Source of the DNA: Pedobacter sp. SYP-B3415
GTDB taxonomy: Bacteria; Bacteroidota; Bacteroidia; Sphingobacteriales; Sphingobacteriaceae
DNA: 64,000 nucleotides
Assembly: GCF_004138205.1 (NCBI RefSeq)
Contig: NZ_RXNQ01000031.1
Span: 248,001 to 312,000 of the forward strand
Direction of reading: 5' to 3'
Positions within the stretch are counted from its first letter, which is position 1, and every line of letters begins with the position of its first letter. Shown piece after piece: positions 1 through 64,000 of the stretch. Under the pieces are notes generated by a model. That model was not told where the DNA came from. It saw nothing but the letters and a program-made list of their open reading frames with translations, and did not search any database. The translations under genes were made by a program, and so were the position numbers.

Positions 1-2
1 GC

Positions 3-1541
3 GCATCACTCATCGCCTCAAACATATCTGCTGAGCAGTTTATCGGCATGAGCGGAAACGGATTTGTTGTCGGCATAGCCGTAGCCGCATATGAATGGGT
101 AGCCGCGGTGGCGCTGATTATCGTCGCCGTATGGTTTATCCCGGTGTATCTGAAAAATAAGATCTTCACCATGCCGCAGTTTCTCCAGACGCGGTACAAT
201 GAAACGGTTAGTCTGATCATGGCTATTTTTTGGTTGTTCCTGTACGTTTTTGTAAACCTGACATCGATCCTTTATCTGGGCGCATTGGCGATCAGCAACC
301 TTGCCGAGGGTGCTAATTTCCACCTGATCATGGTTGCGCTTTCTGTATTTGCACTGATCATTACCCTGGGCGGCATGAAGGTAATCGGCTTTACAGATGT
401 GATACAGGTGCTGGTACTGATTATAGGTGGTCTGGCCACGACATATATTGCATTGACAATGGTGAGCGAGCAGTTCGGTCTTGGCAAAGACGCCCTGGCA
501 GGTTTTACTGCGATGATGAAAGACGCCCCCGATCACTTCAGGATGATCCTGAATAAACCCGGCCCGGGCGCTTCGCAGGCAGAAATCAATAAATACCTGA
601 TGCTGCCCGGCATTGCCATGTATTTTGCCGGACAATGGATCGTAAACCTGAATTACTGGGGCTGCAACCAATATATTACGCAGCGCGCGCTTGGCGCCGA
701 CCTCAAAACGGCTCGCACAGGTATCCTTTTCGCCGGTATTTTGAAACTGGGTATGCCTGTTATTGTCATGCTGCCGGGAATAGCAGCGTACGTATTGCAT
801 AAAAACGGGCAGCTGCAGGCAGAGATGGCTCCCGGCGGGCACTTCAACGCTGACAATGCTTACTCTGCACTTCTCGGCTTCCTGCCTTCCGGTCTGAAAG
901 GTCTATCGCTCGCAGCACTTACCGCCGCCATCGTAGCCTCGCTTGCCGGCAAGGCAAACAGCATCTCCACAATCTTTACGCTGGATATCTATAAAAAGTA
1001 CATTAATAAAGATGCAGGCGAGAAAAAGCTGATCGGTGTAGGCCGCTTTGCCATCCTGCTGGCCATCGTTTTGTCAGTATTGCTTACCTGGAACGATTTG
1101 CTCGGTATCGGTGGTGAAGGCGGCTTTACCTTTATCCAGAAATATACAGGATTCATCAGTCCGGGGGTATTTGCTATGTTCCTCCTCGGGATGTTTTGGA
1201 AAAGGACCAGCGGCGCAGCAGCTATTGCAGGATTATTAACCGGTTTTATTCTCTCTGTAGTCTTCAATAATTACGCCCCGCAATGGTTTGGAAATGAAAC
1301 CTGGCTGTACACAGCATTTCCGAACGGAAAGGGCGGTTATGAAATTCCCTTTCTGATTTGTATGGGTCTTGCCTTTGCATTTACCATGCTGGTGATGATC
1401 GGAATCAGCCTTGCCGGTCCAAAAGTGAATCCAAAGGCACTTATTCTGAACAAAGAGATGTTCCGGGTCGCACCTTCGACCATGGCGCTGATCGTGCTGA
1501 CGCTGATGCTGCTGACTGTCTTGTACGTTCGGTTCTGGTAG
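3..1541 (+). CDS. Sodium/solute symporter (SSS family), 5' end outside window
   Basis: Inner-membrane symporter of the SSS family (SGLT-like), which couples sodium entry to uptake of a sugar or similar solute. The reading frame is open to the left edge. The residues before the first in-frame Met (position 48) read SLIASNISAEQFIGMSG, the conserved second-helix region of the family, so the true start lies before the window and Met at 48 is internal. About 510 residues are present, with many hydrophobic segments and a final one ending in VLTLMLLTVLYVRFW. A terminator-like hairpin follows. The substrate cannot be told from sequence; SGLT-like relatives in Bacteroidota often import hexoses or inositol. 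The family call is firm, the substrate is unknown. Confidence 0.9.
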   Translation, partial: ASLIASNISAEQFIGMSGNGFVVGIAVAAYEWVAAVALIIVAVWFIPVYLKNKIFTMPQFLQTRYNETVSLIMAIFWLFLYVFVNLTSILYLGALAISNLAEGANFHLIMVALSVFALIITLGGMKVIGFTDVIQVLVLIIGGLATTYIALTMVSEQFGLGKDALAGFTAMMKDAPDHFRMILNKPGPGASQAEINKYLMLPGIAMYFAGQWIVNLNYWGCNQYITQRALGADLKTARTGILFAGILKLGMPVIVMLPGIAAYVLHKNGQLQAEMAPGGHFNADNAYSALLGFLPSGLKGLSLAALTAAIVASLAGKANSISTIFTLDIYKKYINKDAGEKKLIGVGRFAILLAIVLSVLLTWNDLLGIGGEGGFTFIQKYTGFISPGVFAMFLLGMFWKRTSGAAAIAGLLTGFILSVVFNNYAPQWFGNETWLYTAFPNGKGGYEIPFLICMGLAFAFTMLVMIGISLAGPKVNPKALILNKEMFRVAPSTMALIVLTLMLLTVLYVRFW

Positions 1542-1579
1542 CTGGGGCCGGCCGCGAACAAACGCATTAATTTATCAAC

Positions 1580-1606
1580 AAAATCCGGCAGGACCAGCCG
1601 GATTTT
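1580..1606 (+). terminator. Hairpin terminator after the symporter
   Basis: AAAATCCGGC (1580-1589) pairs perfectly with GCCGGATTTT (1597-1606) around a 7-base loop, 38 bases after the symporter stop. The T-run lies in the right arm. It is a plausible intrinsic terminator that separates the symporter from the next small gene. Confidence 0.65.
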
Positions 1607-1619
1607 GCATTTTTGCACG

Positions 1620-1835
1620 ATGTCTCAAGCCGAACTGGAAACTTATTTTGAAACCGCAGCACTGCCTGCAGGACCTGTACGCCTCAACGCAGCAACCGTA
1701 ATTCAGGATCCCGCCCACTTTGTTAAAGTACACCTGTTCAGTTTGAAATTTAATCCGCCCCCAAAAATTGCCGACCCCCTGCTTTATCGCCTGGAACAGC
1801 TTTACAATATCATTGAGCAGGAAACTGCTTCATGA
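1620..1835 (+). CDS. Small protein resembling DUF6965
   Basis: A 71-residue soluble protein of unknown function. The ATG at 1620 is preferred over the upstream TTG at 1605, because 1605 lies in the terminator hairpin. The pattern ELETYF..A.LP.GP.RL..ATVI.D..HFV..H......NP....ADPLLYRLEQL resembles small Bacteroidota proteins grouped as DUF6965; that match is from memory and is tentative. There is no signal peptide or membrane segment. It stands alone between a terminator and a long non-coding stretch. Confidence 0.6.
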   Translation: MSQAELETYFETAALPAGPVRLNAATVIQDPAHFVKVHLFSLKFNPPPKIADPLLYRLEQLYNIIEQETAS

Positions 1836-2249
1836 CCATAAACGCAAAGAGGAATGCTTCATAAGTAATGAGACACTGTTGTATGGGGAAAGTGTCGCGA
1901 AGTATATAGCCTTTCGGTAGTCAACAAATGTGAAACTGTGGTATCGGACCGCTCACCGTCGCCGGGGCCTCTTCTTTTCTTGGAAAACAAGCACCTGAGG
2001 CATAGCCGAAAGCGCTCGTTCCATTACAAGAACCTCCGGCCTTCGTTCAGGCTATTCTTATTCGTAAACAACCACCAGGCGCTGCAGTGGTCAACTGTTC
2101 GGTACTCTGGTGCAGCTTCATGCAAATAATAGATCCGGAAATTATCGAAGAGCTTATCGAACCAAAAACCCCGCCCTCTGGTCACCTCAATTCATTATCA
2201 GAACGTATTTATACCTTGATGATGAAGAATAACACGTCATTAAACATTC
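1836..2249. other. Non-coding stretch before the siderophore operon
   Basis: About 410 bases with no convincing gene. Two short open frames (1938-2129 and one starting at ATG 2120) lack recognisable protein character, and the second runs into the promoter at 2254. I see no tRNA and no cobalamin-type riboswitch motif. Confidence 0.5.
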
Positions 2250-2274
2250 TTTATTTGGACTTATTCTAAATAAA
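2250..2274. promoter_or_regulatory. Palindromic operator over the xus-like promoter
   Basis: TTTATTTGGA (2250-2259) and TCTAAATAAA (2265-2274) form an inverted repeat matching at 9 of 10 positions, with a 5-base spacer. It covers the -33 element and much of the promoter spacer, so a bound protein would block RNA polymerase. Since the operon encodes siderophore uptake, an iron-responsive repressor of the Fur or DtxR type is the likely ligand; that is inference. Confidence 0.6.
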
Positions 2275-2284
2275 ACTATATTTG
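2254..2284 (+). promoter_or_regulatory. Bacteroidota sigma promoter for the xus-like operon
   Basis: An exact match to the Bacteroidota consensus: TTTG at 2254-2257, 19 bases, then TATATTTG (TAnnTTTG) at 2277-2284. Transcription would begin near 2290, giving a leader of roughly 75 bases before the xusA start at 2365. Confidence 0.8.
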
Positions 2285-2296
2285 CGGCATAAAAAT

Positions 2297-2338
2297 GCCA
2301 CACGGTTTCGGACCCGTGTGGCGGCCGGGCTAGCCCGG
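2297..2338 (+). promoter_or_regulatory. Two GC-rich hairpins in the xusA leader
   Basis: GCCACACGG (2297-2305) pairs with CCGTGTGGC (2314-2322). Directly after it, CCGGGCTAGCCCGG (2325-2338) is a perfect palindrome. Both lie between the predicted transcription start and the xusA start codon. They could stabilise the mRNA, attenuate transcription, or act as a weak terminator; there is no T-run. Confidence 0.5.
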
Positions 2339-2364
2339 TTTACCTTTAATCTGTATTAAAAGCC

Positions 2365-4719
2365 ATGCAAATTAAACAAATTTTGCTACTGGGAATCTTT
2401 TGTGCCCAGTTTATTTTCACCTACGCTCAAAATCAGCCATCGGCTATAAGCGGAACAGTTCGCAGCAACGACGGGAATGCCATCGCTGCTGCGAGCATCA
2501 CGCTTCAGAATACATCATTCGGCACGGTATCAGATAGTGGCGGCCAGTATCGCATCAGCCAGGTTCCTGCCGGCACCTATACCCTGACTGTCAGCTCAAT
2601 AGGTTACGTTCCGCGCAGCAGAAAAATCACACTGGCGGCCGGTCAGCAATTGATCGCAGACTTCAGGCTGGAAAACGCTGCTCATGAAATGCAAACTGTC
2701 AGTATTCTGGGCAGGTCGGCAAGCCAGGAAGTAAACAGGCAGGCATTTAATGTAACAGCCATCGATGCCTCAAAACTATACAATACCACACTTGATATTT
2801 CAGGAGCGTTAGACCGGGTAGCGGGAATCCGCGTACGCGAATCGGGCGGCGTTGGTTCAAATTTCAATCTCTCATTAAACGGTTTTTCGGGCAACCATGT
2901 AAGGTATTTCATTGACGGCATTCCGATGGATAATTTTGGTTCATCGTTCCAGATTAACAACATCCCGATCAATATTGCCGACCGTGTTGAAGTATACAAA
3001 GGCGTTGTGCCAATGTGGCTGGGATCAGACGCTCTTGGCGGTGCCATCAATATCGTAACCGGCAACAAATACCGGAATTTTATTGATGCATCTTATTCAT
3101 ACGGCTCATTTAATACCCACAGGAGCGTCATCAACGCCGCCGTTACAAGTGAAAACGGATTCACTGTTCAGCTGAATGCGTTCCAAAACTATTCAGACAA
3201 TAATTACAAGGTGCGTGTTGAAGCATCAGATATCTATACCGGCGCGTACGCGCCGGCATCGCTGCTGCGCAGATTTCATGACACCTACCACAATGAAACG
3301 CTGGTTGCCGGTGTTGGTGTAGTGGGCAAGCGGTATGCAGACCGGCTTTTACTTGGTGTTACAGTTGGCAAAAATTACAAGGAAATTCAAACGGGTGCGC
3401 GCATGGCCTCCGTTTTCGGCGGCTGGCACAGGCGGGGAAATATTCTGATGCCTACGCTGAAATACAAGAAAGACAACCTGCTTAAAGGACTGGATGTGAC
3501 GGTAAACGCCAACTATAATCTTGGCGAGGAACAGAACATCGATACATTGAACGTTCGGTACGACTGGTATGGCAATAGCAAACCAAACGGCGCCAACGGC
3601 GAACGTGCCAGAAGTCTTTACAAGTACAAAAACAACAACGGTCTGGCCACGACTATGCTGAACTACCGTATAGACGACAGACAATCGCTCGCGCTGAGCA
3701 ATGTCTTCAGTACATTCGACCGCCGTGGCAGTGATGAGCTGAATCCTGCCAATGCCGAATACGAGCGGCCGAGAAAAACAAATAAAAATGTCCTCGGCGC
3801 CGGCTATAGTTTCAATGTACCAAACCGGTGGAGTGCAACCGTGTTTGGGAAATACATCAGCCAGTTCAACCTGAACGGGACTAATGGGGCTGCCGGATCA
3901 AACACGACCAATCGTATCGGTTATGGAATGGCAGCTACTTATTTCCTGAACCAGGCACTCCAGCTTAAGGCATCGTATGAGCTTACCAACAGGATGCCCG
4001 AGGCGCTGGAGATTTTTGGCGATGTCGAAAATCAGGAAGCAAACCCGTCGCTGAAACCTGAGCAAAGTAATAATGTGAACATCGGCGTCGGTTACAACTT
4101 CAGGCTGAACGATCAGCATGCATTTATCCTGAATGCAAATGCCATTTACCGGAACGCCACTAACTTCATCTATAACAGGCTGAATAACAATCAAAGCAGG
4201 CTGGTTGCTGATAACCGGGACGGCGTGCGCACCTATGGCGGTGACGCCGAACTACGCTATGCATACAGCAACTGGCTTACGGCCGGCGCTACCCTTACCT
4301 ATCAGTATCTGCAGAACATGCAGATGTATGAGCCCGGCTTTTCCGGCATAAGCGCAGTTTATAAAGACCAGATGCCAAACATTCCCTATTTCTACGGCAA
4401 CGGAGATGTATCTGTTTCGCTGCCAAATGTAGGTCGCAAAGGAAACAACCTGACCATTGGCTACAATCTGCTATATGTTCATGCTTTCTGGCTTTATTGG
4501 CCGAGTCGCGGCGGACGCACCGAGGGCGACAGCAAGTTAATGGTGCCGAGGCAACTCAACCATGATCTGAACTTCGTCTACAGTGTACGGGGCGGCCGGT
4601 ACAACATCGGTCTGGAGGCCAAAAATCTTACCAATGCGGACCTCTTCGACAACTTCAGTCTCCAGAAGCCGGGACGCGCATTTTTCCTGAACCTCAGGTA
4701 CTTCATCAGCACTAAATAA
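2365..4719 (+). CDS. xusA: TonB-dependent outer-membrane receptor, XusA-like siderophore transporter
   Basis: An outer-membrane receptor of 784 residues. The signal peptide ends near residue 21 (FIFTYA|QN). A carboxypeptidase-regulatory-like domain spans about 25-110, the plug follows (about 120-235, with YFIDGIPMDN and DRVEVYKG), then a 22-strand-type barrel rich in aromatic strands. It begins a three-gene plus-strand operon with a DUF4374 lipoprotein (18 bases downstream) and a PepSY membrane protein. That set is the XusABC xenosiderophore system described in Bacteroides thetaiotaomicron. By analogy it should import ferric siderophores made by other bacteria. The exact ligand is not shown by sequence. 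A palindromic operator sits on the promoter. Confidence 0.85.
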   Translation: MQIKQILLLGIFCAQFIFTYAQNQPSAISGTVRSNDGNAIAAASITLQNTSFGTVSDSGGQYRISQVPAGTYTLTVSSIGYVPRSRKITLAAGQQLIADFRLENAAHEMQTVSILGRSASQEVNRQAFNVTAIDASKLYNTTLDISGALDRVAGIRVRESGGVGSNFNLSLNGFSGNHVRYFIDGIPMDNFGSSFQINNIPINIADRVEVYKGVVPMWLGSDALGGAINIVTGNKYRNFIDASYSYGSFNTHRSVINAAVTSENGFTVQLNAFQNYSDNNYKVRVEASDIYTGAYAPASLLRRFHDTYHNETLVAGVGVVGKRYADRLLLGVTVGKNYKEIQTGARMASVFGGWHRRGNILMPTLKYKKDNLLKGLDVTVNANYNLGEEQNIDTLNVRYDWYGNSKPNGANGERARSLYKYKNNNGLATTMLNYRIDDRQSLALSNVFSTFDRRGSDELNPANAEYERPRKTNKNVLGAGYSFNVPNRWSATVFGKYISQFNLNGTNGAAGSNTTNRIGYGMAATYFLNQALQLKASYELTNRMPEALEIFGDVENQEANPSLKPEQSNNVNIGVGYNFRLNDQHAFILNANAIYRNATNFIYNRLNNNQSRLVADNRDGVRTYGGDAELRYAYSNWLTAGATLTYQYLQNMQMYEPGFSGISAVYKDQMPNIPYFYGNGDVSVSLPNVGRKGNNLTIGYNLLYVHAFWLYWPSRGGRTEGDSKLMVPRQLNHDLNFVYSVRGGRYNIGLEAKNLTNADLFDNFSLQKPGRAFFLNLRYFISTK

Positions 4720-4737
4720 AATTAAATCAAAATCGAT

Positions 4738-5958
4738 ATGAAACTGAAATCTACCGCGGCAGCAATGCTCGCTATGCTGGCCATCGGGCTCAACGCATGT
4801 AAAAAAGACAGTGAAAAAGATACCCGGACTCGCGGTCCGTATGTACTTGCCGTAACACCCGTGGCTGCCACGGCCGTTGCCGACTACCTGATCAATGCCG
4901 GTTCGCTTGACGAAGGTTCTATTACTACCGAAAAAAATGGCGTGGAACAGGATGGCACCTACCGTTATTATGTTACGCACAACAACCGTTTTTTCAGCAT
5001 GTTATACGGCCAGGGTAACCCGGGCGCGGTTACGACATATGACCTGTCTGACGGCAGGCTGAACAAACTTTCAAATTTTCAAACCGAAACCGTACAGGCG
5101 TTTGCTCCTGTTAACGATGATATCCTGCTGGTAAAGATTCCCCGGGCCATCACCAATCCGCTGGCAAACTGGTACCGCGTTAACACCAATAGCCTGCTGA
5201 TCAGCAGCGAGGGAACGGTCAACGTGCAGGATTTGAACAAAAACGGCGAATCGGGTTTCTTTAGCTGGATCAAGCAGGTAGGCAACAAGGTCTATGCCCC
5301 TTATTTCTCCATAAAAGCATGCTGCAACGCTGCGTTCGATACGAACTTTCCTGACCAGGCCTGGATTGCTGTATACTCCTACCCCGACATGAAGCTGGAA
5401 AAAGTGATCACAGACAACCGGACAAGTTTTATCGGCCGCTACTTCACCGACGGTTTAGGGCTCACAGAAAACGGCGACGTATACGCATTCTCTTCATCTG
5501 TTGCCATGAACAACAAAGAATTTACTTCAACCAAACCGTCGGCGATTACCAGGATTAAAGCGGGAACAACCGAATTTGACAAAAGTTATTTTCTCAATTT
5601 TGAAAACGTATCGGGCGGAATGGTGATCACCAACTGGCTGTATATCGGCAACAATAACTTCGTTGTAAACGCGATTCCCAAAGCAGAACGTGGCCAGTTC
5701 CTGGTGGGCAACCGGATCGGCATCCTCAATGTTGCAGATCAAACATTCAAACTTGCTGCAGGTATGCCTGAGGCTTCACAGATCAACAGCATTTCATCAA
5801 ATAATTACAGCCCGAAAGATGGTCGCACGGCGTATATCGGCCTCAATCTCAAAGACGGCACAAGTTACGTGTACAAGATAGACGCGGTGAATGCAACCGC
5901 AACCAGGGGTTTAAAAGTTGAAGGCGGTACCATCGCGGCAATTCAGCATCTGCGTTAA
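4738..5958 (+). CDS. xusB: DUF4374 lipoprotein, XusB-like siderophore-binding protein
   Basis: A 406-residue exported lipoprotein. The lipobox is LNAC with lipidated Cys21, followed by KKDSEKD. The rest matches the DUF4374 pattern: repeated short beta strands as in a beta-propeller (YVLAVTP near the start, many Y/F-x-V strands). In XusABC of Bacteroides the equivalent protein sits on the cell surface, binds the ferric siderophore and works with the TonB receptor. Middle gene of the operon: 18 bases after xusA and 24 bases before the PepSY gene. Two adjacent cysteines (KACCNA, around residue 194) are noteworthy and could form a disulfide. The family call is firm; the role rests on the analogy. 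Confidence 0.83.
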   Translation: MKLKSTAAAMLAMLAIGLNACKKDSEKDTRTRGPYVLAVTPVAATAVADYLINAGSLDEGSITTEKNGVEQDGTYRYYVTHNNRFFSMLYGQGNPGAVTTYDLSDGRLNKLSNFQTETVQAFAPVNDDILLVKIPRAITNPLANWYRVNTNSLLISSEGTVNVQDLNKNGESGFFSWIKQVGNKVYAPYFSIKACCNAAFDTNFPDQAWIAVYSYPDMKLEKVITDNRTSFIGRYFTDGLGLTENGDVYAFSSSVAMNNKEFTSTKPSAITRIKAGTTEFDKSYFLNFENVSGGMVITNWLYIGNNNFVVNAIPKAERGQFLVGNRIGILNVADQTFKLAAGMPEASQINSISSNNYSPKDGRTAYIGLNLKDGTSYVYKIDAVNATATRGLKVEGGTIAAIQHLR

Positions 5959-5982
5959 TTTTCTCATCTCAGCCAAAAGACA

Positions 5983-7254
5983 ATGACAAACGGTATGAAA
6001 AATCACGTTAAGAAAAAAAACAGGGAAACCCTTTTTACCAGGATCAACAAGTGGCTGCATCTCTGGCTGGGCCTGATATCGGGCGTCATTGTCTTTGTGG
6101 TCTGCCTGACCGGGTGTATTTGGGTGTTTAATGAGGAGATTACAGGTCTGCTGCAGCCTGAGACAAAAATAGCCCGGCAGGATAAACCGGTTATCATGCC
6201 TTCCCGCCTTTATGAGATTGCCTACCGGCTGTATCCGGATAAAAGCCCGGCCTACGCCCAATATCAGCAGGGCCGCAGCATTACGCTTAACCTCAAAAGC
6301 CCGAAAGAACAGGGCCGGCGTGCCGGCGGTACAACTCTGAATATCAATCCCTACACAGGAAAGGTGGTAAGCGTTACAGAGCGTAAAAAGGGCCAGGTCG
6401 ACTTTTTTCGTTTTGTTCTCAACGGCCACCGCTTTCTATGGCTGCCTTATGAGATCGGACGGCCGATTGTCAATTACGGAACGCTGATCTTCGTGATCCT
6501 GCTTATTACCGGGCTCATCTGGTGGTACCCGAAAAAATGGAATAAATCGACACGAGAGAAAAGTTTCAAAATTAAATGGGGTGCATCTTTCAAGCGGGTT
6601 AATCTTGACCTGCACAACGTGCTCGGATTTTACTCACTGATTTTTTTGCTGTTCATCGCCCTCACCGGCATGGTCTATGGCATCAGCTGGTACAGCAAGG
6701 GCCTTTACTGGGTAACAACCGGCGGCGAGAAACTGACCGAATTTCAACGGTTTGAATCAGATTCGCTGCAGTCCGGCAAACGTTTTACACCGCAGCAGGC
6801 TATGGATCTTGCCTGGCAGAAGGTAATTACACGGCACCCCGCGTCTGAAGGTTTTTATTATACCTTTCCGGATACGTCAAGAGCAAAGACGACCATCGGT
6901 GTAACGGTATACCCGAGCAAGGGTCAGTTCTATAACAACCAGAGTTACACGTTCGACCAGCACACGCTGAAAGAATTTGCCCGCGAAGGGATTTACGGTA
7001 TCGATTATGAGGAGGCCTCTGCGGGAGGAAAACTGCGGCGCATGAACTACGACATCCATATAGGAAGTATTCTGGGCTTCCCGGGGAAAGTCCTGGCTTT
7101 CCTGGTCACGCTGATCGGCGCCAGTTTGCCCATAACCGGTTTTCTGATCTGGTACGGCCGGAAATTCAAAAAGAAAAACAAGCGGTCTAAACCACAAAAG
7201 AGCCCAACTATGATCAAAAGCAAAGCGGTCGAGCCTGAGCCTGTCGAAAATTGA
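5983..7254 (+). CDS. xusC: PepSY-associated membrane protein, XusC-like, probable ferric reductase
   Basis: A 423-residue inner-membrane protein. After a basic N-terminus the first helix reads LWLGLISGVIVFVVCLTGC. Further helices lie near residues 160-180 (YGTLIFVILLITGLIWWYP), 208-235 and 365-390 (VLAFLVTLIGASLPITGFLIW), the usual four-helix PepSY_TM layout with periplasmic PepSY-like segments. Paired His residues at helix ends (GHRF, DLHNVLG, DIHIG) fit heme binding. The C-terminal tail is very basic (KKKNKRSKPQK). In the XusABC set this partner is thought to reduce or process the imported ferric siderophore. Last gene of the operon. Confidence 0.82.
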   Translation: MTNGMKNHVKKKNRETLFTRINKWLHLWLGLISGVIVFVVCLTGCIWVFNEEITGLLQPETKIARQDKPVIMPSRLYEIAYRLYPDKSPAYAQYQQGRSITLNLKSPKEQGRRAGGTTLNINPYTGKVVSVTERKKGQVDFFRFVLNGHRFLWLPYEIGRPIVNYGTLIFVILLITGLIWWYPKKWNKSTREKSFKIKWGASFKRVNLDLHNVLGFYSLIFLLFIALTGMVYGISWYSKGLYWVTTGGEKLTEFQRFESDSLQSGKRFTPQQAMDLAWQKVITRHPASEGFYYTFPDTSRAKTTIGVTVYPSKGQFYNNQSYTFDQHTLKEFAREGIYGIDYEEASAGGKLRRMNYDIHIGSILGFPGKVLAFLVTLIGASLPITGFLIWYGRKFKKKNKRSKPQKSPTMIKSKAVEPEPVEN

Positions 7255-7302
7255 AGGGCCTGTACGCCCGTCGTCATGTTTTGAAAGTAAGTGCCAAAAA
7301 AA

Positions 7303-7332
7303 ACCCGGGATCAGTAAACACTGGTCCCGGGT
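7303..7332. terminator. Hairpin between xusC and the next gene
   Basis: ACCCGGGATCAG (7303-7314) pairs with CTGGTCCCGGGT (7321-7332), with one G-T wobble and a 6-base loop. An A-run precedes it and no T-run follows on the plus strand, so it would work better as a terminator for minus-strand transcripts, or as a plain 3' hairpin that ends the operon mRNA. Confidence 0.5.
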
Positions 7333-7526
7333 ATTGGCCTTGCGACCAACCAAACAATACGAGCTGATGGAGGGCCTAGTCAACCATCAGTGCGGAGCTT
7401 TTCAAACATCATGCCATGTGCCCTCCCCTCCGGTTGACCAGCGTTGCGTAGCCGATTTATACAGCAGCTGTCTATTGACCGCCATACTTCAGAATACTAT
7501 TTTAGCGCATCTTTAACGTCCGAACC

Positions 7527-8450
7527 ATGCGCGTCATCAAAAAATATTTCTCTCAGCTTATGCTGTGTTGTTTTCTCATTGTCCTGACTGCAGAACACGC
7601 TTCTGCAAGACAACGACCAACCAGCATCCCTTTTGAACTAACTGCCTACAACAACATCATCATCGGCGCCCGGTTAAACAAAAAAGACAGCGTCCGTCTG
7701 ATGTTTCATACCGCGGCAAACGCCATAACACTTACGGCCGAAGCAGTAAAAAAGCTGAACAGTGTACATTTCAGTTCAGAAACTGATCGCATCAGCAGCT
7801 GGGGCGGCGCCGGAAACAGCTCGAGGATGAGTACGGGTAACCTGCTCGAGATAGGTAAATTGAGCTGGAGAAATCAGTCCTTATGGGAAAATACGAATTC
7901 GGGGCAGGGTTCTGACGGCAAATGCGGGATAGATCTCTTTACAGGCAAGATCCTTGAGATAGACTATGACAGAAGTCAGCTACTGATACATAAAAAGACA
8001 CCTGAATACGCCGCACAGTATAAGTTGATTCCCCTGCACGTGGAAAATGGCCAACTCTTTATCGATGCGGACTGCTTCGTAATGGGTAGAAAGATTGTAC
8101 ACCGTTTTATGCTTCATTCCGGCTATCCCGGTGCCGTGCTGTTCAATGACAATTTTGCACGCTCAGAAAACCTCGGCAAAAAGCTGGTCATCACCGGTGA
8201 AAAAACGCTCAGGGATGCGTTTGGAAATGCTGTGAAAACCACAAACGCGACCCTCCCTGAAATTCAGATCGGTGGACTCAGTTTGTTCGAACTTCGCGCA
8301 GGGTTTTTCGAAGGCAGCATTGGCCGTCAGCAGGTAAGCCTGATCGGTGGCGATATACTCAAACGTTTCAACCTGATCATCGACAGCGAAACGGGAAAGT
8401 TATACCTTAAAGCGGGCCGCCGGAGCAACGAAAGTTATTTCAGCGGTTAA
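7527..8450 (+). CDS. Exported retropepsin-like protein lacking both catalytic aspartates
   Basis: A 307-residue protein with a signal peptide (AEHASA| near residue 27). It has the two-lobed layout of the retropepsin-like aspartyl proteases common in Bacteroidota. Each lobe ends in the typical strand pattern: GIDLFTGKILEIDYDRSQL for lobe 1 and IGGDILKRFNLIIDSETGKL for lobe 2. At the two places where DTG should stand, the sequence has FHTAAN (His61-Thr-Ala63) and LHSGYPG (His197-Ser-Gly199). Asp is therefore replaced by His in both lobes, and normal aspartic-protease chemistry is not possible. It is probably a binding protein or an enzyme with other chemistry. The gene stands alone. The fold is recognised with moderate confidence; the function is unknown. 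Confidence 0.65.
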   Translation: MRVIKKYFSQLMLCCFLIVLTAEHASARQRPTSIPFELTAYNNIIIGARLNKKDSVRLMFHTAANAITLTAEAVKKLNSVHFSSETDRISSWGGAGNSSRMSTGNLLEIGKLSWRNQSLWENTNSGQGSDGKCGIDLFTGKILEIDYDRSQLLIHKKTPEYAAQYKLIPLHVENGQLFIDADCFVMGRKIVHRFMLHSGYPGAVLFNDNFARSENLGKKLVITGEKTLRDAFGNAVKTTNATLPEIQIGGLSLFELRAGFFEGSIGRQQVSLIGGDILKRFNLIIDSETGKLYLKAGRRSNESYFSG

Positions 8451-8553
8451 CACCTCAATAGGACGGCAGCAGCCCTGCCGCTGTCTGCCGTAGATTTTTA
8501 TCCTGTCTTAAACCTGTCAATACGGTTCCCCGCCTTAGAAACATGGGCAGCCT

Positions 8554-11500
8554 TTACAGCCGCCCATATTGTTTTGCCAGCCACATGAGTTCTGCGGCAA
8601 GCTCGTCAGTAAGGCTGCCGGCCGGAAGGCGCCAGGTCCAGTTTTTTTCGGTACTGCCCGGAAAATTTATCCGCGCTTCGGTACCCAGGCCCAGCAGGTC
8701 CTGAACCGGTACCAGCGCCAGCCACGCTACAGAAGCATAAGCCATGCGGATCAGTTGTTTAACTTGTGTGCCTTCGCTCTCTGACAGGTAGCTGTCAAGC
8801 TCAGCTTTGTCTTTCCGCGACAATGCGTCAAGCCAACCCTGCGTGGTGTCATTGTCGTGCGTTCCGGTGTAAACAACCAGGTTACGTGAGTCAAACTGAT
8901 GTGGTAAATGATCGTTCAAACCCTGGGGGCCCGAAAAACCGAACTGCAGAACCTTCATTCCTGACAGGTGCCAGCGGTCTCTGAGTGCGTATACAGGCTC
9001 ATCAATTTCGCCAAGATCTTCAGCAATGAACGGCTGGTTTGGAAAACGCAGGTTGAGTGCTGCAAAGAAGTCATTGGCCGGTCCCTGCTGCCAGCTGCCT
9101 CCGCTCGCATCCGGCGCTTCTGCGGGTATTGACCAATACGCGGCGAAGGCACGGAAGTGGTCAAGCCGTACCAGGTCTACCATGGCCAGGTTGGCGGCAA
9201 TTCGGTCTATCCACCAGCTATAACCCTGTGCTTTCATAGCCCGCCAGTTGAAAACCGGCATGCCCCAGCGCTGGCCGGTGGCAGCAAAGGCATCGGGCGG
9301 AACACCGGCAACCTCGGCGGGCGCAAAAGATTCATCAAGCAGAAATAGTTCAGGATTAACCCATACATCGCAGGCGTTTCCTGTTACATAAAACGGAAGG
9401 TCACCGATCAGGGCTATGTGTCGGTCGCGGGCATACTTTCTCAAAGCGCCCCATTGCCGAAAAAATATAAACTGACACCAGCTAAAGAATAAAAGACGTT
9501 CTGCATGCTGTTCACGAACAGCGGCAAGTGCAATGGCATCACGGCTCCTAAGCTCATCGCGCCATTCAGTCCAGGCTGGTCCCTCCTGCTCGCGAATAGT
9601 TTCGAACAACGCATAATCATCAAGCCAGGACGTTTGTTCGGTGCAAAAACGTTGAAATGCCTCGAGATCTTTTTTATCCCGTTGCCAGGCAACAAAGGCC
9701 TGCTCAAGAGCATCGCGCTTGCGTTGGCTCACCTCAGCATAATCGATAGCGCCATCAGTCTGCGCTGAGACATCATGTGTGTGACCGAGTAGGCCCTCGC
9801 CACGCAATTCAGCCAAATCTATCAGCAGAATATTTCCTGCAAAACTGCTCAGGCTGCTATAAGGCGAATAATGATCAGCCTTATCGACCGGGTTGAGCGG
9901 TAGTACCTGCCAATACTGCTGACCGGCACGGTGCAGCCAGTCGACGAACGCACGGGCTTCGCTTCCCATCTCGCCAATGCCGCCTTTGCCGGGAAGGGAA
10001 TTAAGTGGCATGAGCACACCGCTACCCCGCGCCTTTTCATTTATTTCGATGAGCGCCAATGGAAGGCCTTCTTCAAAAATCGATTGCAGATCTGCTTTCA
10101 TACCCAGGTTTACAGATTTGCCCGAGATGTAATCAAACGCCGTAAAAGGCTGGAAAGCCAGCTCAAGCCGGGTATCGCCTAATTCCGGCGCAGCCGGGTC
10201 AAAAACACTATCTGCGTCAAATAACTTTAGTGAAAGTGGTACGATGACAAGAAAATGGCGGTTCTTGAAGCTTCGTTTGAATACAAAAAAGTCTGAGGCA
10301 TGTTTTCCGCGCAGCTCAACCTGTTCAAAGTCTGCCAGATCAAAGAACTGAGGAAAACGTTTGCGCAAACCGGCCAGGATGGTCGTAAGTCTGATCTTTA
10401 CCGCACCGTCATACCGGCTTTCCCAGAGTTCTTTCGGCGACATCCCCGACCGCAGACGGGCGTGCGCATCATAATCTACAGGGTTTCGGTTGTCAGGATC
10501 TACAAAGCTGAAGTCCCAGGCTTCCCGCCCCTGATACACATCAGGAACCCCGGGACTGATAAATTTGATCAATACCTGGCTGAGGCTGTTCAGAAGGCCC
10601 AGGTCCTGGAAAATACGGACCTGTCGCTGCTGATCTCCAGGCAGCGCTTCAAGACTTGCCGGGAGGCTGTCAATCAGATCAAAGATCTGCTGTTCATAGT
10701 CTTCCGCTGGTTCGGCCCAGTCTGAGCTCACTTTCCCTTCGCGCAATGACTTTTGCATGGCAGCCTTTAGCCGCTCATGGTAGTCGGCCGGGTTTTGCCC
10801 CGGCAGCGGAAGCGAACCAAGATAGGTTTGGTACAGAAAGTAAAGATCTTCTTTCCTGATATCGCCTGCCGGCGGACGGGAATTTACCCATTGCGCCCAT
10901 TTTTCAGGCAGCGAAGAGATGACAAGCAGTCGCGTACGGAAGTCTTCGCCACGTTTGGTGTCATGCGTCGCCGTTGCGTTCAGCGCGGCCGGCCATGTTT
11001 CAAGCCTCAACTTCATTTCTCTGACGAACTCGCTGCTGCGGATACCAAAAAATTCGGGCGAATCGCCAACTTCATTATGAGCGATGAACCGGCTAAAATC
11101 ATACATCAGCGTATCTTCAATTCCTTTAGCCATCACAGGTCCGCTGAACTGCATGAGCCGTTTAAAAAATATCCGGGCCTCAGCGTTTTGCGACGATTGT
11201 TCCAGTAATTCACTCACAAATACTGCAGCCTCACGGGTGTCTGAAGATTGCTGAAGTTTGTTCAGAAACGTCGAAAATTCTTCACTCGCCCCGTTTTCAT
11301 CAAAATAATACCTGTAGCGCGGCATCTCTGTCATCAGTGTCATGATGTGCCCCGCGGCTTGATCCGGTTCTGCACCGGCTTTGGCAGCGAGACTGCTCAA
11401 TAACGACAGTTCGCCGCGCATATGTTCAGACAGAATGAGCCGTTTCTTTTCCCTGGCTTTTAATTCCGGACTGCTTGCTTTTCCGGTAAAACGGTCATAC

Positions 11501-12507
11501 AGGGCGTTCATCTCCCCCAGACCTTCCCGGTCAGTAAGGAGGTTATTCACCATGGCGAGAAATTCGTACCCGGTAGTTCCCTGCATGGGCCAGTCAGGCA
11601 TAACCTCGTTCCGGGCCAGGATTTTTTCGATAACGATGTAACAGGCTTCACCGCAGGCGTCCCGAAGCCATTCCAGGTAAGTGCCCGGGTCCTGAAGGCC
11701 ATCGGCATGGTCGATCCGCACGCCCTGAATTAGCCCGCGGCCTATTAACTCAAGCAAGTATGCATGATAATCATCAAATACCGTCCGGTCCTGCATGTTC
11801 AGGCAGATCAGGCTGTTTACCGTAAAGAACCGCCGGTAATTAATATACGATGCGGTTTCCTGCCAGTTACATGGCCTGTAGTATTGCAGCGAGATCAGCT
11901 CAAGCAACAAAGCGGTATTGTTATTTACGGCATCGGCTGTCTCAATTCCATCTTCCTGAGATGCAGTTATACCTTCGTTCAGCAACCTTGTTGTCGTCTG
12001 CTTGTTGACGGGCCATAATTGCCCGCCGGCTTCAAGATAGAAGGAGCCGTTTTTTGAGACAAACCGGATCTCCTGTTTCGCTGCAGCATCCTCAAGATCA
12101 CTCCCCAAAAACGGCAGCATAAGTTTCTCCTGCTCCAGATCATTCGTAAAGAGGTCGAAATGGGATTTGTAGGCCGAATTATTTCCATGTTCAAGCACAT
12201 CAGCCAGCCAGTTATTTTCAGCAACAAACGCCATATGGTTAGGCACGAAGTCCTGCAGCCACTGCATACCCCGCTCTTTGAGCAAAGCGGCCAGTTTAAC
12301 CAGTTCATCTTCCGTCCCGATCTCGGGCGAAATTGTCAGGGGGTCCGTTCCGTCGTAACCATGGGTACTGCCCGGCGAAGCCGTAAATACCGGTGACGCA
12401 TAAATGGTATCTATGCCTAAAGAATGCAAATATGGGATCTGTCTGATCAGATGCTGAAAGGTGAAATCTTTATGAAATTGAATCCTGTATGTTGTGGTTG
12501 GATGCAT
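8554..12507 (-). CDS. treY-malQ: Fused maltooligosyltrehalose synthase (TreY) and 4-alpha-glucanotransferase (MalQ)
   Basis: A 1317-residue cytoplasmic fusion. Residues 1 to about 822 are TreY (GH13_26), which converts the reducing-end glucose of a maltodextrin into a terminal trehalosyl unit. Visible are GVRIDHADG (nucleophile Asp266), VIEK (Glu294) and THDTKR (His515-Asp516). Residues from about 827 to 1317 are a complete MalQ (GH77), starting at RGSGVLMPLNSLPGKGGIGE, with LVRLDHFRAF, FIAEDLG and YTGTHDNDTTQGW. MalQ disproportionates maltodextrins, so the fusion can rebuild chains long enough for TreY. The gene follows treZ with a 3-base gap. Single-domain TreY (about 700-900 residues) and MalQ (about 500) are each full length, with no sign of decay. 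Confidence 0.92.
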   Translation of the reverse strand: MHPTTTYRIQFHKDFTFQHLIRQIPYLHSLGIDTIYASPVFTASPGSTHGYDGTDPLTISPEIGTEDELVKLAALLKERGMQWLQDFVPNHMAFVAENNWLADVLEHGNNSAYKSHFDLFTNDLEQEKLMLPFLGSDLEDAAAKQEIRFVSKNGSFYLEAGGQLWPVNKQTTTRLLNEGITASQEDGIETADAVNNNTALLLELISLQYYRPCNWQETASYINYRRFFTVNSLICLNMQDRTVFDDYHAYLLELIGRGLIQGVRIDHADGLQDPGTYLEWLRDACGEACYIVIEKILARNEVMPDWPMQGTTGYEFLAMVNNLLTDREGLGEMNALYDRFTGKASSPELKAREKKRLILSEHMRGELSLLSSLAAKAGAEPDQAAGHIMTLMTEMPRYRYYFDENGASEEFSTFLNKLQQSSDTREAAVFVSELLEQSSQNAEARIFFKRLMQFSGPVMAKGIEDTLMYDFSRFIAHNEVGDSPEFFGIRSSEFVREMKLRLETWPAALNATATHDTKRGEDFRTRLLVISSLPEKWAQWVNSRPPAGDIRKEDLYFLYQTYLGSLPLPGQNPADYHERLKAAMQKSLREGKVSSDWAEPAEDYEQQIFDLIDSLPASLEALPGDQQRQVRIFQDLGLLNSLSQVLIKFISPGVPDVYQGREAWDFSFVDPDNRNPVDYDAHARLRSGMSPKELWESRYDGAVKIRLTTILAGLRKRFPQFFDLADFEQVELRGKHASDFFVFKRSFKNRHFLVIVPLSLKLFDADSVFDPAAPELGDTRLELAFQPFTAFDYISGKSVNLGMKADLQSIFEEGLPLALIEINEKARGSGVLMPLNSLPGKGGIGEMGSEARAFVDWLHRAGQQYWQVLPLNPVDKADHYSPYSSLSSFAGNILLIDLAELRGEGLLGHTHDVSAQTDGAIDYAEVSQRKRDALEQAFVAWQRDKKDLEAFQRFCTEQTSWLDDYALFETIREQEGPAWTEWRDELRSRDAIALAAVREQHAERLLFFSWCQFIFFRQWGALRKYARDRHIALIGDLPFYVTGNACDVWVNPELFLLDESFAPAEVAGVPPDAFAATGQRWGMPVFNWRAMKAQGYSWWIDRIAANLAMVDLVRLDHFRAFAAYWSIPAEAPDASGGSWQQGPANDFFAALNLRFPNQPFIAEDLGEIDEPVYALRDRWHLSGMKVLQFGFSGPQGLNDHLPHQFDSRNLVVYTGTHDNDTTQGWLDALSRKDKAELDSYLSESEGTQVKQLIRMAYASVAWLALVPVQDLLGLGTEARINFPGSTEKNWTWRLPAGSLTDELAAELMWLAKQYGRL

Positions 12508-12510
12508 GAC

Positions 12511-14322
12511 TTAGTTTGCTAAAATGATAACGCTTAATGAAGGAATAGTGAAAGCTTGTTCAGGCTCAGCAGCGGCAGTCCCGTTGCCGCCCCAGCATTG
12601 ATCATCAGAATTGAAGACCGCTGAATATTCCCCCTGGTCGGGTAAGTCCAGTTTGAGCGGTTGATCAGAAAAATTAAAACAGACGCGGCGCTTGTGCATG
12701 CCCGTATTCCAGTCGAGGATGAGCAGCTGTTTACTTTCATCGTGATCAACCTGCAATGCCGAACGGTCTGCTGCATTAAACACAGGATCTGTTTTCCGCA
12801 TACTGATTAATGCCTTATAATAGGCAAACATCTTCCCGTGTTCGGCGGCCGTTGAAAAAGAAAGTTTACAATCAAGAAATGTTTCTTCAGCCTTTGGATC
12901 TGGTGGCTCCTGCCCTTCAGCAAAACTGAATTCAGATGCCCTGCCCTTCCTGACAGCCTCTACGAGTTCGGCACCCTGGTGATCCATGAAATAAAGAAAA
13001 GGCCTGGTTTCCCCATATTCCTCACCCATAAACAGCAGCGGAACAAAGGGAGACAGCAGCGTGGCAGCGGCCATCAGCCTGGCTTTCGCAGCGCCGTAAA
13101 GCACGACGCTTCGCTCGCCGAATGCCCGGTTGCCCACCTGGTCATGATTTTGTGAGAATACTACAAACTGGCTGCCCGGAATCCCGGTCGTCTTTGTTCC
13201 AAAGGTACGATCACGGTGGCTCGAAAAGATTCCGTCGTATACATAACCCGAACTGAATGCCTTCGCCAGATGTGCCAGGCCGGAAAAATCGCTGTAGTAA
13301 CCTTCGGCCGGTTCACCGCAGGTGACACGAAGGGCATGGTGAAATTCATCAACCCACTGCGCGTCCATCCCGTAACCCGCCCGGTCTGTACTTTCCAGGA
13401 AGCGACGGTCGTTCAGGTCACATTCTGCAATAAGGTGGTAATTTTTCCCTGTCTGCTGTTCCAGATCACGCACCGCATCCGCTAATTCTGCCAGAAAATG
13501 TTTGGGTCCGAAATCACGGATGGCATGTACCGCGTCGAGTCGCAAAGCATCGATATGGTACTCGGATAACCACAGCAGCGCATTCTCAATAAAATATTGC
13601 CTCACGTAATCAGAGCCGGCATCGTCCATGTTCATAGCCTCGCCCCAGGGGGTTGGGTATTTAGCAGTAGTATATGGCCCAACCGTGGTAAGCACGTTGC
13701 CTTCGGGGCCCAGGTGGTTATAAACAACGTCAAGTATCACCGCCATACCCTTTTCGTGGCAGGCGTTCACAAGGTGCTGTAGGGCCTGGGGCCCGCCATA
13801 ACTTTCCTGAACGGCAAAGGGAAAAACGCCGTCGTAACCCCAGTTGCGCGTACCTGGAAACGCGGCAACCGGCATGATTTCGATCGCAGTTATTCCCAGA
13901 TCTTTCAGATAATCGAGCCGCTCTTCGATGCCCGAAAATGTACCTGCGTCTGTGAATGTGCCTGTGTGCAGTTCGTAAATGATGTATTCTGAGAGGTCAA
14001 AATTCACCCAGTTGCCATCAGTCCAGGAAAATTCTGAAAGATCGACTGCCTGAGACGGGCCGGCTGGTCCCTCCGGCTGCAGTTTCGAAGCCGGGTCTGC
14101 GATGAGGCTGCCATCGACAACGAACTGATAAGACGTCCCGGGTCTTAGCTGATCTGTCGAGAGCGTCCAAAGACCGCGCTCCTGTTTTGTCATAGATAGT
14201 GGATTTCCGTTCTCATTGATGGCGAGTTGCACATCGTTCGCGTCAGGCGCCCATAGACAAATCTCTGCCTGTTTATCCTTATACTTTACGCCGAATGTGG
14301 GGCTAAATGTGGTTCCTTTCAT
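12511..14322 (-). CDS. treZ: Maltooligosyltrehalose trehalohydrolase
   Basis: Cytoplasmic GH13_10 enzyme that releases trehalose from maltooligosyltrehalose, the step after TreY. I take the ATG at 14322 (MKGTTFSPTFGVKYKDK, 603 residues); a GTG five codons upstream is possible. An N-terminal CBM48-like beta domain (about 1-95) is followed by the catalytic barrel with ALRLDAVHAI (Asp nucleophile), LIAECDLND (Glu) and SQNHDQVGNRAFG. A C-terminal beta domain closes the protein. First gene of the treZ-treYmalQ pair. With the glgX gene near 35 kb this gives a TreX-TreY-TreZ style route from glycogen to trehalose, commonly an osmotic or desiccation protectant. Confidence 0.93.
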   Translation of the reverse strand: MKGTTFSPTFGVKYKDKQAEICLWAPDANDVQLAINENGNPLSMTKQERGLWTLSTDQLRPGTSYQFVVDGSLIADPASKLQPEGPAGPSQAVDLSEFSWTDGNWVNFDLSEYIIYELHTGTFTDAGTFSGIEERLDYLKDLGITAIEIMPVAAFPGTRNWGYDGVFPFAVQESYGGPQALQHLVNACHEKGMAVILDVVYNHLGPEGNVLTTVGPYTTAKYPTPWGEAMNMDDAGSDYVRQYFIENALLWLSEYHIDALRLDAVHAIRDFGPKHFLAELADAVRDLEQQTGKNYHLIAECDLNDRRFLESTDRAGYGMDAQWVDEFHHALRVTCGEPAEGYYSDFSGLAHLAKAFSSGYVYDGIFSSHRDRTFGTKTTGIPGSQFVVFSQNHDQVGNRAFGERSVVLYGAAKARLMAAATLLSPFVPLLFMGEEYGETRPFLYFMDHQGAELVEAVRKGRASEFSFAEGQEPPDPKAEETFLDCKLSFSTAAEHGKMFAYYKALISMRKTDPVFNAADRSALQVDHDESKQLLILDWNTGMHKRRVCFNFSDQPLKLDLPDQGEYSAVFNSDDQCWGGNGTAAAEPEQAFTIPSLSVIILAN

Positions 14323-14419
14323 GTGCAACGATAACACGTATAGCTGAACAAAGGTTTACACCGGAAGACGAATATGCATGCAAAAAAGAACTGCTGCCAT
14401 TGAGCTAACTTTTAATCAG

Positions 14420-14457
14420 TTTTGTTTAACAATTAATAATAAAAAGTTATACATTTG
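14420..14457 (+). promoter_or_regulatory. Probable promoter with TTTTGTTTAACA element before a receiver gene
   Basis: TACATTTG at 14450-14457 fits the Bacteroidota -7 box TAnnTTTG. No good TTTG lies 19 bases upstream; that place is occupied by the 12-mer TTTTGTTTAACA (14420-14431). The same 12-mer recurs between crtB and its MerR regulator (17857-17868). It may be an activator site that replaces a poor -33 box. Confidence 0.45.
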
Positions 14458-14475
14458 AAAACCTAAGCGATTTCT

Positions 14476-14853
14476 TTGAAAACAATAATGGTGGTTGATG
14501 ACCGCGATGATAATCTCGATGCGATCCTGGCAACCCTTAGTCTTGGCAATTATCATGTATTGGGCTATCGCTCAGCTGCAGAACTTCAGTCTGCGTTGCT
14601 GCATGGCGCAGCAGACCTTGTCATCATCGATATTCATCTCGGCTGTACAGACGGTAGGGAACTTTGTTTCTGGGTTAAATTGCAGCCGCGCCTGTCTGCC
14701 GTGCCCGTTCTGCTCCTGTCGGCGCGACCCGGCTTCCTGATCGCCGACCTTCGAAAATTCGGTGCCGACGCCTTTCTTGAAAAACCTTTTGACATTACTG
14801 TACTGCTTGACACAGTGGCGGTGCTGGCCGGCAAAACCATTTCGAGCGCATAA
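14476..14853 (+). CDS. Single-domain response regulator
   Basis: A 125-residue receiver domain with no output domain. It has the acidic pair Asp8-Asp9 (MVVDDRDD), phosphoacceptor Asp52 (IIDIHLG), a conserved Ser (LLLSARP) and Lys (FLEKPFD). The frame begins at a TTG (14476, reading MKTIMVVDD); an ATG at 14488 (MVVDD) would leave a short but workable protein. TTG is preferred because it keeps the first beta strand. It stands alone, divergent from treZ, with no kinase beside it, so its partner is unknown. The output could be phosphorelay or protein interaction. Confidence 0.85.
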   Translation: MKTIMVVDDRDDNLDAILATLSLGNYHVLGYRSAAELQSALLHGAADLVIIDIHLGCTDGRELCFWVKLQPRLSAVPVLLLSARPGFLIADLRKFGADAFLEKPFDITVLLDTVAVLAGKTISSA

Positions 14854-14997
14854 GGGCCGTATACCCGGCGCAACCTGCTTTAAGCAACATTGCAGGGGCT
14901 GTTTACGGGATCATGAGTCTTTAAAAACGGGTAGTTTGCATCAAACATTTACCTTTTACTTCAGGTTATTAGGATATAAAGCTAACCAAATAAGACC

Positions 14998-15222
14998 ATG
15001 AAAGCATCAGCCACACACGCTAGGAGAGCGCCAGAAATGGTAGACATTTCTGACGAAACATCAAGAAAATACTGGTCACGCCGGTTGAAAGTAAGCGAAG
15101 AAACATTAAAATCTGCTGTACGTGCAATTCACCAGTTGGAGTTCAGCAAGCTGGAGGCCTATCTTAAAAACATCCGTTTTTTGTCTAGGCTTAAGGGAAG
15201 TTCAGAAATGGGAGGACATTGA
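14998..15222 (+). CDS. DUF3606 small protein
   Basis: A 74-residue basic protein. The core VDISDETSRKYWSRRLKVS followed by EETLKSAVRAIHQLEFSKLEAYLK matches DUF3606, a short helical family in which a tryptophan-bearing helix pairs with a helix-turn-helix-like segment. Function unknown; family members are frequent in stress-related plasmid and chromosomal loci. The next small gene starts one base after the stop, so the two are probably cotranscribed. Confidence 0.75.
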   Translation: MKASATHARRAPEMVDISDETSRKYWSRRLKVSEETLKSAVRAIHQLEFSKLEAYLKNIRFLSRLKGSSEMGGH

Positions 15223-15223
15223 T

Positions 15224-15394
15224 ATGGAAATGAAAAGAATTCAATTAACCGGCTATGAGCTCAGAAAAGCCGAAACAACGCCGCTGCGTCTCGTTAAGAC
15301 TGACGCTAAGGTGCCTCCACGCGTACGGATGCTGGGACGTATTGAGCGGCTTACCAGTTACCAGGCCAAAAACGGACTCCGGTCGCTACTGTAG
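15224..15394 (+). CDS. Small hypothetical protein downstream of DUF3606
   Basis: A 56-residue frame beginning MEMKRIQLTGYELRKAETTP, one base after the DUF3606 stop. A purine-rich GGGAGG sits about 10 bases before its ATG, which supports this start over the longer frame upstream. Very basic, with no membrane segment. No family recognised. It ends 35 bases before a strong terminator, which also argues for a real transcript end. Confidence 0.5.
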   Translation: MEMKRIQLTGYELRKAETTPLRLVKTDAKVPPRVRMLGRIERLTSYQAKNGLRSLL

Positions 15395-15428
15395 CCATCA
15401 TGCCAGGGGCGCTGTCCCTAAAAACAAA

Positions 15429-15448
15429 AACCGCCCTATCGGGCGGTT
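15429..15448. terminator. Bidirectional terminator between DUF3606 genes and hsp20
   Basis: AACCGCCC (15429-15436), loop TATC, GGGCGGTT (15441-15448): a perfect 8-base-pair stem lying between convergent genes, preceded by an A-rich run that reads as a T-run on the minus strand. Confidence 0.75.
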
Positions 15449-15496
15449 GGCGGTTTGAAACTCCTCATTTTATTTCCTAAGATGTACAGGATCTGA

Positions 15497-15931
15497 TCAA
15501 CTGATCTCGATACGCCTCATTATGTTTCTTGCCTCTTCTTTTTTTGCTACACGAATAGACAACATGCCATTCGTATAACTGGCATCGATCTGCCGGTCGT
15601 CAGCACTTTCCGGTAATGCGAACGAGCGAACAAATGAATTGTAATTGAACTCTCGCCGCACGTAATGCCGCCCATCGCTTTCGGCAGCAGGCTCTTTTAC
15701 GACAGAGATCGTCAGAACATTGCGGTCTAATTGAACCTGGAAGTCTTCCTTATGCAGACCCGGTGCGGCCATATCGATGTGGTACGCTTCGGCGGTTTCT
15801 GCAATATTTACTGCAGGAAGTTTGGATCCGCTGCGGTCTGAAAAAAATGAATCGTTGAAAATGGACTCAAAAACATCGCTGAATCCATTTATCGCTGGTT
15901 TACCAGCTGTGTATTTGCTCAGTGACATCAT
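15497..15931 (-). CDS. Small heat shock protein (Hsp20 / alpha-crystallin)
   Basis: A 144-residue ATP-independent chaperone that holds unfolding proteins. The alpha-crystallin domain spans about 40-135. It has the AAPGLHKEDFQVQL start, LTISVVKE, and the conserved NGMLSIRVAKKE near the end. The short C-terminal tail (RRIEIS) carries an I-x-I motif used in oligomer assembly. A strong ribosome site, AAGGAGG, lies 7 bases upstream of the start at 15931, unusual for Bacteroidota and suggesting high expression. A hairpin sits just before it. Confidence 0.93.
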   Translation of the reverse strand: MMSLSKYTAGKPAINGFSDVFESIFNDSFFSDRSGSKLPAVNIAETAEAYHIDMAAPGLHKEDFQVQLDRNVLTISVVKEPAAESDGRHYVRREFNYNSFVRSFALPESADDRQIDASYTNGMLSIRVAKKEEARNIMRRIEIS

Positions 15932-15938
15932 AAAAATT

Positions 15939-15981
15939 CCTCCTTTATAATTTACGATCCGGGAGTTTCAAATCCCGGATC
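15939..15981 (-). promoter_or_regulatory. Strong ribosome site and upstream hairpin of hsp20
   Basis: CCTCCTT (15939-15945, read as AAGGAGG on the minus strand) is the ribosome site. Just upstream in the leader, GATCCGGGA (15956-15964) pairs perfectly with TCCCGGATC (15973-15981) around an 8-base loop. It may be part of the 5' leader or an operator. A temperature-sensing role is possible but unproven, because the hairpin does not itself cover the ribosome site. Confidence 0.5.
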
Positions 15982-16070
15982 TGTAAATCAACCCGCATGC
16001 CAGCGGCTAAGAAGGCCCCAATTCTGAAATATTTTCAGTCGGGCGCTGAAAAATTGACAGCGGATGGCAC

Positions 16071-16274
16071 CTATTGTGTGGCACTGGTATCTCCAACCAC
16101 ACTTGCAGTGTCTTTCATGCTGGTCGATGTATTGGTGGTATCGGTTGGCGCAGCTGATGAATCGCCGGTTGTACCGGTCAGCGTCGGACTGCTGCTTTGT
16201 TGCTTCCCATCCTGGCTGCATGCCGCAAGCCCGCATACCAGCAGACAGGCCATGATAATGTGTTTCGTTTTCAT
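16071..16274 (-). CDS. Small Ser/Thr-rich lipoprotein
   Basis: A 67-residue lipoprotein. The ATG at 16274 is chosen because MKTKHIIMACLLVCGLAAC is a complete lipoprotein signal with lipobox LAAC (Cys19). The mature part is a low-complexity chain of Ser, Thr, Asp and Gly (TGTTGDSSAAPTDTTNT), like the linkers of other Bacteroidota stress lipoproteins such as the N-terminus of the DUF4142 protein near 26.2 kb. No domain. Function unknown. Confidence 0.65.
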   Translation of the reverse strand: MKTKHIIMACLLVCGLAACSQDGKQQSSSPTLTGTTGDSSAAPTDTTNTSTSMKDTASVVGDTSATQ

Positions 16275-16431
16275 AGTTATCGTTTTTATAATCAGGACAT
16301 CCTGTAAAGCAACTAACGCATCAGAAATAAAAAGGTTGCAGCAATTTCGATAAAGAACAGGGAGCATCGGTTCATATACAGTCCGCCCGGCCTCCGGCTG
16401 AAGATTGGGTTGCGGCCTAAAATTGCCAGAG

Positions 16432-16959
16432 CTACATCAAACGCAGCCAGACCGGGAAGGCAGCTTTAAACCAATATGTATAATGCGCCGGATTTTTTTT
16501 CAGGTCTTCATACAGGAGACCCGTATCCATCCACTTCCAGTCAGAGACCTCGTCCAAGTTGATCTCGGGATCATCATTAAAACGTCCCGTAAAAACATGA
16601 TCAAATTCATTTTCAATCATACCCTGGTCAAGCGCAATGCGGTATGAGAACTTGAATGCCGGGTTTAAGCGGCAGGAGAATCCCATTTCTTCCTGAAGCC
16701 TGCGGTTTGCGGCGGCAAGGATGTCTTCACCCGGACGGGGATGACTGCAGCAGGCATTCGACCACAGCCCCGGCGAGTGATACTTGTTATCAGCCCGCTT
16801 CTGCAAAAGCATCTTTCCGTTCCCGTTAAATATAAAAACAGAGAAAGCACGATGTAACCTGCCCTCTCTGTGGGCTTGCAGCTTTTCCATCACACCGATC
16901 TCCTGATCATTTTCATCGACCAGAATCACATTCTCTACCTCATTTGTTGTTTGCGGCAT
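16432..16959 (-). CDS. idi: Isopentenyl-diphosphate delta-isomerase, type 1
   Basis: A 175-residue Nudix-fold enzyme that interconverts IPP and DMAPP, the isoprenoid starter units. The catalytic Cys70 lies in LWSNACCSHPRPGE, with metal ligands His36 (RLHRAFS) and His73, the Nudix-like helix RRLQEEMG, and the catalytic Glu region MIENEFDHVF. Length is normal. Its start overlaps the end of the phytoene synthase gene by 20 bases, so the two are translationally coupled. It would supply DMAPP for carotenoid synthesis. Confidence 0.93.
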   Translation of the reverse strand: MPQTTNEVENVILVDENDQEIGVMEKLQAHREGRLHRAFSVFIFNGNGKMLLQKRADNKYHSPGLWSNACCSHPRPGEDILAAANRRLQEEMGFSCRLNPAFKFSYRIALDQGMIENEFDHVFTGRFNDDPEINLDEVSDWKWMDTGLLYEDLKKNPAHYTYWFKAAFPVWLRLM

Positions 16960-17806
16960 AATTTAATTTTACAGAAGCAGCCGGGCGGCGGCGAATAAGG
17001 GCATGGCACATAATCAGCATCTTGTGGGCATTAGCCAGGCGGACGCGTGATGTTAATACATGTTGTGGCGACAGGCGTTTGATCTTTTCAAACAACACCT
17101 TGTAATACAAATAGGCCAGGTATACACCCATTCTGGCACTGCGTGGCAATTGTTCAATCCCGACGAGCGCAGCATCAAAGTCTGAGGCAATATCTTCCTC
17201 GATCTGTGCTTTCTCGATCGCGGAAAAACCTTCGAGGTTCACTCCGGGGAAATAAGTGCGCCCCAGCGTATGAAAGTCGGCACCGGCGTCCCGAAGAAAA
17301 TTTACCTTCTGGAATGCAGCGCCCAATCGCATAGCGGGTAGTTTGAGCCTTTCGTAGACCGCATCGTCTCCCCCGGTAAACACACGCAGGCACATGAGTC
17401 CTACGACTTCGGCAGAACCCAGAATATACCTGTCATATAGTTCTTTCGTATAAGCTCTTCCATCCAGGTCCATCTCCATGCTTTCGAGAAATGTCTCAAT
17501 AAGTTCAACCGGGATGTTATAGCGGTTCACGACCTGCTGAAAACTATTTAAGATGGGGTTCAGCGAAATGCCATCGTCTATCGCACGGTATGTTTGCAGA
17601 CGGAAATCGGCAAGAAGATGCGCCTGGTCATAACCATGAAAGGAATCCACGATCTCGTCAGCAAGACGCACAAAACCATAAATACCGTAAATGGGCTGCC
17701 GGATTCCTGCAGACAAAAGCCTGATGCCGAGCGAAAAGGAAGTACTGTATGCTTTGGTCGTTAACGTGCTGCAGCCTGAACTGACCCGGTCAAATAATGC
17801 TTTCAT
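16940..17806 (-). CDS. crtB: Phytoene synthase (squalene/phytoene synthase family)
   Basis: A 288-residue enzyme that joins two geranylgeranyl diphosphates to phytoene, the first committed carotenoid step. The first Asp-rich motif is DEIVD (50-54) and the second is DAGAD (173-177) within KVNFLRDAGADFHTLGRTYFP; the region YDRYILGSAEVVGLM matches the family's central signature. It is upstream of idi with a 20-base overlap and is divergent from a CarH-like regulator, supporting a carotenoid rather than squalene role. The desaturase crtI and cyclase are not in this window. The inverted GTTAAAC pair upstream may be the operator. Confidence 0.88.
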   Translation of the reverse strand: MKALFDRVSSGCSTLTTKAYSTSFSLGIRLLSAGIRQPIYGIYGFVRLADEIVDSFHGYDQAHLLADFRLQTYRAIDDGISLNPILNSFQQVVNRYNIPVELIETFLESMEMDLDGRAYTKELYDRYILGSAEVVGLMCLRVFTGGDDAVYERLKLPAMRLGAAFQKVNFLRDAGADFHTLGRTYFPGVNLEGFSAIEKAQIEEDIASDFDAALVGIEQLPRSARMGVYLAYLYYKVLFEKIKRLSPQHVLTSRVRLANAHKMLIMCHALIRRRPAASVKLNYAANNK

Positions 17807-17829
17807 CTGAGATATACCACCACAATATA

Positions 17830-17868
17830 GTTAAACCAGAAACATGAAAGCGAACATTTTGTTTAACA
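17830..17868. promoter_or_regulatory. Inverted GTTAAAC/GTTTAAC pair between crtB and the MerR gene
   Basis: GTTAAAC (17830-17836) and its reverse complement GTTTAAC (17861-17867) face each other 31 bases apart, about three helical turns, in the 124-base divergent intergenic region. The right copy is part of TTTTGTTTAACA (17857-17868). This is the natural place for the adjacent regulator to bind. Assigning it as the operator is inference. Confidence 0.45.
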
Positions 17869-17930
17869 TTTTTCAAAAACCTTAAGCAAAATAGCTCTGA
17901 GATTGTTATGCATATTCGATTGAAAAGGAA

Positions 17931-18815
17931 ATGACCTCTGACCATTACACTATTAAGGACCTTGAGCGACTGAGCGGTGTGCGGGCGCACACCATTCGTA
18001 CCTGGGAACAGCGGTATGGAATTTTCACTCCCGGCCGCACCGCCACAAATCTGAGACGATATTCGAGTGCGGATTTGAAAAATCTGATCAATATAAGTTT
18101 ATTAAACCGCTCAGGATACAAAATTTCGAGACTATCGTCAATGACGACCGCTGAACGGGAGCAACTGAGTGCCGAGCTGCTCTCTGTTAGTGATCAGCTT
18201 GGAGGCCACGACCGGGAATTGCTATTTGCCATGCTGGAGATGGATGAAATGCGTTTTCACAGCACCTTTGATGCTTTATGCTTGCAATCCGGATTTGAGC
18301 AGGTCATCATATCTGTTATCTTTCCGTTTTTTGAAAAGATCGGTCAGCTTTGGCAATCAGGCACGGTTGATCCCGCTCAGGAGCATTTTTTTTCAAATCT
18401 GATCAGGTCAAAACTGATATCTGAAACAGCAAAGCTTCAGGGATGTGAAACCCGGCGAGAAAAGATTCTCCTGTTTCTGCCGGGCGAGGAATCTCATGAA
18501 TTAGGACTACTGTTCTATAACTATGTTTTCAAGCTACACGGATACCATACCTATTATCTCGGTGCAGCCGTACCGCAGGCATCGGTAGATCGGGCCGTCG
18601 GGCTTTGCAAGCCGGACGTGATAGTAACCGGCCTGAGCACTGCACTTGCCATACCTGACTTACGCGCATTTGTGGCAGATCTTTGCGAGAGCGCGCCGGA
18701 TGCCAAGATTTTCTTTACCGGACCGCTTCTCACCTCTGCCCTGCAAGATGCCCCGCCCAATGCATTTCAAACGAAAGACCTGATCGGCTTTTTGAAGATA
18801 AATCCCGTAAATTAA
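17931..18815 (+). CDS. MerR-family regulator with B12-binding domain (CarH/LitR type)
   Basis: A 294-residue transcription factor. Residues 5-75 are a MerR helix-turn-helix (YTIKDLERLSGVRAHTIRTWEQRYG). About 85-165 is the helical bundle of cobalamin photoreceptors, with the diagnostic W-x9-E-H motif: Trp141, Glu151, His152. About 178-290 is a Rossmann-like B12 domain with E-x-H-x-x-G: Glu187, His189, Gly192, His189 being the expected lower axial ligand. These are the marks of CarH, where adenosylcobalamin holds a DNA-bound tetramer in the dark and light releases it. The residue after Trp141 is Gln, not the His that forms the bis-His light state in Thermus CarH. Divergent from crtB-idi, it probably represses them. 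Confidence 0.85.
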   Translation: MTSDHYTIKDLERLSGVRAHTIRTWEQRYGIFTPGRTATNLRRYSSADLKNLINISLLNRSGYKISRLSSMTTAEREQLSAELLSVSDQLGGHDRELLFAMLEMDEMRFHSTFDALCLQSGFEQVIISVIFPFFEKIGQLWQSGTVDPAQEHFFSNLIRSKLISETAKLQGCETRREKILLFLPGEESHELGLLFYNYVFKLHGYHTYYLGAAVPQASVDRAVGLCKPDVIVTGLSTALAIPDLRAFVADLCESAPDAKIFFTGPLLTSALQDAPPNAFQTKDLIGFLKINPVN

Positions 18816-18917
18816 CCATTAGGGTTAGCCGGTTTGAAATTAAAAATGGCTTTTTTTTCCAGCCACCGCAAACAATACTGAAACTGCGTTGTTATTCAGG
18901 TAACCGAAAAAGATAAG

Positions 18918-19157
18918 ATGATGCATGCAACCAACACCCCCGCAGGCTTTGTAGTAGAAGCTAAAATTGACCACCTTCCCGAAGAATTGATTGTCTCTGT
19001 AGACCGATCGGCAAGTGAAACAGCTTACAGTTGTTTTCTCGACGACCGTAAACTCGCCGTTTTATACAAAGATCCGTATGGCATCTGGATTCAGCGATGG
19101 GGTCGCCTCGACGCCTACAGCCTCTCCTCCTTATCAGCTGCGCTGGAAGCACACTAG
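18918..19157 (+). CDS. Small hypothetical protein, beta-rich with C-terminal Trp
   Basis: A 79-residue soluble protein with no recognised family. The visible pattern is FVVEAKIDHLPEELIVSV, a gap, then LDDRKLAVLYKDPYGIWIQRW and a short helix. It resembles two other small proteins in this window (20603-20839 and 36911-37198) in the order of strands, the hydrophobic residue pattern before an acidic or polar turn, and a tryptophan. No signal peptide. It stands between the MerR gene and a convergent receiver gene. Confidence 0.6.
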   Translation: MMHATNTPAGFVVEAKIDHLPEELIVSVDRSASETAYSCFLDDRKLAVLYKDPYGIWIQRWGRLDAYSLSSLSAALEAH

Positions 19158-19257
19158 TTGAGGCACAGACTGTCCGCAGCGTTTCCAACCAATTCCACTG
19201 GCGGAAGTACATAATGGTATTTCCGCAAAACTTGTTGATTGTCATTAAACATAAGTT

Positions 19258-19626
19258 TCAGGCACTCACATACCGTTGTACCGTTTTGACCAGGTGTTCG
19301 ACGGTGTAAGGTTTGGCTATGAAATCTTCAGCATTACAACCATATCTGTCAAGACTGCCACGATCATATGCGGCGGACATCATAATGACAGGGATATGCC
19401 TGAACTGAGGACTGTCTTTTAAGAACTTACATAAAAATCGTCCGTCTGTATCCTGTAAGGCGATATCTATCAAGATAACATCCGGCGCAGCCGCGAGTTT
19501 GACAGGCAGATCCAACCCCCTCTCCAGCACATCAACCCGGTAGCCAACCAATCCGAAAAGCAGGGAAAGTGAGTCCAGAATTGATTTATCATCATCTACG
19601 ATCAAAATTCTTTTATCTGATTCCAT
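19258..19626 (-). CDS. Single-domain response regulator
   Basis: A 122-residue receiver with no output domain. It has the acidic triplet (ILIVDDDKS), the phosphoacceptor in VILIDIALQDTDGRFLC, a conserved Ser (IMMSAAYD) and Lys (FIAKPYT). No kinase is adjacent. The upstream region (19650-19675) holds a loose inverted repeat TTGTTT...AAACAA that may be regulatory. One of three orphan receivers in the window, all with a related L-C core (FLCKFLK, ELCFWVK, ELCSQIK). Confidence 0.85.
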   Translation of the reverse strand: MESDKRILIVDDDKSILDSLSLLFGLVGYRVDVLERGLDLPVKLAAAPDVILIDIALQDTDGRFLCKFLKDSPQFRHIPVIMMSAAYDRGSLDRYGCNAEDFIAKPYTVEHLVKTVQRYVSA

Positions 19627-19821
19627 GTTTTATTAAGCGATCCGATTAGAAAATTGTTTGGTTTTTCGTAAACAAGATTTGGGTACATCCGCCCGGCCTT
19701 TATTGCAAACAAGCATTACCAAGCATTACGAGATGCCCGGGTTGTAAATAGTTAACATCAGGCGCACAAAAGGAGAAAATAACGTGCAAATTCCGACGTT
19801 TAATTTCTACACACTACCGAA

Positions 19822-20256
19822 ATGCATACAAACCAAATCCCTGAGCAGCCCTGCTTTTATTGCGGCGCTGAAAACTATCATAACATCCATACGCCGTTTT
19901 GCTCGGCTGATTGCCGGAATATCTATCTCCATGGATCTGTTGAGGAGAAACCACAAAAATCGGGCAGCCTGTCGGCCATTTTGAGCAGGATCAGGCTTAA
20001 TTACGCCATTCTGAAGCAGGCGCTTGAAAGGCGGATGATATTGCGGCGTCCCCTTGAGGTTGCAGAAGCCGATCTTAAAGATCAGGGCTTCGCGCCCGAT
20101 TACTTTACCGGAATCCGGGTTGATTCAGAGGGCCTTGTTACGTATTACTGTTACGAACTCGGCTGGACAAGAAACAAGAACGGAAGCTTGTTGCTTGCCG
20201 ACAGTGCAGCTGACGTACCCACCGCAATTCCTGATATCATTTCTTACCGCTTTTAA
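19822..20256 (+). CDS. Hypothetical protein with N-terminal zinc finger
   Basis: A 144-residue protein. Residues 10-35 contain PCFYCGAEN (Cys-x-x-Cys) and FCSADCRNIY (Cys-x3-Cys), a treble-clef-like zinc finger seen in many small bacterial proteins. The rest is helical and then beta, with YFTGIRVDSEGLVTYYCYELGW. No known family. It stands alone, 58 bases before the SemiSWEET gene, so the two could share a transcript. The start is the ATG at 19822; a longer upstream frame has no support. Confidence 0.6.
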   Translation: MHTNQIPEQPCFYCGAENYHNIHTPFCSADCRNIYLHGSVEEKPQKSGSLSAILSRIRLNYAILKQALERRMILRRPLEVAEADLKDQGFAPDYFTGIRVDSEGLVTYYCYELGWTRNKNGSLLLADSAADVPTAIPDIISYRF

Positions 20257-20314
20257 ATTAATAGCATAGATGGCTTAAACAATGCGGCCCGGCTTACGTT
20301 GCATGCGATAAGTC

Positions 20315-20575
20315 ATGGAAGAACACGCACTCTATATCGGTATCGCCGCAGGCATCTGTACGGGAATATCTGCACTACCCCAGCTCATTAAATTGATCCG
20401 GATAAGGAAATCAGAAGATATTTCTTTCTGGATGCTGTCAATCCTGGTTACCGGTCTGGCCGGCTGGGTGTTATATGGAGTACTCAGAAATGATTACCCC
20501 CTGATCGTTACAAATGGTTTCGGTTTTATTGTCAATGCGCTGATCATCGTTTTTGCGGTACGATACCGCAATTAA
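20315..20575 (+). CDS. SemiSWEET sugar transporter
   Basis: An 86-residue membrane protein with three helices, the half-size bacterial homologue of SWEET transporters; two copies form the pore. The PQ-loop motif LPQLIKLIRIRKSEDIS lies in helix 1, followed by SFWMLSILVTGLAGWVLYG and VTNGFGFIVNALIIV. It would move sugars by facilitated diffusion; the substrate is unknown. The trehalose and maltodextrin genes nearby make a sugar role plausible but do not prove it. Confidence 0.85.
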   Translation: MEEHALYIGIAAGICTGISALPQLIKLIRIRKSEDISFWMLSILVTGLAGWVLYGVLRNDYPLIVTNGFGFIVNALIIVFAVRYRN

Positions 20576-20602
20576 GATGTTCTTAAAAAGCAGCGGCTAA
20601 GT

Positions 20603-20839
20603 TTAGTCACCGGTATGATGTACCAGGTGTTGTTCAACCTGTTTTACAACAAGGGCACAATCTTCTACGGGTTCCTTACCTTCCTTGAGGTATTTCCAGC
20701 CATCAGTGTCGCGATGCAGTTTTGCTACCAGTTTGTCCTGAACACGCAGCTCAAAACTATCCTGCCCCGTGGGCACCACATCGGCTTCGACTGTGGAGCT
20801 GGCTGTTACGGCCAGTTGTATTTTGAAAGGCTCAATCAT
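20603..20839 (-). CDS. Small hypothetical protein
   Basis: A 78-residue protein, convergent with SemiSWEET. FKIQLAVTA, then DSFELRVQDKLVAKLHRDTDGWKYL and a short amphipathic helix ending HLVHHTGD. It shares the strand order and the Trp with the proteins at 18918-19157 and 36911-37198: an F-x-I opening, a beta strand ending in V-P, an aromatic-x-V strand, an L/A-rich strand, then Trp. No known family or signal peptide. Confidence 0.6.
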   Translation of the reverse strand: MIEPFKIQLAVTASSTVEADVVPTGQDSFELRVQDKLVAKLHRDTDGWKYLKEGKEPVEDCALVVKQVEQHLVHHTGD

Positions 20840-21035
20840 AAATCAATGTAATGGTTCGAATTTATACAAGCAGATTTTCAAGAGAAATGTTTTGATCATG
20901 TGTTTCCTGAGGAAAAATTCTCTGCTAAACATGGCCAACAAGTCAGCAAACCGATTGTTTGCATTATATTCGTCCGGGCTCGAAAAACCCGCACCCCTAT
21001 TATCTGCACGTTACCTGCGTGCTAACCTTTGAGAA

Positions 21036-22346
21036 ATGATATTGGTTAAAAAAACTCATCCATTTGGACGGCTTTGGCTCCGTTATAAAGATTTTGTTTC
21101 AGCCGCGCTGGCTTCGTCGCCTTCAGCCAAAAGCCCGAAACTTGCCGACTGGCAGAACGGCCTTTTTTCCACCATTGTTCTTTACGCCATTCCGATCAGT
21201 CTGCTGGCGCTTATTCCGAGCGTGATCCTTGAATACCTTATGCATCATATAGACGTGGTCATATTTGATGTAGCGGCCATATTTCTTTTTGTAAGTCTCG
21301 TCGTTGCCAGACGGATATCGCTCACGGCAAGGAAAACGCTGACGGCAGTCATGGTCGGTATTTTTTCGCTGATACAAATCATGGCCTTCGGAAATGTAAC
21401 GGTTGGTTTTGCCTACCTGTTCGGTCTGAATATTTTTATCGGCTTCCAGTTTCCGGTCAGATACGCAAAGATTGCCATAGGTGCCGGATTTTTTGCAGGA
21501 CTGTTGCTTGCTGCGAACAGTTATTTTGATGTGCTGAACCTGCCGCGACTGCAATCGGTACCTTATGAGGAGCTGATCATTGCTTCGTTTAATCTATTGT
21601 TTCTAAATCTTGTTGTAGTTGTGCTGATTCACAGAACACACGTTGGTTTTGAGCAAACCATGTGGCAGCGATCAAATTTGTATCAGGAATTACAAAAAGA
21701 GCTGTCAGGCAGTGAACGTCTGAACGAAAAGCTTGCAGAATCTGAAGAACATTACAAGACGCTGTTTTTCTCTAGTCCTTTGCCAAAAATGATCGTAGAA
21801 AAACACTCAAACAAGCTGCTCCAGGTTAACAGTGCTGCCGTAAAAAGTTATGGTTATTCAGAAACAGAGCTTCTTTCAATGAACCTGCAGGAGTTGACTG
21901 CACAAGGTCATGAGCCTGACCGGCTTGATGCAGCTTCTGCCCTTCCGGCAGCTCTGATGAAGGGGGCGTCCAGATTCAGAAAAAAAGATGGGAGCGTTAT
22001 TTATGTAGAATTAAGCAGCCGGGAAATCTTTTTCAACGGGAGGCCTGCTGTTCTTGTTATCTCCGCAGACATGACCGAACGGGTCACCCATTTGGCTGCC
22101 ATCAATCACCAGAACGAACACCTCCGTGAGATCGCCTTTATGCAGGCACATGTGATCCGGTCGCCGCTTACAAAAATCATGTCGCTTACTGAACTCATGG
22201 CAGCTGAACAATCCCTGCCCGATAACGAAGAGCTCCTGCAGCATTTGCATAAGTCGGCCCTGGAACTGGACCAGGTAGTCAGGCAGATCATTGCCAGAAG
22301 TGAAAAGGTACTGGCCGGAACAACGAGCGACCGAACCCGCTCATAG
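21036..22346 (+). CDS. Membrane PAS sensor with HisKA but no ATPase domain
   Basis: A 436-residue protein. After a cytoplasmic N-terminus come about six membrane helices (residues 45-200: VLYAIPISLLALIPSVILEY onward). A PAS domain follows (about 235-350: YKTLFFSSPLPKMIVEKH to VISADMTERV). A HisKA-type helix pair (about 360-425) has its H-box, QAHVIRSPLTKIMSL. The frame then stops (STOP at 22344). No N-, G1- or F-box of a kinase ATPase exists here or in the next 220 bases in any frame, so it cannot autophosphorylate by itself. It may be phosphorylated in trans by another kinase, or signal by dimerisation. Confidence 0.8.
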   Translation: MILVKKTHPFGRLWLRYKDFVSAALASSPSAKSPKLADWQNGLFSTIVLYAIPISLLALIPSVILEYLMHHIDVVIFDVAAIFLFVSLVVARRISLTARKTLTAVMVGIFSLIQIMAFGNVTVGFAYLFGLNIFIGFQFPVRYAKIAIGAGFFAGLLLAANSYFDVLNLPRLQSVPYEELIIASFNLLFLNLVVVVLIHRTHVGFEQTMWQRSNLYQELQKELSGSERLNEKLAESEEHYKTLFFSSPLPKMIVEKHSNKLLQVNSAAVKSYGYSETELLSMNLQELTAQGHEPDRLDAASALPAALMKGASRFRKKDGSVIYVELSSREIFFNGRPAVLVISADMTERVTHLAAINHQNEHLREIAFMQAHVIRSPLTKIMSLTELMAAEQSLPDNEELLQHLHKSALELDQVVRQIIARSEKVLAGTTSDRTRS

Positions 22347-22568
22347 GCATTGACCGGCATTTTCGCTACAGCGGCAAGCCAGCTAACCGGTACTCGAGGC
22401 GCGACCGATATTAAACGATCGATGGAATTGAAAATTTATTGATCGCCCAACACAAGTTCAAAATAACGCAAACGTTTGAGCGCATCTAAAAGCGAGAAAA
22501 AATTATGTTATAACACTGATTGTCAGAATGATAGTTGAATGTAGCCGAATATTTTCATATTTTCGACA

Positions 22569-22841
22569 ATGGTGTCGACTGATTTGGGACAGTATTTACA
22601 GGATAGGTTGGGGGCATACTTTCCTGTACTCATCATTACAAATGATGAGCAGCATAACCGCATGATTTTTACAATCTCGGTTAGAGAACTGAACACATGG
22701 CATTACATCAGGGTTCCATCCGCAGACCTGCAAGCAGCACTGCGTGCGAAAAGACTTGACCGCGAGATAGATTACATCATATTTCTGATGCTAAAGAAGA
22801 TACAGCAGACTTATGAGCAATATGAAGAGGGAAACCACTAA
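22569..22841 (+). CDS. Hypothetical protein
   Basis: A 90-residue soluble protein of no recognised family: LGQYLQDRLGAYFPVLIITN, then a beta segment with WHYIRVPSADLQAALRAK and a C-terminal helix IIFLMLKKIQQTYEQYEEG. No signal peptide. The start at 22569 is the only ATG near the 5' end. It ends 22 bases before the convergent VOC gene. Codon use and hydrophobic patterning fit a real protein. Confidence 0.55.
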   Translation: MVSTDLGQYLQDRLGAYFPVLIITNDEQHNRMIFTISVRELNTWHYIRVPSADLQAALRAKRLDREIDYIIFLMLKKIQQTYEQYEEGNH

Positions 22842-22863
22842 AGATTACCCACTTTCTGAAAAA

Positions 22864-23256
22864 CTATTGTGCAAGTGGCTGATATAATTGGATCCAGTTT
22901 CCGCAGGTGTCGTCTAATACAACCTCGATGACAAAACCGTTATTGTTCGGTTCAGATTTAAACTTCACGCCGAGGGCGTTAAGCCGTTCATATTCTGCAA
23001 ACACATCATCGGCCATCAGGGCCATTGCAGGAATGCCTTTTGCGTAGATGCCGCGCTGATAAGTTGATGCCTCTTCACTGCTGTTTGGTTCGAGCAGCAG
23101 CTCCGGGCCATCGGGCTCCTCTCCAGACACCAGGGTGATGAACTTAAACTCACCCATTTCCATATTCATCTTTACGTTGAACCCGAGCTTTTCTGTATAA
23201 AACTGGGCGGCCTTATCCTGGTTATCTACAAAAAGGCTTGTTAATCTTATTTTCAT
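22864..23256 (-). CDS. VOC (glyoxalase/bleomycin-resistance fold) protein
   Basis: A 130-residue protein of the vicinal oxygen chelate superfamily: two beta-alpha-beta-beta-beta modules. The first is LTSLFVDNQDKAAQFYTEKLGF, the second ends EVVLDDTCGNWIQLYQP. Metal-ligand positions near Glu (ELLLEPN) and Glu/Asp in the second module are partly kept. The substrate cannot be deduced; members include glyoxalases, dioxygenases and antibiotic-binding proteins. It stands alone. Confidence 0.85.
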   Translation of the reverse strand: MKIRLTSLFVDNQDKAAQFYTEKLGFNVKMNMEMGEFKFITLVSGEEPDGPELLLEPNSSEEASTYQRGIYAKGIPAMALMADDVFAEYERLNALGVKFKSEPNNNGFVIEVVLDDTCGNWIQLYQPLAQ

Positions 23257-23966
23257 TGCGTTTGTAATATTTTTATGGTTGAAGCATCCGGCAGCGGTGT
23301 AAATTTAGGATACCCGTTTGAATAATCACGGCTTTTCCGGACCGAATTGAAATGCAGCAGACAACAATTTTGTGACAGGGAGAAAAAGATGAATGGGAAA
23401 CGAGGTTTGTAAGCCCAGGTCCTGTCATCATTGATGGGTCGTGCTTCTCTTCATCATCCAGACAGAGCTGAGCAGCGGAAAAATCTATAAGATTCCGAGT
23501 CAGATTCTTCGCTACGCTCTAAATGACCCGTGGGGGAATGACAACCTGGAATAACGCCAATGGTTTTGGGGAGATCTTAATAGTAGTTAGATATTCGTAG
23601 ATCGTATTAAGACATGGCGCATTTTTCCGAGATGCGAGATGGGAAATTTGAGTCTGGAGACAGGGCGCATAGCCCCTAGGCCGGTTAGCGGTATCGGGGG
23701 GTGTGCGTTGGTCTTTCATCATTTTTCCTTGGTTCTTTGGGTCTCATCTTGGCCAAGTGAGGGGCTCTGCGCCGCGGTCTTTCATCCTTTTTCCTTGTTC
23801 TTGAAGTCTCATCGAGGGGTCCTGCGCCCAGACTTAGAACCTAAAACTTACAACTTAACACTTCACTATTTTCTCCCTGATCCAAGAGGTGTTCCCAAAA
23901 ATTGCGTTCGATTCGCCATACACATAAAATGTCTTATCTTGTCAGCGACCATTTTAGATTCAGCAC
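23257..23966. other. 710-base non-coding stretch with degenerate repeats
   Basis: No credible gene. It contains the segment CAGATTCTTCGCTACGCTCT (23501-23520), reminiscent of the GATTCTTCGCTxCGCTC dispersed repeat found between genes in many bacteria, and a tandem imperfect repeat at 23710-23829. A possible frame 23639-24073 overlaps the next gene and is judged spurious. Base composition is more uneven than in neighbouring genes. Confidence 0.6.
23710..23829 (+). repeat. Two-copy imperfect tandem repeat
   Basis: Copy 1 (about 23710-23773) and copy 2 (about 23777-23829) share GGTCTTTCATC, then TTTTTCCTTG, GTCTCATC, GAGGGG and CTGCGCC in the same order, with an 11-base difference in length. 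The units are therefore related by duplication. No protein sense is apparent. Confidence 0.7.
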
Positions 23967-24983
23967 ATGACCCGGCCCATGGTATCAGACTTTCCCCGCA
24001 TTATTTTTGGAACAAGCAGCCTCGGCAATTTGTACCGGGAAGTTCCGGAGCAGGAAAAAAAAGGTATTGTTGAGGCCTGCCTCCGCTCCGGAAACCAGGT
24101 TCTTTTTGATACTGCAGGTAAATACGGAGCCGGACTCTCGCTGCAGTCGCTCGGCAGGTACCTCCATGAATTGGGCGCAGATCCGCGCCAGGTGCTGATC
24201 AGCAATAAGCTGGGCTGGCTGAGCGTGCCATTAAAAACGCCTGAACCAACCTTTGAAAAAGGCGTATGGTTCGGTCTTCATGCTGATGCTGAACAGCACA
24301 TCAGTTATGACGGCATAATGGCCTGCTATCAACAGGGCAATGACTTCCTGGGAATTTACAAACCGCAGCTCCTGTCTGTTCATGATCCCGACGAGTATCT
24401 CACCTCCGCCTCGGGCGCAGCGGAGCGTGAACAACGGTACAGGAACATTCTCGAGGCGTATCGTGCGCTCCACGAGCTGAAACAACGCGGTGAAATCACT
24501 TCTGTGGGCATCGGGGCCAAAGACTGGCGAACCATCAGGGAACTTTCTGAAGATGTAGCGCTCGACTGGGTGATGCTGGCCAATTCACTTACCGTTTATC
24601 AGCATCCGGCCGACCTGCTTGCTTTTATCAGCGAGATGAACAAAAAAGGCATACAGATCATCAATTCTGCAGTATTTCATGGCGGCTTCCTAACTGGCAG
24701 CGACTATTTCAACTACAACCAAGTAAGCAGGGAAACGCATCCTGCACTTTATACCTGGCGGGACCATTTTTACGGGCTCTGTGACCGGTTCGGCATCGAT
24801 CCGGCTGCGGCGGCAGTGCAGTTTGCGTTTACTGTGCCGGGTATCACCTCAGTCGCTTTGAACAGCAGTTCGGCCAGCCGCACGGCAGAAAATGCCCTTA
24901 TCGGCACAGCCCCCATACCTGAAGATTTCTGGTCTGAGCTGAAGACAGAGGGACTCATAGACGCGAATTACCCCTATCTCTAA
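23967..24983 (+). CDS. Aldo/keto reductase, aldose (L-fucose-type) dehydrogenase family
   Basis: A 338-residue NAD(P)-dependent oxidoreductase of the AKR superfamily, closest in pattern to the D-threo-aldose / L-fucose 1-dehydrogenases. The catalytic tetrad is Asp48 and Tyr53 (LFDTAGKYGAG), Lys81 (ISNKLGW) and His139 (LSVHDPDEY). The NADP pocket segment is near GITSVALNSSSASR. It probably oxidises a free aldose to its lactone. Located alone after a non-coding stretch. Substrate unproven. Confidence 0.85.
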   Translation: MTRPMVSDFPRIIFGTSSLGNLYREVPEQEKKGIVEACLRSGNQVLFDTAGKYGAGLSLQSLGRYLHELGADPRQVLISNKLGWLSVPLKTPEPTFEKGVWFGLHADAEQHISYDGIMACYQQGNDFLGIYKPQLLSVHDPDEYLTSASGAAEREQRYRNILEAYRALHELKQRGEITSVGIGAKDWRTIRELSEDVALDWVMLANSLTVYQHPADLLAFISEMNKKGIQIINSAVFHGGFLTGSDYFNYNQVSRETHPALYTWRDHFYGLCDRFGIDPAAAAVQFAFTVPGITSVALNSSSASRTAENALIGTAPIPEDFWSELKTEGLIDANYPYL

Positions 24984-25078
24984 TACAACGCTGTTGTGTA
25001 AATTACGTAATCCGGTCATTTCTAAAAACCCTCGTCTGCTTATCCCGTTATCTTTTTATGTAGTTGAAACACTCTACC

Positions 25079-26077
25079 ATGAAAATGAACAAGATTAGCA
25101 GAAGAGAAGCGATTGGCGGCCTGGGGGCCGGCATTGCAGCACTCACCGTATCACCGGCTATCGCAGCCGATCAACTGGCTTCCCCGGCAGCAGCAGAAGG
25201 CCTCATCGATCCGAAAACGAAGTATCCGGCACCGCCGTTTAAGGATCAGAAACAACCCTGGCCCGGACTGGCAAGCAAAATGGATCCGGTACCGGACCAC
25301 GGCGAAAAAACTTACAAAGGCTCCGGCAGACTTAACGGACGAAAAGCCTTGATTACCGGGGGCGATTCTGGTATGGGCCGGGCCGCCGCGATTGCTTATG
25401 CCCGTGAGGGTGCAGATGTAGCCATTAATTATCTTCCTGCCGAAGAGCCTGATGCCCGGGAAGTCGTTGCCCTGATCCGCGCAGCCGGGCGTAAGGCAGT
25501 GGCCATTCCCGGAGATATCCGCACAGAGGAATTTTGCAAGAAACTAGTCGACCAGGCTGTAAGAGAACTGGGCGGCCTGGACATTCTGGTAAACAATGCT
25601 GCCAGACAGCAAACCCACCCCTCTATTCTTGATATCCCGGCAGAGCAGTTTGACTGGACCATGAAAACAAACATTTACGCACCGTTCTGGATCACGAAAG
25701 CCGCGCTTCCGCATCTTAAACCGGGAGCGGCCATCATTGCCACTACATCGGTGCAGGCGACAGACCCCTCGGCCGACCTGTTCGATTACGCGCAAACCAA
25801 GGCCGCCAATACGGCTTTTGTTCGTTCTCTGGCAAAACAACTCGGTCCAAAAGGCATCAGGGTAAACGGCGTGGCGCCAGGTCCGATATGGACACCGCTG
25901 CAGGTAAGCGGCGGTGCTACACCCGAAAAGCTCAAACAGTTTGGCGGCGATACGCCTTTAGCAAGACCGGGCCAGCCCGCCGAACTTGCGTCCATTTATG
26001 TGCAGCTCGCCGCGAACGATGCCAGTTATGCAAATGGCCAGATCTACGGTGCCGCCGGAGGCGGCGGCCAACCTTAA
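25079..26077 (+). CDS. YghA-like short-chain dehydrogenase with a twin-arginine-type leader
   Basis: A 332-residue SDR. The ATG at 25079 is chosen; a TTG at 25064 and an ATG at 25085 are alternatives. The N-terminus KISRREAIGGLGAGIAALTV followed by SPAIAA resembles a Tat leader (Arg8-Arg9). Then comes the conserved YghA-type segment PWPGLASKMDPVPDHGEKTY, the Rossmann motif TGGDSGMGR and the catalytic SV..DYAQTK (Ser, Tyr, Lys). E. coli YghA is a cytosolic aldehyde-reductase-like SDR, so an export leader on it is odd. A strong terminator follows. Confidence 0.85.
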   Translation: MKMNKISRREAIGGLGAGIAALTVSPAIAADQLASPAAAEGLIDPKTKYPAPPFKDQKQPWPGLASKMDPVPDHGEKTYKGSGRLNGRKALITGGDSGMGRAAAIAYAREGADVAINYLPAEEPDAREVVALIRAAGRKAVAIPGDIRTEEFCKKLVDQAVRELGGLDILVNNAARQQTHPSILDIPAEQFDWTMKTNIYAPFWITKAALPHLKPGAAIIATTSVQATDPSADLFDYAQTKAANTAFVRSLAKQLGPKGIRVNGVAPGPIWTPLQVSGGATPEKLKQFGGDTPLARPGQPAELASIYVQLAANDASYANGQIYGAAGGGGQP

Positions 26078-26094
26078 GCATAAATTAAAGATTT

Positions 26095-26125
26095 CCGGGG
26101 CAAGACAGTTGTCCCGGTTTTTTTT
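26095..26125 (+). terminator. Intrinsic terminator after the YghA-like gene
   Basis: CCGGGGCAA (26095-26103) pairs with TTGTCCCGG (26109-26117) with one G-T wobble, then eight T (26118-26125). Classic form. Confidence 0.85.
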
Positions 26126-26210
26126 GCTCAACGGTAAACCAACCTTCTCAGTGTAAAAAGCTAAAACATTATTACGATTGTTTCTGTTCGCTTAAAAAAC
26201 AAATAGAATC

Positions 26211-26798
26211 ATGAAAAAATTAATGTACATCGGCATGATCGCCACTGCGAGTATGGCTTTTGTTGCCTGTAACTCTGAGGGCAAAGACGCCAAAGAAACC
26301 TCTGACAGCCTGAACGAAGCAAAAGACACAACAGCAGCTCCGACTGAAACCGGAGGTATTGCCGCACCTGAAGATGATGCAAAATTTGCCACAGCTGCCG
26401 CTACAAGCGGAATGGCTGAAGTTGAGTTCGGAAAACTTGCCCTCGAAAAAACAACCAATCCAAAGATCAAGGAATTTGCAAACATGATGGTGAATGACCA
26501 TGGTAAAGCAAATGCTGAACTTGAGAAACTGGCTATGGCCAAAAATATTACCCTGCCTGCCGCCCTGGATGAAAAACACAAAGAGAAACAAGCAGATCTG
26601 ACCAAGGCTACAGGTACCGATTTCGATAAGAAATATGTAGACGCCATGGTTGAAGGTCATGAAATGACCCTCGATCTGATGAAGAAAGAAGCCAATGATG
26701 GTAAAGATCCTGAATTGAAAGCTTTTGCCGGCAAAACCAGCACAACTGTCCAGGCGCACCTGAATATGATCAAAAAGATCCAGGAATCAATGAAATAA
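26211..26798 (+). CDS. DUF4142 lipoprotein
   Basis: A 195-residue exported lipoprotein (signal peptide with lipobox FVAC, Cys20). A Ser/Thr/Glu-rich linker (about 21-55) leads to a helical DUF4142 domain, a ferritin-like bundle: FATAAATSGMAEVEFGKLAL, then MMVNDHGKANAEL, DKKYVDAMVEGHEMTLDLM and STTVQAHLNMIKKI. The spaced His and Glu residues (NDHGKANAELE, EGHEMTLD, QAHLNMI) could bind metal. The family is common in oxidative and desiccation stress loci of Bacteroidota. Terminators flank it on both sides, so it is monocistronic. Confidence 0.85.
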   Translation: MKKLMYIGMIATASMAFVACNSEGKDAKETSDSLNEAKDTTAAPTETGGIAAPEDDAKFATAAATSGMAEVEFGKLALEKTTNPKIKEFANMMVNDHGKANAELEKLAMAKNITLPAALDEKHKEKQADLTKATGTDFDKKYVDAMVEGHEMTLDLMKKEANDGKDPELKAFAGKTSTTVQAHLNMIKKIQESMK

Positions 26799-26812
26799 GA
26801 TATTCCTTATAT

Positions 26813-26848
26813 AAAAAAAGTCCCGGCAAAATGCCGGGACTTTTTTTT
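26813..26848. terminator. Bidirectional terminator between DUF4142 and Rieske-FAD genes
   Basis: GTCCCGGC (26820-26827) pairs perfectly with GCCGGGAC (26833-26840) around a 5-base loop. Seven A lie before it and eight T after it, so it serves both strands between convergent genes. Confidence 0.9.
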
Positions 26849-26882
26849 GGACCTGGGTAAGGGTCAATGCGTCCGGGATGGA

Positions 26883-28424
26883 TCAGGCGTCAATATTGAT
26901 TTGTTTGAGCGCCTTTTGCGGCGGACCAGTAATTACCCGGCCGTCGATATCAAACCGTCCGCCGTGACAGGGACAATCCCAGGTTTGCTCAAATTTATTG
27001 AAGCTGACGATACAGCCGGCATGGGTGCATGTCGGGCTTAGGGCCGTTACATTGCCCTGATCATCTTTATAAATGGCAAGTTTTTTCCCCTCATAATCGA
27101 CAACGCGACCATCATTCGGCGCCAGGTCTGAAAGATCGGGCAGCTTTTCGGTTGCAATCCGGTCGGCAACAAAGTGATAAGCTACGTCTGCCTGCTCTTT
27201 AACGAATTCCGTAAAACTGGCAATCGGTTTTATCCGCGAAGGATCAAAAAGTTTAGCGTAAGGATTTTCTCTTCCAAGGATAAGGTCGCTTACGATCATT
27301 CCTGTCAGCGTGCCAAAGATCATCCCGTTTCCATTGAAACCTGTACCGGTAAAAATCCGGCCATGATCGCCGGCCATCTGCCCAATGTAGGGAAGCCCGT
27401 CAACAGAAGAGTAATATTGCGACGACCAGCTGAACGCCACTTTTCCAACCTGGAAATGCGCTTCTGCAAACGCCGTTAAGGCTTTGAAAGATTCTTCCGG
27501 ATCCCCGTGTCCGGTCTTGTGATCCTCTCCCCCTATGATCAAGTATTTCTGTCCATCAATCTCATGCGTACGCAGATAGTGATAAGGCTCTTTCATATCA
27601 TAAATCAGCGAAGCCGGATAGTTATCATCTTTTAAAGTAATCCCGATCACATAACTGCGGTACGGGGCACATTTAAAACTGAACTGATTAATGCCGGGTG
27701 GAATATGTGTTGCATACACAAAATGGCTGCCACGGAACTTTTCATCACCACAGCTCACGGTTACCTCATTGTCTGTCGTTTCGGTTGCGGTCACAAGTTT
27801 CCCGGTCAGCATAGTCCCGCCAAGGGTACTGAAGGCTTCGACCAGTCCTTTTAGGTATTTGATGGGGTGAAACTGTGCCTGCCCGCCAAAGCGAATCGCT
27901 TTCTCAAAGGGTATACTGGTTCCGTTTTCTGCCGATTCACTTACTTCTACCCCCGCCCGCTGCGATGCCTCGCGCATTTCATCAAGCTCCTTGTTCTCCT
28001 GCTCATCCTGCGAAAAAAGATAGGCATCTTTAGGTTCGAAGTCGCAGTTAATCGCGTATTTTTCCGCCAGGGTTTTGATCATACCGATGGCATCATTGCC
28101 GGAGCGGGCTAGCAGCGCGGCAGATTCCTCGCCAAAATCTGATTCGACTTCCGGATAGGTGGCGTCAAAAAAGTTATTAAGGTGCGCTGTTGTGCCGCCG
28201 GTGGTTCCGAAGCCCGGACTCGAAGCTTCCAGTACCAGACACTTTTTTCCCTGCTGTTGCAGCAGCAAAGCGGTCGTCATTCCCGACAGGCCGGCTCCTG
28301 CAATAATTACATCAAAAAAATCACCAGCGCCGGGCGATGCGGACGCTGTTTTTATGCCTTCCGGCTGCCAGGCACTTACCCGTTCACCATCACGGGGTGC
28401 CGGGCTTGCGTGATCATCTATCAT
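26883..28424 (-). CDS. FAD-dependent oxidoreductase with C-terminal Rieske domain
   Basis: A 513-residue protein. The N-terminal dinucleotide fold is VIIAGAGLSGMTTALLLQQQG (about residues 38-58), followed by a DAO-type FAD domain. The C-terminal Rieske [2Fe-2S] domain (about 420-510) has CTHAGC (Cys466, His468) and CPCHGG (Cys484, His487), the full ligand set. The G-T-G-F-N-G-N-G signature of the DAO family is present (TGTGFNGNG). It probably transfers electrons between an amine or hydroxy acid substrate and an iron-sulfur acceptor; substrate unknown. First of three minus-strand oxidoreductase genes with the SDR and alcohol dehydrogenase (gaps 39 and 4 bases). Confidence 0.88.
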   Translation of the reverse strand: MIDDHASPAPRDGERVSAWQPEGIKTASASPGAGDFFDVIIAGAGLSGMTTALLLQQQGKKCLVLEASSPGFGTTGGTTAHLNNFFDATYPEVESDFGEESAALLARSGNDAIGMIKTLAEKYAINCDFEPKDAYLFSQDEQENKELDEMREASQRAGVEVSESAENGTSIPFEKAIRFGGQAQFHPIKYLKGLVEAFSTLGGTMLTGKLVTATETTDNEVTVSCGDEKFRGSHFVYATHIPPGINQFSFKCAPYRSYVIGITLKDDNYPASLIYDMKEPYHYLRTHEIDGQKYLIIGGEDHKTGHGDPEESFKALTAFAEAHFQVGKVAFSWSSQYYSSVDGLPYIGQMAGDHGRIFTGTGFNGNGMIFGTLTGMIVSDLILGRENPYAKLFDPSRIKPIASFTEFVKEQADVAYHFVADRIATEKLPDLSDLAPNDGRVVDYEGKKLAIYKDDQGNVTALSPTCTHAGCIVSFNKFEQTWDCPCHGGRFDIDGRVITGPPQKALKQINIDA

Positions 28425-28463
28425 TTCTGTGTTCTGTTTTAGGTTATCATTCTGGTAAAACCA

Positions 28464-29267
28464 CTATTTATCGCTGCTCTTTTCTGAAGGCTTTTGCTGT
28501 TCATTCATGTTATGCGCCACCATGCTGTCCGGCATCATGTGCGACATACCAACCTGCACTTTGTTCTTGAACCCGGAGATGACTTTGTCTTTCCCTGCCA
28601 GCATGGCTTCATAACCGTCTTTCGCAACCTGCGCGGGATCATACAGGGCGTCTTCATCATCAAGCATTTTGCTGTCAAGCATATCGGCGCTTTCGAAGAA
28701 CCTGGTGTCGGTAGGTCCGGGCAATAGTGCCGTCACCGTTACTGAGGTGTCTTTCAGCTCTTCCCTGATCGCTTCGCTGAATGAAAGCACAAAAGCCTTG
28801 GTGCCATGATAAACGGATTGCCATGGTCCAGGCAACTTACTGGCTATCGAGGCAAGATTGAGGATTTTACCGCCGTTGTTTGCAAGCATATCGTTCAGGA
28901 AATGTTTGGTCAGAATAACCAGGGAAGAAATATTGAGTTCAATTATGGACAACTCGCGCTCCAGATCCGTATCTTTAAACTGACCATACAGGCCTGCTCC
29001 GGCATCATTCACCAGCGTTGTCACGCGAAGGCCCGTGTCCTGTACCTCCCGGCAAAAACCCAGGGCATTGTCTTTTACGGAAAGATCAACCGCGAAAGTT
29101 TGAACGTTCACGCCATAAGATTCAAATTCGCCTTTCACCTGATCCAGATCGGCTTGCGTACGGGCAGCCAGGATCAGATTGTGACCATCTTTGGCAAGTA
29201 ATTTGGCAAGCTCATAGCCAATGCCTGATGTGGCACCGGTGACCAGTGCATACTCTGTTTGTTTCAT
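28464..29267 (-). CDS. Short-chain dehydrogenase/reductase
   Basis: A 267-residue SDR of the classical type. The ATG at 29267 is preferred over a TTG at 29288. The nucleotide motif is TGATSGIGYELAKLL, then NDAGAG (unusual, normally NNAG), catalytic Ser in LNLASIASKL, and Tyr/Lys in YHGTKAFV. It follows the alcohol dehydrogenase by 4 bases, so they share an operon. The substrate is unknown; the C-terminal tail MNEQQKPSEKSSDK is polar and disordered. Confidence 0.88.
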   Translation of the reverse strand: MKQTEYALVTGATSGIGYELAKLLAKDGHNLILAARTQADLDQVKGEFESYGVNVQTFAVDLSVKDNALGFCREVQDTGLRVTTLVNDAGAGLYGQFKDTDLERELSIIELNISSLVILTKHFLNDMLANNGGKILNLASIASKLPGPWQSVYHGTKAFVLSFSEAIREELKDTSVTVTALLPGPTDTRFFESADMLDSKMLDDEDALYDPAQVAKDGYEAMLAGKDKVISGFKNKVQVGMSHMMPDSMVAHNMNEQQKPSEKSSDK

Positions 29268-29271
29268 GACT

Positions 29272-30429
29272 TTAAGGTTTAAGGACAACCTTCACACAGT
29301 CGTCCTGTTTCTGATCAAATAATTCGTAACCTTTGGCAACATCGCTCAAAGGCATGGTATGTGTAATAATGTCATCAAGCGTAACCCGGCCCTCTACAAC
29401 CAGCGACACGAGGTGGTCTATGTAGTTAAGAACCGGCGCCTGTCCCTGCCTGATGGTGATTCCTTTATCAAAAATGCGATGCATAGGAAAATTATCGTAC
29501 GGACTGCCATAAACGCCCATGATTGATACAGTACCCATTCTGCGCACCGCGCGGAAACAGGTTTCAAGCACTTTCATGCTCCCTTTCTCGAAGTTTACAG
29601 TCGCTTTTACCTTGTCCATAAAGGTCCGGTCCGGTTCAAAGCCCACCGCATCAACACAGACATCAGCTCCTCTTCCACCCGTCATGTCGCGAATTGCTTC
29701 GACGACATCGACCTCGTTGGGGTTGAGAATATCAACCTGGTTAACCTGCTGTGCTTTTTTTAAACGGTATTCAAGCGGATCGATAGCAATAACCCGGCTC
29801 GCGCCATTGATCCAGGCCGCTTTCTGAGCCATAAGGCCAACCGGACCCGAACCGAAGATTGCAACTACTTCTCCGCCTTTTAACTGTGCCCAGTCAATGG
29901 CCGACCATCCGGTAGGAAAAATATCGGTCAGAAAAAGCGCCTGCTCATCGCTGATGGTTTCAGGAATAACCCGCGGACTGATGTCGCCGTACGGCACACG
30001 CACATATTCCGCCTGACCGCCTGAGTAGCCGCCATACAGGTCTGTATATCCGAACAAGGCCGCGCCTTTTTCATCCATCAGCCCGCCATCCGGCCCGTAA
30101 TGTTTATAATTGGAATTTTCGCACGCAGGCGAGGCACCATGCTGACAGAAAAAACACTGGCCGCAGGCAATCGGAAACGGAACAACAACCCGGTCGCCAA
30201 TGTTGAGATTAGTCACAGCTGTTCCTTTTTCGACAACGACGCCCATAAACTCATGTCCCATAATCATGTCTGACTTTTGTGGAACCGCACCACTTAGAAT
30301 ATGCAGATCTGAACCGCATATAGCGGTAGAGGTCACTTTCAAAATAACATCTCTCGGGTCTTCAATTCTGGGATCTTCGACGGTATCATAGCTGATATGA
30401 CCCGGTTTATGGAACACGGCTGCTTTCAT
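29272..30429 (-). CDS. Zinc-dependent alcohol dehydrogenase (MDR superfamily)
   Basis: A 385-residue dehydrogenase. Catalytic zinc ligands are Cys38 (AICGSD), His59-Glu60 (MGHEF) and probably a later Asp/Cys position. The structural zinc cysteines are Cys89, Cys92, Cys95 and Cys103 (ACGQCFFCQHG...C). The Rossmann motif GSGPVGLMA lies near residue 195. The long loop after the structural zinc (YKHYGPDGGLMDEKGAALFG) is characteristic of the glutathione-independent formaldehyde dehydrogenase-like subgroup. It is the upstream gene of the SDR. Possible role: oxidising aldehydes or alcohols. Confidence 0.88.
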   Translation of the reverse strand: MKAAVFHKPGHISYDTVEDPRIEDPRDVILKVTSTAICGSDLHILSGAVPQKSDMIMGHEFMGVVVEKGTAVTNLNIGDRVVVPFPIACGQCFFCQHGASPACENSNYKHYGPDGGLMDEKGAALFGYTDLYGGYSGGQAEYVRVPYGDISPRVIPETISDEQALFLTDIFPTGWSAIDWAQLKGGEVVAIFGSGPVGLMAQKAAWINGASRVIAIDPLEYRLKKAQQVNQVDILNPNEVDVVEAIRDMTGGRGADVCVDAVGFEPDRTFMDKVKATVNFEKGSMKVLETCFRAVRRMGTVSIMGVYGSPYDNFPMHRIFDKGITIRQGQAPVLNYIDHLVSLVVEGRVTLDDIITHTMPLSDVAKGYELFDQKQDDCVKVVLKP

Positions 30430-30541
30430 AGGTTTTGTTTTTTTTGCTGGCGATTAATTGTCCATTTGTTGAACAGGGCCGGCCATATGAAGTTTTCCAA
30501 AAAGCAAAAAATTGTATTCCTGATGGGCCTGAACGCTTGTC

Positions 30542-31099
30542 TCAGACCAGCAAAGGTTCGAGCATTTTCCAGACAGCAGCTGCGATTACCTTATAGCCTG
30601 ATGCGTTTGGATGCATCCCGTCTGGCAGGTTCAGTTCGCGGTGGCCAACAACATCATGCAACAAAAAAGGAAGAAGTGCCGTTTTTTTCTCATCTGATAC
30701 GCCCCGGTAAATATCCCTGAACCCGCCGGCCAGGCCGGCCGGCACCCAGGGCGGCAGTTCCATTCCCAGCAGAAGCGTCTTTACAGCCGCATTGCGGTCT
30801 TGAACCTGCGCTATGATTTCGCCCAGGTTACGTTTTGTATCCTGCGGTGCATAACCCCTTATCATGTCATTTGCACCTAAACCAAGTACAAAAACATCAA
30901 CCGGTTTATCAAGATACCGGGGCAGACGCGCTAAACCGGAACCCGTTGTATCGCCGCTCAGCCCTGCATTTGTTATAGTCCAGTCGTAGCCCTTACGCGC
31001 CAGTTCTGCCTTAATCAGCGCCGGAAATGACTGTTGTGCCGCATTGGTCAGACCGTAGCCCGCCGTCAGGCTGTCGCCAAAAAATAATATATGTTTCAC
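30542..31099 (-). CDS. GDSL-type esterase (SGNH hydrolase, TesA-like)
   Basis: A 185-residue hydrolase. The start is the GTG at 31099 (MKHILFFGDSLTAGYGL). The SGNH set is complete: block I GDSLTAGYG (Ser), block II GLSGDT (Gly), block III GANDMIRG (Asn) and block V DGMHPNASG (Asp-x-x-His). No signal peptide with this start, so cytoplasmic arylesterase or lysophospholipase activity is likely. A longer TTG start at 31138 gives an odd N-terminus. It lies 51 bases downstream of the ligD stop on the same strand and is cotranscribed with it at most by read-through. Confidence 0.87.
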   Translation of the reverse strand: MKHILFFGDSLTAGYGLTNAAQQSFPALIKAELARKGYDWTITNAGLSGDTTGSGLARLPRYLDKPVDVFVLGLGANDMIRGYAPQDTKRNLGEIIAQVQDRNAAVKTLLLGMELPPWVPAGLAGGFRDIYRGVSDEKKTALLPFLLHDVVGHRELNLPDGMHPNASGYKVIAAAVWKMLEPLLV

Positions 31100-31150
31100 T
31101 GCTCTGATCTTAATTGTGTAGCCGACTCGCGTATACAAGAAAAGCCGGTA

Positions 31151-33901
31151 TTATTCTTCATTTTCGGCAGCGGCTGCTGCCTGATGTTTGCTGATCACTT
31201 TGCGCAGGTCTATTCCTTTGCCCAGCACGGGTTTGAAGAGGTCCCCCTCACTCCGCATCCGTTCTATCGCATTCTTGATGGTAAAATCTTTCATCTTCAG
31301 TCCCTTTTTAACTTCATCCCAATGCAGGGGCATAGACACAGTTGCACCTGGTTTTGGCCTGACCACGTACGGGGCAGCAATGGTGGCATGCGGGCGGTTT
31401 TGCAAAAAGTCAATATACATTTTCCCGTTACGATCACGTATGGCCCGCTCGATGCTGGTATATTCCGGAAGCTCACGGTGCACCAGACGTGCAATGACAC
31501 GCGCAAACTCTTTCGATTGCTCATAGGTATACTTTCCGCCAAGCGGGATGTAAATATGCAACCCGGTTGAACCGCTCGTCTTGGGATAAGATGGTACGCC
31601 CATATCTTCAAGAATGTCATGCGTAACCCGCGCAGCTTCCACAACCTGGTCGAATGTGTTTTTATCAGGGTCAAAATCGATCATACACCATGTAGGATGA
31701 TCCGGTTTTTTGACCGTGCTGCTCCAGGGATTCAACTCAATACAGCCCTGATTGATCATAAATAAAAGGGTCGCCTCGTCGTTCGCAATCAGGTATTCCT
31801 TATCCTCGTTATCTGCATCGCTGTGATACGCATAGGTAGACATCCACGAGGGTACCTTGCCTTTTACGTTTTTCTGATAAAAACTTTTGCCATCTATACC
31901 ATTCGGAAAACGGTTCATAGACTGAGGGCGGTCTTTCAGATAAGGCAGGATAAACGGCGCCGCCTGGTAATAATAATTCAGCAGATCACCTTTGGTGTAT
32001 TTCTCAACAGGCCAGAACACCTTTTTTATGTTGCTGAATTTGAGTTCGTGCCCATTCACTTTTTTTACCTGAGTAGCCTCGCTGGGGTTCAGCAGCGTCT
32101 TGCGGCTCTTCTTTGGCCCGGGCTTCACATAGGTCTCAAGATTGCGGTCTTCGCTTATCACTGTTTTGGTATCGGCTTCGGTTTCAAGTACAACATCCTG
32201 GGCCCGCTTATCCGTCCGCATACCTTCAAACGAAGGGTGCCTCATGACCCCATCGCTGGTCATTTCGGCAAAACTCACCTCGCAGATCAGTTCCGGTTTC
32301 AGCCAGGTTACGGTCGCCCTTGGCGGATTCGGCCGAAAGCGGCTGGGTTTATTTACGTCCGGTTCCACCGAAAAGGGCGGTTTATCTGTTTGTAAAGGCA
32401 GAAACTGTTCAAGCATATCTTTCTGGGTCTTAACAGAAAAACCGGTACCGATCTTACCTGTATACACAAACGATTTGCCTTCAAAGACACCCACAAGCAG
32501 CGAGCTGAAGGGCTTTTTTGTGTTCTCATTCCGCGTGAACCCACCTATAACAACTTCCTGACGCTTATTGGCTTTGATCTTCAGCCAGTCTCTGGTCCGG
32601 TCGCCCATATGGTATGCGCTGTCGCGCCGTTTTGCCATGATACCTTCAAGACCCATTTTTTTGGCCGCTTCAAGAAATTCTATTCCCGAAGTCTCAAAAT
32701 CACGGCTGATCTGGATAAGTGAGTTGGCGGGAGCGATTTCATTGAGAATCGCCTTTCTGGTGACCAGAGGAAGCGACCGCAAATCATGTCCTTTGTACCA
32801 TAACACATCAAACAGGTAATATAGCAGGCTGCCATCGGCTTCACTTCTCCAATTCTGCAACGCGCCGAAATTTGCCTTACCATCTTCACCCACTACAACG
32901 ATCTCGCCATCAACAATCACATCCTCATTCCAGTCCTTCATGGCTTCGTAAACGGGATAAAACTTTTCATTAAACGATTTATCGTTACGACTCTTCACTT
33001 CAAGCTGCCTGCCCTTTTTAAAAGCGACTGCGCGGTAGCCGTCCCATTTTACTTCATATAACCATCCTGCATCATCAAACGCCGCGTTTACCAGGGTGGC
33101 CAGCATTGGCGAGACTTTTGTATAGAAGGCTTGTTTTACACTGTCCTTTAACAGGCTTTTAAGATTGTTACCTGCAGCCGGCGCAGACTTACTTTGTTTT
33201 TCGACAGCATCGACCAGCTTTTTCTCCGCCGCAGGCAGTTGGGCAGTTTTTTCTTCCAATGCCTGGCTTACATCGTCTGCCGGCTCAGATGCCGGGCTGT
33301 CCGCGCTCCCGCCAGGCTGACCTGCTGCCCTGGTAATCTGATCCATGGTTTTGCCTGATAACACCGACTTGTCCTTTGCTGTAATATCGGCGGTGTTAGC
33401 GTAGCGGTCTTTTATCTTCATCAGCAGCCAGGCATTTTCGCCCCTGCCTTTCGCCTTAACAAGCGCAAATTCGCCTTTAAGTTTTTTTCCCTTCAGTACA
33501 AATTTCAGTTTGCCCGCATGCAGCTGATGCAGCAGGTTTTTCTGCATTTGCTCAAGGTCGGTATCTGCATCTTCAGCGGGCTGGTAAGTACCTTCATCCC
33601 AAACCATGACCGTACCCCCGCCATACTCACCTTTGGGAATGGTTCCTTCAAATGTGCGGTAATCGTATGGATGATCCTCTACCATCATGGCCAGCCTTTT
33701 TACCTCAGGATCTGTTGATGGGCCTTTCGGTACCGCCCAACTTTTCAGCAGTCCGCGCATTTCCAGCCGGAAATCATAGTGAAGGTGCGACGCTGCATGC
33801 TTTTGAACAACAAAACGAAGTTCCTGTCCATCCGGCGTGCCCCCAAAAGGTTCAGCAGTTTTTTCTTTAGACCGTTTGGCAACATATTCTTTTAGTCCCA
33901 T
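31151..33901 (-). CDS. ligD: DNA ligase D (multidomain NHEJ-type ligase)
   Basis: A 916-residue ATP-dependent ligase, with start at 33901 (MGLKEYVAKRSKEKT). Domains in order: 3'-phosphoesterase (about 1-165, with FVVQKHAASHLHYDFRLE and the HPYDYRTFEGTIPKGEYGGG signature), a disordered linker (about 185-250), ligase with EVKWDGYR (nucleophile Lys285) and the OB fold, and the C-terminal polymerase/primase domain (about 620-916, with WCMIDFDPD and HPTWCM). This PE-LIG-POL layout is the Pseudomonas/Bacteroidota type. LigD joins DNA ends with Ku in non-homologous end joining. No Ku gene is in this window. Confidence 0.93.
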   Translation of the reverse strand: MGLKEYVAKRSKEKTAEPFGGTPDGQELRFVVQKHAASHLHYDFRLEMRGLLKSWAVPKGPSTDPEVKRLAMMVEDHPYDYRTFEGTIPKGEYGGGTVMVWDEGTYQPAEDADTDLEQMQKNLLHQLHAGKLKFVLKGKKLKGEFALVKAKGRGENAWLLMKIKDRYANTADITAKDKSVLSGKTMDQITRAAGQPGGSADSPASEPADDVSQALEEKTAQLPAAEKKLVDAVEKQSKSAPAAGNNLKSLLKDSVKQAFYTKVSPMLATLVNAAFDDAGWLYEVKWDGYRAVAFKKGRQLEVKSRNDKSFNEKFYPVYEAMKDWNEDVIVDGEIVVVGEDGKANFGALQNWRSEADGSLLYYLFDVLWYKGHDLRSLPLVTRKAILNEIAPANSLIQISRDFETSGIEFLEAAKKMGLEGIMAKRRDSAYHMGDRTRDWLKIKANKRQEVVIGGFTRNENTKKPFSSLLVGVFEGKSFVYTGKIGTGFSVKTQKDMLEQFLPLQTDKPPFSVEPDVNKPSRFRPNPPRATVTWLKPELICEVSFAEMTSDGVMRHPSFEGMRTDKRAQDVVLETEADTKTVISEDRNLETYVKPGPKKSRKTLLNPSEATQVKKVNGHELKFSNIKKVFWPVEKYTKGDLLNYYYQAAPFILPYLKDRPQSMNRFPNGIDGKSFYQKNVKGKVPSWMSTYAYHSDADNEDKEYLIANDEATLLFMINQGCIELNPWSSTVKKPDHPTWCMIDFDPDKNTFDQVVEAARVTHDILEDMGVPSYPKTSGSTGLHIYIPLGGKYTYEQSKEFARVIARLVHRELPEYTSIERAIRDRNGKMYIDFLQNRPHATIAAPYVVRPKPGATVSMPLHWDEVKKGLKMKDFTIKNAIERMRSEGDLFKPVLGKGIDLRKVISKHQAAAAAENEE

Positions 33902-34070
33902 GTATGCAGGTTTAGTTTTTGAAAGAACACGGCATGAAGGGGAAAAGTTTATTTGACCATGTCCCATGGTCAGGCCCTAAACATTCCGTTGCCACGCTGG
34001 TTATAAAGAAAGTCAGCCTGGCCTGGTGCAGGGCTGTTTAGATGCTGTTAAAACGATAAAGAGAGAACCT

Positions 34071-34721
34071 ATGAAAATAAGCGACAACAATGCGAACAGC
34101 GGTCCCGGGTCTGAACACGTTCCGGGGCAAAAGAAAGGCGCCCAGATGGATGCTGTAGAACGGATCACGCTACCGAATACCGAGGCCGCAGAGGCTTTTT
34201 ACCAGCTGGTACGACGCCGGTTACTCGATATAGACCGCTGGGGCGAAATGTCAAAACTCCCGATGTCAGCCTTCAAACTTTTTGACTATGCCGGCCGCCC
34301 GGCGGAGCGGCAGCCGGCTGATGGCGACTTTATCCGGATCGACATACCTGGTCCCGGCACCCGTACCGGCGAAGGTTATGACTGGGTTATTGTTGAGGAG
34401 GTACGGGAAGACAAGGATGAAAACACCGAGGTTACAACCCTGCGTGTGCGGCCATCCGGACATCCCCTTGGTGATAGCGAAAACACAGCACATTTCCTGA
34501 AAGATACCGCCACATCAACGTTCCAGGTCAAACGGATTGGAAACGAGGTAACTGCAGAAGAACACGGCCGTAACGAGCAGGCTAACCTGGAGACCGGCAA
34601 TATGCTTGATAATATCAGAAATGCATTTGTTGGCTTCGGCGCAAAACTTGGATTCTCTTACCCGCAGTGGAAAAGTCTCGTTGCCGGACTTCTGGATACG
34701 GCCGGCGATAAAGAAGCATAA
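34071..34721 (+). CDS. Hypothetical protein divergent from ligD
   Basis: A 216-residue soluble protein with no recognised family. The start is the ATG at 34071 (MKISDNNANSGPG); a GTG at 34026 is possible. After a disordered N-terminus come a helix (AEAFYQLVRRRLLDID), a beta-rich middle with DFIRIDIPGPG and DWVIVEEV, strands VTTLRVRPSGHPL and STFQVKRIG, and a C-terminal helix LDNIRNAFVGFGAKLGF. The core suggests a lipid-binding or SRPBCC-like cup, but that is a guess. It is divergent from ligD with 169 bases between them, and a terminator follows. Function unknown. Confidence 0.65.
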   Translation: MKISDNNANSGPGSEHVPGQKKGAQMDAVERITLPNTEAAEAFYQLVRRRLLDIDRWGEMSKLPMSAFKLFDYAGRPAERQPADGDFIRIDIPGPGTRTGEGYDWVIVEEVREDKDENTEVTTLRVRPSGHPLGDSENTAHFLKDTATSTFQVKRIGNEVTAEEHGRNEQANLETGNMLDNIRNAFVGFGAKLGFSYPQWKSLVAGLLDTAGDKEA

Positions 34722-34739
34722 GAACGAAGTTCAAAAGAA

Positions 34740-34777
34740 ACGGGCGGGGCGGTTGATTGCTCCCGCCCGTTTTTTTA
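34740..34777 (+). terminator. Intrinsic terminator between the hypothetical gene and glgX
   Basis: ACGGGCGGG (34740-34748) pairs perfectly with CCCGCCCGT (34762-34770), followed by a T-run to 34777. It overlaps the glgX stop (34775), so both convergent genes end here. Confidence 0.85.
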
Positions 34778-36907
34778 TGCGCCGGGCCTGAAGACCAGAA
34801 CGCTGTGCGGCGGACAGGAAAATTCCTCCTGAAAAGCAAGGCCAGCCTGCTCTTCAGGGGTAAGACTGGCAAATGCAAGCGTCCAGTTTCTGCGGTATGG
34901 CCGCTTGGGGAACGTGATCTGAACCGCCTCATGTGAAGCATTAAAAATCAGAAACAGTTCTGATGAGCCCGCGGGCTGGTCAAGACTGGTGGGGCTGAGA
35001 AAAATGCATAATGTCTTCCGACCATGCTCATGCCAGTCTTTTGTTTTCATTTCTGAGCCGGCCGGCGAGAACCATGCAATCTTTTTAACGGGACTACCCG
35101 GTGCGCGGTCGCCCATAACCCAGGTGTCCTGTCTAAGCAAAGGGTTATCCCGCCTGAACGCCAGCAGCGCTTTCGTGAAAGCAAAGAGGTCATGATCACG
35201 GGCTGTCCAGCTTAGCCAGGAAATTTCATTGTCCTGGCAATACACATTGTTGTTTCCATGCTGCGTTTTTCCGCATTCTGCGCCGGCCGTCATCATCGGA
35301 ACGCCTTGTGAAAGCAGCAAACCGCACAAAAAATTACGCTGCTGCCGGCGGCGCAGGTTGAGCACGGCTTCTTCAGTTGTTTCACCCTCTTCACCGCAAT
35401 TCCATGAAAGGTTTTCGCTTTCACCATCCTGGTTATCCTCGCCATTCGCTTCATTGTGTTTTTCGTTGTAACTGACAAGGTCATACAAACTGAAGCCGTC
35501 ATGCGCAGTAATAAAATTTATACTTGCCGTCGGCAGGCGCGAGTCGGCCTGATAAAGGTCGGGGCTACCGAGAAAACGGCAGGACATTTCCGCAAGCGTA
35601 CCTTCATCCCCGCGCCAGAACCGGCGCCAAAGATCTCTGAACATGCCATTCCACTCGCTCCAGCCAGGGGGAAATTTACCCACCTGGTAGCCGCCCTCCC
35701 CCACATCCCAGGGTTCAGCAATGAGTTTCACCTGCGAAATGAGGGGATCCTGGTGAATAATATCAAAGAAGGCACTCAGCCGGTTTACATCATGAAGTTC
35801 GCGGGCAAGTGTCGATGCGAGATCAAACCTGAAGCCATCTACATGCATTTCAGATATCCAGTAGCGGAGGCTATCCATGATCAGGCGCAGTACATTGGGA
35901 AGCCTGGTATTCAGCGTATTACCTGTACCGGTATAATCCCGGTAGTACCGGGGGAGGTCTGGCTCCAGACGATAATATTCAGCATTGTCAATACCGCGGA
36001 AACAAAGCGTGGGACCCATCTGGTTACCCTCGCCCGTATGATTATATACCACATCGAGTATCACCTCGATACCTGCTTCGTGCAGGCTGCGAACCATCTC
36101 CTTGAATTCTGCAACTTCGGTTCCCGGCTCCTTGCCCGCTGCATAACGTCTTTCAGGCGCAAAAAAACCGATCGTGTTGTAGCCCCAGTAATTACTCAGG
36201 CCTTTTTCATGCAGATGATGATCAGATACAAAGGTATGCACCGGCAACAGTTCTATCGTTGTGATCCCAAGTTCTTTCAAATAAGCGATCATAACCGGAT
36301 GGCCTATTGCAGCGTATGTTCCGCGCAGTTCCTCAGGAATATCCGGGTGAAGCATGGTCAGTCCCTTCACATGTGCTTCATAGATAACGGACCGCTCGGG
36401 CGGTATACGCGGCAGATGGTCGTCCCGCCAGTCAAACGATGGATCGACGACGACACTCTTTGGCATAAATGCCGCGCTGTCTTTGTCAGAAAAGGTCAGG
36501 TCTGCCTCCTCATGACCCATCTGGTAACCAAACAGCGCTTCATCCCAGCGCAGATCGCCGTAGGTAGACTTTGCATAGGGATCGAGCAAAAGTTTGTTAA
36601 CGTTGTAGCGCTCACCCAACTCCGGCTGATAAGGCCCCTCTGCACGAAAACCGTATAACTGCCCGGGCCTGAGGCCGGGAAAGTAACCATGCCAGACGCC
36701 GTGCGTAAACTTCTTCAGCGGTACACGGATCTGCTCGGTATCCGGGTCGGCGGTATCAAACAGACAAAGCCAGACTATGCTTGCGTTTTGGGCATAGATG
36801 GAAAAGTTGACACCGGCACCGTCCCACGTGGCCCCCAGTGGGTATTCAGATCCAGGTAACTGTTCTAGCTCGTACAGATCTGTGGCAGGCGTGTATTCCT
36901 CATGCAT
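34775..36907 (-). CDS. glgX: Glycogen debranching enzyme (isoamylase type, GlgX/TreX)
   Basis: A 710-residue GH13_11 enzyme that cleaves alpha-1,6 branches of glycogen, releasing linear maltodextrins. It has an N-terminal CBM48 domain (about 15-150), then the barrel with VILDVVYNHTGEG, DGFRFDLAS (Asp nucleophile), KLIAEPWDVG (Glu) and ITAHDGFSL (His-Asp). NHTGEGNQMGPT and the disordered EANGEDNQDG loop are as in GlgX/TreX. It supplies chains to TreY-MalQ at 8.5-12.5 kb, closing a glycogen to trehalose route. A small protein gene lies 3 bases upstream. Confidence 0.93.
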   Translation of the reverse strand: MHEEYTPATDLYELEQLPGSEYPLGATWDGAGVNFSIYAQNASIVWLCLFDTADPDTEQIRVPLKKFTHGVWHGYFPGLRPGQLYGFRAEGPYQPELGERYNVNKLLLDPYAKSTYGDLRWDEALFGYQMGHEEADLTFSDKDSAAFMPKSVVVDPSFDWRDDHLPRIPPERSVIYEAHVKGLTMLHPDIPEELRGTYAAIGHPVMIAYLKELGITTIELLPVHTFVSDHHLHEKGLSNYWGYNTIGFFAPERRYAAGKEPGTEVAEFKEMVRSLHEAGIEVILDVVYNHTGEGNQMGPTLCFRGIDNAEYYRLEPDLPRYYRDYTGTGNTLNTRLPNVLRLIMDSLRYWISEMHVDGFRFDLASTLARELHDVNRLSAFFDIIHQDPLISQVKLIAEPWDVGEGGYQVGKFPPGWSEWNGMFRDLWRRFWRGDEGTLAEMSCRFLGSPDLYQADSRLPTASINFITAHDGFSLYDLVSYNEKHNEANGEDNQDGESENLSWNCGEEGETTEEAVLNLRRRQQRNFLCGLLLSQGVPMMTAGAECGKTQHGNNNVYCQDNEISWLSWTARDHDLFAFTKALLAFRRDNPLLRQDTWVMGDRAPGSPVKKIAWFSPAGSEMKTKDWHEHGRKTLCIFLSPTSLDQPAGSSELFLIFNASHEAVQITFPKRPYRRNWTLAFASLTPEEQAGLAFQEEFSCPPHSVLVFRPGA

Positions 36908-36910
36908 AAG

Positions 36911-37198
36911 TTAATGTTCTATGGTTTGCAGGTGTATATCAATTTCTTGTCCGATAGCTGCGATTACTTCATCGCTGACCAAAAAGGGCGGATTTTCAGG
37001 AAAAGCATCAGGGTCATAAAGCGGAAGATCGCCCAGGTCTGTAGAAGCAAGCGATGCCTTTTCCCAGGCGTTTTCACCCTGCCTGACCAGGGCCGCAATT
37101 CTTCCATAATAGATTACCTGAAAGCCACCCTCCACAGGAAGAATGGTTAGCGTTATTTGCTCCTGGTCATAAGGAATATGAATATTGAATGCGTCCAT
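36911..37198 (-). CDS. Small hypothetical protein cotranscribed with glgX
   Basis: A 95-residue soluble protein. FNIHIPYDQEQITLTILPVEG, then FQVIYYGRIAALVRQGENAWEK, then a variable tail and a helix EIDIHLQTIEH. Its strand order and Trp resemble those of two small proteins earlier in the window (18918 and 20603). It ends 3 bases before glgX, so coupling is likely; a link to glycogen use is inference. No known family. Confidence 0.6.
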   Translation of the reverse strand: MDAFNIHIPYDQEQITLTILPVEGGFQVIYYGRIAALVRQGENAWEKASLASTDLGDLPLYDPDAFPENPPFLVSDEVIAAIGQEIDIHLQTIEH

Positions 37199-37255
37199 TT
37201 AAATCAAGGATAAATTGTTATAAAAATTTGAGTCAGTGTATGCAGGAAGGGCCGG

Positions 37256-37933
37256 TTACCACTCAATCTTTGTGATTCCGGGCAATTTGGATATTTGCCC
37301 GCCTGCCTGCACCAGTTTCTCCGGAGACGAAAATTTGCCCAGGGTAATTTGCAGGTGATCAGGCGCGCCGCTGCCGGGTACAAGACTTATCTTGTTTATC
37401 ACCAGCCCGGCTTCATTTAGTACCTGGCGAATCTCGTCCAGCAGTGATTCGCGGTTTTCTGTTTCGATAGACAACACGGTTTGCGCACGTTTGCCAAAAA
37501 ACCGTTTCTCCACCCAGCTAACGCCGACCAGGATAAAAAGAAACAAAATGGTGGCTGAGACAGCGGCAATGAAGAGGCCACCGCCGCAGGCAAGGCCGAT
37601 TGCGCTCACGCCCCATAAACCGGCGGCCGTAGTTAAGCCCTTAATGATTTGCTGTTTAAAGAATAAAATAGTTCCGGCGCCTAAAAAGCCAACCCCGCTG
37701 ATTACCTGAGCGGCAACACGCGACGGATCAAGTTCAATACCCTCGTAAACAATTACATCGGCAAAACCATAGGCTGAGACGATCATAGCCAGCGAGGCAC
37801 CAAGGCAGACCAATGCATGGGTGCGGAGGCCGGCTGCCCACTCTCTTCTCTCCCTTTCAAGACCGACCACCGCTCCGAGCAGCACTGCCAATCCCAACCG
37901 GCACAAAAGGTCGGAAAAAGACAATACCGGCAT
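37256..37933 (-). CDS. MgtC/SapB-family membrane protein
   Basis: A 225-residue inner-membrane protein. The N-terminal half has four to five helices with the conserved LGAVVGLERERRE and GLRTHALVCLGASL segments and the acidic/Gly pattern SGVGFLGAGTILF. The C-terminal half (about 140-225) is a soluble ACT-like domain (LSIETENRESLLDEIRQ). MgtC proteins are tied to low-magnesium and acid stress and to ATP synthase regulation in enteric bacteria; the function of Bacteroidota members is not set. It is preceded by an acidic protein with a 5-base gap. Confidence 0.88.
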   Translation of the reverse strand: MPVLSFSDLLCRLGLAVLLGAVVGLERERREWAAGLRTHALVCLGASLAMIVSAYGFADVIVYEGIELDPSRVAAQVISGVGFLGAGTILFFKQQIIKGLTTAAGLWGVSAIGLACGGGLFIAAVSATILFLFILVGVSWVEKRFFGKRAQTVLSIETENRESLLDEIRQVLNEAGLVINKISLVPGSGAPDHLQITLGKFSSPEKLVQAGGQISKLPGITKIEW

Positions 37934-37938
37934 ATGCT

Positions 37939-38298
37939 TTATTTTTCTTCCAGATCGTCGTCCTCGTCTTCCAGATAGGTATCATCTGACAGGTCTTCGT
38001 CGTCGATCTCTTCGGCTTCATCAAATGTTTCATCGCCTCCGCCCGCGACATCTTCGTCTGTGAGCCCGTCACCGTCATCTGCGATCTCTTCGTCCAGCCG
38101 GGTACCCTCGCCATCCGCATACTGGATCTCGCCGGGTGTATATTCATTTTCTTCGGCATTCTGGCCATCCGGGCTGTCAAATTCGTCACCTTCAGATGCT
38201 GAGTCTGTGTGTTTTTCGTCGGCAGGCGCCCGGCCTACCTGAAACTGTTCCAGGTTTGGAATCTCCTCTTCCGGATTTTGTTGTGATTCGTTTTGCAT
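37939..38298 (-). CDS. Highly acidic disordered protein
   Basis: A 119-residue low-complexity protein, about 40 percent Asp plus Glu, with few hydrophobic residues. The first part reads QNESQQNPEEEIPNLEQFQ, the last is a run of acidic residues ending DDDLEEK. No signal peptide or domain. It looks like an intrinsically disordered, hydrophilin-type protein. It lies 5 bases before the MgtC-like gene. Similar proteins are at 38729-39001 and 49638-49904. Confidence 0.6.
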   Translation of the reverse strand: MQNESQQNPEEEIPNLEQFQVGRAPADEKHTDSASEGDEFDSPDGQNAEENEYTPGEIQYADGEGTRLDEEIADDGDGLTDEDVAGGGDETFDEAEEIDDEDLSDDTYLEDEDDDLEEK

Positions 38299-38603
38299 AT
38301 GTTTTTTATGGTTGATTTAAGATGCCCCGGTTTACGTTGCAAGAACTTGCCTTTAACAGGGTGCTTACAAACAACCGTTCTGACCGGTAATTGTTCTGCA
38401 TGGTTTCTGTTCAGGTATTTTTACGGAGAGCCGTTTCCCGGATACATTAATTGAGGGTTGGTGCTAAAGTGCCGATGCCGGACCGGTCTGCAGCACCGTA
38501 CCGGGCGTAGTTGCCGCAACATCGGGCATGCGATTACGCCTTTGAGAATTAAGCAAAACTTGTTCTGAAACTTCATGTTACCGGGATAAGAAAAACATAA
38601 ATT
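38299..38603. other. Divergent non-coding stretch
   Basis: 305 bases between the acidic gene (minus) and a short membrane peptide gene (plus). No clear TAnnTTTG box was found. It contains AACAGGGTG near 38358, a short string also found near 50024 upstream of the other acidic protein; this may be chance. Confidence 0.35.
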
Positions 38604-38717
38604 ATGATCGTTCCCCTGGTATTTGGCATCGTCTTTTTAATCGCAGTAGTTGTTCTCTACTTTGTATGGAAAAACAAGAAAAAGCGGTCTCAGAACACGA
38701 CAACATCGAACAAATAA
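38604..38717 (+). CDS. 37-residue single-span membrane peptide
   Basis: ATG at 38604, stop TAA ending at 38717. Translation: a short polar start, a hydrophobic helix (PLVFGIVFLIAVVVLYFVW), then WKNKKKRSQNTTTSNK. The helix followed by a positive patch predicts an N-out, C-in single-span membrane protein. The next gene starts 11 bases later, so the two would be cotranscribed. The length is near the lower limit for genes, but the helix plus basic tail is a typical small-protein pattern. Confidence 0.55.
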   Translation: MIVPLVFGIVFLIAVVVLYFVWKNKKKRSQNTTTSNK

Positions 38718-38728
38718 ATCTAAACAGT

Positions 38729-39001
38729 ATGATGGATAATTCAGAAAAATCAGGCAACAAAAAACCTGTAGGCAGAGCATCTGATGATGTGCGAACCGGC
38801 GATGAGACCGACATCCGCCGAGGCGCAAACGATGAAAGCATCATTGAAAAAATGCAGGACAATGCAGAACAGACAAAATCTCCGCAGCAACAGCAGGAGT
38901 CCGGAAGCCCCGAGTCTGAACGGCGCGATCCGGGTTTCGGGCTTGGCGACACCTCAGCGATCGAAAACGGCGATCCGGATAATGACCATAACAGACCCTG
39001 A
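38729..39001 (+). CDS. Disordered hydrophilic protein
   Basis: About 90 residues from the ATG at 38729 (MMDNSEKSGNKKPVG). A longer frame to 38666 overlaps the membrane peptide and lacks support. Low complexity, rich in Asp, Glu, Asn, Gln and Gly with repeated short polar strings (QQQQESGSPESER), no hydrophobic core. Likely an intrinsically disordered stress protein. It follows the membrane peptide by 11 bases. Function unknown. Confidence 0.55.
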   Translation: MMDNSEKSGNKKPVGRASDDVRTGDETDIRRGANDESIIEKMQDNAEQTKSPQQQQESGSPESERRDPGFGLGDTSAIENGDPDNDHNRP

Positions 39002-39031
39002 AAACGGAAAAATTTATGAGGGAGTGGCCCA

Positions 39032-39679
39032 TCAGATCACGTAACCGTTTGTTATAGCGAAACGGATCAGCGCGGCGGTATTTCTTGTATGTGTTTTTTC
39101 AAGCAGCGTCTGCCGGTGTCCTTCTACCGTTCGTTTGCTGATATTCAAGATACCGGCCATGTCATTGTTCGTCATACCTTCACTGATCAGGCGCAGAATT
39201 TCAATCTCCCGGGCGGTAAAATCCATAGATCGCGCGTTAGCGAGCCTTACATTCGGCTTACCAAGAAATTTATTAATAAAATGATCTGCAAGCGTTGAGC
39301 TGAGATACCGGTAGCCCGAATGCACCTGCCTGATGGCAAACACAAGTTCCTCAGGGCCAACATCTTTCAGCAGATACCCGTCTGCCCCGGCCAGGAAAGC
39401 GCCGGCGATATACTTCTCACTGTCCAGCAAAGATAAGAACAGAACTTTTCCCGTATAGTTCAGTTCACGCGCTTTTGAAAGGAGGCTGATACCGTCAAGA
39501 CCAGACATATTGATGTCGGCAAGAACGACATCTGCAGGGACGTTTGTACGAAGCGCGTTCAGCGCTTCGAACCCGTCGGCCACTGCCGCCCGGATAGCAA
39601 AATCATCCTGCTCGTCAAGGATAGCCCGGATACTGTTGCGTACAATCTGATGGTCTTCTGCGAGAATAATATTGATCAT
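39032..39679 (-). CDS. NarL/FixJ-type response regulator
   Basis: A 215-residue DNA-binding regulator, start at 39679 (MINIILAEDHQIVRN). Receiver domain 1-125 with phosphoacceptor in VVLADINMSGLDG, and a LuxR-type helix-turn-helix (about 150-215: FTAREIEILRLISEGMTNND, then ILNISKRTVEGHRQ). It has no cognate kinase beside it. The NarL-type kinases at 51.2 and 56 kb and the paralogous regulator at 59.3 kb are candidates. A TGTTTAACA element lies 55 bases before its start. Confidence 0.9.
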   Translation of the reverse strand: MINIILAEDHQIVRNSIRAILDEQDDFAIRAAVADGFEALNALRTNVPADVVLADINMSGLDGISLLSKARELNYTGKVLFLSLLDSEKYIAGAFLAGADGYLLKDVGPEELVFAIRQVHSGYRYLSSTLADHFINKFLGKPNVRLANARSMDFTAREIEILRLISEGMTNNDMAGILNISKRTVEGHRQTLLEKTHTRNTAALIRFAITNGYVI

Positions 39680-40011
39680 AAATGAGCTGGTTGCAGGCCT
39701 GATAATAGCGGTAATCAGATAAGCGCAAAGCACTGTTTAACAATAACTTTGCGTTATGTGGTAACACCGGGACCGCACTTGTGTTTCGCATGTTAGCACA
39801 ATGCGTAATTTACACCCCCGCGCGCTAATTACGCAGCAGCAAGGCGGGAGCCTCCGCGTCTCAAACAGCCTCTCCTCCAATTCTGTAGCCGCATACCGGT
39901 TTCCAGCTGGTGTGTAAATACGCCAGGCTACTGGTCAATTACTGAAAAACAAAATAGTCAAATCGTTAGACCGGGCGCCTGCGTTAGGGTATGAGAACTA
40001 ATCCCCTGAAT
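39680..40011. other. Divergent intergenic region with TGTTTAACA element
   Basis: 332 bases between the NarL regulator and the carbamoyltransferase gene. It holds TGTTTAACA at 39734-39742. The remainder shows no gene, riboswitch or repeat that I can identify. Promoters for both flanking genes must lie here. Confidence 0.4.
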
Positions 40012-41790
40012 ATGTATACACTCGGTATCAATGCAATCTTTCATGATTCTGCGGCCTGCCTGATTAAAGACGGCGTGCTTCTCTCGGCTGCAGAAGAAGA
40101 ACGTTTTACAGGCTATAAGCATGGCAAAAGGCCAATCCCTTTTTCTACGTATGAGCTGCCTTATCATGCCATAGCGTACTGCCTTGGTCAGGCGGGCCTG
40201 CACCTGAGTCAGATCGATCATATTGCGTACTCGTTTAATCCACTGTTGTGCACCGACAAGGGCATGGCAACGCAAGGCGAAGCGCCCATTCCGTTTTTTC
40301 CGCAAGCCGGCACAGATCCCGGGCGAAAGCGCATGTTATGGAATAACCTTTTTCTTTCATCGTCACTTAATGCGGCCGACCACCTCGTAGACGGTTATCC
40401 GCACCACTTGCAAGAATATTTTGTCGGCAGCCGGACAACCGACTGGGAATGGCATTTCGTAGACCACCATGTTGCCCATGCAGCCAGTGCCTTTTTGCCG
40501 TCTCCCTATTCACATGCAGCAGTTATGACGATAGACGGCCGCGGGGAGGACGTTTCGACAACCTATAGTCTTGGAGTAGGCCATGCACTAACCACGATCA
40601 GCGAAGTTAAACTTCCTCATTCGCTCGGCTTACTTTATGAACAGGTAACGAGCTATCTCGGATTTCTCCACTCCTCAGATGAGTACAAAGTAATGGCCCT
40701 GGCATCTTATGGTGAGCCTGAATATCTTTCAGTTTTCAGGGATCTTGTCAAGGTTCATGGCGACGGACAATATACAATTGAGCAGACACCACTTAACGAA
40801 CTGTTCGGTCCGGCACGCCTGCGTTCAGATTCATTTGATAAAAAACACTTTAACCTGGCGCGGTCGCTGCAGCTTGTGCTCGAAGAAACTGTGCTCGAGC
40901 TTACCGGCTGGCTGCGTAACGTCAGCATGGCCGACAACCTTTGCCTGGCTGGAGGCGTGGCGCTCAACTGTGTTTTAAACGGCCGCATACGCGATGAAAG
41001 CGGTTTCAAAGGCGTTTGGGTGCAGCCGGCATCCGGCGACTCGGGGACGGCACTCGGAGCCGCGCTTTGGATTGACAACAATATCAGGCAGCCGGCTGAA
41101 AAAGACTTTGTTATGGAACATGCCTACTGGGGACCTGAATACAGCGACCATGAGATCGAAAAACTGCTGCAATGGGCAAAGGTGCCATACAGGAAGATGG
41201 AAAATGTTGCAACAGAAACAGCTGAGATTCTAGCAGAAGACAAAATTATCGGCTGGTTTCAGGGGCGTATGGAGTTCGGTCCGCGCGCGCTCGGCAGCCG
41301 CTCCATTCTTGCCTCGCCTATCAGCACAGATATGCAGGCCCGTTTGAATGAGGTTAAAGACCGGGAAGATTTTCGCCCCGTTGCACCTGTGGTGCTGCAG
41401 GAAGATGCAGCAGAATGGTTTGAGGGGGCGGTTGAATCGCCATATATGTTATTTGTAAATAAAGTTGCAGCAGACAAGGCAGACCGCATTCCAGCTGTAA
41501 GACATGTAGACGGCACCGCGCGTATCCAAACAATTAACGCGAAGCAACATCCGCAATACTATGCCTTGCTGAAGGCTTTTAAAGAAAAGACCGGCGTTCC
41601 GGTGCTCGTGAACACGAGTTTTAACATTCTGGGCAAGCCCATAGTCTGCACACCAAAAGACGCCATCAGCTGTTTCTGGACATCGCCGTTTGACGCACTT
41701 ATTATGGGTTCATTTTTAATCGAGAAGAACAATGCCGATAAAAATATCAGTAGTTATTCCAACTTACAACAGAACGAACTTACTGCTTAA
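40012..41790 (+). CDS. NodU/CmcH-type carbamoyltransferase
   Basis: A 592-residue enzyme that transfers a carbamoyl group from carbamoyl phosphate, via carbamoyl-adenylate, to a hydroxyl on a sugar or natural product. The start MYTLGINAIFHDSAACLIKD at 40012 is preferred; an ATG at 39991 is also in frame. The N-terminal Kae1-like domain shows EEERFTG and the metal motif VDHHVAHAAS. The C-terminal YrdC-like part has QGRMEFGPRALGSRS, FRPVAPVV and NTSFNILGKPIVCTP, all family hallmarks. It opens a three-gene plus-strand operon with a GT2 and a GT9. Likely job: carbamoylating the glycan or product of the heptose cluster downstream. Confidence 0.9.
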   Translation: MYTLGINAIFHDSAACLIKDGVLLSAAEEERFTGYKHGKRPIPFSTYELPYHAIAYCLGQAGLHLSQIDHIAYSFNPLLCTDKGMATQGEAPIPFFPQAGTDPGRKRMLWNNLFLSSSLNAADHLVDGYPHHLQEYFVGSRTTDWEWHFVDHHVAHAASAFLPSPYSHAAVMTIDGRGEDVSTTYSLGVGHALTTISEVKLPHSLGLLYEQVTSYLGFLHSSDEYKVMALASYGEPEYLSVFRDLVKVHGDGQYTIEQTPLNELFGPARLRSDSFDKKHFNLARSLQLVLEETVLELTGWLRNVSMADNLCLAGGVALNCVLNGRIRDESGFKGVWVQPASGDSGTALGAALWIDNNIRQPAEKDFVMEHAYWGPEYSDHEIEKLLQWAKVPYRKMENVATETAEILAEDKIIGWFQGRMEFGPRALGSRSILASPISTDMQARLNEVKDREDFRPVAPVVLQEDAAEWFEGAVESPYMLFVNKVAADKADRIPAVRHVDGTARIQTINAKQHPQYYALLKAFKEKTGVPVLVNTSFNILGKPIVCTPKDAISCFWTSPFDALIMGSFLIEKNNADKNISSYSNLQQNELTA

Positions 41791-42703
41791 TTGTCTGAAA
41801 AGTCTGGCCGGGCAGCATTTAAATAAAGCGTTTTTTGAGGTGATTGTTGTGAGTGACGGCCCCGACCCGCAAACCCGCAGCGCACTCGAGGTTTATGCCG
41901 GGAAACGCCCCCTTAATTTGCGCTATCTGCACACAGCAGTAAAAAAGGGCCCTGCAGCTGCCCGCAATTTAGGCTGGCTGAGTGCACGCGGGCCGCTGGT
42001 TGCCTTTACCGATGATGACTGTCTCCCCGACCGCAACTGGCTAATCTCACTGCTCAGCCATTATAATGAAGGCCAGCTTATCGCGATGACAGGCCGTACG
42101 GTTGTTCCTGTAGGTAATATGGTTAGCGACCATGCCCTTAACACAAAAGGACTCGAAGATGCAGAATTCATCACAGCCAACTGTGCCATAAGCAAACAGG
42201 CGCTGATCCTAACGGGCGGCTTTGATGAAAGGTTCGAGCTGGCCTGGCGTGAGGATTCCGATCTGCATTTTCGCCTGTTAGAAAACAGCATAACTATTAT
42301 CAGGACACCTGAAGCCATCGTTGTTCATCCGGTGCGAAGCGGCCGGTTCGGCCTTAGCATTGCCGAGCAGAGAAAAGGGATGTATGATGCGCTGCTCTAC
42401 AAAAAATATCCCGCGTTCTACCGGCAGCGGATCCAGCAAAAACCGCTCTGGTACTACTATTTTATTAATCTGTTGTGGATCGTGGTACTGGCCGCCGCCT
42501 GGCGGCAGGAATGGTGGCTGGCTTACACAGGCCTGGCTGGTGTTGCTATTCTCTTGTTAAACTTCGCCTACAAGCGGCTCGTGCGCACCAGTAAGACCCT
42601 GCGCGATATTGCCGAAATGCTGGTAACGTCGCTCGTCATACCGACCCTATCGGTATACTGGCGGCTTGTCGGAAACATTCGCTTCAAAACAGTTCTTTTA
42701 TGA
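41732..42703 (+). CDS. Glycosyltransferase family 2 with C-terminal membrane helices
   Basis: A 323-residue GT-A fold transferase. The start MPIKISVVIPTYNRTNLL overlaps the carbamoyltransferase end by 59 bases. It has the nucleotide-sugar DxD in FTDDDCLPD, GPAAARNLGW, and the catalytic acidic ELAWREDSDLHFRL. Two hydrophobic segments near residues 245-280 (FINLLWIVVLAAAW, LAYTGLAGVAILLL) anchor it to the inner membrane. Its stop overlaps the next ATG by 4 bases. Acceptor and donor are unknown; it acts on the same product as its neighbours by inference. Confidence 0.88.
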   Translation: MPIKISVVIPTYNRTNLLLNCLKSLAGQHLNKAFFEVIVVSDGPDPQTRSALEVYAGKRPLNLRYLHTAVKKGPAAARNLGWLSARGPLVAFTDDDCLPDRNWLISLLSHYNEGQLIAMTGRTVVPVGNMVSDHALNTKGLEDAEFITANCAISKQALILTGGFDERFELAWREDSDLHFRLLENSITIIRTPEAIVVHPVRSGRFGLSIAEQRKGMYDALLYKKYPAFYRQRIQQKPLWYYYFINLLWIVVLAAAWRQEWWLAYTGLAGVAILLLNFAYKRLVRTSKTLRDIAEMLVTSLVIPTLSVYWRLVGNIRFKTVLL

Positions 42704-43692
42704 CAGGCCTAGAAAAATCTTTCCGCATCGGCATTCTCAGGGCGCTGCAACTTGGCGACCTGTTGTGCAGCATTCCGGCCATACGCGCCCTGCGTTCAGC
42801 ATATCCCGAAGCACACATTGAGCTGATCGGTCTGCCCGGGGCGGCCGCACTTACCGCGCGCTACCCCCAATATATTAATGCACTTGTGCCATTTCCGGGA
42901 TATCCCGGTTTGCCCGAGCAAACTTACGATCAGGCCCGGTTCGTTAATCTGGTTGCCGCTAACCGTATAAGTCCGTATGATCTGCTTTTGCAGATGCAGG
43001 GAAATGGCAGCATCGTGAACGAAATGCTGGCACAGTTCAATGCAAAACGCCTGGTGGGTTTCTGCCCATCGACTGAAGACGAAAGCGAAGATTTTATGCT
43101 CTATCCTGCAGGAATTCACGAAGTGGACCGGCACCTGCAGTTGATGCAGCATACCGGGATCGCAGCAGATGATCCTGCAATGGAGTTCCCGGTATGGGAG
43201 CAGGACCGGGAGAACCTGAGCCGGCTGATGCTGACCCACAACGGTCGACCATATATATGCGTTCATCCGGGATCACGCGGCAGCTGGAGACAATGGCCGG
43301 TTGCACACTTTGCCCGGATGGCGGATCTGTGTATTCATGAGGGGTTTGATGTTATTCTTACGGGCGTAGCCGCTGAACAGGAACTTTGCAATGCGGTAGC
43401 AGACAGTATGCGCATGCGGCCACAGAACGCCTGTGGCCTGACCGATCTGGGTACGCTGGCCGCCGTGCTGGAAGGCTCGGCCGGACTGCTGTGCAACTGC
43501 ACCGGTATTTCACATCTTGCTGCCGCACTGAAAGTACCCAGCGTGGTGATCAGTATGGACGGGGAACCGCGGCGCTGGGGACCTAGAAACACGAAAATTC
43601 ATCAGACATTAGACTGGAAAACCGCGCCGAATATGATGGCGGTGCTTTCTGCTATGGAAGCCCTGATCGGGAAAGCGCGAGCAGTGCACTGA
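42700..43692 (+). CDS. GT9 heptosyltransferase-like glycosyltransferase
   Basis: A 330-residue GT-B fold transferase of the ADP-heptose:LPS heptosyltransferase family. It has RILRALQLGDLLCSIPAIRAL at the start, YICVHPGSRGSWRQWPVAHF (the nucleotide-binding turn) and LCNCTGISHLAAALKVPSV near the C-terminus. Translation is coupled to the GT2 by an ATGA overlap. Its 3' end overlaps the convergent GT9 by 41 bases. It probably uses ADP-heptose made by the facing operon. Confidence 0.88.
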   Translation: MTGLEKSFRIGILRALQLGDLLCSIPAIRALRSAYPEAHIELIGLPGAAALTARYPQYINALVPFPGYPGLPEQTYDQARFVNLVAANRISPYDLLLQMQGNGSIVNEMLAQFNAKRLVGFCPSTEDESEDFMLYPAGIHEVDRHLQLMQHTGIAADDPAMEFPVWEQDRENLSRLMLTHNGRPYICVHPGSRGSWRQWPVAHFARMADLCIHEGFDVILTGVAAEQELCNAVADSMRMRPQNACGLTDLGTLAAVLEGSAGLLCNCTGISHLAAALKVPSVVISMDGEPRRWGPRNTKIHQTLDWKTAPNMMAVLSAMEALIGKARAVH

Positions 43693-44749
43693 CGACATCG
43701 CCGGGGGCCGGCGGGGCAAGTTGTTTCTTATAAAGTTTCCTGTTCACGTAGCCAATGACCGCATTGCTGCTAGGCATTATACCTGTAGGTGAATAATAAA
43801 ATACCTGGTTTTTTACTTTCCAGGGCGTATGCTGAGGATTTGTTCTCGCATACAAGACACACACAGGCGTTTTTGTTGCCGCAGCGAGGTGAACTGTGCC
43901 GGTATTAACCGATAAGACGCCGGCTGATTTTCTGACCAGATAGGCGAGTTCTGCCACGTTGAGATTTCCCGCAAAGATGACGACATCAGGCACGGCAGCT
44001 TTCATGGCCGAAAGCTCAGACTGCTGGGATTTTGTGCCTGTCAGCACAATTCCGTAACTGCTGTGCGCCCGCAATGATTTCAACAGCTCAAACCAGTAAG
44101 CAAGAGGCAGGTTGCGGCGGCGTTCAGATGCGCCGGTGCTGACAACAAAAAAGTGTTGATCAGGTGCAATACCGGCCCTGGCAAGCTCCTTCACCGTTCG
44201 CTGCCTTGCAGCAGCGGGAATCTCGGCGATGAGATCATCAGCTGAGGGTATCGCGCCGATTTCTGCGACCAACGCAAGATCGCGGGAAACCTGGTGAAGA
44301 ATTTTTTCATAAGGTTCCTCATCCGGCACCCAGTTTGTAAGCAGCCCATAGGGGTTCTCGCGGCAATAGGCCAAGCGCAACGGGATCCCGGCCAGGTATG
44401 CGAGCATGATGCAGGGCATCGGGTTCTGGCTGTAAACTGTAAAGACAACGCAGCCGTCAAAACGCTGCTCCCTTAGTCTGGCGACCAGGTCAAGCACTGC
44501 GGCCGCTCCCGGATCGAGGTCATAGAACTTCTGCCAGGGAAGGTCGAAGGTGATCACCTCGTCAACAAAAGGATTAAGACGGGCGGCAGCGGCACCTTTT
44601 TGAGATGTCAGTATAGCAAGCTGGACGCCGAAATGTTCTTTTAACGCCCGGATGGCCGGCGATGACATGAGTACATCGCCCATATTATCAGGGCGTATGC
44701 ATAAGATGCGCCGGCAGGTATTCCAGTTACTCAACTGATTGTCGCCCAT
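43652..44749 (-). CDS. GT9 heptosyltransferase-like glycosyltransferase
   Basis: A 365-residue GT9 transferase. It has the typical start RILCIRPDNMGDVLMSSPAIRAL, the middle nucleotide-binding region FFVVSTGASERRRNLP and the late GVLSVNTGTVHLAAATKTP. Last gene of the minus-strand heptose operon; its start overlaps the end of hldE by 19 bases. It is paralogous in fold, not in close sequence, to the plus-strand GT9 at 42700-43692. The two probably add successive residues. Confidence 0.88.
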   Translation of the reverse strand: MGDNQLSNWNTCRRILCIRPDNMGDVLMSSPAIRALKEHFGVQLAILTSQKGAAAARLNPFVDEVITFDLPWQKFYDLDPGAAAVLDLVARLREQRFDGCVVFTVYSQNPMPCIMLAYLAGIPLRLAYCRENPYGLLTNWVPDEEPYEKILHQVSRDLALVAEIGAIPSADDLIAEIPAAARQRTVKELARAGIAPDQHFFVVSTGASERRRNLPLAYWFELLKSLRAHSSYGIVLTGTKSQQSELSAMKAAVPDVVIFAGNLNVAELAYLVRKSAGVLSVNTGTVHLAAATKTPVCVLYARTNPQHTPWKVKNQVFYYSPTGIMPSSNAVIGYVNRKLYKKQLAPPAPGDVVSALLALSRSGLP

Positions 44750-46218
44750 CCGTTCCTGAATTGTGCTGCTGCAATTTTCTTGATGACTGCAGAAGTGGAT
44801 CTGCCGCTTACTACTGGTATAAACGCGATTTCTGCACCCAACTGCTCAAGGAGGGGCTGTTCGGGCAGGACTGCACCTTTATAATCTCCGCCCTTAACAA
44901 AAACGTCGGGTCTTACCTGTTTGATCAGGCTGCATGGCGTGTCGTCTTTTAAACTTCCGAAGGGTATCACATAATTGACACAAGACAGCGAGCTCAGTAC
45001 TTCCATCCGGTCAGAGAGACTGTTTACCGGACGGTCGCTTCCTTTTAATCGCCTGATGCTGTCATCGCGGTTCAGGCCTACAACCAGCAGATCGCCCATC
45101 TCACGGGCTTGCTGCAGGTAACGGACATGGCCGCTGTGCAGAATATCAAAACAACCGTTTGTAAAAACGATTCTTTTACCGGCAGCCCTGGCCTGTTCCA
45201 ATAAAGCAAGCACAGCATTTTTAGCCAGGTCTTTCCCGGCGGGAGCGCCGGCGGCAAGCAGCTCTGCTGGTGCGCAACAGGCAGTTCCTGATTTTGTCAG
45301 CACGACCGAAGCAGCTTGTGTACCGATTGTCGCGGCTTCTGCAGGCGTCGCTGCGCAGATCAATGCGAGCGCAGCGGCGCCTGTAAAAGTATCGCCCGCT
45401 CCGCTCACCTGCGGATTTTGCACCCTGAGGGCGGGCACCACTGCCTCAAGCTGATTACCGCTAAAAACCATGCATCCCGACTCGTCAAGCGTGAGAAACA
45501 CATGTTCAGCACCGGTGCGCTCACGTAACTCCGCTCCTGTCGCCTGCAGCTCGGTGATGCGGGCCTGCTTAGACACTTCGCGGCCCAGCAATACCTGCGC
45601 CTCTTCAAAATTCGGCTTGATCATAGACGGGCAAAGAGGGCGAAAACGCCAGGCCTCCTTGCTGTCTACCGCCAAAAAAAGAGACTTGTCCTGCTGGCAT
45701 GCTGCGATCTGATCAATAACCGGTTGCACGAAACACCCTTTGCCGTAGTCTGACAGCAAAATCCCGTCGAAATCCGGCCATTCCTGCTTCAAATTGGCAG
45801 ACAGATGTGCGGCATGATGCCCGTCGAGCGGCAGCTCACAGCCTTCATCAACACGCAAAAAGGTCTGCCCCCCCGATGAAAACCGGTGCTTTGTAATCGT
45901 TGTGCGGTCGTCTGCCATGCGCAGCATACGGACATCGATTCCCCTTGAAACAAGCATTTCACGGATCTGCCTGCCAGCAGTGTCATTACCGGTAACTCCG
46001 GCGATCGAAACGCTGGCACCGAGCGCGGCTACATTTGCGGCGAGATTCGCCGCCCCGCCAAGATAATAGGTATGTTGATCGGCATTTAGCACCGGTGCGC
46101 TGACCTCGGGAGCCAGGCGCCTGCACGTTCCAGTTGTATAGATATCCAGCATCAGATCGCCGACTACCAGCACGCGCCGGCCGGCAAAATCACGCAGGAA
46201 TTCTTTTAGATTTCTCAT
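44731..46218 (-). CDS. hldE: Bifunctional heptose 7-phosphate kinase / heptose 1-phosphate adenylyltransferase
   Basis: A 495-residue two-domain enzyme of ADP-heptose synthesis. I take the start at 46218 (MRNLKEFLRDFAGRRVLVVG); it overlaps the end of gmhB by 29 bases. Residues 1-325 are a ribokinase-fold kinase, with GGAANLAANVAALG (54-67) and the catalytic GAGDTF (273-278). Residues about 348-490 are a nucleotidyltransferase with FTNGCFDILHSGH (352-364, HxGH) and GRSTSAVIKKI (472-482). Both functions look intact. Substrate order in the pathway: GmhA makes heptose 7-phosphate, HldE phosphorylates it at C1, GmhB removes the 7-phosphate, HldE adenylylates. Confidence 0.93.
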   Translation of the reverse strand: MRNLKEFLRDFAGRRVLVVGDLMLDIYTTGTCRRLAPEVSAPVLNADQHTYYLGGAANLAANVAALGASVSIAGVTGNDTAGRQIREMLVSRGIDVRMLRMADDRTTITKHRFSSGGQTFLRVDEGCELPLDGHHAAHLSANLKQEWPDFDGILLSDYGKGCFVQPVIDQIAACQQDKSLFLAVDSKEAWRFRPLCPSMIKPNFEEAQVLLGREVSKQARITELQATGAELRERTGAEHVFLTLDESGCMVFSGNQLEAVVPALRVQNPQVSGAGDTFTGAAALALICAATPAEAATIGTQAASVVLTKSGTACCAPAELLAAGAPAGKDLAKNAVLALLEQARAAGKRIVFTNGCFDILHSGHVRYLQQAREMGDLLVVGLNRDDSIRRLKGSDRPVNSLSDRMEVLSSLSCVNYVIPFGSLKDDTPCSLIKQVRPDVFVKGGDYKGAVLPEQPLLEQLGAEIAFIPVVSGRSTSAVIKKIAAAQFRNGWATIS

Positions 46219-46789
46219 TTGACAGTTTAGTTTGTTCAATAATTATCCTTGCGGCTTCATTCAAACTCGGAACAATAAGGTCCGGCTCCCGGTAAGGCCC
46301 GGGAATCCATTGGTCTTCGTTACCATTGCTGATCACGACCGACTGGCAGCCGCTGCGCTTTCCGGCCTCTGCATCGTCCAGAATATCGCCGATCATCCAC
46401 GATCGCGACAGGTCAATCTTGTGCCTCCGGGCCGCCAACAGGATCATGCCGGGTTTTGGTTTCCGGCAAGCACAATCGCAGGTGTAGGCAGGTACTACCC
46501 CTTCCGGATGATGCGGGCAGAAAATAAAGTCGTCGAGGCAGATGCCTTCTGCCAGCAGCAGTTCCCTGAGCCGGCGCTCCACACCTTCCAGGGCTTCAAC
46601 CGGGAAAAGACCGCGTGCCACGCCCGACTGATTGGAAATAACGATCAGCGCAAACCCCGATTCCTGAAACAGCCGTAATCCTTCAATGGTGTGTTCAGAC
46701 AGCCTGATCAGCGACGGGTCTACGTTATAAGGCACATCATGGATCAGCGTACCGTCTTTATCCAGAAAAATGGCAGGCCTAACTCCCAT
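46190..46789 (-). CDS. gmhB: D-glycero-beta-D-manno-heptose 1,7-bisphosphate 7-phosphatase
   Basis: A 199-residue HAD phosphatase. The motif DKDGT at Asp10-Asp12 carries the nucleophile, ISNQSGVARG is motif II, CRKPKPGM holds motif III Lys, and GDILDDAEAG (Asp135) is motif IV. The zinc loop typical of GmhB is present: Cys91-x-His93 (CPHHPEG) and Cys104-x-Cys106-x-Cys108 (CDCACRKP). It overlaps the previous gene by 11 bases and hldE by 29. Function is clear from both sequence and position. Confidence 0.92.
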   Translation of the reverse strand: MGVRPAIFLDKDGTLIHDVPYNVDPSLIRLSEHTIEGLRLFQESGFALIVISNQSGVARGLFPVEALEGVERRLRELLLAEGICLDDFIFCPHHPEGVVPAYTCDCACRKPKPGMILLAARRHKIDLSRSWMIGDILDDAEAGKRSGCQSVVISNGNEDQWIPGPYREPDLIVPSLNEAARIIIEQTKLSNEKSKRIPA

Positions 46790-48692
46790 AGCGGCGTTTT
46801 TGAGGTTCCTGTGTCACTGTTTCAGCAGCAAGCTTGACAGGCATCATCCTGATGGGTTGTGCAGCCTGGCCGGTTAAATGTGCCGGACGGGCGGCAAACA
46901 AATGTTTTTCCACCAGCGTGCAAAGCAGATGCACGAGGTGCAGATGGAGCTCCTGGATACGCTGCGTGCTGTCTGAGGGAACAACCAGGGGAATATCGGC
47001 AAGGTTCGAAGCCGGTCCGCCGTCTTTTCCCAGCAAGGCGATGGTCTGCATGCCGTTTTCTGCCGCCGCCTGCATAGCAAGCGTGATGTTTGCAGATTTA
47101 CCACTGGTGCTTAACACAACAAGTACATCGCCCGGCTGACCGTAGGCCATAACCTGACGTTCGAAAACGCGGTCGTAACCAAAATCATTTGCCCAGGCGG
47201 TCAGAATAGCCGTATCTGCTGTCAGCGAAATGACCGGCAGCCCCCGGCGCTCGGGAATCTCAAAACGACCCACAAGCTCAGCGGCCAGGTGTTGTGATTC
47301 GGCGGCGCTGCCGCCATTGCCGCATACCAGGATCTTACCCCCCCGGCGTAAGCACCCGCTCATCACCGCAGCTGCGTCGGCCACCACAGATGAAAGCATT
47401 GCAGAAGACCGGTAAAACGTCAATGCAGCTTCGTACAGCGCGTCTTCGACCTCTGCAATGTCGTCTTCCGCTTCGTGCAGAAACGCCGGCTCCAACACCC
47501 GCTGGTAAGCCGCAGCAATTTGCATGGCCACTTTTCCCCAGGTAAAATGCCGGTTTACCCGTTTTATCGCTTCTGCTCCCATTCTAAGCCTGGCCGGCTC
47601 ATCACAAAGCAATACGGTTAATTGTCTTGCCAGCGCGGCCGGGTCATTTTCCGGCACGAGGAAACCTGTCTTACCATCCTCAACGGTGTATTTGATTCCC
47701 CCAACCCTTGCACCGACCACCGGTGTACCGCAGGCCATCGACTCAAGCGGTGTTATGCCAAATGGTTCATACCAGGGTGTGGTTACAAAGACGTCGGCAG
47801 CATTATAATAGGCGCCAAGTTCTTTTCGCTGCCGGCTGCCTTCAAATATGACCTGGCTTTCCACGCCCAGCGAGCGGGCGATACCTTTCAAACGGAGCAT
47901 CTCAGCATCGCCGGCGTTTCCCCCCACTACAACGAGCTTAACAGGCTCAGTGCAGTCTATGTGAGGAAGCGCACGGATCACATTATCTATGCCTTTGCGT
48001 GGAACCATTCTGCCCAGCTGCAGGATAATACGTTCGTTTTCTGCAAAACCAAGCCGGCTGCGCGCCGAAACTTTATCGATCGGAAAAAATTCCTCAGGAT
48101 TAAAGCCGCATGGTATCACTTCTATTTTAGCTGGATCTGCATTGTAAAAATTCAGAAGATCATCCCGGTCCTGCGGGCATTCGGCAATGATAAGATCGGC
48201 GTTCTTAACCAGCGCGGCTTCTACAGCGAGCCTGCCCTCTGGAAAAAGATCCTGATCTTTCTGATGCATGCGCCGAACCTTTCCCAGCGCATGAAACGTG
48301 ATCACGAACGGAAGATGCATTGTTTTTTTCAGCTCCATAGCCACCATACCCGACATAAAGAAGTTTGCATGGACAAGCTCATACGTGAGGTTTTCCTGCA
48401 GCATAAAATCTCTCATGCCAAATCCGAAAGCGTCCATCAGATCAAACAGTTCTTCCTTTGGAACCACTTCTTTGGAACCTGCCTGAACGTGGATCACTCT
48501 TATCCCGGGACCCATGTCAATAACCTGCGGCAGAGCGGGGTCCTCCCAGCGGGTATAAATGTCGATTGCGTATCCCATTTTTGACAGGTGTAATGCGAGC
48601 TGTCCAACATATACATTCTGCCCGCCACCGTCTTTATGACCGAGACTGGCCAGCGGCGAAGCGTGTTCGCTAATAAATGCTATTCGTTTCAT
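46779..48692 (-). CDS. Fusion of GT4 glycosyltransferase and phosphoheptose isomerase (GmhA)
   Basis: A 637-residue protein, start at 48692 (MKRIAFISEHASPL). Residues 1-405 are a GT4 transferase of the sucrose-phosphate-synthase-like type: GHKDGGGQNVYVGQLA, RMVPRKGIDN and EPFGITPLESMACGTPVVG. After a linker (about 405-425) residues 426-600 are a full SIS domain of the GmhA type, with CGNGGSAAESQHLAAEL (457-473: His468, Glu472), STSGKSANI and RIQELHLHLVH (Gln580, His588). GmhA turns sedoheptulose 7-phosphate into heptose 7-phosphate. The metal and substrate residues are all kept, so the isomerase half looks active. Such a fusion couples the first heptose step to a transferase. Confidence 0.9.
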   Translation of the reverse strand: MKRIAFISEHASPLASLGHKDGGGQNVYVGQLALHLSKMGYAIDIYTRWEDPALPQVIDMGPGIRVIHVQAGSKEVVPKEELFDLMDAFGFGMRDFMLQENLTYELVHANFFMSGMVAMELKKTMHLPFVITFHALGKVRRMHQKDQDLFPEGRLAVEAALVKNADLIIAECPQDRDDLLNFYNADPAKIEVIPCGFNPEEFFPIDKVSARSRLGFAENERIILQLGRMVPRKGIDNVIRALPHIDCTEPVKLVVVGGNAGDAEMLRLKGIARSLGVESQVIFEGSRQRKELGAYYNAADVFVTTPWYEPFGITPLESMACGTPVVGARVGGIKYTVEDGKTGFLVPENDPAALARQLTVLLCDEPARLRMGAEAIKRVNRHFTWGKVAMQIAAAYQRVLEPAFLHEAEDDIAEVEDALYEAALTFYRSSAMLSSVVADAAAVMSGCLRRGGKILVCGNGGSAAESQHLAAELVGRFEIPERRGLPVISLTADTAILTAWANDFGYDRVFERQVMAYGQPGDVLVVLSTSGKSANITLAMQAAAENGMQTIALLGKDGGPASNLADIPLVVPSDSTQRIQELHLHLVHLLCTLVEKHLFAARPAHLTGQAAQPIRMMPVKLAAETVTQEPQKRRYGS

Positions 48693-48693
48693 T

Positions 48694-49641
48694 TCAGGTC
48701 TGATTTTTATAACGCTCAATTAATTCACCGAAGAGGGTGTTCCAGTCCTGACAGAAGCGGTCAATGGAAAACTTCTCGTGGGCAACGGTTCTCGCATTTG
48801 CTCCCATCTTCTCGGCCTGTTCGGGATATTCAAGCATAAACTTCATTTTGGCAATAAGCTGATCAATATCGGTATGTACAAAGCCCGAGTAACCCGATTC
48901 AATTGTTGTCGCCAGTTCGGTCGTGGCAAGGCCTACTACCGGCAAGCCGCACATCATGGCTTCGCAAATGCTCAGTCCGAGACTGGTATAGCGGATCGGG
49001 TTAAAAAAGAAGCGGTATTGAGAAATGAAAGCTGGCAACTGCGGATGCAGCACTTCGCCAAGACCGATGTCTTCAGTAGCCATGCCCACCAGATCCAGCG
49101 GAACCTCTGCAGCGACCCTGCTAAAAATGTCAGCGCCAAGCATACGCCCTCTTGATGACAAATTGTTTATAACCACGATGCCGCGGTTTTTCTTTTCGGA
49201 GACCAGTAGTACAGGCACAGTGACACCATGCGGGATTACGCGGGTCGGGCGGCCGCCGTTGTCCCACATCAATGCGTTAAAGTGTGTAACGTGCACTACC
49301 GTCACCTCCGGATCTTCAACAGGATGCCGTTCATCTGTCGGGTGCTGCCAGGGCGGGTCATGTTCAAGGAATACGCGTGGAAGCTGCCGCTGTTCATCTG
49401 AGAGAATCTGATACTGATCTTCGAGGTAATTTTTTTCGGTTTGGTAAAGGATCAAATCAAAGTCTGCGTCCCGGACTTCATTTACATCGATCTCATGAAC
49501 GTTCGCGCCAAAAGGGAAAGTAGTGCCCCGGCCATAGTACCCTTCATCTTTTTTCTGATTTACGGGGATGTATAGTTCCCATGGCCCCTGAGACAGGTAA
49601 TAGAGGTAACTCCCATGAATATGCCAGGTGAATATCCTCAT
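48694..49641 (-). CDS. GT4-type glycosyltransferase
   Basis: A 315-residue GT-B transferase. Only the C-terminal donor half is clear: a short Gly-rich region, then FNPIRYTSLGLSICEAMMCGLPVVGLATTE (the E-x7-E region) and the helix LIAKMKFMLEYPEQAEKMG. The N-terminal half is shorter and diverged (MRIFTWHIHGSYLYYLSQ). It is overlapped by 4 bases by the acidic protein gene upstream, and the GT4-GmhA fusion begins one base after its stop. Donor unknown; perhaps it starts the glycan of this cluster. Confidence 0.82.
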   Translation of the reverse strand: MRIFTWHIHGSYLYYLSQGPWELYIPVNQKKDEGYYGRGTTFPFGANVHEIDVNEVRDADFDLILYQTEKNYLEDQYQILSDEQRQLPRVFLEHDPPWQHPTDERHPVEDPEVTVVHVTHFNALMWDNGGRPTRVIPHGVTVPVLLVSEKKNRGIVVINNLSSRGRMLGADIFSRVAAEVPLDLVGMATEDIGLGEVLHPQLPAFISQYRFFFNPIRYTSLGLSICEAMMCGLPVVGLATTELATTIESGYSGFVHTDIDQLIAKMKFMLEYPEQAEKMGANARTVAHEKFSIDRFCQDWNTLFGELIERYKNQT

Positions 49642-49904
49642 AGTGCCGAACCTCCGGTGCTCTCATCCACGTCAAAACCCTGCTGGTTGGGACCTGAATC
49701 ATCTTCCGGTCCTTCGAGTTTATCACCCGATTCCGGTTCCCGTTCGGTCTCGTCATCAGATGGTGTTCTGCCTTCTTCCGGTGTGCGGCTGCTATAGCCG
49801 GCGGCATCTTCGGGTCCGTTCAGCGGATCATTCCAGGAGCGTTTTGACTCGTTTTCGTGCGCATCGCCCGCAGGGCTCTGCTCGGCACCATTTTGCTTTT
49901 TCAT
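49638..49904 (-). CDS. Disordered acidic protein heading the heptose operon
   Basis: An 88-residue hydrophilic protein, start at 49904 (MKKQNGAEQSPAGDAH). It is acidic with repeated Glu, Asp, Pro, Ser and Gly (EREPESGDKLEGPEDDSG), no core. Its stop overlaps the GT4 start as TGA/ATG (ATGA overlap), showing it is translated as part of the operon. That coupling strengthens the case for a real protein. Role unknown. Confidence 0.6.
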   Translation of the reverse strand: MKKQNGAEQSPAGDAHENESKRSWNDPLNGPEDAAGYSSRTPEEGRTPSDDETEREPESGDKLEGPEDDSGPNQQGFDVDESTGGSAL

Positions 49905-50208
49905 ATGTAGGATATTAAAACCATCATAGGAACATTTAACCATTGGGAACGTTTCGTTCGAGCTAAGGGCTATTTTTTTCAAAAACGGCCCCGACAGCAC
50001 GTAAACCGACATTTGCGTACTTAACAGGGTGGGAAATGCCGTAGTAACCACGTGTGTTCAGGTAATTGTTTCGATGGCCCGCGCATTCCGCACACCGGAT
50101 GGCAACCAGCAGACACTGCAGGGGCAAAAATGAAAATGAAGGTTGAAAGAGAAGCCGTCTTAGCAGCCGGAAAAAAGGCGCGGCCGGAAAGGCGCGCGCC
50201 GGAAAGTT
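49905..50208. other. Non-coding stretch with terminator
   Basis: 304 bases between the heptose operon and a small membrane protein, both on the minus strand. Apart from the terminator at 50171-50200 I see no gene. A promoter for the heptose operon should lie here, near 49915-49990, but no consensus box stood out. Confidence 0.4.
50171..50200 (-). terminator. Terminator of the small membrane protein gene
   Basis: On the minus strand GGCGCG (50200-50195) pairs with CGCGCC (50182-50177), extended by an inner GCC/GGC pair, then six T (50176-50171), just after the gene at 50209-50445. Confidence 0.65.
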
Positions 50209-50445
50209 TTAATCGTGACCCTGGGTTTTGACAATCTTGTTGTAGATACCCAGCAGCAGAAAAGGTGCAGCCCATTGGCCGATGAAAAGTGCATTGTGTT
50301 TATGGCCCATACATTTCAGAGCCAGCGAGACACCCATAGAGCCGAGTGCAGCCCAGAGATAGACGTCTGACGGAATTTTTGCGGTCTGATCCTCAATCAT
50401 TTCCGCGAGTTTTCCTTCCTCGTGTTTGTTGTTCTGTGTTTCCAT
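50209..50445 (-). CDS. Small two-helix membrane protein
   Basis: A 78-residue protein. A polar N-terminus (METQNNKHEEGKLAEMIEDQ) precedes two hydrophobic segments: VYLWAALGSMGVSLALKCMG and FIGQWAAPFLLLGIYNKIV. No family recognised. A terminator follows immediately. Likely an inner-membrane protein of unknown function. Confidence 0.65.
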   Translation of the reverse strand: METQNNKHEEGKLAEMIEDQTAKIPSDVYLWAALGSMGVSLALKCMGHKHNALFIGQWAAPFLLLGIYNKIVKTQGHD

Positions 50446-50550
50446 AGTGACGGTTGTTATTGTTTAGAGTATCACACCGCAGGCCGGCACTTTGTTTACA
50501 AACCATCAAAAAAAGGTAGTTACCGCATCCGGGTAGTAGCGCCTTATTAG

Positions 50551-50979
50551 TTAGACCCCTGCAATGGTTCGGCTGCCGCGTTGTGCCAATACATCGTTCA
50601 CCTCATTTAACAGGGCCTTCAGATCAAAAGGTTTTTCCAGGAAACGGTCGTAGCCATAGTCGCCTATAGACAACAGCAGCCTGGGGAACGCTGAATAGAT
50701 GATGACCGGCAGGCGCCGCGCCGGTTCCATTCGTTTAATCTGACTGCAGAGTTCGCCGCCGTTGGTAAGCGGAAGCAGGTGATCGAGTAAGACGATGTCG
50801 GGATTCTTTTTCTCTACGACCGGAATGATATCGCTGGTTGCGGGCAGACAGTCAAAATAAAATCCCTCTTCGGTAAACAGCTGTTCAAGAATTTCTGCAA
50901 GTGCCGGATCGTCTTCAACAAGCAGGATTCTCGGCCGGTGATCCGCTTTCCCATTTTGCAGTTCCATATCACTATACAT
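50551..50979 (-). CDS. Single-domain response regulator
   Basis: A 142-residue receiver with a short N-terminal extension. The start is at 50979; an ATG at 50967 is equally placed. The acidic pair is ILLVEDDP, the phosphoacceptor is in IVLLDHLLPLTNGGELC, and the conserved Lys is in FLEKPFDLKALL. No output domain. Divergent from the NarL-type kinase gene at 51163 with 183 bases between, so they may be partners. A possible -7 box, TACTTTTG, lies at 50995-50988 on the minus strand. Confidence 0.85.
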   Translation of the reverse strand: MYSDMELQNGKADHRPRILLVEDDPALAEILEQLFTEEGFYFDCLPATSDIIPVVEKKNPDIVLLDHLLPLTNGGELCSQIKRMEPARRLPVIIYSAFPRLLLSIGDYGYDRFLEKPFDLKALLNEVNDVLAQRGSRTIAGV

Positions 50980-51162
50980 TAGATGAGCAAAAGTAGGCCA
51001 AAATAAACCGCAGAACTGTTCGGAAATTACTGATTATGAACGCACGAAATACGCAAAGCCCAGGGGTTTACCTGATTCGTTCATGAATACTGCTGCATTG
51101 AATATCTTTACTCAGCCCAAACAACTCAGGAATATCCGGGTTGTATATTAAACCACCGATAC

Positions 51163-52947
51163 ATGTCTGCAGATTTAACGACGATTTCAGAAGGCGAGAC
51201 CATGCCGCTTGCTGCCGATCTGCTTGATGCGATCGCCCAGCCCTGTTGTTTGCTGGATGATACGTTTGTAATCAGATATGTAAACAACCCATTCTGCGCT
51301 GCCATTGGTAAATCGCGTTCAAAAATTGAAGGCACGCCGTTGCTCACGCTGCTTTCCGGGCGCGAAGCTGAGCGATTGCTTGCAATGGTTGCGGGTCATA
51401 CACAGGAATTTATTGTCACGATAGCCGGGCTGGACACCTGTACCCTTAAACCATGTACCATGGGCTGGATGCTTAGCTGCACCGGCGCAGCAGTAAAGAA
51501 CACCCCGCCACAGGCTGAGGCCGCGCTTTCTAACCCAAAACTTTTGCAGGCCATATTCGATACCAGTCTTGTTCAGATTTCTATGCTGAAATGCCGCCGT
51601 ACTGCTGAAGGCAAGGTTGAGGATTTTGAAATCATTTTCACCAACAAGGAACTGGAGAGGGAGACGGGAAGAAAGGACCTGATCGGCAAATTATATGCGC
51701 AGGAGTATCCCGGTATCAAAGCCGCCGGCATTTTTGACACCATGGTCCGCGTGCTCGAAACCGGAAAATCAGAAAAGCTGGAATACTACTATCCCTATGA
51801 ACAGTTCAACAAGTGGTTTTCCTGCAGTTTCGTGAAACTGGGAGACGGACTTGTGGCAACAAACATCGACGTAACGCAGCATAAACTAGCCGAAGAGGAA
51901 CGGATTAAAAACTATGCGCTGTTATCACACTCAGAGCGCGTAGCCGACTTTGGTTCATGGGAATACGATCTGATTTCAGGTAGCCTAAGCTGGTCTGAGG
52001 GTATGTACCGAATATTCAAGGCGGCTCGAAGCGAGCGTATTGACCCCGGCATTTACATACGTTTTTCGAGTACAACAGGTAATGAGACGGCAAGCCGAAT
52101 TGCTGCTGCTATTGTTGCTGGGCAGCGGGATTTTACAGAAACGCTGGAGATACGTGCCGGGAACAGGAAAAAGACCATTCTGGTGAAAGCCAAGCTCATG
52201 CGAAGTAAAAAAGGCTGGCCGGTCAAGATCCTGGGTGTCGACATGGATATAACCAGGTCAAAGAAAATCCAGGAAAAGATGCAGGCGCTCGAAAAACAAC
52301 AGCAGCGACAGATTTTCCAAATGACGGTCAAGAACCAGGAAGACGAACGGAGACGTCTCTCTGAGAACCTGCACAATGGTCTGGGCCAGTTGTTGTATGG
52401 AATCAAGATTGGCATAGCCCGCATAAACGCAAAAAAGGCGGCCCGGGATCCTGAACGTTTTGGCGAAGAAAAACAGCAGCTTGAAGAAATTGTGACCAGT
52501 GCCATCAACGAAACAAGACGAATTGCGCACGAACTCGTACCTGCGGCTCTTGAGGCGCATGGACTTTTCTTCGCTGCCGAAAAGATGTGTGAACAACTGA
52601 GCGGAACCACACGGTTTGAATGCAGTTTTTTCGGACAGGAGGAACACGCTGATAAGTTTTTACTCGTAGCTGTTTACCGCATGCTTCAGGAACTTGTTAC
52701 AAATGTGATAAAACATGCTCAGGCGAGCCACGCCCAGGTGAGTATAGAAATTGACGAGGAAAGCATGCAACTGCGCGTTACCGACAATGGCAAAGGCATG
52801 GGTACTACGCCAGGCAATGGTGGCATTGGGCTTAAATCGATAGCCGGAAAAGTTCGACTGCTATCAGGAACTTTCAAAATTGCTAATCCGGAACGGACAG
52901 GTACCCGGGTATTTATCCGGCTGCCGCTGTCAAAAAGTACGCCCTAG
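51163..52947 (+). CDS. PAS-domain sensor histidine kinase (NarL partner type)
   Basis: A 594-residue cytoplasmic kinase with no membrane helix. Three PAS-like domains (about 20-105, 125-255 and 270-370), a coiled segment, then HisKA_3 (about 385-450) with its H-box EDERRRLSENLHNGLGQLL, and a HATPase (about 490-590) with YRMLQELVTNVIKHAQASHA (N-box) and RVTDNGKGMGTTPGNGGIGL. This kinase type phosphorylates NarL/FixJ regulators. The regulators at 39.0 and 59.3 kb are candidates. The signal sensed is unknown. Confidence 0.9.
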   Translation: MSADLTTISEGETMPLAADLLDAIAQPCCLLDDTFVIRYVNNPFCAAIGKSRSKIEGTPLLTLLSGREAERLLAMVAGHTQEFIVTIAGLDTCTLKPCTMGWMLSCTGAAVKNTPPQAEAALSNPKLLQAIFDTSLVQISMLKCRRTAEGKVEDFEIIFTNKELERETGRKDLIGKLYAQEYPGIKAAGIFDTMVRVLETGKSEKLEYYYPYEQFNKWFSCSFVKLGDGLVATNIDVTQHKLAEEERIKNYALLSHSERVADFGSWEYDLISGSLSWSEGMYRIFKAARSERIDPGIYIRFSSTTGNETASRIAAAIVAGQRDFTETLEIRAGNRKKTILVKAKLMRSKKGWPVKILGVDMDITRSKKIQEKMQALEKQQQRQIFQMTVKNQEDERRRLSENLHNGLGQLLYGIKIGIARINAKKAARDPERFGEEKQQLEEIVTSAINETRRIAHELVPAALEAHGLFFAAEKMCEQLSGTTRFECSFFGQEEHADKFLLVAVYRMLQELVTNVIKHAQASHAQVSIEIDEESMQLRVTDNGKGMGTTPGNGGIGLKSIAGKVRLLSGTFKIANPERTGTRVFIRLPLSKSTP

Positions 52948-53100
52948 AACGCACATTTTCGTAACCATTCGGAAGTTAAAAACCTGAATATTTTTCTCGT
53001 GCGCGTATTGTTGTGACCACAATCCATTTATCACTAGCTTTACAACTGTAAGTAAATACTGAATCAGCGCACGTGACAAAAAAAACACACAAAAGCAACC

Positions 53101-53107
53101 AGGAGGG
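53101..53107 (+). promoter_or_regulatory. Ribosome site fixing the CheB-CheR start
   Basis: AGGAGGG at 53101-53107 ends 10 bases before the ATG at 53118. This argues for that start rather than the GTG at 53073, which has no such site. Confidence 0.6.
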
Positions 53108-53117
53108 ATCGGCCAAA

Positions 53118-55985
53118 ATGCCTAAAACCAAATCCTTTCCTATCGTAGCAATCGGCGGCTCTGCCGGTGCATTTTCCTCACTTGAGCGTTTCTTTACGCA
53201 TATGCCGGCTGATAGCGGGATGGCATTTGTCATCATTATGCATCTCTCGCCCAATCACATCGGCAAGATTTCTGAAGTTTTTAAAAGTTTTACCGCCATG
53301 CCGGTGCTTGAAGCTGCCGACGGCGCTCAGGTTGAGCCTGATCACGTTTATGTGATTCCGCCTGATAAAGATCTGGGTATACACAACAGAAAACTACTTC
53401 TTTTAAACATCAGCAAACCAAATGGTTACCGGCAACCTATCGACTATTTCCTACAGAGCCTTGCAGACGATCAATGGAACCGGGCGGTTGGTATCATCTT
53501 GTCAGGCATGGGTTCAGACGGCGAAACGGGTGTACGGATGATCAAGGAAAAGCTGGGCATCGTGATGGTCGAGGACCCCGAAGGCGCCCAGTACAGCAGT
53601 ATGCCCAACGCTGCCATTGGCACCAATTTAGTTGATTATGTGCTCTCGCCGGACGAAATGCCGCTGAAGCTGATTCAATACATCAATCATCCTGTTCTGG
53701 CAGAAGAGCCTTCGGAGCAGGCCAGAACCGAGATCAGAAACAGCACCTCAGTGCAGAAGATCCTGATGCTGCTGCGCTCGCACACCGGTCATGACTTTTC
53801 ACTTTATAAAAAAAGCACCATCATCAGGCGGATTGACAGGCGTGTTGCTTTCCACCAGTTGCCTGATTACGTTCACTATGTTACTTACCTCCGCGAAAAT
53901 CCGATTGAAATCGATACACTCTTTAACGAACTGCTGATCGGCGTTACGAAATTTTTCCGCGACGGCGCTGCATTCGATTCGCTGAAAAAAAAGATTGAAA
54001 CACTGCTCGCGGAAAAGAAACCCGGCGAACCGGTTCGTGCATGGATAGCCGGATGCTCGACCGGTGAAGAAGCGTATTCAGTAGCTATGCTCCTGATGGA
54101 GTGTACAGAAGCCAAACGAAAGGAAAAGCCTCCAAAAATTCAGATCTTTGCTACCGATCTTGACAGCAACGCCGTTGAGCAGGCCCGGCTGGGCAGTTAC
54201 CACGGCAACATCATTGCCGATGTATCTGAAGAAAGGCTGCAGCGTTTTTTTATCAAGGAGGATGAAGGTTACCGGGTTAAAAAAGAATTACGCGAAATGA
54301 TCGTTTTTGCCCAGCACAACCTGATCAAAGACGCGCCTTTTACCTGGCTAGACCTGTTATGCTGCCGCAACGTGATGATCTACCTGACCAGCGAACTGCA
54401 GCGAAAGATTATGCCGATCTTTCATTATTCGCTTAACAACAGGGGGATCATGTTCATGGGCCCGGCCGAAACCATTGGTGGTTTCACGGAACTCTTTGTT
54501 GCCTCAGACCCGAAATGGAAAATCTTTGAGCGCAAAGAAGGCAGTTCGGCCATGAATAAAATGATCGACTTTCCGTTTCAGGTTGCCCGACCGGTGGTGA
54601 GTGTAGCCCGTAGTGAGGAAACAGAAAACAGATCAAAGAAGAATTCAGTGGCAGAATCTTTTAACAAGATCGTGCTTGAACACTTCACTCCTACTGCGAT
54701 TCTAATAAACGACCGGGGCGACATCTTGTACAGCAGCGGCAAACCCGGAAACTTTTTGCAGCTGCCCCGTGGCGAAGCTGTCATGAACATCCACAAGATG
54801 GCACGTGAAGATTTGCGCTACGTATTGGGAAACGTGATTCATCAGGCTATTACCCAGCGCGGGCTTGTCACCATCAGCGATGTCAAAACAAAGGAAGGTG
54901 ATCAGATTCGTTTACTGCGGTTAAATGCAAGCCCGCTTGAAGATTCAGAGATGCGCGGCCTCATTATGCTGGTTGTCGAAGACATGGGTGTGATGAAAAA
55001 AGCAGCCCGCAGGTCTGCCCGTTCGGCCCAATCCAACCGCCAGGAAATAGAAGAAATGGAGAAAGAGCTGGTTTATACAAAGCAGCAACTACACAGTACC
55101 ATAGAGCAGATGGAAACATCGCTCGAAGAGTTAAAATCAACGAATGAGGAACTGCAAAGTACCAATGAAGAACTGCAAAGCACCAACGAGGAATCGCTGA
55201 CAACCAAAGAGGAAATGCAATCGCTCAACGAGGAGCTGATGACGGTGAATATTCAGTATCAGTCTAAGGCCGAAGAGCTTGGACGCCTGAATAATGATAT
55301 GAAAAACCTGCTCGATTCGACAGAGATCGGCACCATCTTTCTGAACAACGACCTGGAAATTCTGCGGTTTACGCCACAGATCAAAACTTTGTTCAGTATC
55401 ATACCGGCAGATATCGGCAGACCCTTGTCAGACCTGGTAGCAAACTTTGATTATGCGCCGCTTGAGGAAACGACAAAGGAAGTAATTGACAGGCTCAACA
55501 CGCGTGAGATTGAGATCAAGACCCGCAGCCACGAGTGGTACAGGGTCAGGATCATGCCCTACCGCACTACCGACAATTTTATTTCGGGGGCTGTGATAGC
55601 CTTTACCGCGATTACCTCTTACAAAAAAATGGAGATCAAGATCGACGCTGTCCGGGAATATGCCCAATCGCTTGCGACTAATCTCAGTCTCCCGGCAGCC
55701 GTACTCGACGCCAGGTTAAATATACAATCTGAAAATACGTCACTGACGAAATTATCACATGGCCGGATACAAACTGGCCAAAAATTTGAGACCTTCCTGA
55801 AGAATAACTTTTCAGGGGTTGATGCTGCCCCGATAATTTCAGAACTGGGGCAGTTGAAAGCACCAGCCAAAATAAGGATCGAAATGGCAGCAACTTCGTT
55901 TATGTTAACGGTGATGCCTTTCTTCAGCGATGATTCGACCCCGATATTTTTTGTGATAACGATAGAGGAGGTGCCCCGTGAATGA
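53118..55985 (+). CDS. CheB-CheR-PAS fusion (hybrid methylesterase/methyltransferase)
   Basis: A 955-residue cytoplasmic protein. Residues 5-190 are a CheB methylesterase domain without receiver: IGGSAGAF (Ser15), MHLSPNHIG (His42), SGMGSDGETG (Asp134). About 210-465 is CheR methyltransferase: VTKFFRD, AGCSTGEEAYSVAML (SAM site), FATDLDSNAVEQA and DLLCCRNVMIYL. Then a PAS-like segment, a long coiled coil (about 640-720) with repeats of STNEELQ, and one more PAS domain (about 725-840). The fusion is common in bacteria that lack or modify chemotaxis; methylation targets there are unknown. The 3' end overlaps the next kinase gene by 8 bases. Confidence 0.9.
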   Translation: MPKTKSFPIVAIGGSAGAFSSLERFFTHMPADSGMAFVIIMHLSPNHIGKISEVFKSFTAMPVLEAADGAQVEPDHVYVIPPDKDLGIHNRKLLLLNISKPNGYRQPIDYFLQSLADDQWNRAVGIILSGMGSDGETGVRMIKEKLGIVMVEDPEGAQYSSMPNAAIGTNLVDYVLSPDEMPLKLIQYINHPVLAEEPSEQARTEIRNSTSVQKILMLLRSHTGHDFSLYKKSTIIRRIDRRVAFHQLPDYVHYVTYLRENPIEIDTLFNELLIGVTKFFRDGAAFDSLKKKIETLLAEKKPGEPVRAWIAGCSTGEEAYSVAMLLMECTEAKRKEKPPKIQIFATDLDSNAVEQARLGSYHGNIIADVSEERLQRFFIKEDEGYRVKKELREMIVFAQHNLIKDAPFTWLDLLCCRNVMIYLTSELQRKIMPIFHYSLNNRGIMFMGPAETIGGFTELFVASDPKWKIFERKEGSSAMNKMIDFPFQVARPVVSVARSEETENRSKKNSVAESFNKIVLEHFTPTAILINDRGDILYSSGKPGNFLQLPRGEAVMNIHKMAREDLRYVLGNVIHQAITQRGLVTISDVKTKEGDQIRLLRLNASPLEDSEMRGLIMLVVEDMGVMKKAARRSARSAQSNRQEIEEMEKELVYTKQQLHSTIEQMETSLEELKSTNEELQSTNEELQSTNEESLTTKEEMQSLNEELMTVNIQYQSKAEELGRLNNDMKNLLDSTEIGTIFLNNDLEILRFTPQIKTLFSIIPADIGRPLSDLVANFDYAPLEETTKEVIDRLNTREIEIKTRSHEWYRVRIMPYRTTDNFISGAVIAFTAITSYKKMEIKIDAVREYAQSLATNLSLPAAVLDARLNIQSENTSLTKLSHGRIQTGQKFETFLKNNFSGVDAAPIISELGQLKAPAKIRIEMAATSFMLTVMPFFSDDSTPIFFVITIEEVPRE

Positions 55986-57558
55986 CGATAAAAAAAATAC
56001 TGGCCAGGAAAAGTTAGACCGGCTTCAGTCGGAAACGCTTTCATTGCTGAACAAAATTTTACCTGATCCCGGTACAATCGATCAGCAGACTTTTGCCCGC
56101 ATGTTTCAGGAGCTTCAAACCTACCAGATGGAACTGGAAATGCAGAATGACGAGCTGATTCATGTAAATGAGCAGCTTGAATGGCAGCGTCTGCGGTTTT
56201 CTGGCATTTATGACCTTGCCCCCATCGGTTATCTCATTACAGACACGAAAGGATACATCATTGAATTAAATAGTGCGGCGGCAGCGCTTTTTAAATCAGG
56301 GAAACACAGCTTGACAGGTAAGTCACTTTATGCCCTCATCGCCGAAGACGACCGCGATACCTATTATACGTTTTTCAGACGGATTCTTTCATCTGCTTTG
56401 CAGGAAAACTGTCATTTAAGGCTGTCCAACGGTGACGAACAGGTGCATGTGCATGCTGAAGGTATTTTCGTCAAAGCGGCCGATCAGTGTTACATCGCGT
56501 TCACAGACATTACAAACACCATGCAGGTTAAGCAGGATCTCATGAAAGCAAGTCATCGCCTTTCGCTCGCGCTCGATGCATCTGGCTCAGGCGCCTGGGA
56601 GTTAAGCCAGACAGACATGGTATTTTCGCTTGATGCTGTAATCGAAGACATGCTCGGCACCGGGCACCGCGATTACCGCTTTGCAGCAATACGTGAACTG
56701 GTCGGCCCTGCAGACCGTGAACGCTTCTCTGAAGACTTCCGGTCGGCTTTTTTTGACCGGCCTGTAGATGCTACATACCGGTTCGCCTGTCCCGGCCAGG
56801 CCGCGCGCTTTATCTGGATACGCGGAAGCATGAAGGAAACGATGGATGGCCGCCGGATTCTGAGTGGAATCATGACAGATATCACTGAGCGGAAACTGAG
56901 ACAGGATAATGAAGACCGGCTGGCGGCAGAACACCAGCGCGCACTGGTTATTGCCCGTCACCTGGCCGAAGAAAAAGAACGCAACCGTATCAGTTCGGCG
57001 CTTCATGACACGGTAAGCCAGCTCCTGTATGGCATTCAAATCAAGATTACGCAGATAAATAACCAGCGATCTGAGACCGCAATGAAAGAGATCAGCGAAC
57101 TGATGCGGGATGCGATCAAAATTACCAGAAACATTTCTTTCGAACTGGCGCCATCAATATTATTAGATTTCGGACTGCCGGCCGCGCTTGACGAACTGGC
57201 TACCCGGTTCTCAAATTCAGCCCTGCGTATAGAAAGCAGAACTGTTGGTTTCGCGAACCGCATATCTCCTGCCGTAGAAGCCAACGTTTTCAGGATTGTG
57301 CAGGAACTTGTTAATAACTCTATTAAACACACGCAGCCCAGCCGCATCGATATTCTGCTAAAACAAAGCGGTCATAAAATTGAGATCAGTGTGACCGACA
57401 ACGGCAGCGCCCTGCTGGCCGACCAGTCGGATACGCTCATGGCTGGCACCGGTCTTGACGGCATCAACAGCCGCATCGGTCTGTATGACGGAAAAATGAG
57501 CATTACCCCGGTCGGTGCGTCGGGAACCACAATCCGCGTGGAAATTACTGAAAGCTGA
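55978..57558 (+). CDS. PAS-domain sensor histidine kinase coupled to CheB-CheR
   Basis: A 526-residue kinase, start GTG at 55978, with GAGGAGG (55965-55971) seven bases upstream. An N-terminal coil is followed by two PAS-like domains (about 70-190 and 200-310). HisKA_3 (about 330-390) has the H-box EKERNRISSALHDTVSQLL, and the HATPase (about 415-526) has NVFRIVQELVNNSIKHTQPS and SVTDNGSALLADQSDT. Translated as a partner of the CheB-CheR fusion by an 8-base overlap. A NarL-type regulator is the expected output, such as the one at 59.3 kb. Confidence 0.9.
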   Translation: MNDDKKNTGQEKLDRLQSETLSLLNKILPDPGTIDQQTFARMFQELQTYQMELEMQNDELIHVNEQLEWQRLRFSGIYDLAPIGYLITDTKGYIIELNSAAAALFKSGKHSLTGKSLYALIAEDDRDTYYTFFRRILSSALQENCHLRLSNGDEQVHVHAEGIFVKAADQCYIAFTDITNTMQVKQDLMKASHRLSLALDASGSGAWELSQTDMVFSLDAVIEDMLGTGHRDYRFAAIRELVGPADRERFSEDFRSAFFDRPVDATYRFACPGQAARFIWIRGSMKETMDGRRILSGIMTDITERKLRQDNEDRLAAEHQRALVIARHLAEEKERNRISSALHDTVSQLLYGIQIKITQINNQRSETAMKEISELMRDAIKITRNISFELAPSILLDFGLPAALDELATRFSNSALRIESRTVGFANRISPAVEANVFRIVQELVNNSIKHTQPSRIDILLKQSGHKIEISVTDNGSALLADQSDTLMAGTGLDGINSRIGLYDGKMSITPVGASGTTIRVEITES

Positions 57559-57567
57559 AAGGACAAC

Positions 57568-59292
57568 TTAACGTTTTTTATCTGCTGTAAAAAGCCAGGC
57601 TGCGCCGTATGGGGAAAGTTCAATCCGGCCATCGGAGCCCAGTTTTGCCGACGGTAATGAATAAACAAGCCCGTTTTTCTCAGAACCATCAACATTCTCA
57701 GGTATCCGGACCCGTACAGAATCGGGTGAAAAGTTATGCAGCGTAATCAGGTTGTTACCGTTTTTCTTATAACGCAGAATCAGCACCTTACCTGAACCGA
57801 GTGTTTCTCCCTCCCATTCCTCACGAAAGAACTCAGCATACTTTTTCCTGAATAAAATCATTTTCCTTATGTTATTTAATAAAGAGGTTCTTTCGTTAAG
57901 CTGCTTTTTAACGTTGATTTTATGATAATTATATGCTCCTGAGCTTATGACTGGCCTCACTGCCGAGTCTGCGCTTGTAAAGCCGGCATGTTCACGCTGG
58001 TTCCACTGCATGGGAGTGCGCACGGCGAGACGCTCTTTAAGGCTCAGGTCATCGCCCATGCCAATCTCTTCCCCATACCGCAGTACGGGTTTCCCCGGTA
58101 GGGAAAATAAGAGGCTGTAAGACATAGCGATCAGTTTCGGATTTCGAAGCATGGGACTTAGCCGCCTTCGTATGCCCCGGTCATAGAGCTGCATGGTTTT
58201 AGCCGGACCGAACTTTTCGTACACCTGGTTACGCTCCCAGTTCGTTAACCTGCCCAGATCTATCTCATCATGATTGCGCAGAAAATAGGCCCATTCAGTA
58301 CCCGGAGGTTTTTGTCTGAACTTTTCCATAGCCTTCAAAAACGGGGCCACGCGGTTACGCGTAAAAGCATAAAAGAGATTCTGATTTGCGTAAAAGTTGA
58401 ACATGACATTCATGCGTTGCCCCTGCTCGCCAAAGTAATCCTGGTTTTCTTCTGCCGTTACGTTTGCTTCAGCAAGAAGGATCGCGTCTGGTTTAACTTT
58501 CTTCGCAGCCTGCACCAGCCGGTCCAGAACCGGAAAGAGATGTTCCGGGTCTTCAGCTCCTGTACGCGGCACATCAATGATAAACGGCACTGCGTCCAGC
58601 CTGAATCCGTCCATACCCTGTTTGAGCCAGTACTGCACAATGTGTTCTGCAGTTTTGACAACTTCAGGGTTTTCATAATTCAGATCTGCCTGGAACCTGT
58701 AAAAACGATGAAAATAGTACAGCTTGCTGACAGGGTCGAGTGTCCAGGTTTCTTTCTGAACGCCGGGAAAAACCATGCCTTCTTCTGCATCTTCAGGGCG
58801 TGTTTTCGAAAAGACATACCAGTCCCGGAATTTTGACTGCGGATCGCGCTGCGCCGCTTTAAACCAGGGATGTTCTGTTGAGGTATGATTAAGCACCAGG
58901 TCCATGATGACACGCATCTTTCTGGCATGCGCTTTTGACAAAAATTCCTGCAGGTCGGCAGGGGTTCCAAATTTCTTGTCTATGCCGTAATGGTCTGAGG
59001 GATCATAACCATCATCCTGCCCAGGCGAAGGCTGAAACGGGGCCAGCCAGATCACGTTGATACCTAGCGAATTAAGGTAGCCAAGCCTGTTGATAAGACC
59101 TCTGATGTCCCCTGTGCCGTCGCCATCGCTGTCCTGAAAGGTTTTTATTTCCAGCGCATAAATGACCGGATCATGAAGGCCGCCGACTGGTGTGCCTGCC
59201 GGATGTTCCTTTTGTTTACAGCCTGATAACAGCGTGATGCACAGCGCAAAGTAAAGGATCCGTTTCCCGGTTGTGTGTATAGAATAATGCAT
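57568..59292 (-). CDS. Exported GH13 lipoprotein, trehalose-synthase-like
   Basis: A 574-residue alpha-amylase-family enzyme carrying a lipoprotein signal (LLSGC, Cys25), so it sits in the periplasm or on the outer membrane. It has the complete GH13 set: MDLVLNHTS, GFRLDAVPF (Asp nucleophile), LLAEANVTA (Glu), LRNHDEIDL (His-Asp). Patterns such as VIYALEIKTFQDSDGDGTGD, GYDPSDHYG, MFNFYANQNLFYAF and RTPMQW resemble trehalose synthase (GH13_16: maltose to trehalose). Family assignment to GH13_16 is probable. An exported location is unusual for TreS. No companion maltokinase is seen. The gene converges with the upstream kinase gene, 9 bases apart. Confidence 0.8.
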   Translation of the reverse strand: MHYSIHTTGKRILYFALCITLLSGCKQKEHPAGTPVGGLHDPVIYALEIKTFQDSDGDGTGDIRGLINRLGYLNSLGINVIWLAPFQPSPGQDDGYDPSDHYGIDKKFGTPADLQEFLSKAHARKMRVIMDLVLNHTSTEHPWFKAAQRDPQSKFRDWYVFSKTRPEDAEEGMVFPGVQKETWTLDPVSKLYYFHRFYRFQADLNYENPEVVKTAEHIVQYWLKQGMDGFRLDAVPFIIDVPRTGAEDPEHLFPVLDRLVQAAKKVKPDAILLAEANVTAEENQDYFGEQGQRMNVMFNFYANQNLFYAFTRNRVAPFLKAMEKFRQKPPGTEWAYFLRNHDEIDLGRLTNWERNQVYEKFGPAKTMQLYDRGIRRRLSPMLRNPKLIAMSYSLLFSLPGKPVLRYGEEIGMGDDLSLKERLAVRTPMQWNQREHAGFTSADSAVRPVISSGAYNYHKINVKKQLNERTSLLNNIRKMILFRKKYAEFFREEWEGETLGSGKVLILRYKKNGNNLITLHNFSPDSVRVRIPENVDGSEKNGLVYSLPSAKLGSDGRIELSPYGAAWLFTADKKR

Positions 59293-59347
59293 ATCAGGAT
59301 GTTATGGGTTTACCGGTGCGAAAAGTTAAACGCCGCCGGGCTAAGGC

Positions 59348-59995
59348 TTAACTCAGGTACCCGTTCAGTAAAGCAAACCGGATCAGGCTGGGTGTATTGC
59401 GGCAGCCGGTTTTGTCGAGCAGGCTCTGGCGGTGCCCTTCAACCGTACGGCGGCTTAGAAACAGCGAATCGGCCATTTCAGAGTTTGTTCGACCGTCGCC
59501 GATCATGGCAAGCACCTCAAGTTCCCGCTCAGAAAACTCAATACCGGGATTGTTGTTTGTCTGCGCAAAAGAGCCTTTGAGCAGCCGCTCGATCAAATGC
59601 GTAGTCAGTTCTGCGCTTACGTACCGGTTTCCGTTGCAGACGTGACGAATAGCAAACTCAAGCTCGTTAAGTGAAGAGTTTTTTAGCAGGTAGCCGCTTG
59701 CCCCGCTGCGCAGTGCATCAATAAGATGTTGCTCACTGTCCAGCATGGAAAGGAAAATGATCTTAATCTGGGGGTATGTGCCAACCACTGCCCTGGAAAG
59801 TTCAATGCCGTTCATTTCAGGCATGTAAAGATCGGTTAGCAAAACATCCGGCTGCGTGCCCCCTTCAAGCAGCGTCAAAGCCTCAAGGCCGTTAGAGGCC
59901 TGTCCGATTACCTCAAATTCGGAAATATCTTCAATCAGGGCTTTAAGCCCTTCACGCACAACCCAATGGTCTTCTGCAAGAAGGATTTTTATCAT
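59348..59995 (-). CDS. NarL/FixJ-type response regulator
   Basis: A 215-residue regulator. Receiver domain with ILLAEDHWVVREGLK and phosphoacceptor in VLLTDLYMPEMNG; LuxR-type DNA-binding domain (FSERELEVLAMIGDGRTNSE, then RRTVEGHRQ). Closely paralogous to the regulator at 39032-39679, sharing the same HTH recognition helix pattern S-R-R/K-R-T-V-E-G-H-R-Q. It sits 55 bases upstream of the GH13 lipoprotein on the same strand, so it may control it. The kinases at 51.2 and 56 kb are its likely partners. Confidence 0.9.
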   Translation of the reverse strand: MIKILLAEDHWVVREGLKALIEDISEFEVIGQASNGLEALTLLEGGTQPDVLLTDLYMPEMNGIELSRAVVGTYPQIKIIFLSMLDSEQHLIDALRSGASGYLLKNSSLNELEFAIRHVCNGNRYVSAELTTHLIERLLKGSFAQTNNNPGIEFSERELEVLAMIGDGRTNSEMADSLFLSRRTVEGHRQSLLDKTGCRNTPSLIRFALLNGYLS

Positions 59996-60603
59996 AGTCA
60001 GGTTTAATTTTAAGCCACCGGACCGGCCGGCGTTCTGTTATCCTATAACCACTCCCGTTCCGGTATGTTTGTCAAGCGGCCGCAATTTGCCAAAAATTCT
60101 TAAAGCGCAGGGTTGCGCTTTGCTACATCGTTTATGAACCCGTACTTGCTAAGAGCAAAACAAGTATAAGACCTCTCATAACAGGTAGTTACCCTGCAAC
60201 TTATGAAACACTACCTGTGTTTATTATGCAGATGATGTTATACATAAGATGTTGGCGACTGAGCGGCAATGCAGGGAATATGCGACACACGTGTATGCTG
60301 TCTTTTTCCATTTTTAGTAACGTCTGCCAGTCCGCAGGTCTTGACCGCGCGAACTACTCCATCACATCTCACTTAGACTCTGTTAAATCTGTACAAGCCC
60401 GGCAGTCGGCTTCGCAAAACTGCGGCCTTGCGAACAAAATCCGGGATTTTTTCGCAGCGCTCCGGGTAACAGTCCGCGGCCCGCGATTTGGGTACCAGAT
60501 TTGGATCGGATTATTACGGAAACTCCGTTTAAATGGCCTGCCGGGCCTGTGTTTTGTACACCATAAGTTATGCACTGTTGCAGCAATCATCTATATCAAG
60601 CTT
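59996..60603. other. 608-base intergenic region before the sigma factor
   Basis: No gene is supported: the frame read from 60217 in phase with the sigma factor has no recognisable protein until its Met at 60604. It contains a perfect 8-base-pair hairpin (next entry). The rest shows no tRNA or riboswitch I can identify. A long leader of the sigma gene is possible. Confidence 0.45.
60102..60121. repeat. Perfect hairpin in the sigma-factor upstream region
   Basis: AAAGCGCA (60102-60109), loop GGGT, TGCGCTTT (60114-60121). No long T-run follows on either side. It could be a protein-binding site or part of a leader RNA. Confidence 0.4.
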
Positions 60604-61128
60604 ATGAACACAACCCCTCTATTTGAGAAAATGGTCTGCTCGCATATGAGCGTGTTGCGGGCCTTCGCCATGAAATTCACCCATAACATCGAAGACAGCG
60701 AAGATCTTGTGCAGGAGACCATGATTAAGGCCATCGGCAACGAACAGCGGTATGATCCTGGCACCAACCTGCGTGCCTGGTTATTTACAATCATGAAAAA
60801 TACGTTCATCAATTCGTACAGGACACGTGCGCGCCAGAACAACCTGATCCAGCAGTGCGAAGATCTGAGCGATGTTTCACTGGCCGGAACAGCGTTTGAA
60901 AATGATGCCAACTGGAAATTTGTGCGTGAAGACGTGAGGCTGGCATTTGGTCAGCTCTCAAAAATCAGCCGGCTCGCCTTTTTATGGCATTTTCAGGGTT
61001 ATAAATATCACGAAATCGCTGAACGGCTTGGCGTGCCGATCGGAACAGTGAAAACACGGATACACCTGCCCAGAAAAGCGCTTAAACAACAGCTGGCTGT
61101 TTATAAAGATGAGTATCACTTACGTTAA
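60604..61128 (+). CDS. ECF-family RNA polymerase sigma factor
   Basis: A 174-residue sigma-70 factor of the extracytoplasmic-function type. The ATG at 60604 is chosen as the first Met of the conserved protein. Region 2 (about 15-85): AFAMKFTHNIEDSEDLVQET (core binding) and NLRAWLFTIMKNTFINSYR. Region 4 (about 115-172): FQGYKYHEIAERLGVPIGTV (helix-turn-helix) and KTRIHLPRKALKQQL. No anti-sigma gene is adjacent, so its control is unknown. It lies 20 bases before the DUF421 pair and may transcribe those genes. Confidence 0.9.
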   Translation: MNTTPLFEKMVCSHMSVLRAFAMKFTHNIEDSEDLVQETMIKAIGNEQRYDPGTNLRAWLFTIMKNTFINSYRTRARQNNLIQQCEDLSDVSLAGTAFENDANWKFVREDVRLAFGQLSKISRLAFLWHFQGYKYHEIAERLGVPIGTVKTRIHLPRKALKQQLAVYKDEYHLR

Positions 61129-61148
61129 CAATCCATATATCACATAAC

Positions 61149-61844
61149 ATGCAATCAAGCGGACAATCTACAGGGCCCGGTGGACTAACCGGCTTCCTTT
61201 TCGGAGACACGCCACCAGAATTTCTTATCGAAGTTGTGGTCAGAACGGCAATTACCTACATCTTACTGCTGGCCGTACTCAGACTTATGGGCAAACGGAT
61301 GGGCGGGCAGCTTACCATATCAGAACTGGCCGTCATGCTCACGCTCGGTGCCATTGTCTCGCTGCCTATGCAGGTGCCGGATAAAGGTATCCTTCAGGGC
61401 CTGCTTGTATTGTTATGTATGCTTGCACTGCAACGCTGGTTCACCCTGGCCGGCATTCGAAGTCCGAAAATTGAAGAAATAACCCAGGGGACGGAAAAGG
61501 TGCTGATCAAAAATGGTATTATCGATGTTTCAACTATGCAAAGCGAATACATTACCCAACAACAGGTATTCGCAGTTCTGCGTCAAAAGAACATCAAACA
61601 GCTGGGCGAGGTCTCGCGCCTGTATATAGAAGCATGCGGGCTCTTTTCCGTCTATCATGCTGTAGAACCTTCCCCGGGGCTATCGGTATTTCCAGACCGG
61701 GAAAAACCGGACGGGCAGCTGCACGTGGATAAAAACCTGATGGTCTGCAAAGCCTGCGGCGCCCCTTCCGGTGAGCCGCACACCTATACCCAAACTTGTC
61801 GGAACTGTAACAACTCAACATTTGAACCTGCCGTTAAGCCATGA
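61149..61844 (+). CDS. DUF421 (YetF-like) membrane protein with zinc ribbon
   Basis: A 231-residue protein. Three membrane helices (about 25-110: VVRTAITYILLLAVLRLMGK, LAVMLTLGAIVSLPMQVP, LQGLLVLLCMLALQRWF) carry the conserved LRLMGKRMG motif and are followed by a soluble YetF domain (about 110-195: TEKVLIKNGIIDVSTMQSE). A C-terminal extension ends in a zinc ribbon, CKACG...CRNC. The basic DUF421 family is about 150-220 residues, so the ribbon is an addition. It overlaps the second DUF421 gene by 4 bases (ATGA). Confidence 0.87.
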   Translation: MQSSGQSTGPGGLTGFLFGDTPPEFLIEVVVRTAITYILLLAVLRLMGKRMGGQLTISELAVMLTLGAIVSLPMQVPDKGILQGLLVLLCMLALQRWFTLAGIRSPKIEEITQGTEKVLIKNGIIDVSTMQSEYITQQQVFAVLRQKNIKQLGEVSRLYIEACGLFSVYHAVEPSPGLSVFPDREKPDGQLHVDKNLMVCKACGAPSGEPHTYTQTCRNCNNSTFEPAVKP

Positions 61845-62533
61845 AAGAGCTCGAACTTTTTGACCCCAAACGCCTTTTTCTCGGCGAAGTGCCCGGGATG
61901 TTTTACCTCGAAGTCATTCTGAGAAGTGCCTTTATTTTCTTTATGCTGATTCTGGCTATGCGCCTGATGGGCAAACGCATGTCATCGCAGCTTAGCCGTA
62001 ACGAGATGGCAGCCGTCTCATCACTCGCTGCAGCCATCGGTGTGCCGCTGATGAACCCTGAGCGTGGTGTACTGCCGGGGCTGATCGTTGCCGTTGTCAT
62101 CGTAGCCTGGCAGATGCTGATTGCAAAATGGTCGCTCAGGAGGCCAAAATTTGAAACGCTGAGCCAGGACGATTTTAATGTGCTTGTACGCGATGGGGTA
62201 ATGGTGTGCGAAGAGATGGTTGAGTCCAGGATTTCCCGCGAGCGTTTGTGTGCGCAGCTCCGCTCAAGCGAAATTTATCATTTGGGACAGGTAAGCCGCC
62301 TTTATCTCGAAGCGGGCGGCATGTTCAGCCTCGTTAAAAGAGACGAGCCCATACCGGGACTAACCACCCTGCCTGACTGGGACAAAGCGTTCTCGGAAGA
62401 GGTGACCGAAGCAGCAGACGACAAGGTATGCTGCTGGAGCTGCGGCAAGGTTTACAATGCCGACCAGCAACCGGCGGTCTGCGAGGTCTGCCAGCGCGAC
62501 AACTGGACAACCGCCGTGATTACAAAACATTAA
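61841..62533 (+). CDS. DUF421 (YetF-like) membrane protein with zinc ribbon, second copy
   Basis: A 230-residue paralogue of the preceding gene. Its helices and motif LAMRLMGKRMSSQLSRNEMA match, the soluble domain has VSRLYLEAGGMFSLV, and the C-terminal ribbon is CCWSCG...CEVC. The ATG overlaps the first gene's TGA, so they form a tandem operon after the ECF sigma factor. In Bacillus, YetF-like proteins help spore or stress resistance; the role here is unknown. Confidence 0.87.
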   Translation: MKELELFDPKRLFLGEVPGMFYLEVILRSAFIFFMLILAMRLMGKRMSSQLSRNEMAAVSSLAAAIGVPLMNPERGVLPGLIVAVVIVAWQMLIAKWSLRRPKFETLSQDDFNVLVRDGVMVCEEMVESRISRERLCAQLRSSEIYHLGQVSRLYLEAGGMFSLVKRDEPIPGLTTLPDWDKAFSEEVTEAADDKVCCWSCGKVYNADQQPAVCEVCQRDNWTTAVITKH

Positions 62534-62550
62534 CGGATATCTGATCCTGC

Positions 62551-63849
62551 CTATGCGAGCTCGGCAGGTTCCTGTAAAGCGGGAGCCTGTAACGCCGCAT
62601 TCTCCCGCGCCTCGCACCATTCAGGATCTTCGAGCACCGAACGCGCCGCCTTTACGGCCAGGAGTTGGAGTAAAGCAACTGCAGGCAGCGCAAAGCGCAG
62701 GGCTATATCTTCACTCATGTAACGGGCTGCAAGAATAAATATAAGACAGCCGCAAAGGCGTCCACCGAAGGTTCCAAGCTCATGTGAAAAGATATAGGCA
62801 AACTGGCTACGGCCCTCACGTCTGGCAACACACTCGATTACGCCAAGCTGAATAGGAAAATAAGCCAGATCGAGCAGCGGTCGCGAGAAAACGAGGCAGG
62901 CAACGAAAACAACCGTACTCATGGCATTGAAAAAAGCGGCATTAATCAGCGAGCCGGTTAAAAATAATAAGATGGAGGCCATCAGAATGTACGGGCGGTG
63001 CCGCGGTGCTGTACGCTTACCTACCGAATAAATCAGAATGGCCGACAACGCGGAGCCGACTGATTGAATGATGCCCACATCGCCTTCATTACCCAGCAGC
63101 CGCATCACCAGCATGACCGGAGCTGCAATAATAAAACCCTGCGCCAGCCCTTTGATTCCTGCGAGAAACAACATCTTCCGCCAGAGGCGATGAAAATTGA
63201 AGAACAGAAAAGGTGCAAACTGAGGGTTCTGATACCTGCCCTTTCGCAGGCTAAAGCTTGCAATGATTGTCAGCACGATCACCACTCCGGCGAGCGCATA
63301 GTAGGCATTCGACAAATTATCGCCAAGCCAGTTGTAAGCCGAGGCAGATGACAAAAAGTATCCGGCCAGCACGGGCATCACAATTGCCGCAAACGTAAAG
63401 AACAGTGATTCCAGGCCATAATAATAATTACGGTTATCATCGCGTGTGCTTGAAAGCGCAAGCAGCACCCGGTTTGCCCAAAAAAAGCCGTAAGCAAGAC
63501 CCATGATAAAACCCATCAAAGCAATGCCTTTAAGCGATAAGTTACCCCAAGCCATAACCAGTGCCATAGCTATTCCGCTGAGCACCATCCCGACACCATA
63601 CAGGCGGGCAATTGAAACATATCTCAGCAGAAACCCGTTTGCCAGAAAGGTAACCGGAATGCCCGCGCCCTGTGCAAGCTGGAAAACCATAACCAGGCTC
63701 ATATCGCGTGAGCTTCTGATAATGTATGTGCCGATAAAAAGCTCAATAAGCGGCAGCGCGGCGGCATAGATCAGGTTGGTTCGCAGCAACACCCGCACAT
63801 TCTGCGGCATGGCGGCAAAACGCGAATACTCATCTTTTAGACTGAACAT
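62551..63849 (-). CDS. Major facilitator superfamily transporter
   Basis: A 432-residue polytopic membrane protein with about 12 hydrophobic helices in two halves (residues 20-210 and 230-415). Patterns include LIYAAALPLIELFIGTYII, GFIMGLAYGFFWANRVLL and KGLAQGFIIAAPVMLVMR. No substrate signature is recognised. A basic-acidic tail follows (VLEDPEWCEARENA). It converges with the DUF421 operon, 17 bases apart. Confidence 0.82.
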   Translation of the reverse strand: MFSLKDEYSRFAAMPQNVRVLLRTNLIYAAALPLIELFIGTYIIRSSRDMSLVMVFQLAQGAGIPVTFLANGFLLRYVSIARLYGVGMVLSGIAMALVMAWGNLSLKGIALMGFIMGLAYGFFWANRVLLALSSTRDDNRNYYYGLESLFFTFAAIVMPVLAGYFLSSASAYNWLGDNLSNAYYALAGVVIVLTIIASFSLRKGRYQNPQFAPFLFFNFHRLWRKMLFLAGIKGLAQGFIIAAPVMLVMRLLGNEGDVGIIQSVGSALSAILIYSVGKRTAPRHRPYILMASILLFLTGSLINAAFFNAMSTVVFVACLVFSRPLLDLAYFPIQLGVIECVARREGRSQFAYIFSHELGTFGGRLCGCLIFILAARYMSEDIALRFALPAVALLQLLAVKAARSVLEDPEWCEARENAALQAPALQEPAELA

Positions 63850-63901
63850 AGTGCGTTGATGTTTCTGAACGGAGTTTTGATATTCAGGAGGTATAAAACA
63901 G

Positions 63902-63938
63902 AATATGCCCGGGCGGCAAAAAGACCCCCGGGCATATT
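63902..63938 (-). terminator. Terminator hairpin near the right edge
   Basis: AATATGCCCGGG (63902-63913) pairs perfectly with CCCGGGCATATT (63927-63938): 12 base pairs. It lies directly next to a minus-strand stop codon (63940-63942), which fits a terminator of a gene to the right. Confidence 0.65.
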
Positions 63939-63939
63939 T

Positions 63940-63999
63940 CTAGACATTCGATTGGTTCGTGTCTTTGTTTTTTCGGCGCGACCCTCGCCGGAATCGCAG
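63940..63999 (-). CDS. Possible C-terminal end of a minus-strand gene
   Basis: Reading leftwards from the edge, a 19-codon open frame ends with TAG at 63942-63940 and is followed at once by the terminator hairpin. The tail reads LRFRRGSRRKNKDTNQSNV, very basic. It is too short to identify; the hairpin placement is the main support. Confidence 0.3.
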   Translation of the reverse strand: MRFRRGSRRKNKDTNQSNV

Positions 64000-64000
64000 C

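Follow-up and report, generated by a model that had tools for sequence, protein, structure and literature searches.

Our analysis makes it reasonably probable that two convergent operons in the 64-kb stretch of soil-bacterial DNA examined here (the window) form one cluster for a heptose glycoconjugate that is distinct from the LPS inner core and usually O-carbamoylated. The cluster is best read as a heptose glycoconjugate pathway not described before, with genes of stress type in its neighbourhood, and every one of its components falls in an already known family. Its gene content, its conservation, its complementarity with heptose genes elsewhere in the genomes, the absence of HldD and the occurrence of the gene set in Gram-positive bacteria are direct observations. 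As the original prediction had supposed, the system appears to be undescribed: the titles and abstract starts listed from open-access PMC full text yielded no description of the cluster or of a GT4-GmhA fusion. Overall, that earlier interpretation is partly supported.

The cluster consists of eight ORFs, all present and all confirmed in family by an ORF check and profile searches. On the minus strand are found, in this order, GT4b (48694–49641; a short GT4-type glycosyltransferase of 315 aa with Pfam Glyco_trans_1_4, used as cluster marker), a fusion of an MshA-like GT4 with a SIS domain (46779–48719), a GmhB-like HAD phosphatase (46190–46789; above the TIGR01656 cut-off), the kinase and nucleotidyltransferase HldE (44731–46239; PRK11316, TIGR02199 and PDB matches) and the WaaF-like heptosyltransferase-family enzyme GT9b (43652–44749; Pfam Glyco_transf_9, aligning with WaaF 1psw). 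These neighbours overlap by 11–50 bases when ORFs are counted from the first possible start, which agrees with the five-gene operon proposed before. A plus-strand operon converges on them; it encodes a NodU/TobZ-type O-carbamoyltransferase (39991–41790; Pfam Carbam_trans_N and Carbam_trans_C), a GT2 glycosyltransferase (41732–42703; Pfam Glycos_transf_2) and GT9a, a second heptosyltransferase-family glycosyltransferase (42700–43692; Pfam Glyco_transf_9) whose 3' end overlaps GT9b. The earlier linkage of the two operons holds, since both belong to the same conserved cluster. The genes placed at 46190–49641 are there, but the minus-strand operon extends to 43652. The window cluster itself contains no transport gene.

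The fusion is encoded by a single unbroken frame, with domains assigned from profile and structure matches. Residues ~10–412 constitute an MshA/SPS-like GT4 and residues ~418–610 a GmhA-type SIS domain, with a weak hinge at ~412–416 and a low-confidence tail at 610–646; the AlphaFold2 model has a mean pLDDT of 82.8 and a pTM of 0.64. Translation probably begins not at the TTG (48719) but at the ATG at 48692 (residue 10), where the closest relative (L046) starts. A chance or frame artefact was ruled out by the one open frame and the presence of the fusion in 15 genomes. In a fold comparison that concerned the GT4 half and hardly covered the SIS half, the closest structures were SPS Tll1590 (Z 51.2) and then MshA (Z 50.7). 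MshA (TIGR03449) is also the top NCBIfam model for this half, at 310.5 bits against a cut-off of 462.5. SPS and MshA act on phosphorylated acceptors. Among the inositol-phosphate contacts of MshA, which we take to be K78, Y110, T134 and R154, the lysine and the arginine are retained (position 88 is K in 55/57 rows, R or T in the others; R163 in 57/57), whereas the other two are replaced in nearly all rows (Y110 by F in 54/57, T134 by A in 55/57). Given its closeness to SPS and MshA and its two retained charged phosphate ligands, the GT4 half likely has a phosphorylated acceptor, a feature to which this GT4 type points and which the original prediction had not considered.

The SIS half is predicted to be a sedoheptulose-7-phosphate isomerase of the GmhA type. 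Its SIS_2 domain scores 91.5 bits (Pfam cut-off 27), and the GmhA equivalog TIGR00441 gives 191.4 bits, below a cut-off of 209.45 that is reached in 52 of the 201 genomes of the order. It aligns with solved GmhA enzymes, with E481, Q589 and H597 in shared columns; these residues were tied by motif to the numbering of E. coli GmhA, in which Glu65, Gln172 and His180 are presumably catalytic. The active-site columns of both halves, these three included, are invariant across the 18 aligned fusions (of 20 distinct proteins, L055 and L069 being left out), in accordance with the intact catalytic residues noted earlier.

GmhB of the window displays DKDGT, NQSG, CPHH, CxC RKP and GD, presumably its HAD and Cys/His zinc motifs, and can be aligned to phosphatases of D,D-heptose-1,7-bisphosphate with known structure; the equivalog and subfamily cut-offs are missed (NF006506, 137.8 versus 178 bits; TIGR00213, 121.9 versus 149.6 bits). 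The copies of G151, G054 and G113 read CPNH and lack the second Cys. In a tree, the window GmhB separates from a selection of 15 non-cluster homologues, and the HAD phosphatase gene adjoins the GT4 gene in most Bacteroidota loci. Two observations nevertheless weaken the idea of a redundant, hence special, cluster GmhB. GmhB-like HADs occur in eight of ten Pedobacter genomes that lack an HldE match (of these ten, G015 shows a GmhA-like match of 94 bits). In addition, GT4 and GmhB are not encoded side by side in the stretches from Actinobacteria, Cupriavidus and B. multivorans, so a special partnership between GT4 and phosphatase is only suggested.

HldE contains PfkB and CTP_transf_like domains in order, both above the Pfam cut-off, and is supported by PDB structure matches. 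Its nucleotidyltransferase part exceeds the cut-off of TIGR02199 (190.5 versus 181.5 bits), while PRK11316 (362.9 versus 521 bits) and the kinase model TIGR02198 (237.6 versus 345 bits) fall short. The nucleotidyltransferase has an Arg in the (F/L)XXGXSTT region; such an Arg is linked to the use of other NTPs, and the donor therefore need not be ADP-heptose. HldD was sought genome-wide and not found, the best of 16 TIGR02197 matches reaching 94.7 of the 274.6 bits required. With the same model above cut-off in 2/14 control genomes and at 361–384 bits in eight relatives, the rest of the genome can be taken to lack any HldD belonging to the known family. Nor did the genome hold a second strong GmhA, its only other SIS_2 match reaching 28.5 bits. 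The lack of HldD first remarked at this locus thus extends to the whole genome, and the earlier refuting case of an hldD and a second gmhA elsewhere does not apply here.

An MshA-like GT4 is present in 44 of the 201 genomes of the order, fused to SIS in 15 (the window genome included) and unfused in 29. Five further named Sphingobacteriaceae loci carry the fusion as well, and GT4b, GmhB and HldE are mostly arranged around it as in the window. (L067, L068, L070 and L071 were dropped from tree and residue counts as the same contigs as G014, G078, G154 and G165, and L044_8815 from the residue count.) GT4b orthologues accompany 13/15 fusion and 25/29 unfused loci, and GT9a is found in 14/15 fusion loci. 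Within the cluster, SIS occurs in 15/15 fusion loci (as the fusion) versus 0/29 unfused ones, and HldE in 14/15 versus 0/29. Elsewhere in the genome the pattern is reversed, with p values that treat related genomes as independent even though the two forms sort by genus: all 29 unfused genomes have both a stand-alone HldE nucleotidyltransferase and a stand-alone GmhA above 160 bits, against 2/15 (Fisher p 2e-9) and 3/15 (p 2e-8) of the fusion genomes, and HldD exceeds its cut-off in 0/15 fusion versus 8/29 unfused genomes (p 0.037). Since SIS and HldE lie in the cluster where the genome mostly has no gmhA or hldE elsewhere, it seems that heptose supply is built into the fusion cluster itself.

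Substrate channelling or shared control had been proposed as the reason for the fusion, and channelling is not supported by these data. It stands close to an even chance, falling slightly short, that the fusion is functionally meaningless, two adjacent genes having run together with no channelling or control beyond operon co-expression. An MshA-like GT4 gene and a SIS gene are already adjacent in Streptomyces (L079), with a 4-base overlap, an arrangement from which the fusion could simply have arisen, and in 29 relatives the GT4 is unaccompanied by SIS. Against this, the SIS tree places all 20 fusion rows together to one side of a single branch, with a support of only 66, and retention across five genus labels suggests that the fusion is at least not harmful. 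The fusion SIS does not join the actinobacterial cluster SIS in that tree. A tblastn search for SIS remnants behind the unfused GT4 genes of the 29 loci returned six weak matches (best E 0.068), located away from the GT4 gene where positions were compared; the unfused form may reflect a loss of SIS after fusion, or the fusion may be a late gain.

From these data, a pathway can be proposed in which the enzymatic steps, the acceptor and the product are all predicted from sequence. The SIS half would convert sedoheptulose 7-phosphate into D-glycero-D-manno-heptose 7-phosphate, from which HldE and GmhB would make an NDP-D,D-heptose, left unepimerised because HldD is absent. The MshA/SPS-like GT4 half may then start or extend a chain on a phosphorylated acceptor. 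In sucrose synthesis, SPS is followed by the phosphatase SPP; similarly, the cluster HAD phosphatase may also strip the acceptor phosphate. The two GT9 enzymes would add heptose, and GT4b and GT2 further sugars. Both GT9 proteins are well above the Glyco_transf_9 cut-off (83.7 and 73.2 versus 22 bits) and below those of the specific models (GT9b, WaaF TIGR02195, 83.4 versus 134.6 bits; GT9a, WaaC-type, 72 versus 185.3 bits). GT2 may act at the membrane: by Kyte-Doolittle hydropathy, a rough guide to such segments and no topology prediction, a C-terminal hydrophobic segment reaches the 1.7 threshold in 33/36 orthologous rows (one a duplicate); the window copy, at 1.62, stays below it, as do two of the three rows from Actinobacteria.

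Finally, the carbamoyltransferase would cap the product, save in lineages without one; for a carbamoyl group on heptose, the Pseudomonas core provides a precedent (PMC8005017). Its N- and C-terminal domains (207.7 and 244.8 bits) both exceed the Pfam cut-off; it scores far below NodU proper (NF041651, 198.4 versus 1000 bits) and matches TobZ, GdmN and decarbamoylnovobiocin carbamoyltransferase in the PDB. Four Sphingobacterium genomes with the fusion cluster have no relative of it at E <= 1e-20, so carbamoylation is optional. The carbamoylated D,D-heptose product first envisaged is supported by the missing HldD and by a carbamoyltransferase within a conserved cluster, with the change that carbamoylation is not essential. 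The fused form would be self-sufficient and occurs mainly in genomes lacking a second heptose pathway; relatives with stand-alone gmhA and hldE have the GT4 without cluster copies of those genes. Counting against the scheme, equivalog cut-offs are missed for GmhA, the HldE kinase, GmhB, MshA and GT9. Export, and the surface location first envisaged, are possible: an ABC-transporter-type gene lies near the cluster in the Paraburkholderia and B. multivorans stretches, and an MFS transporter accompanies the S. fungicidicus version. A bolder version, which we regard as rather unlikely, extends the sucrose-synthesis logic: the fused GmhA domain would pass heptose 7-phosphate (or sedoheptulose 7-phosphate) directly to the GT4 as acceptor, the GmhB-like HAD would be the product phosphatase and the GT9s would extend with NDP-D,D-heptose, giving heptose oligosaccharides that are carbamoylated and protect against stress, as a new compound class with related molecules in Bacteroidota, Burkholderiales and LPS-free Actinobacteria.

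Related clusters without SIS and HldE are carried by Burkholderiales and by another Bacteroidota family, and Actinobacteria (Streptomyces, Nonomuraea) have the corresponding set unfused, SIS and HldE included. GT4b identity is 49–53% in Burkholderiales and 33–35% in Actinobacteria. Actinobacteria, including Streptomyces and Nonomuraea, are not known to have LPS, and the gene set in these bacteria thus argues against an LPS core. Such a role, namely a carbamoylated inner core of Sphingobacteriaceae with D,D- in place of L,D-heptose and enzymes like Pseudomonas WaaC, WaaF and WapO, is unlikely for further reasons: the cluster is patchy within the genus (20 same-genus genomes among those listed have no GT4 at E <= 1e-100), a separate heptose pathway exists in 29/29 genomes with the unfused GT4, and G005 retains just the two ends of the cluster. 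It would nonetheless account for two WaaC/WaaF-family GT9 enzymes beside a carbamoyltransferase, and PMC8005017 describes O-carbamoyl heptose in the core of Pseudomonas, WapO being the enzyme putatively responsible. The GT4 stands apart from any cluster in G040, G048, G051 and G105, which belong to the 29 unfused genomes. Of the cluster reference genes, a cyanobacterium (L044) matches only the GT4, and L075 and L076 match only SIS; for plasmid records, surroundings were examined in 8/16.

A secreted heptose natural product, of the septacidin or hygromycin type, seems quite improbable. Hygromycin is a heptose antibiotic, and the carbamoyltransferase relatives TobZ, GdmN and the novobiocin enzyme act on antibiotics. 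An MFS transporter adjoins the S. fungicidicus version. Septacidin itself is a Streptomyces heptose antibiotic, as excerpts of PMC11461863 indicate. Yet the annotation of those Burkholderiales and Streptomyces stretches that were examined shows no PKS, NRPS or nucleoside genes (genes at Bacteroidota loci being labelled solely against the cluster reference set), the cluster is maintained across genera of one family, and it has stress-type neighbours. MshA and MshB are enzymes of mycothiol synthesis, and a mycothiol-like low-molecular-weight thiol or inositol glycoside pathway, with the GT4 as MshA (best NCBIfam model, second fold match) and the PIG-L found near the Burkholderiales cluster as MshB, is very improbable given the sub-threshold MshA score, the two replaced contacts, the lack of a Burkholderiales-type PIG-L label at the Bacteroidota loci and the heptose genes it leaves unexplained.

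The preferred reading, a heptose glycoconjugate outside the LPS inner core, has counterparts in known systems. With the ADP-heptose pathway of LPS core (GmhA-HldE-GmhB-HldD, WaaC/WaaF, Pseudomonas WapO), the cluster has GmhA-, HldE-, GmhB- and GT9-type enzymes in common, as well as carbamoylated heptose as predicted product type; it differs by the absence of HldD above cut-off from all 15 fusion genomes, by a GmhA fused to GT4, by its Gram-positive counterpart and by the additional GT4b, GT2 and MshA/SPS-like GT4. The GT4 fold and two charged acceptor-phosphate ligands are shared with SPS and MshA, and the adjoining phosphatase gene recalls SPS with sucrose-phosphate phosphatase, but the cluster GT4 differs from MshA in two phosphate contacts, and from SPS/SPP the system differs in its GmhB-like phosphatase and its attached GT9, carbamoyltransferase and heptose genes. 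According to excerpts of PMC11461863, Tang et al. 2024 surveyed multifunctional heptose enzymes in which the nucleotidyltransferase stands alone or is joined to a kinase or an isomerase/kinase; non-LPS heptose biosynthesis, fused forms and the Arg at the STT motif are common to both, whereas the isomerase is joined here to a glycosyltransferase. The same commentary excerpts note that NDP-heptoses have been studied mainly as LPS precursors and ALPK1 agonists, and ask for their purpose elsewhere. No word starting with heptose occurs in the excerpted text of PMC5850320.

The cluster thus offers a concrete place to seek a probable non-LPS use of heptose common to three phyla, and the contrast between a fused, self-sufficient form and an unfused form beside a housekeeping pathway is a natural experiment that ties it to heptose supply. 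Its product, predicted to be a heptose-containing, usually carbamoylated sugar compound and probably not just ordinary LPS, is worth finding; the GT4-isomerase fusion is testable, and a link to stress is possible. Indeed, stress-type genes, defined by reference genes from the window with an identity threshold set per gene, lie beside 17/39 cluster loci versus 0/20 control stretches displaced by ~500 kb (19 in the same genomes), with a p of 2e-4 that treats related loci as independent. The window and the four genomes with an isolated GT4 were left out of the 39. This neighbourhood suggests that the role of the cluster may be stress-related. LigD, GlgX and MgtC were beside none of the 39 loci in this test; a LigD relative is found at the named locus L074, which lies outside that set.

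All eight genes of the cluster were recovered at the positions and in the families first assigned to them. The minus-strand operon (GT4b, the GT4-GmhA fusion, GmhB, HldE and GT9b) ends at position 43652, and the carbamoyltransferase-GT2-GT9 operon, convergent with it, starts at 39991; none of the eight genes encodes a transporter. The fusion is one uninterrupted reading frame of 646 amino acids, whose first half scores highest with MshA (310.5 bits, below the cut-off of 462.5) and whose second half matches GmhA-type models (TIGR00441, 191.4 bits, below the cut-off of 209.45). Besides it, no second strong GmhA is found in the genome (4.47 Mb, 37 contigs, 99.96% complete; same genus label as genome G014). 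HldD is also missing, with 16 weak matches in the genome and a best score of 94.7 bits against a cut-off of 274.6 that is exceeded in 2 of 14 control genomes. The original prediction of a heptose operon with a fusion, without HldD and facing a carbamoyltransferase operon, is confirmed as an observation; its interpretation, a glycan or small-molecule product, is borne out in part and extended below. Every enzyme of the cluster belongs to a known family, and a heptose-containing product is predicted.

An MshA-like GT4 (E ≤ 1e-100) is found in 44 of 201 genomes of the order, fused in 15 (genus labels g1, g2, g5, g12 and g14) and as a stand-alone protein of ∼430 amino acids in 29 (g3, g4, g6, g7 and g10). 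Counted in stretches of ∼20 kb, the 15 fusion loci all contain GT9b, GmhB and SIS, with HldE and GT9a in 14, GT4b in 13, and the carbamoyltransferase and GT2 in 10 each. The 29 unfused loci contain GmhB and GT4b in 25, GT9b in 22, GT9a and the carbamoyltransferase in 20 and GT2 in 19; HldE and SIS occur in none. Outside the cluster, a strong (>160 bits) stand-alone HldE nucleotidyltransferase is present in 2 of the 15 fusion genomes (G016 and G162) versus all 29 unfused ones (Fisher p = 2e-9), an equally strong stand-alone GmhA in 3 of 15 (G016, G162 and G186) versus 29 of 29 (p = 2e-8) and an HldD above cut-off in 0 of 15 versus 8 of 29 (p = 0.037). With related genomes, and with fused and unfused forms distributed by genus, these p-values overstate independence. 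Most simply, the cluster would require activated heptose and carry its own heptose genes mostly where the genome is otherwise without supply.

Three genomes (G151, G054 and G113) have GT4b, GT4 and GmhB alone grouped, with the carbamoyltransferase at another site; their cluster GmhB (loci L105, L109 and L113) shows an altered zinc motif, with CPNH for CPHH and the second Cys of CxC missing. The remaining cluster genes are sited away from GT4 in G048, and G105 has a lone GT4 and no match in the carbamoyltransferase search. No carbamoyltransferase relatives were found at E ≤ 1e-20 in the four Sphingobacterium genomes that have the fusion. In G005 (L148:9330-11773), the carbamoyltransferase abuts a 234-residue GT4b stump, and nothing else of the cluster is left; an internal deletion apparently removed the core and spared these two ends.

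A scan of named genomes turned up nine fusion loci from Pedobacter and Sphingobacterium, four of them duplicates of loci in the order-wide set. In an alignment covering 18 of the 20 distinct fusions, the active sites of GT4 (K88, H143, R163, R237, K242, E318 and E326) and SIS (C466-S475, E481, D512, Q522, S537-G540, Q589 and H597) are invariant; the G162 fusion has a stop within the matched region. AlphaFold2 predicts two mostly confident domains, a weak hinge between them (412-416) and a low-confidence tail. Fused and unfused rows interleave in the GT4 tree, with five fusion-label changes on the best tree, of which well-supported branches force just one.

Among solved folds, the GT4 half is closest to the sucrose-phosphate synthase Tll1590 (Z = 51.2) and to MshA (Z = 50.7); the next family scores about nine Z units lower. 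Sucrose-phosphate synthase and MshA both use phosphorylated acceptors. Of 57 rows, 55 retain K and all 57 retain R at the equivalents of two MshA phosphate ligands; at the other two ligand positions, 54 rows have F and 55 have A. We infer that the GT4 acceptor is phosphorylated and is not inositol phosphate. A role of the cluster GmhB as product phosphatase would fit two observations: it is separated in the tree from 15 further GmhB homologues found in these genomes (support 99), and 25 of the 29 unfused Bacteroidota loci, all devoid of SIS and HldE, retain it beside GT4. Against this role stand GmhB-like HADs in Pedobacter without HldE and the fact that GT4 and GmhB are not neighbours in Actinobacteria, Cupriavidus or B. 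multivorans. In 33 of 36 rows GT2 has hydrophobic C-terminal segments, the copy in the window being slightly below threshold, so part of the synthesis may take place at the membrane. The carbamoyltransferase is of the TobZ/NodU family, and carbamoyl-bearing heptose is known from the Pseudomonas core (PMC8005017). The window HldE nucleotidyltransferase (44731-46239) has an Arg ahead of its ST motif (GRSTS). Arg occurs in this STT region in 8 of 18 fusion loci (window included), 4 of 5 actinobacterial and 0 of 15 stand-alone enzymes, and Gln or Lys in the remaining 10 fusion loci. This Arg resembles a residue tied to CTP and UTP use and NTP promiscuity in PMC11461863, so the donor may be other than ADP-heptose alone.

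Well-supported branches (97) place the cluster HldE nucleotidyltransferases with those of the actinobacterial clusters and separate them from 13 of 15 stand-alone enzymes; the two exceptions are full-length HldE at second loci of G162 (L098:1-2209) and G075 (L100:2444-4500), each paired with an SDR that matches the Burkholderia cluster SDR at 49-52%. Since the SDR also adjoins HldE in the clusters of Arthrobacter and Nonomuraea, activated heptose may be its substrate. The SIS tree is less decisive: the fusion rows fall on the same side of a branch with support 66, and the actinobacterial cluster rows do not group with them. The GmhB copies of the window and G024 group with the two Burkholderiales copies (support 95) and not with those of the other Bacteroidota fusions, which hints at horizontal transfer.

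On replicons of Paraburkholderia, Burkholderia and Cupriavidus the cluster comprises GT4, GmhB, a WaaF-type GT9, the carbamoyltransferase, GT2, GT9 and GT4b, with no SIS or HldE in the stretches examined; these seven genes also occur in G443, which belongs to a different Bacteroidota family. In the sample of 395 Bacteroidota genomes that includes G443, GT4b (E ≤ 1e-40) occurs in 7, six of them from the window's family. UDP-glucuronate decarboxylase and PIG-L genes lie close to the Burkholderiales clusters, with an SDR in Burkholderia and Cupriavidus. Genes added in the Burkholderiales versions (L042:7037-8744 and 20266-21285, L043:13317-18403, L078:15458-17962) encode a PIG-L deacetylase, a GT2 and a UDP-glucuronate decarboxylase, which suggests GlcN- and xylose-type additions there. 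In Streptomyces sp. CA-256286, a single run comprises an epimerase, carbamoyltransferase, GT2-type, HAD, GT9, GT4b, MshA-like GT4, SIS, HldE, GT9 and two more glycosyltransferase genes, with a 4-base overlap between GT4 and SIS. Nonomuraea has the same ten gene kinds and an SDR inside ∼11 kb, S. fungicidicus has a shortened version, and the Arthrobacter version is without carbamoyltransferase in the 21 kb examined. ABC-transporter-type genes lie close to the clusters of Paraburkholderia and B. multivorans, and the S. fungicidicus version adjoins an MFS transporter. Judging by gene content, all these clusters may share one product; as Actinobacteria are not known to make LPS, it would not be LPS core. 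Among the titles and abstract starts listed by searches of open-access PMC full text, none describes the fusion or the cross-phylum cluster.

Upstream in the window (25064-36907) lies a stress-type island with an SDR and a zinc alcohol dehydrogenase (Pfam) and DUF4142-, FAD-Rieske-, DNA ligase D- and GlgX-like genes identified by eye only. Such upstream genes (two SDRs, DUF4142-type, FAD-Rieske-type, alcohol dehydrogenase) accompany 17 of 39 cluster loci and none of 20 displaced stretches; a search for LigD found it next to none of the 39. Manganese catalase, hemerythrin, DUF892 and BON genes neighbour the Burkholderiales loci. We infer a stress role for the cluster. On its other side (50551-57558) stand a response regulator (Pfam) and, by eye, PAS/histidine kinases and a CheB-CheR-PAS protein of 970 amino acids; 2 of 39 loci have a relative of this last protein (at least 50% identity) close to the cluster.
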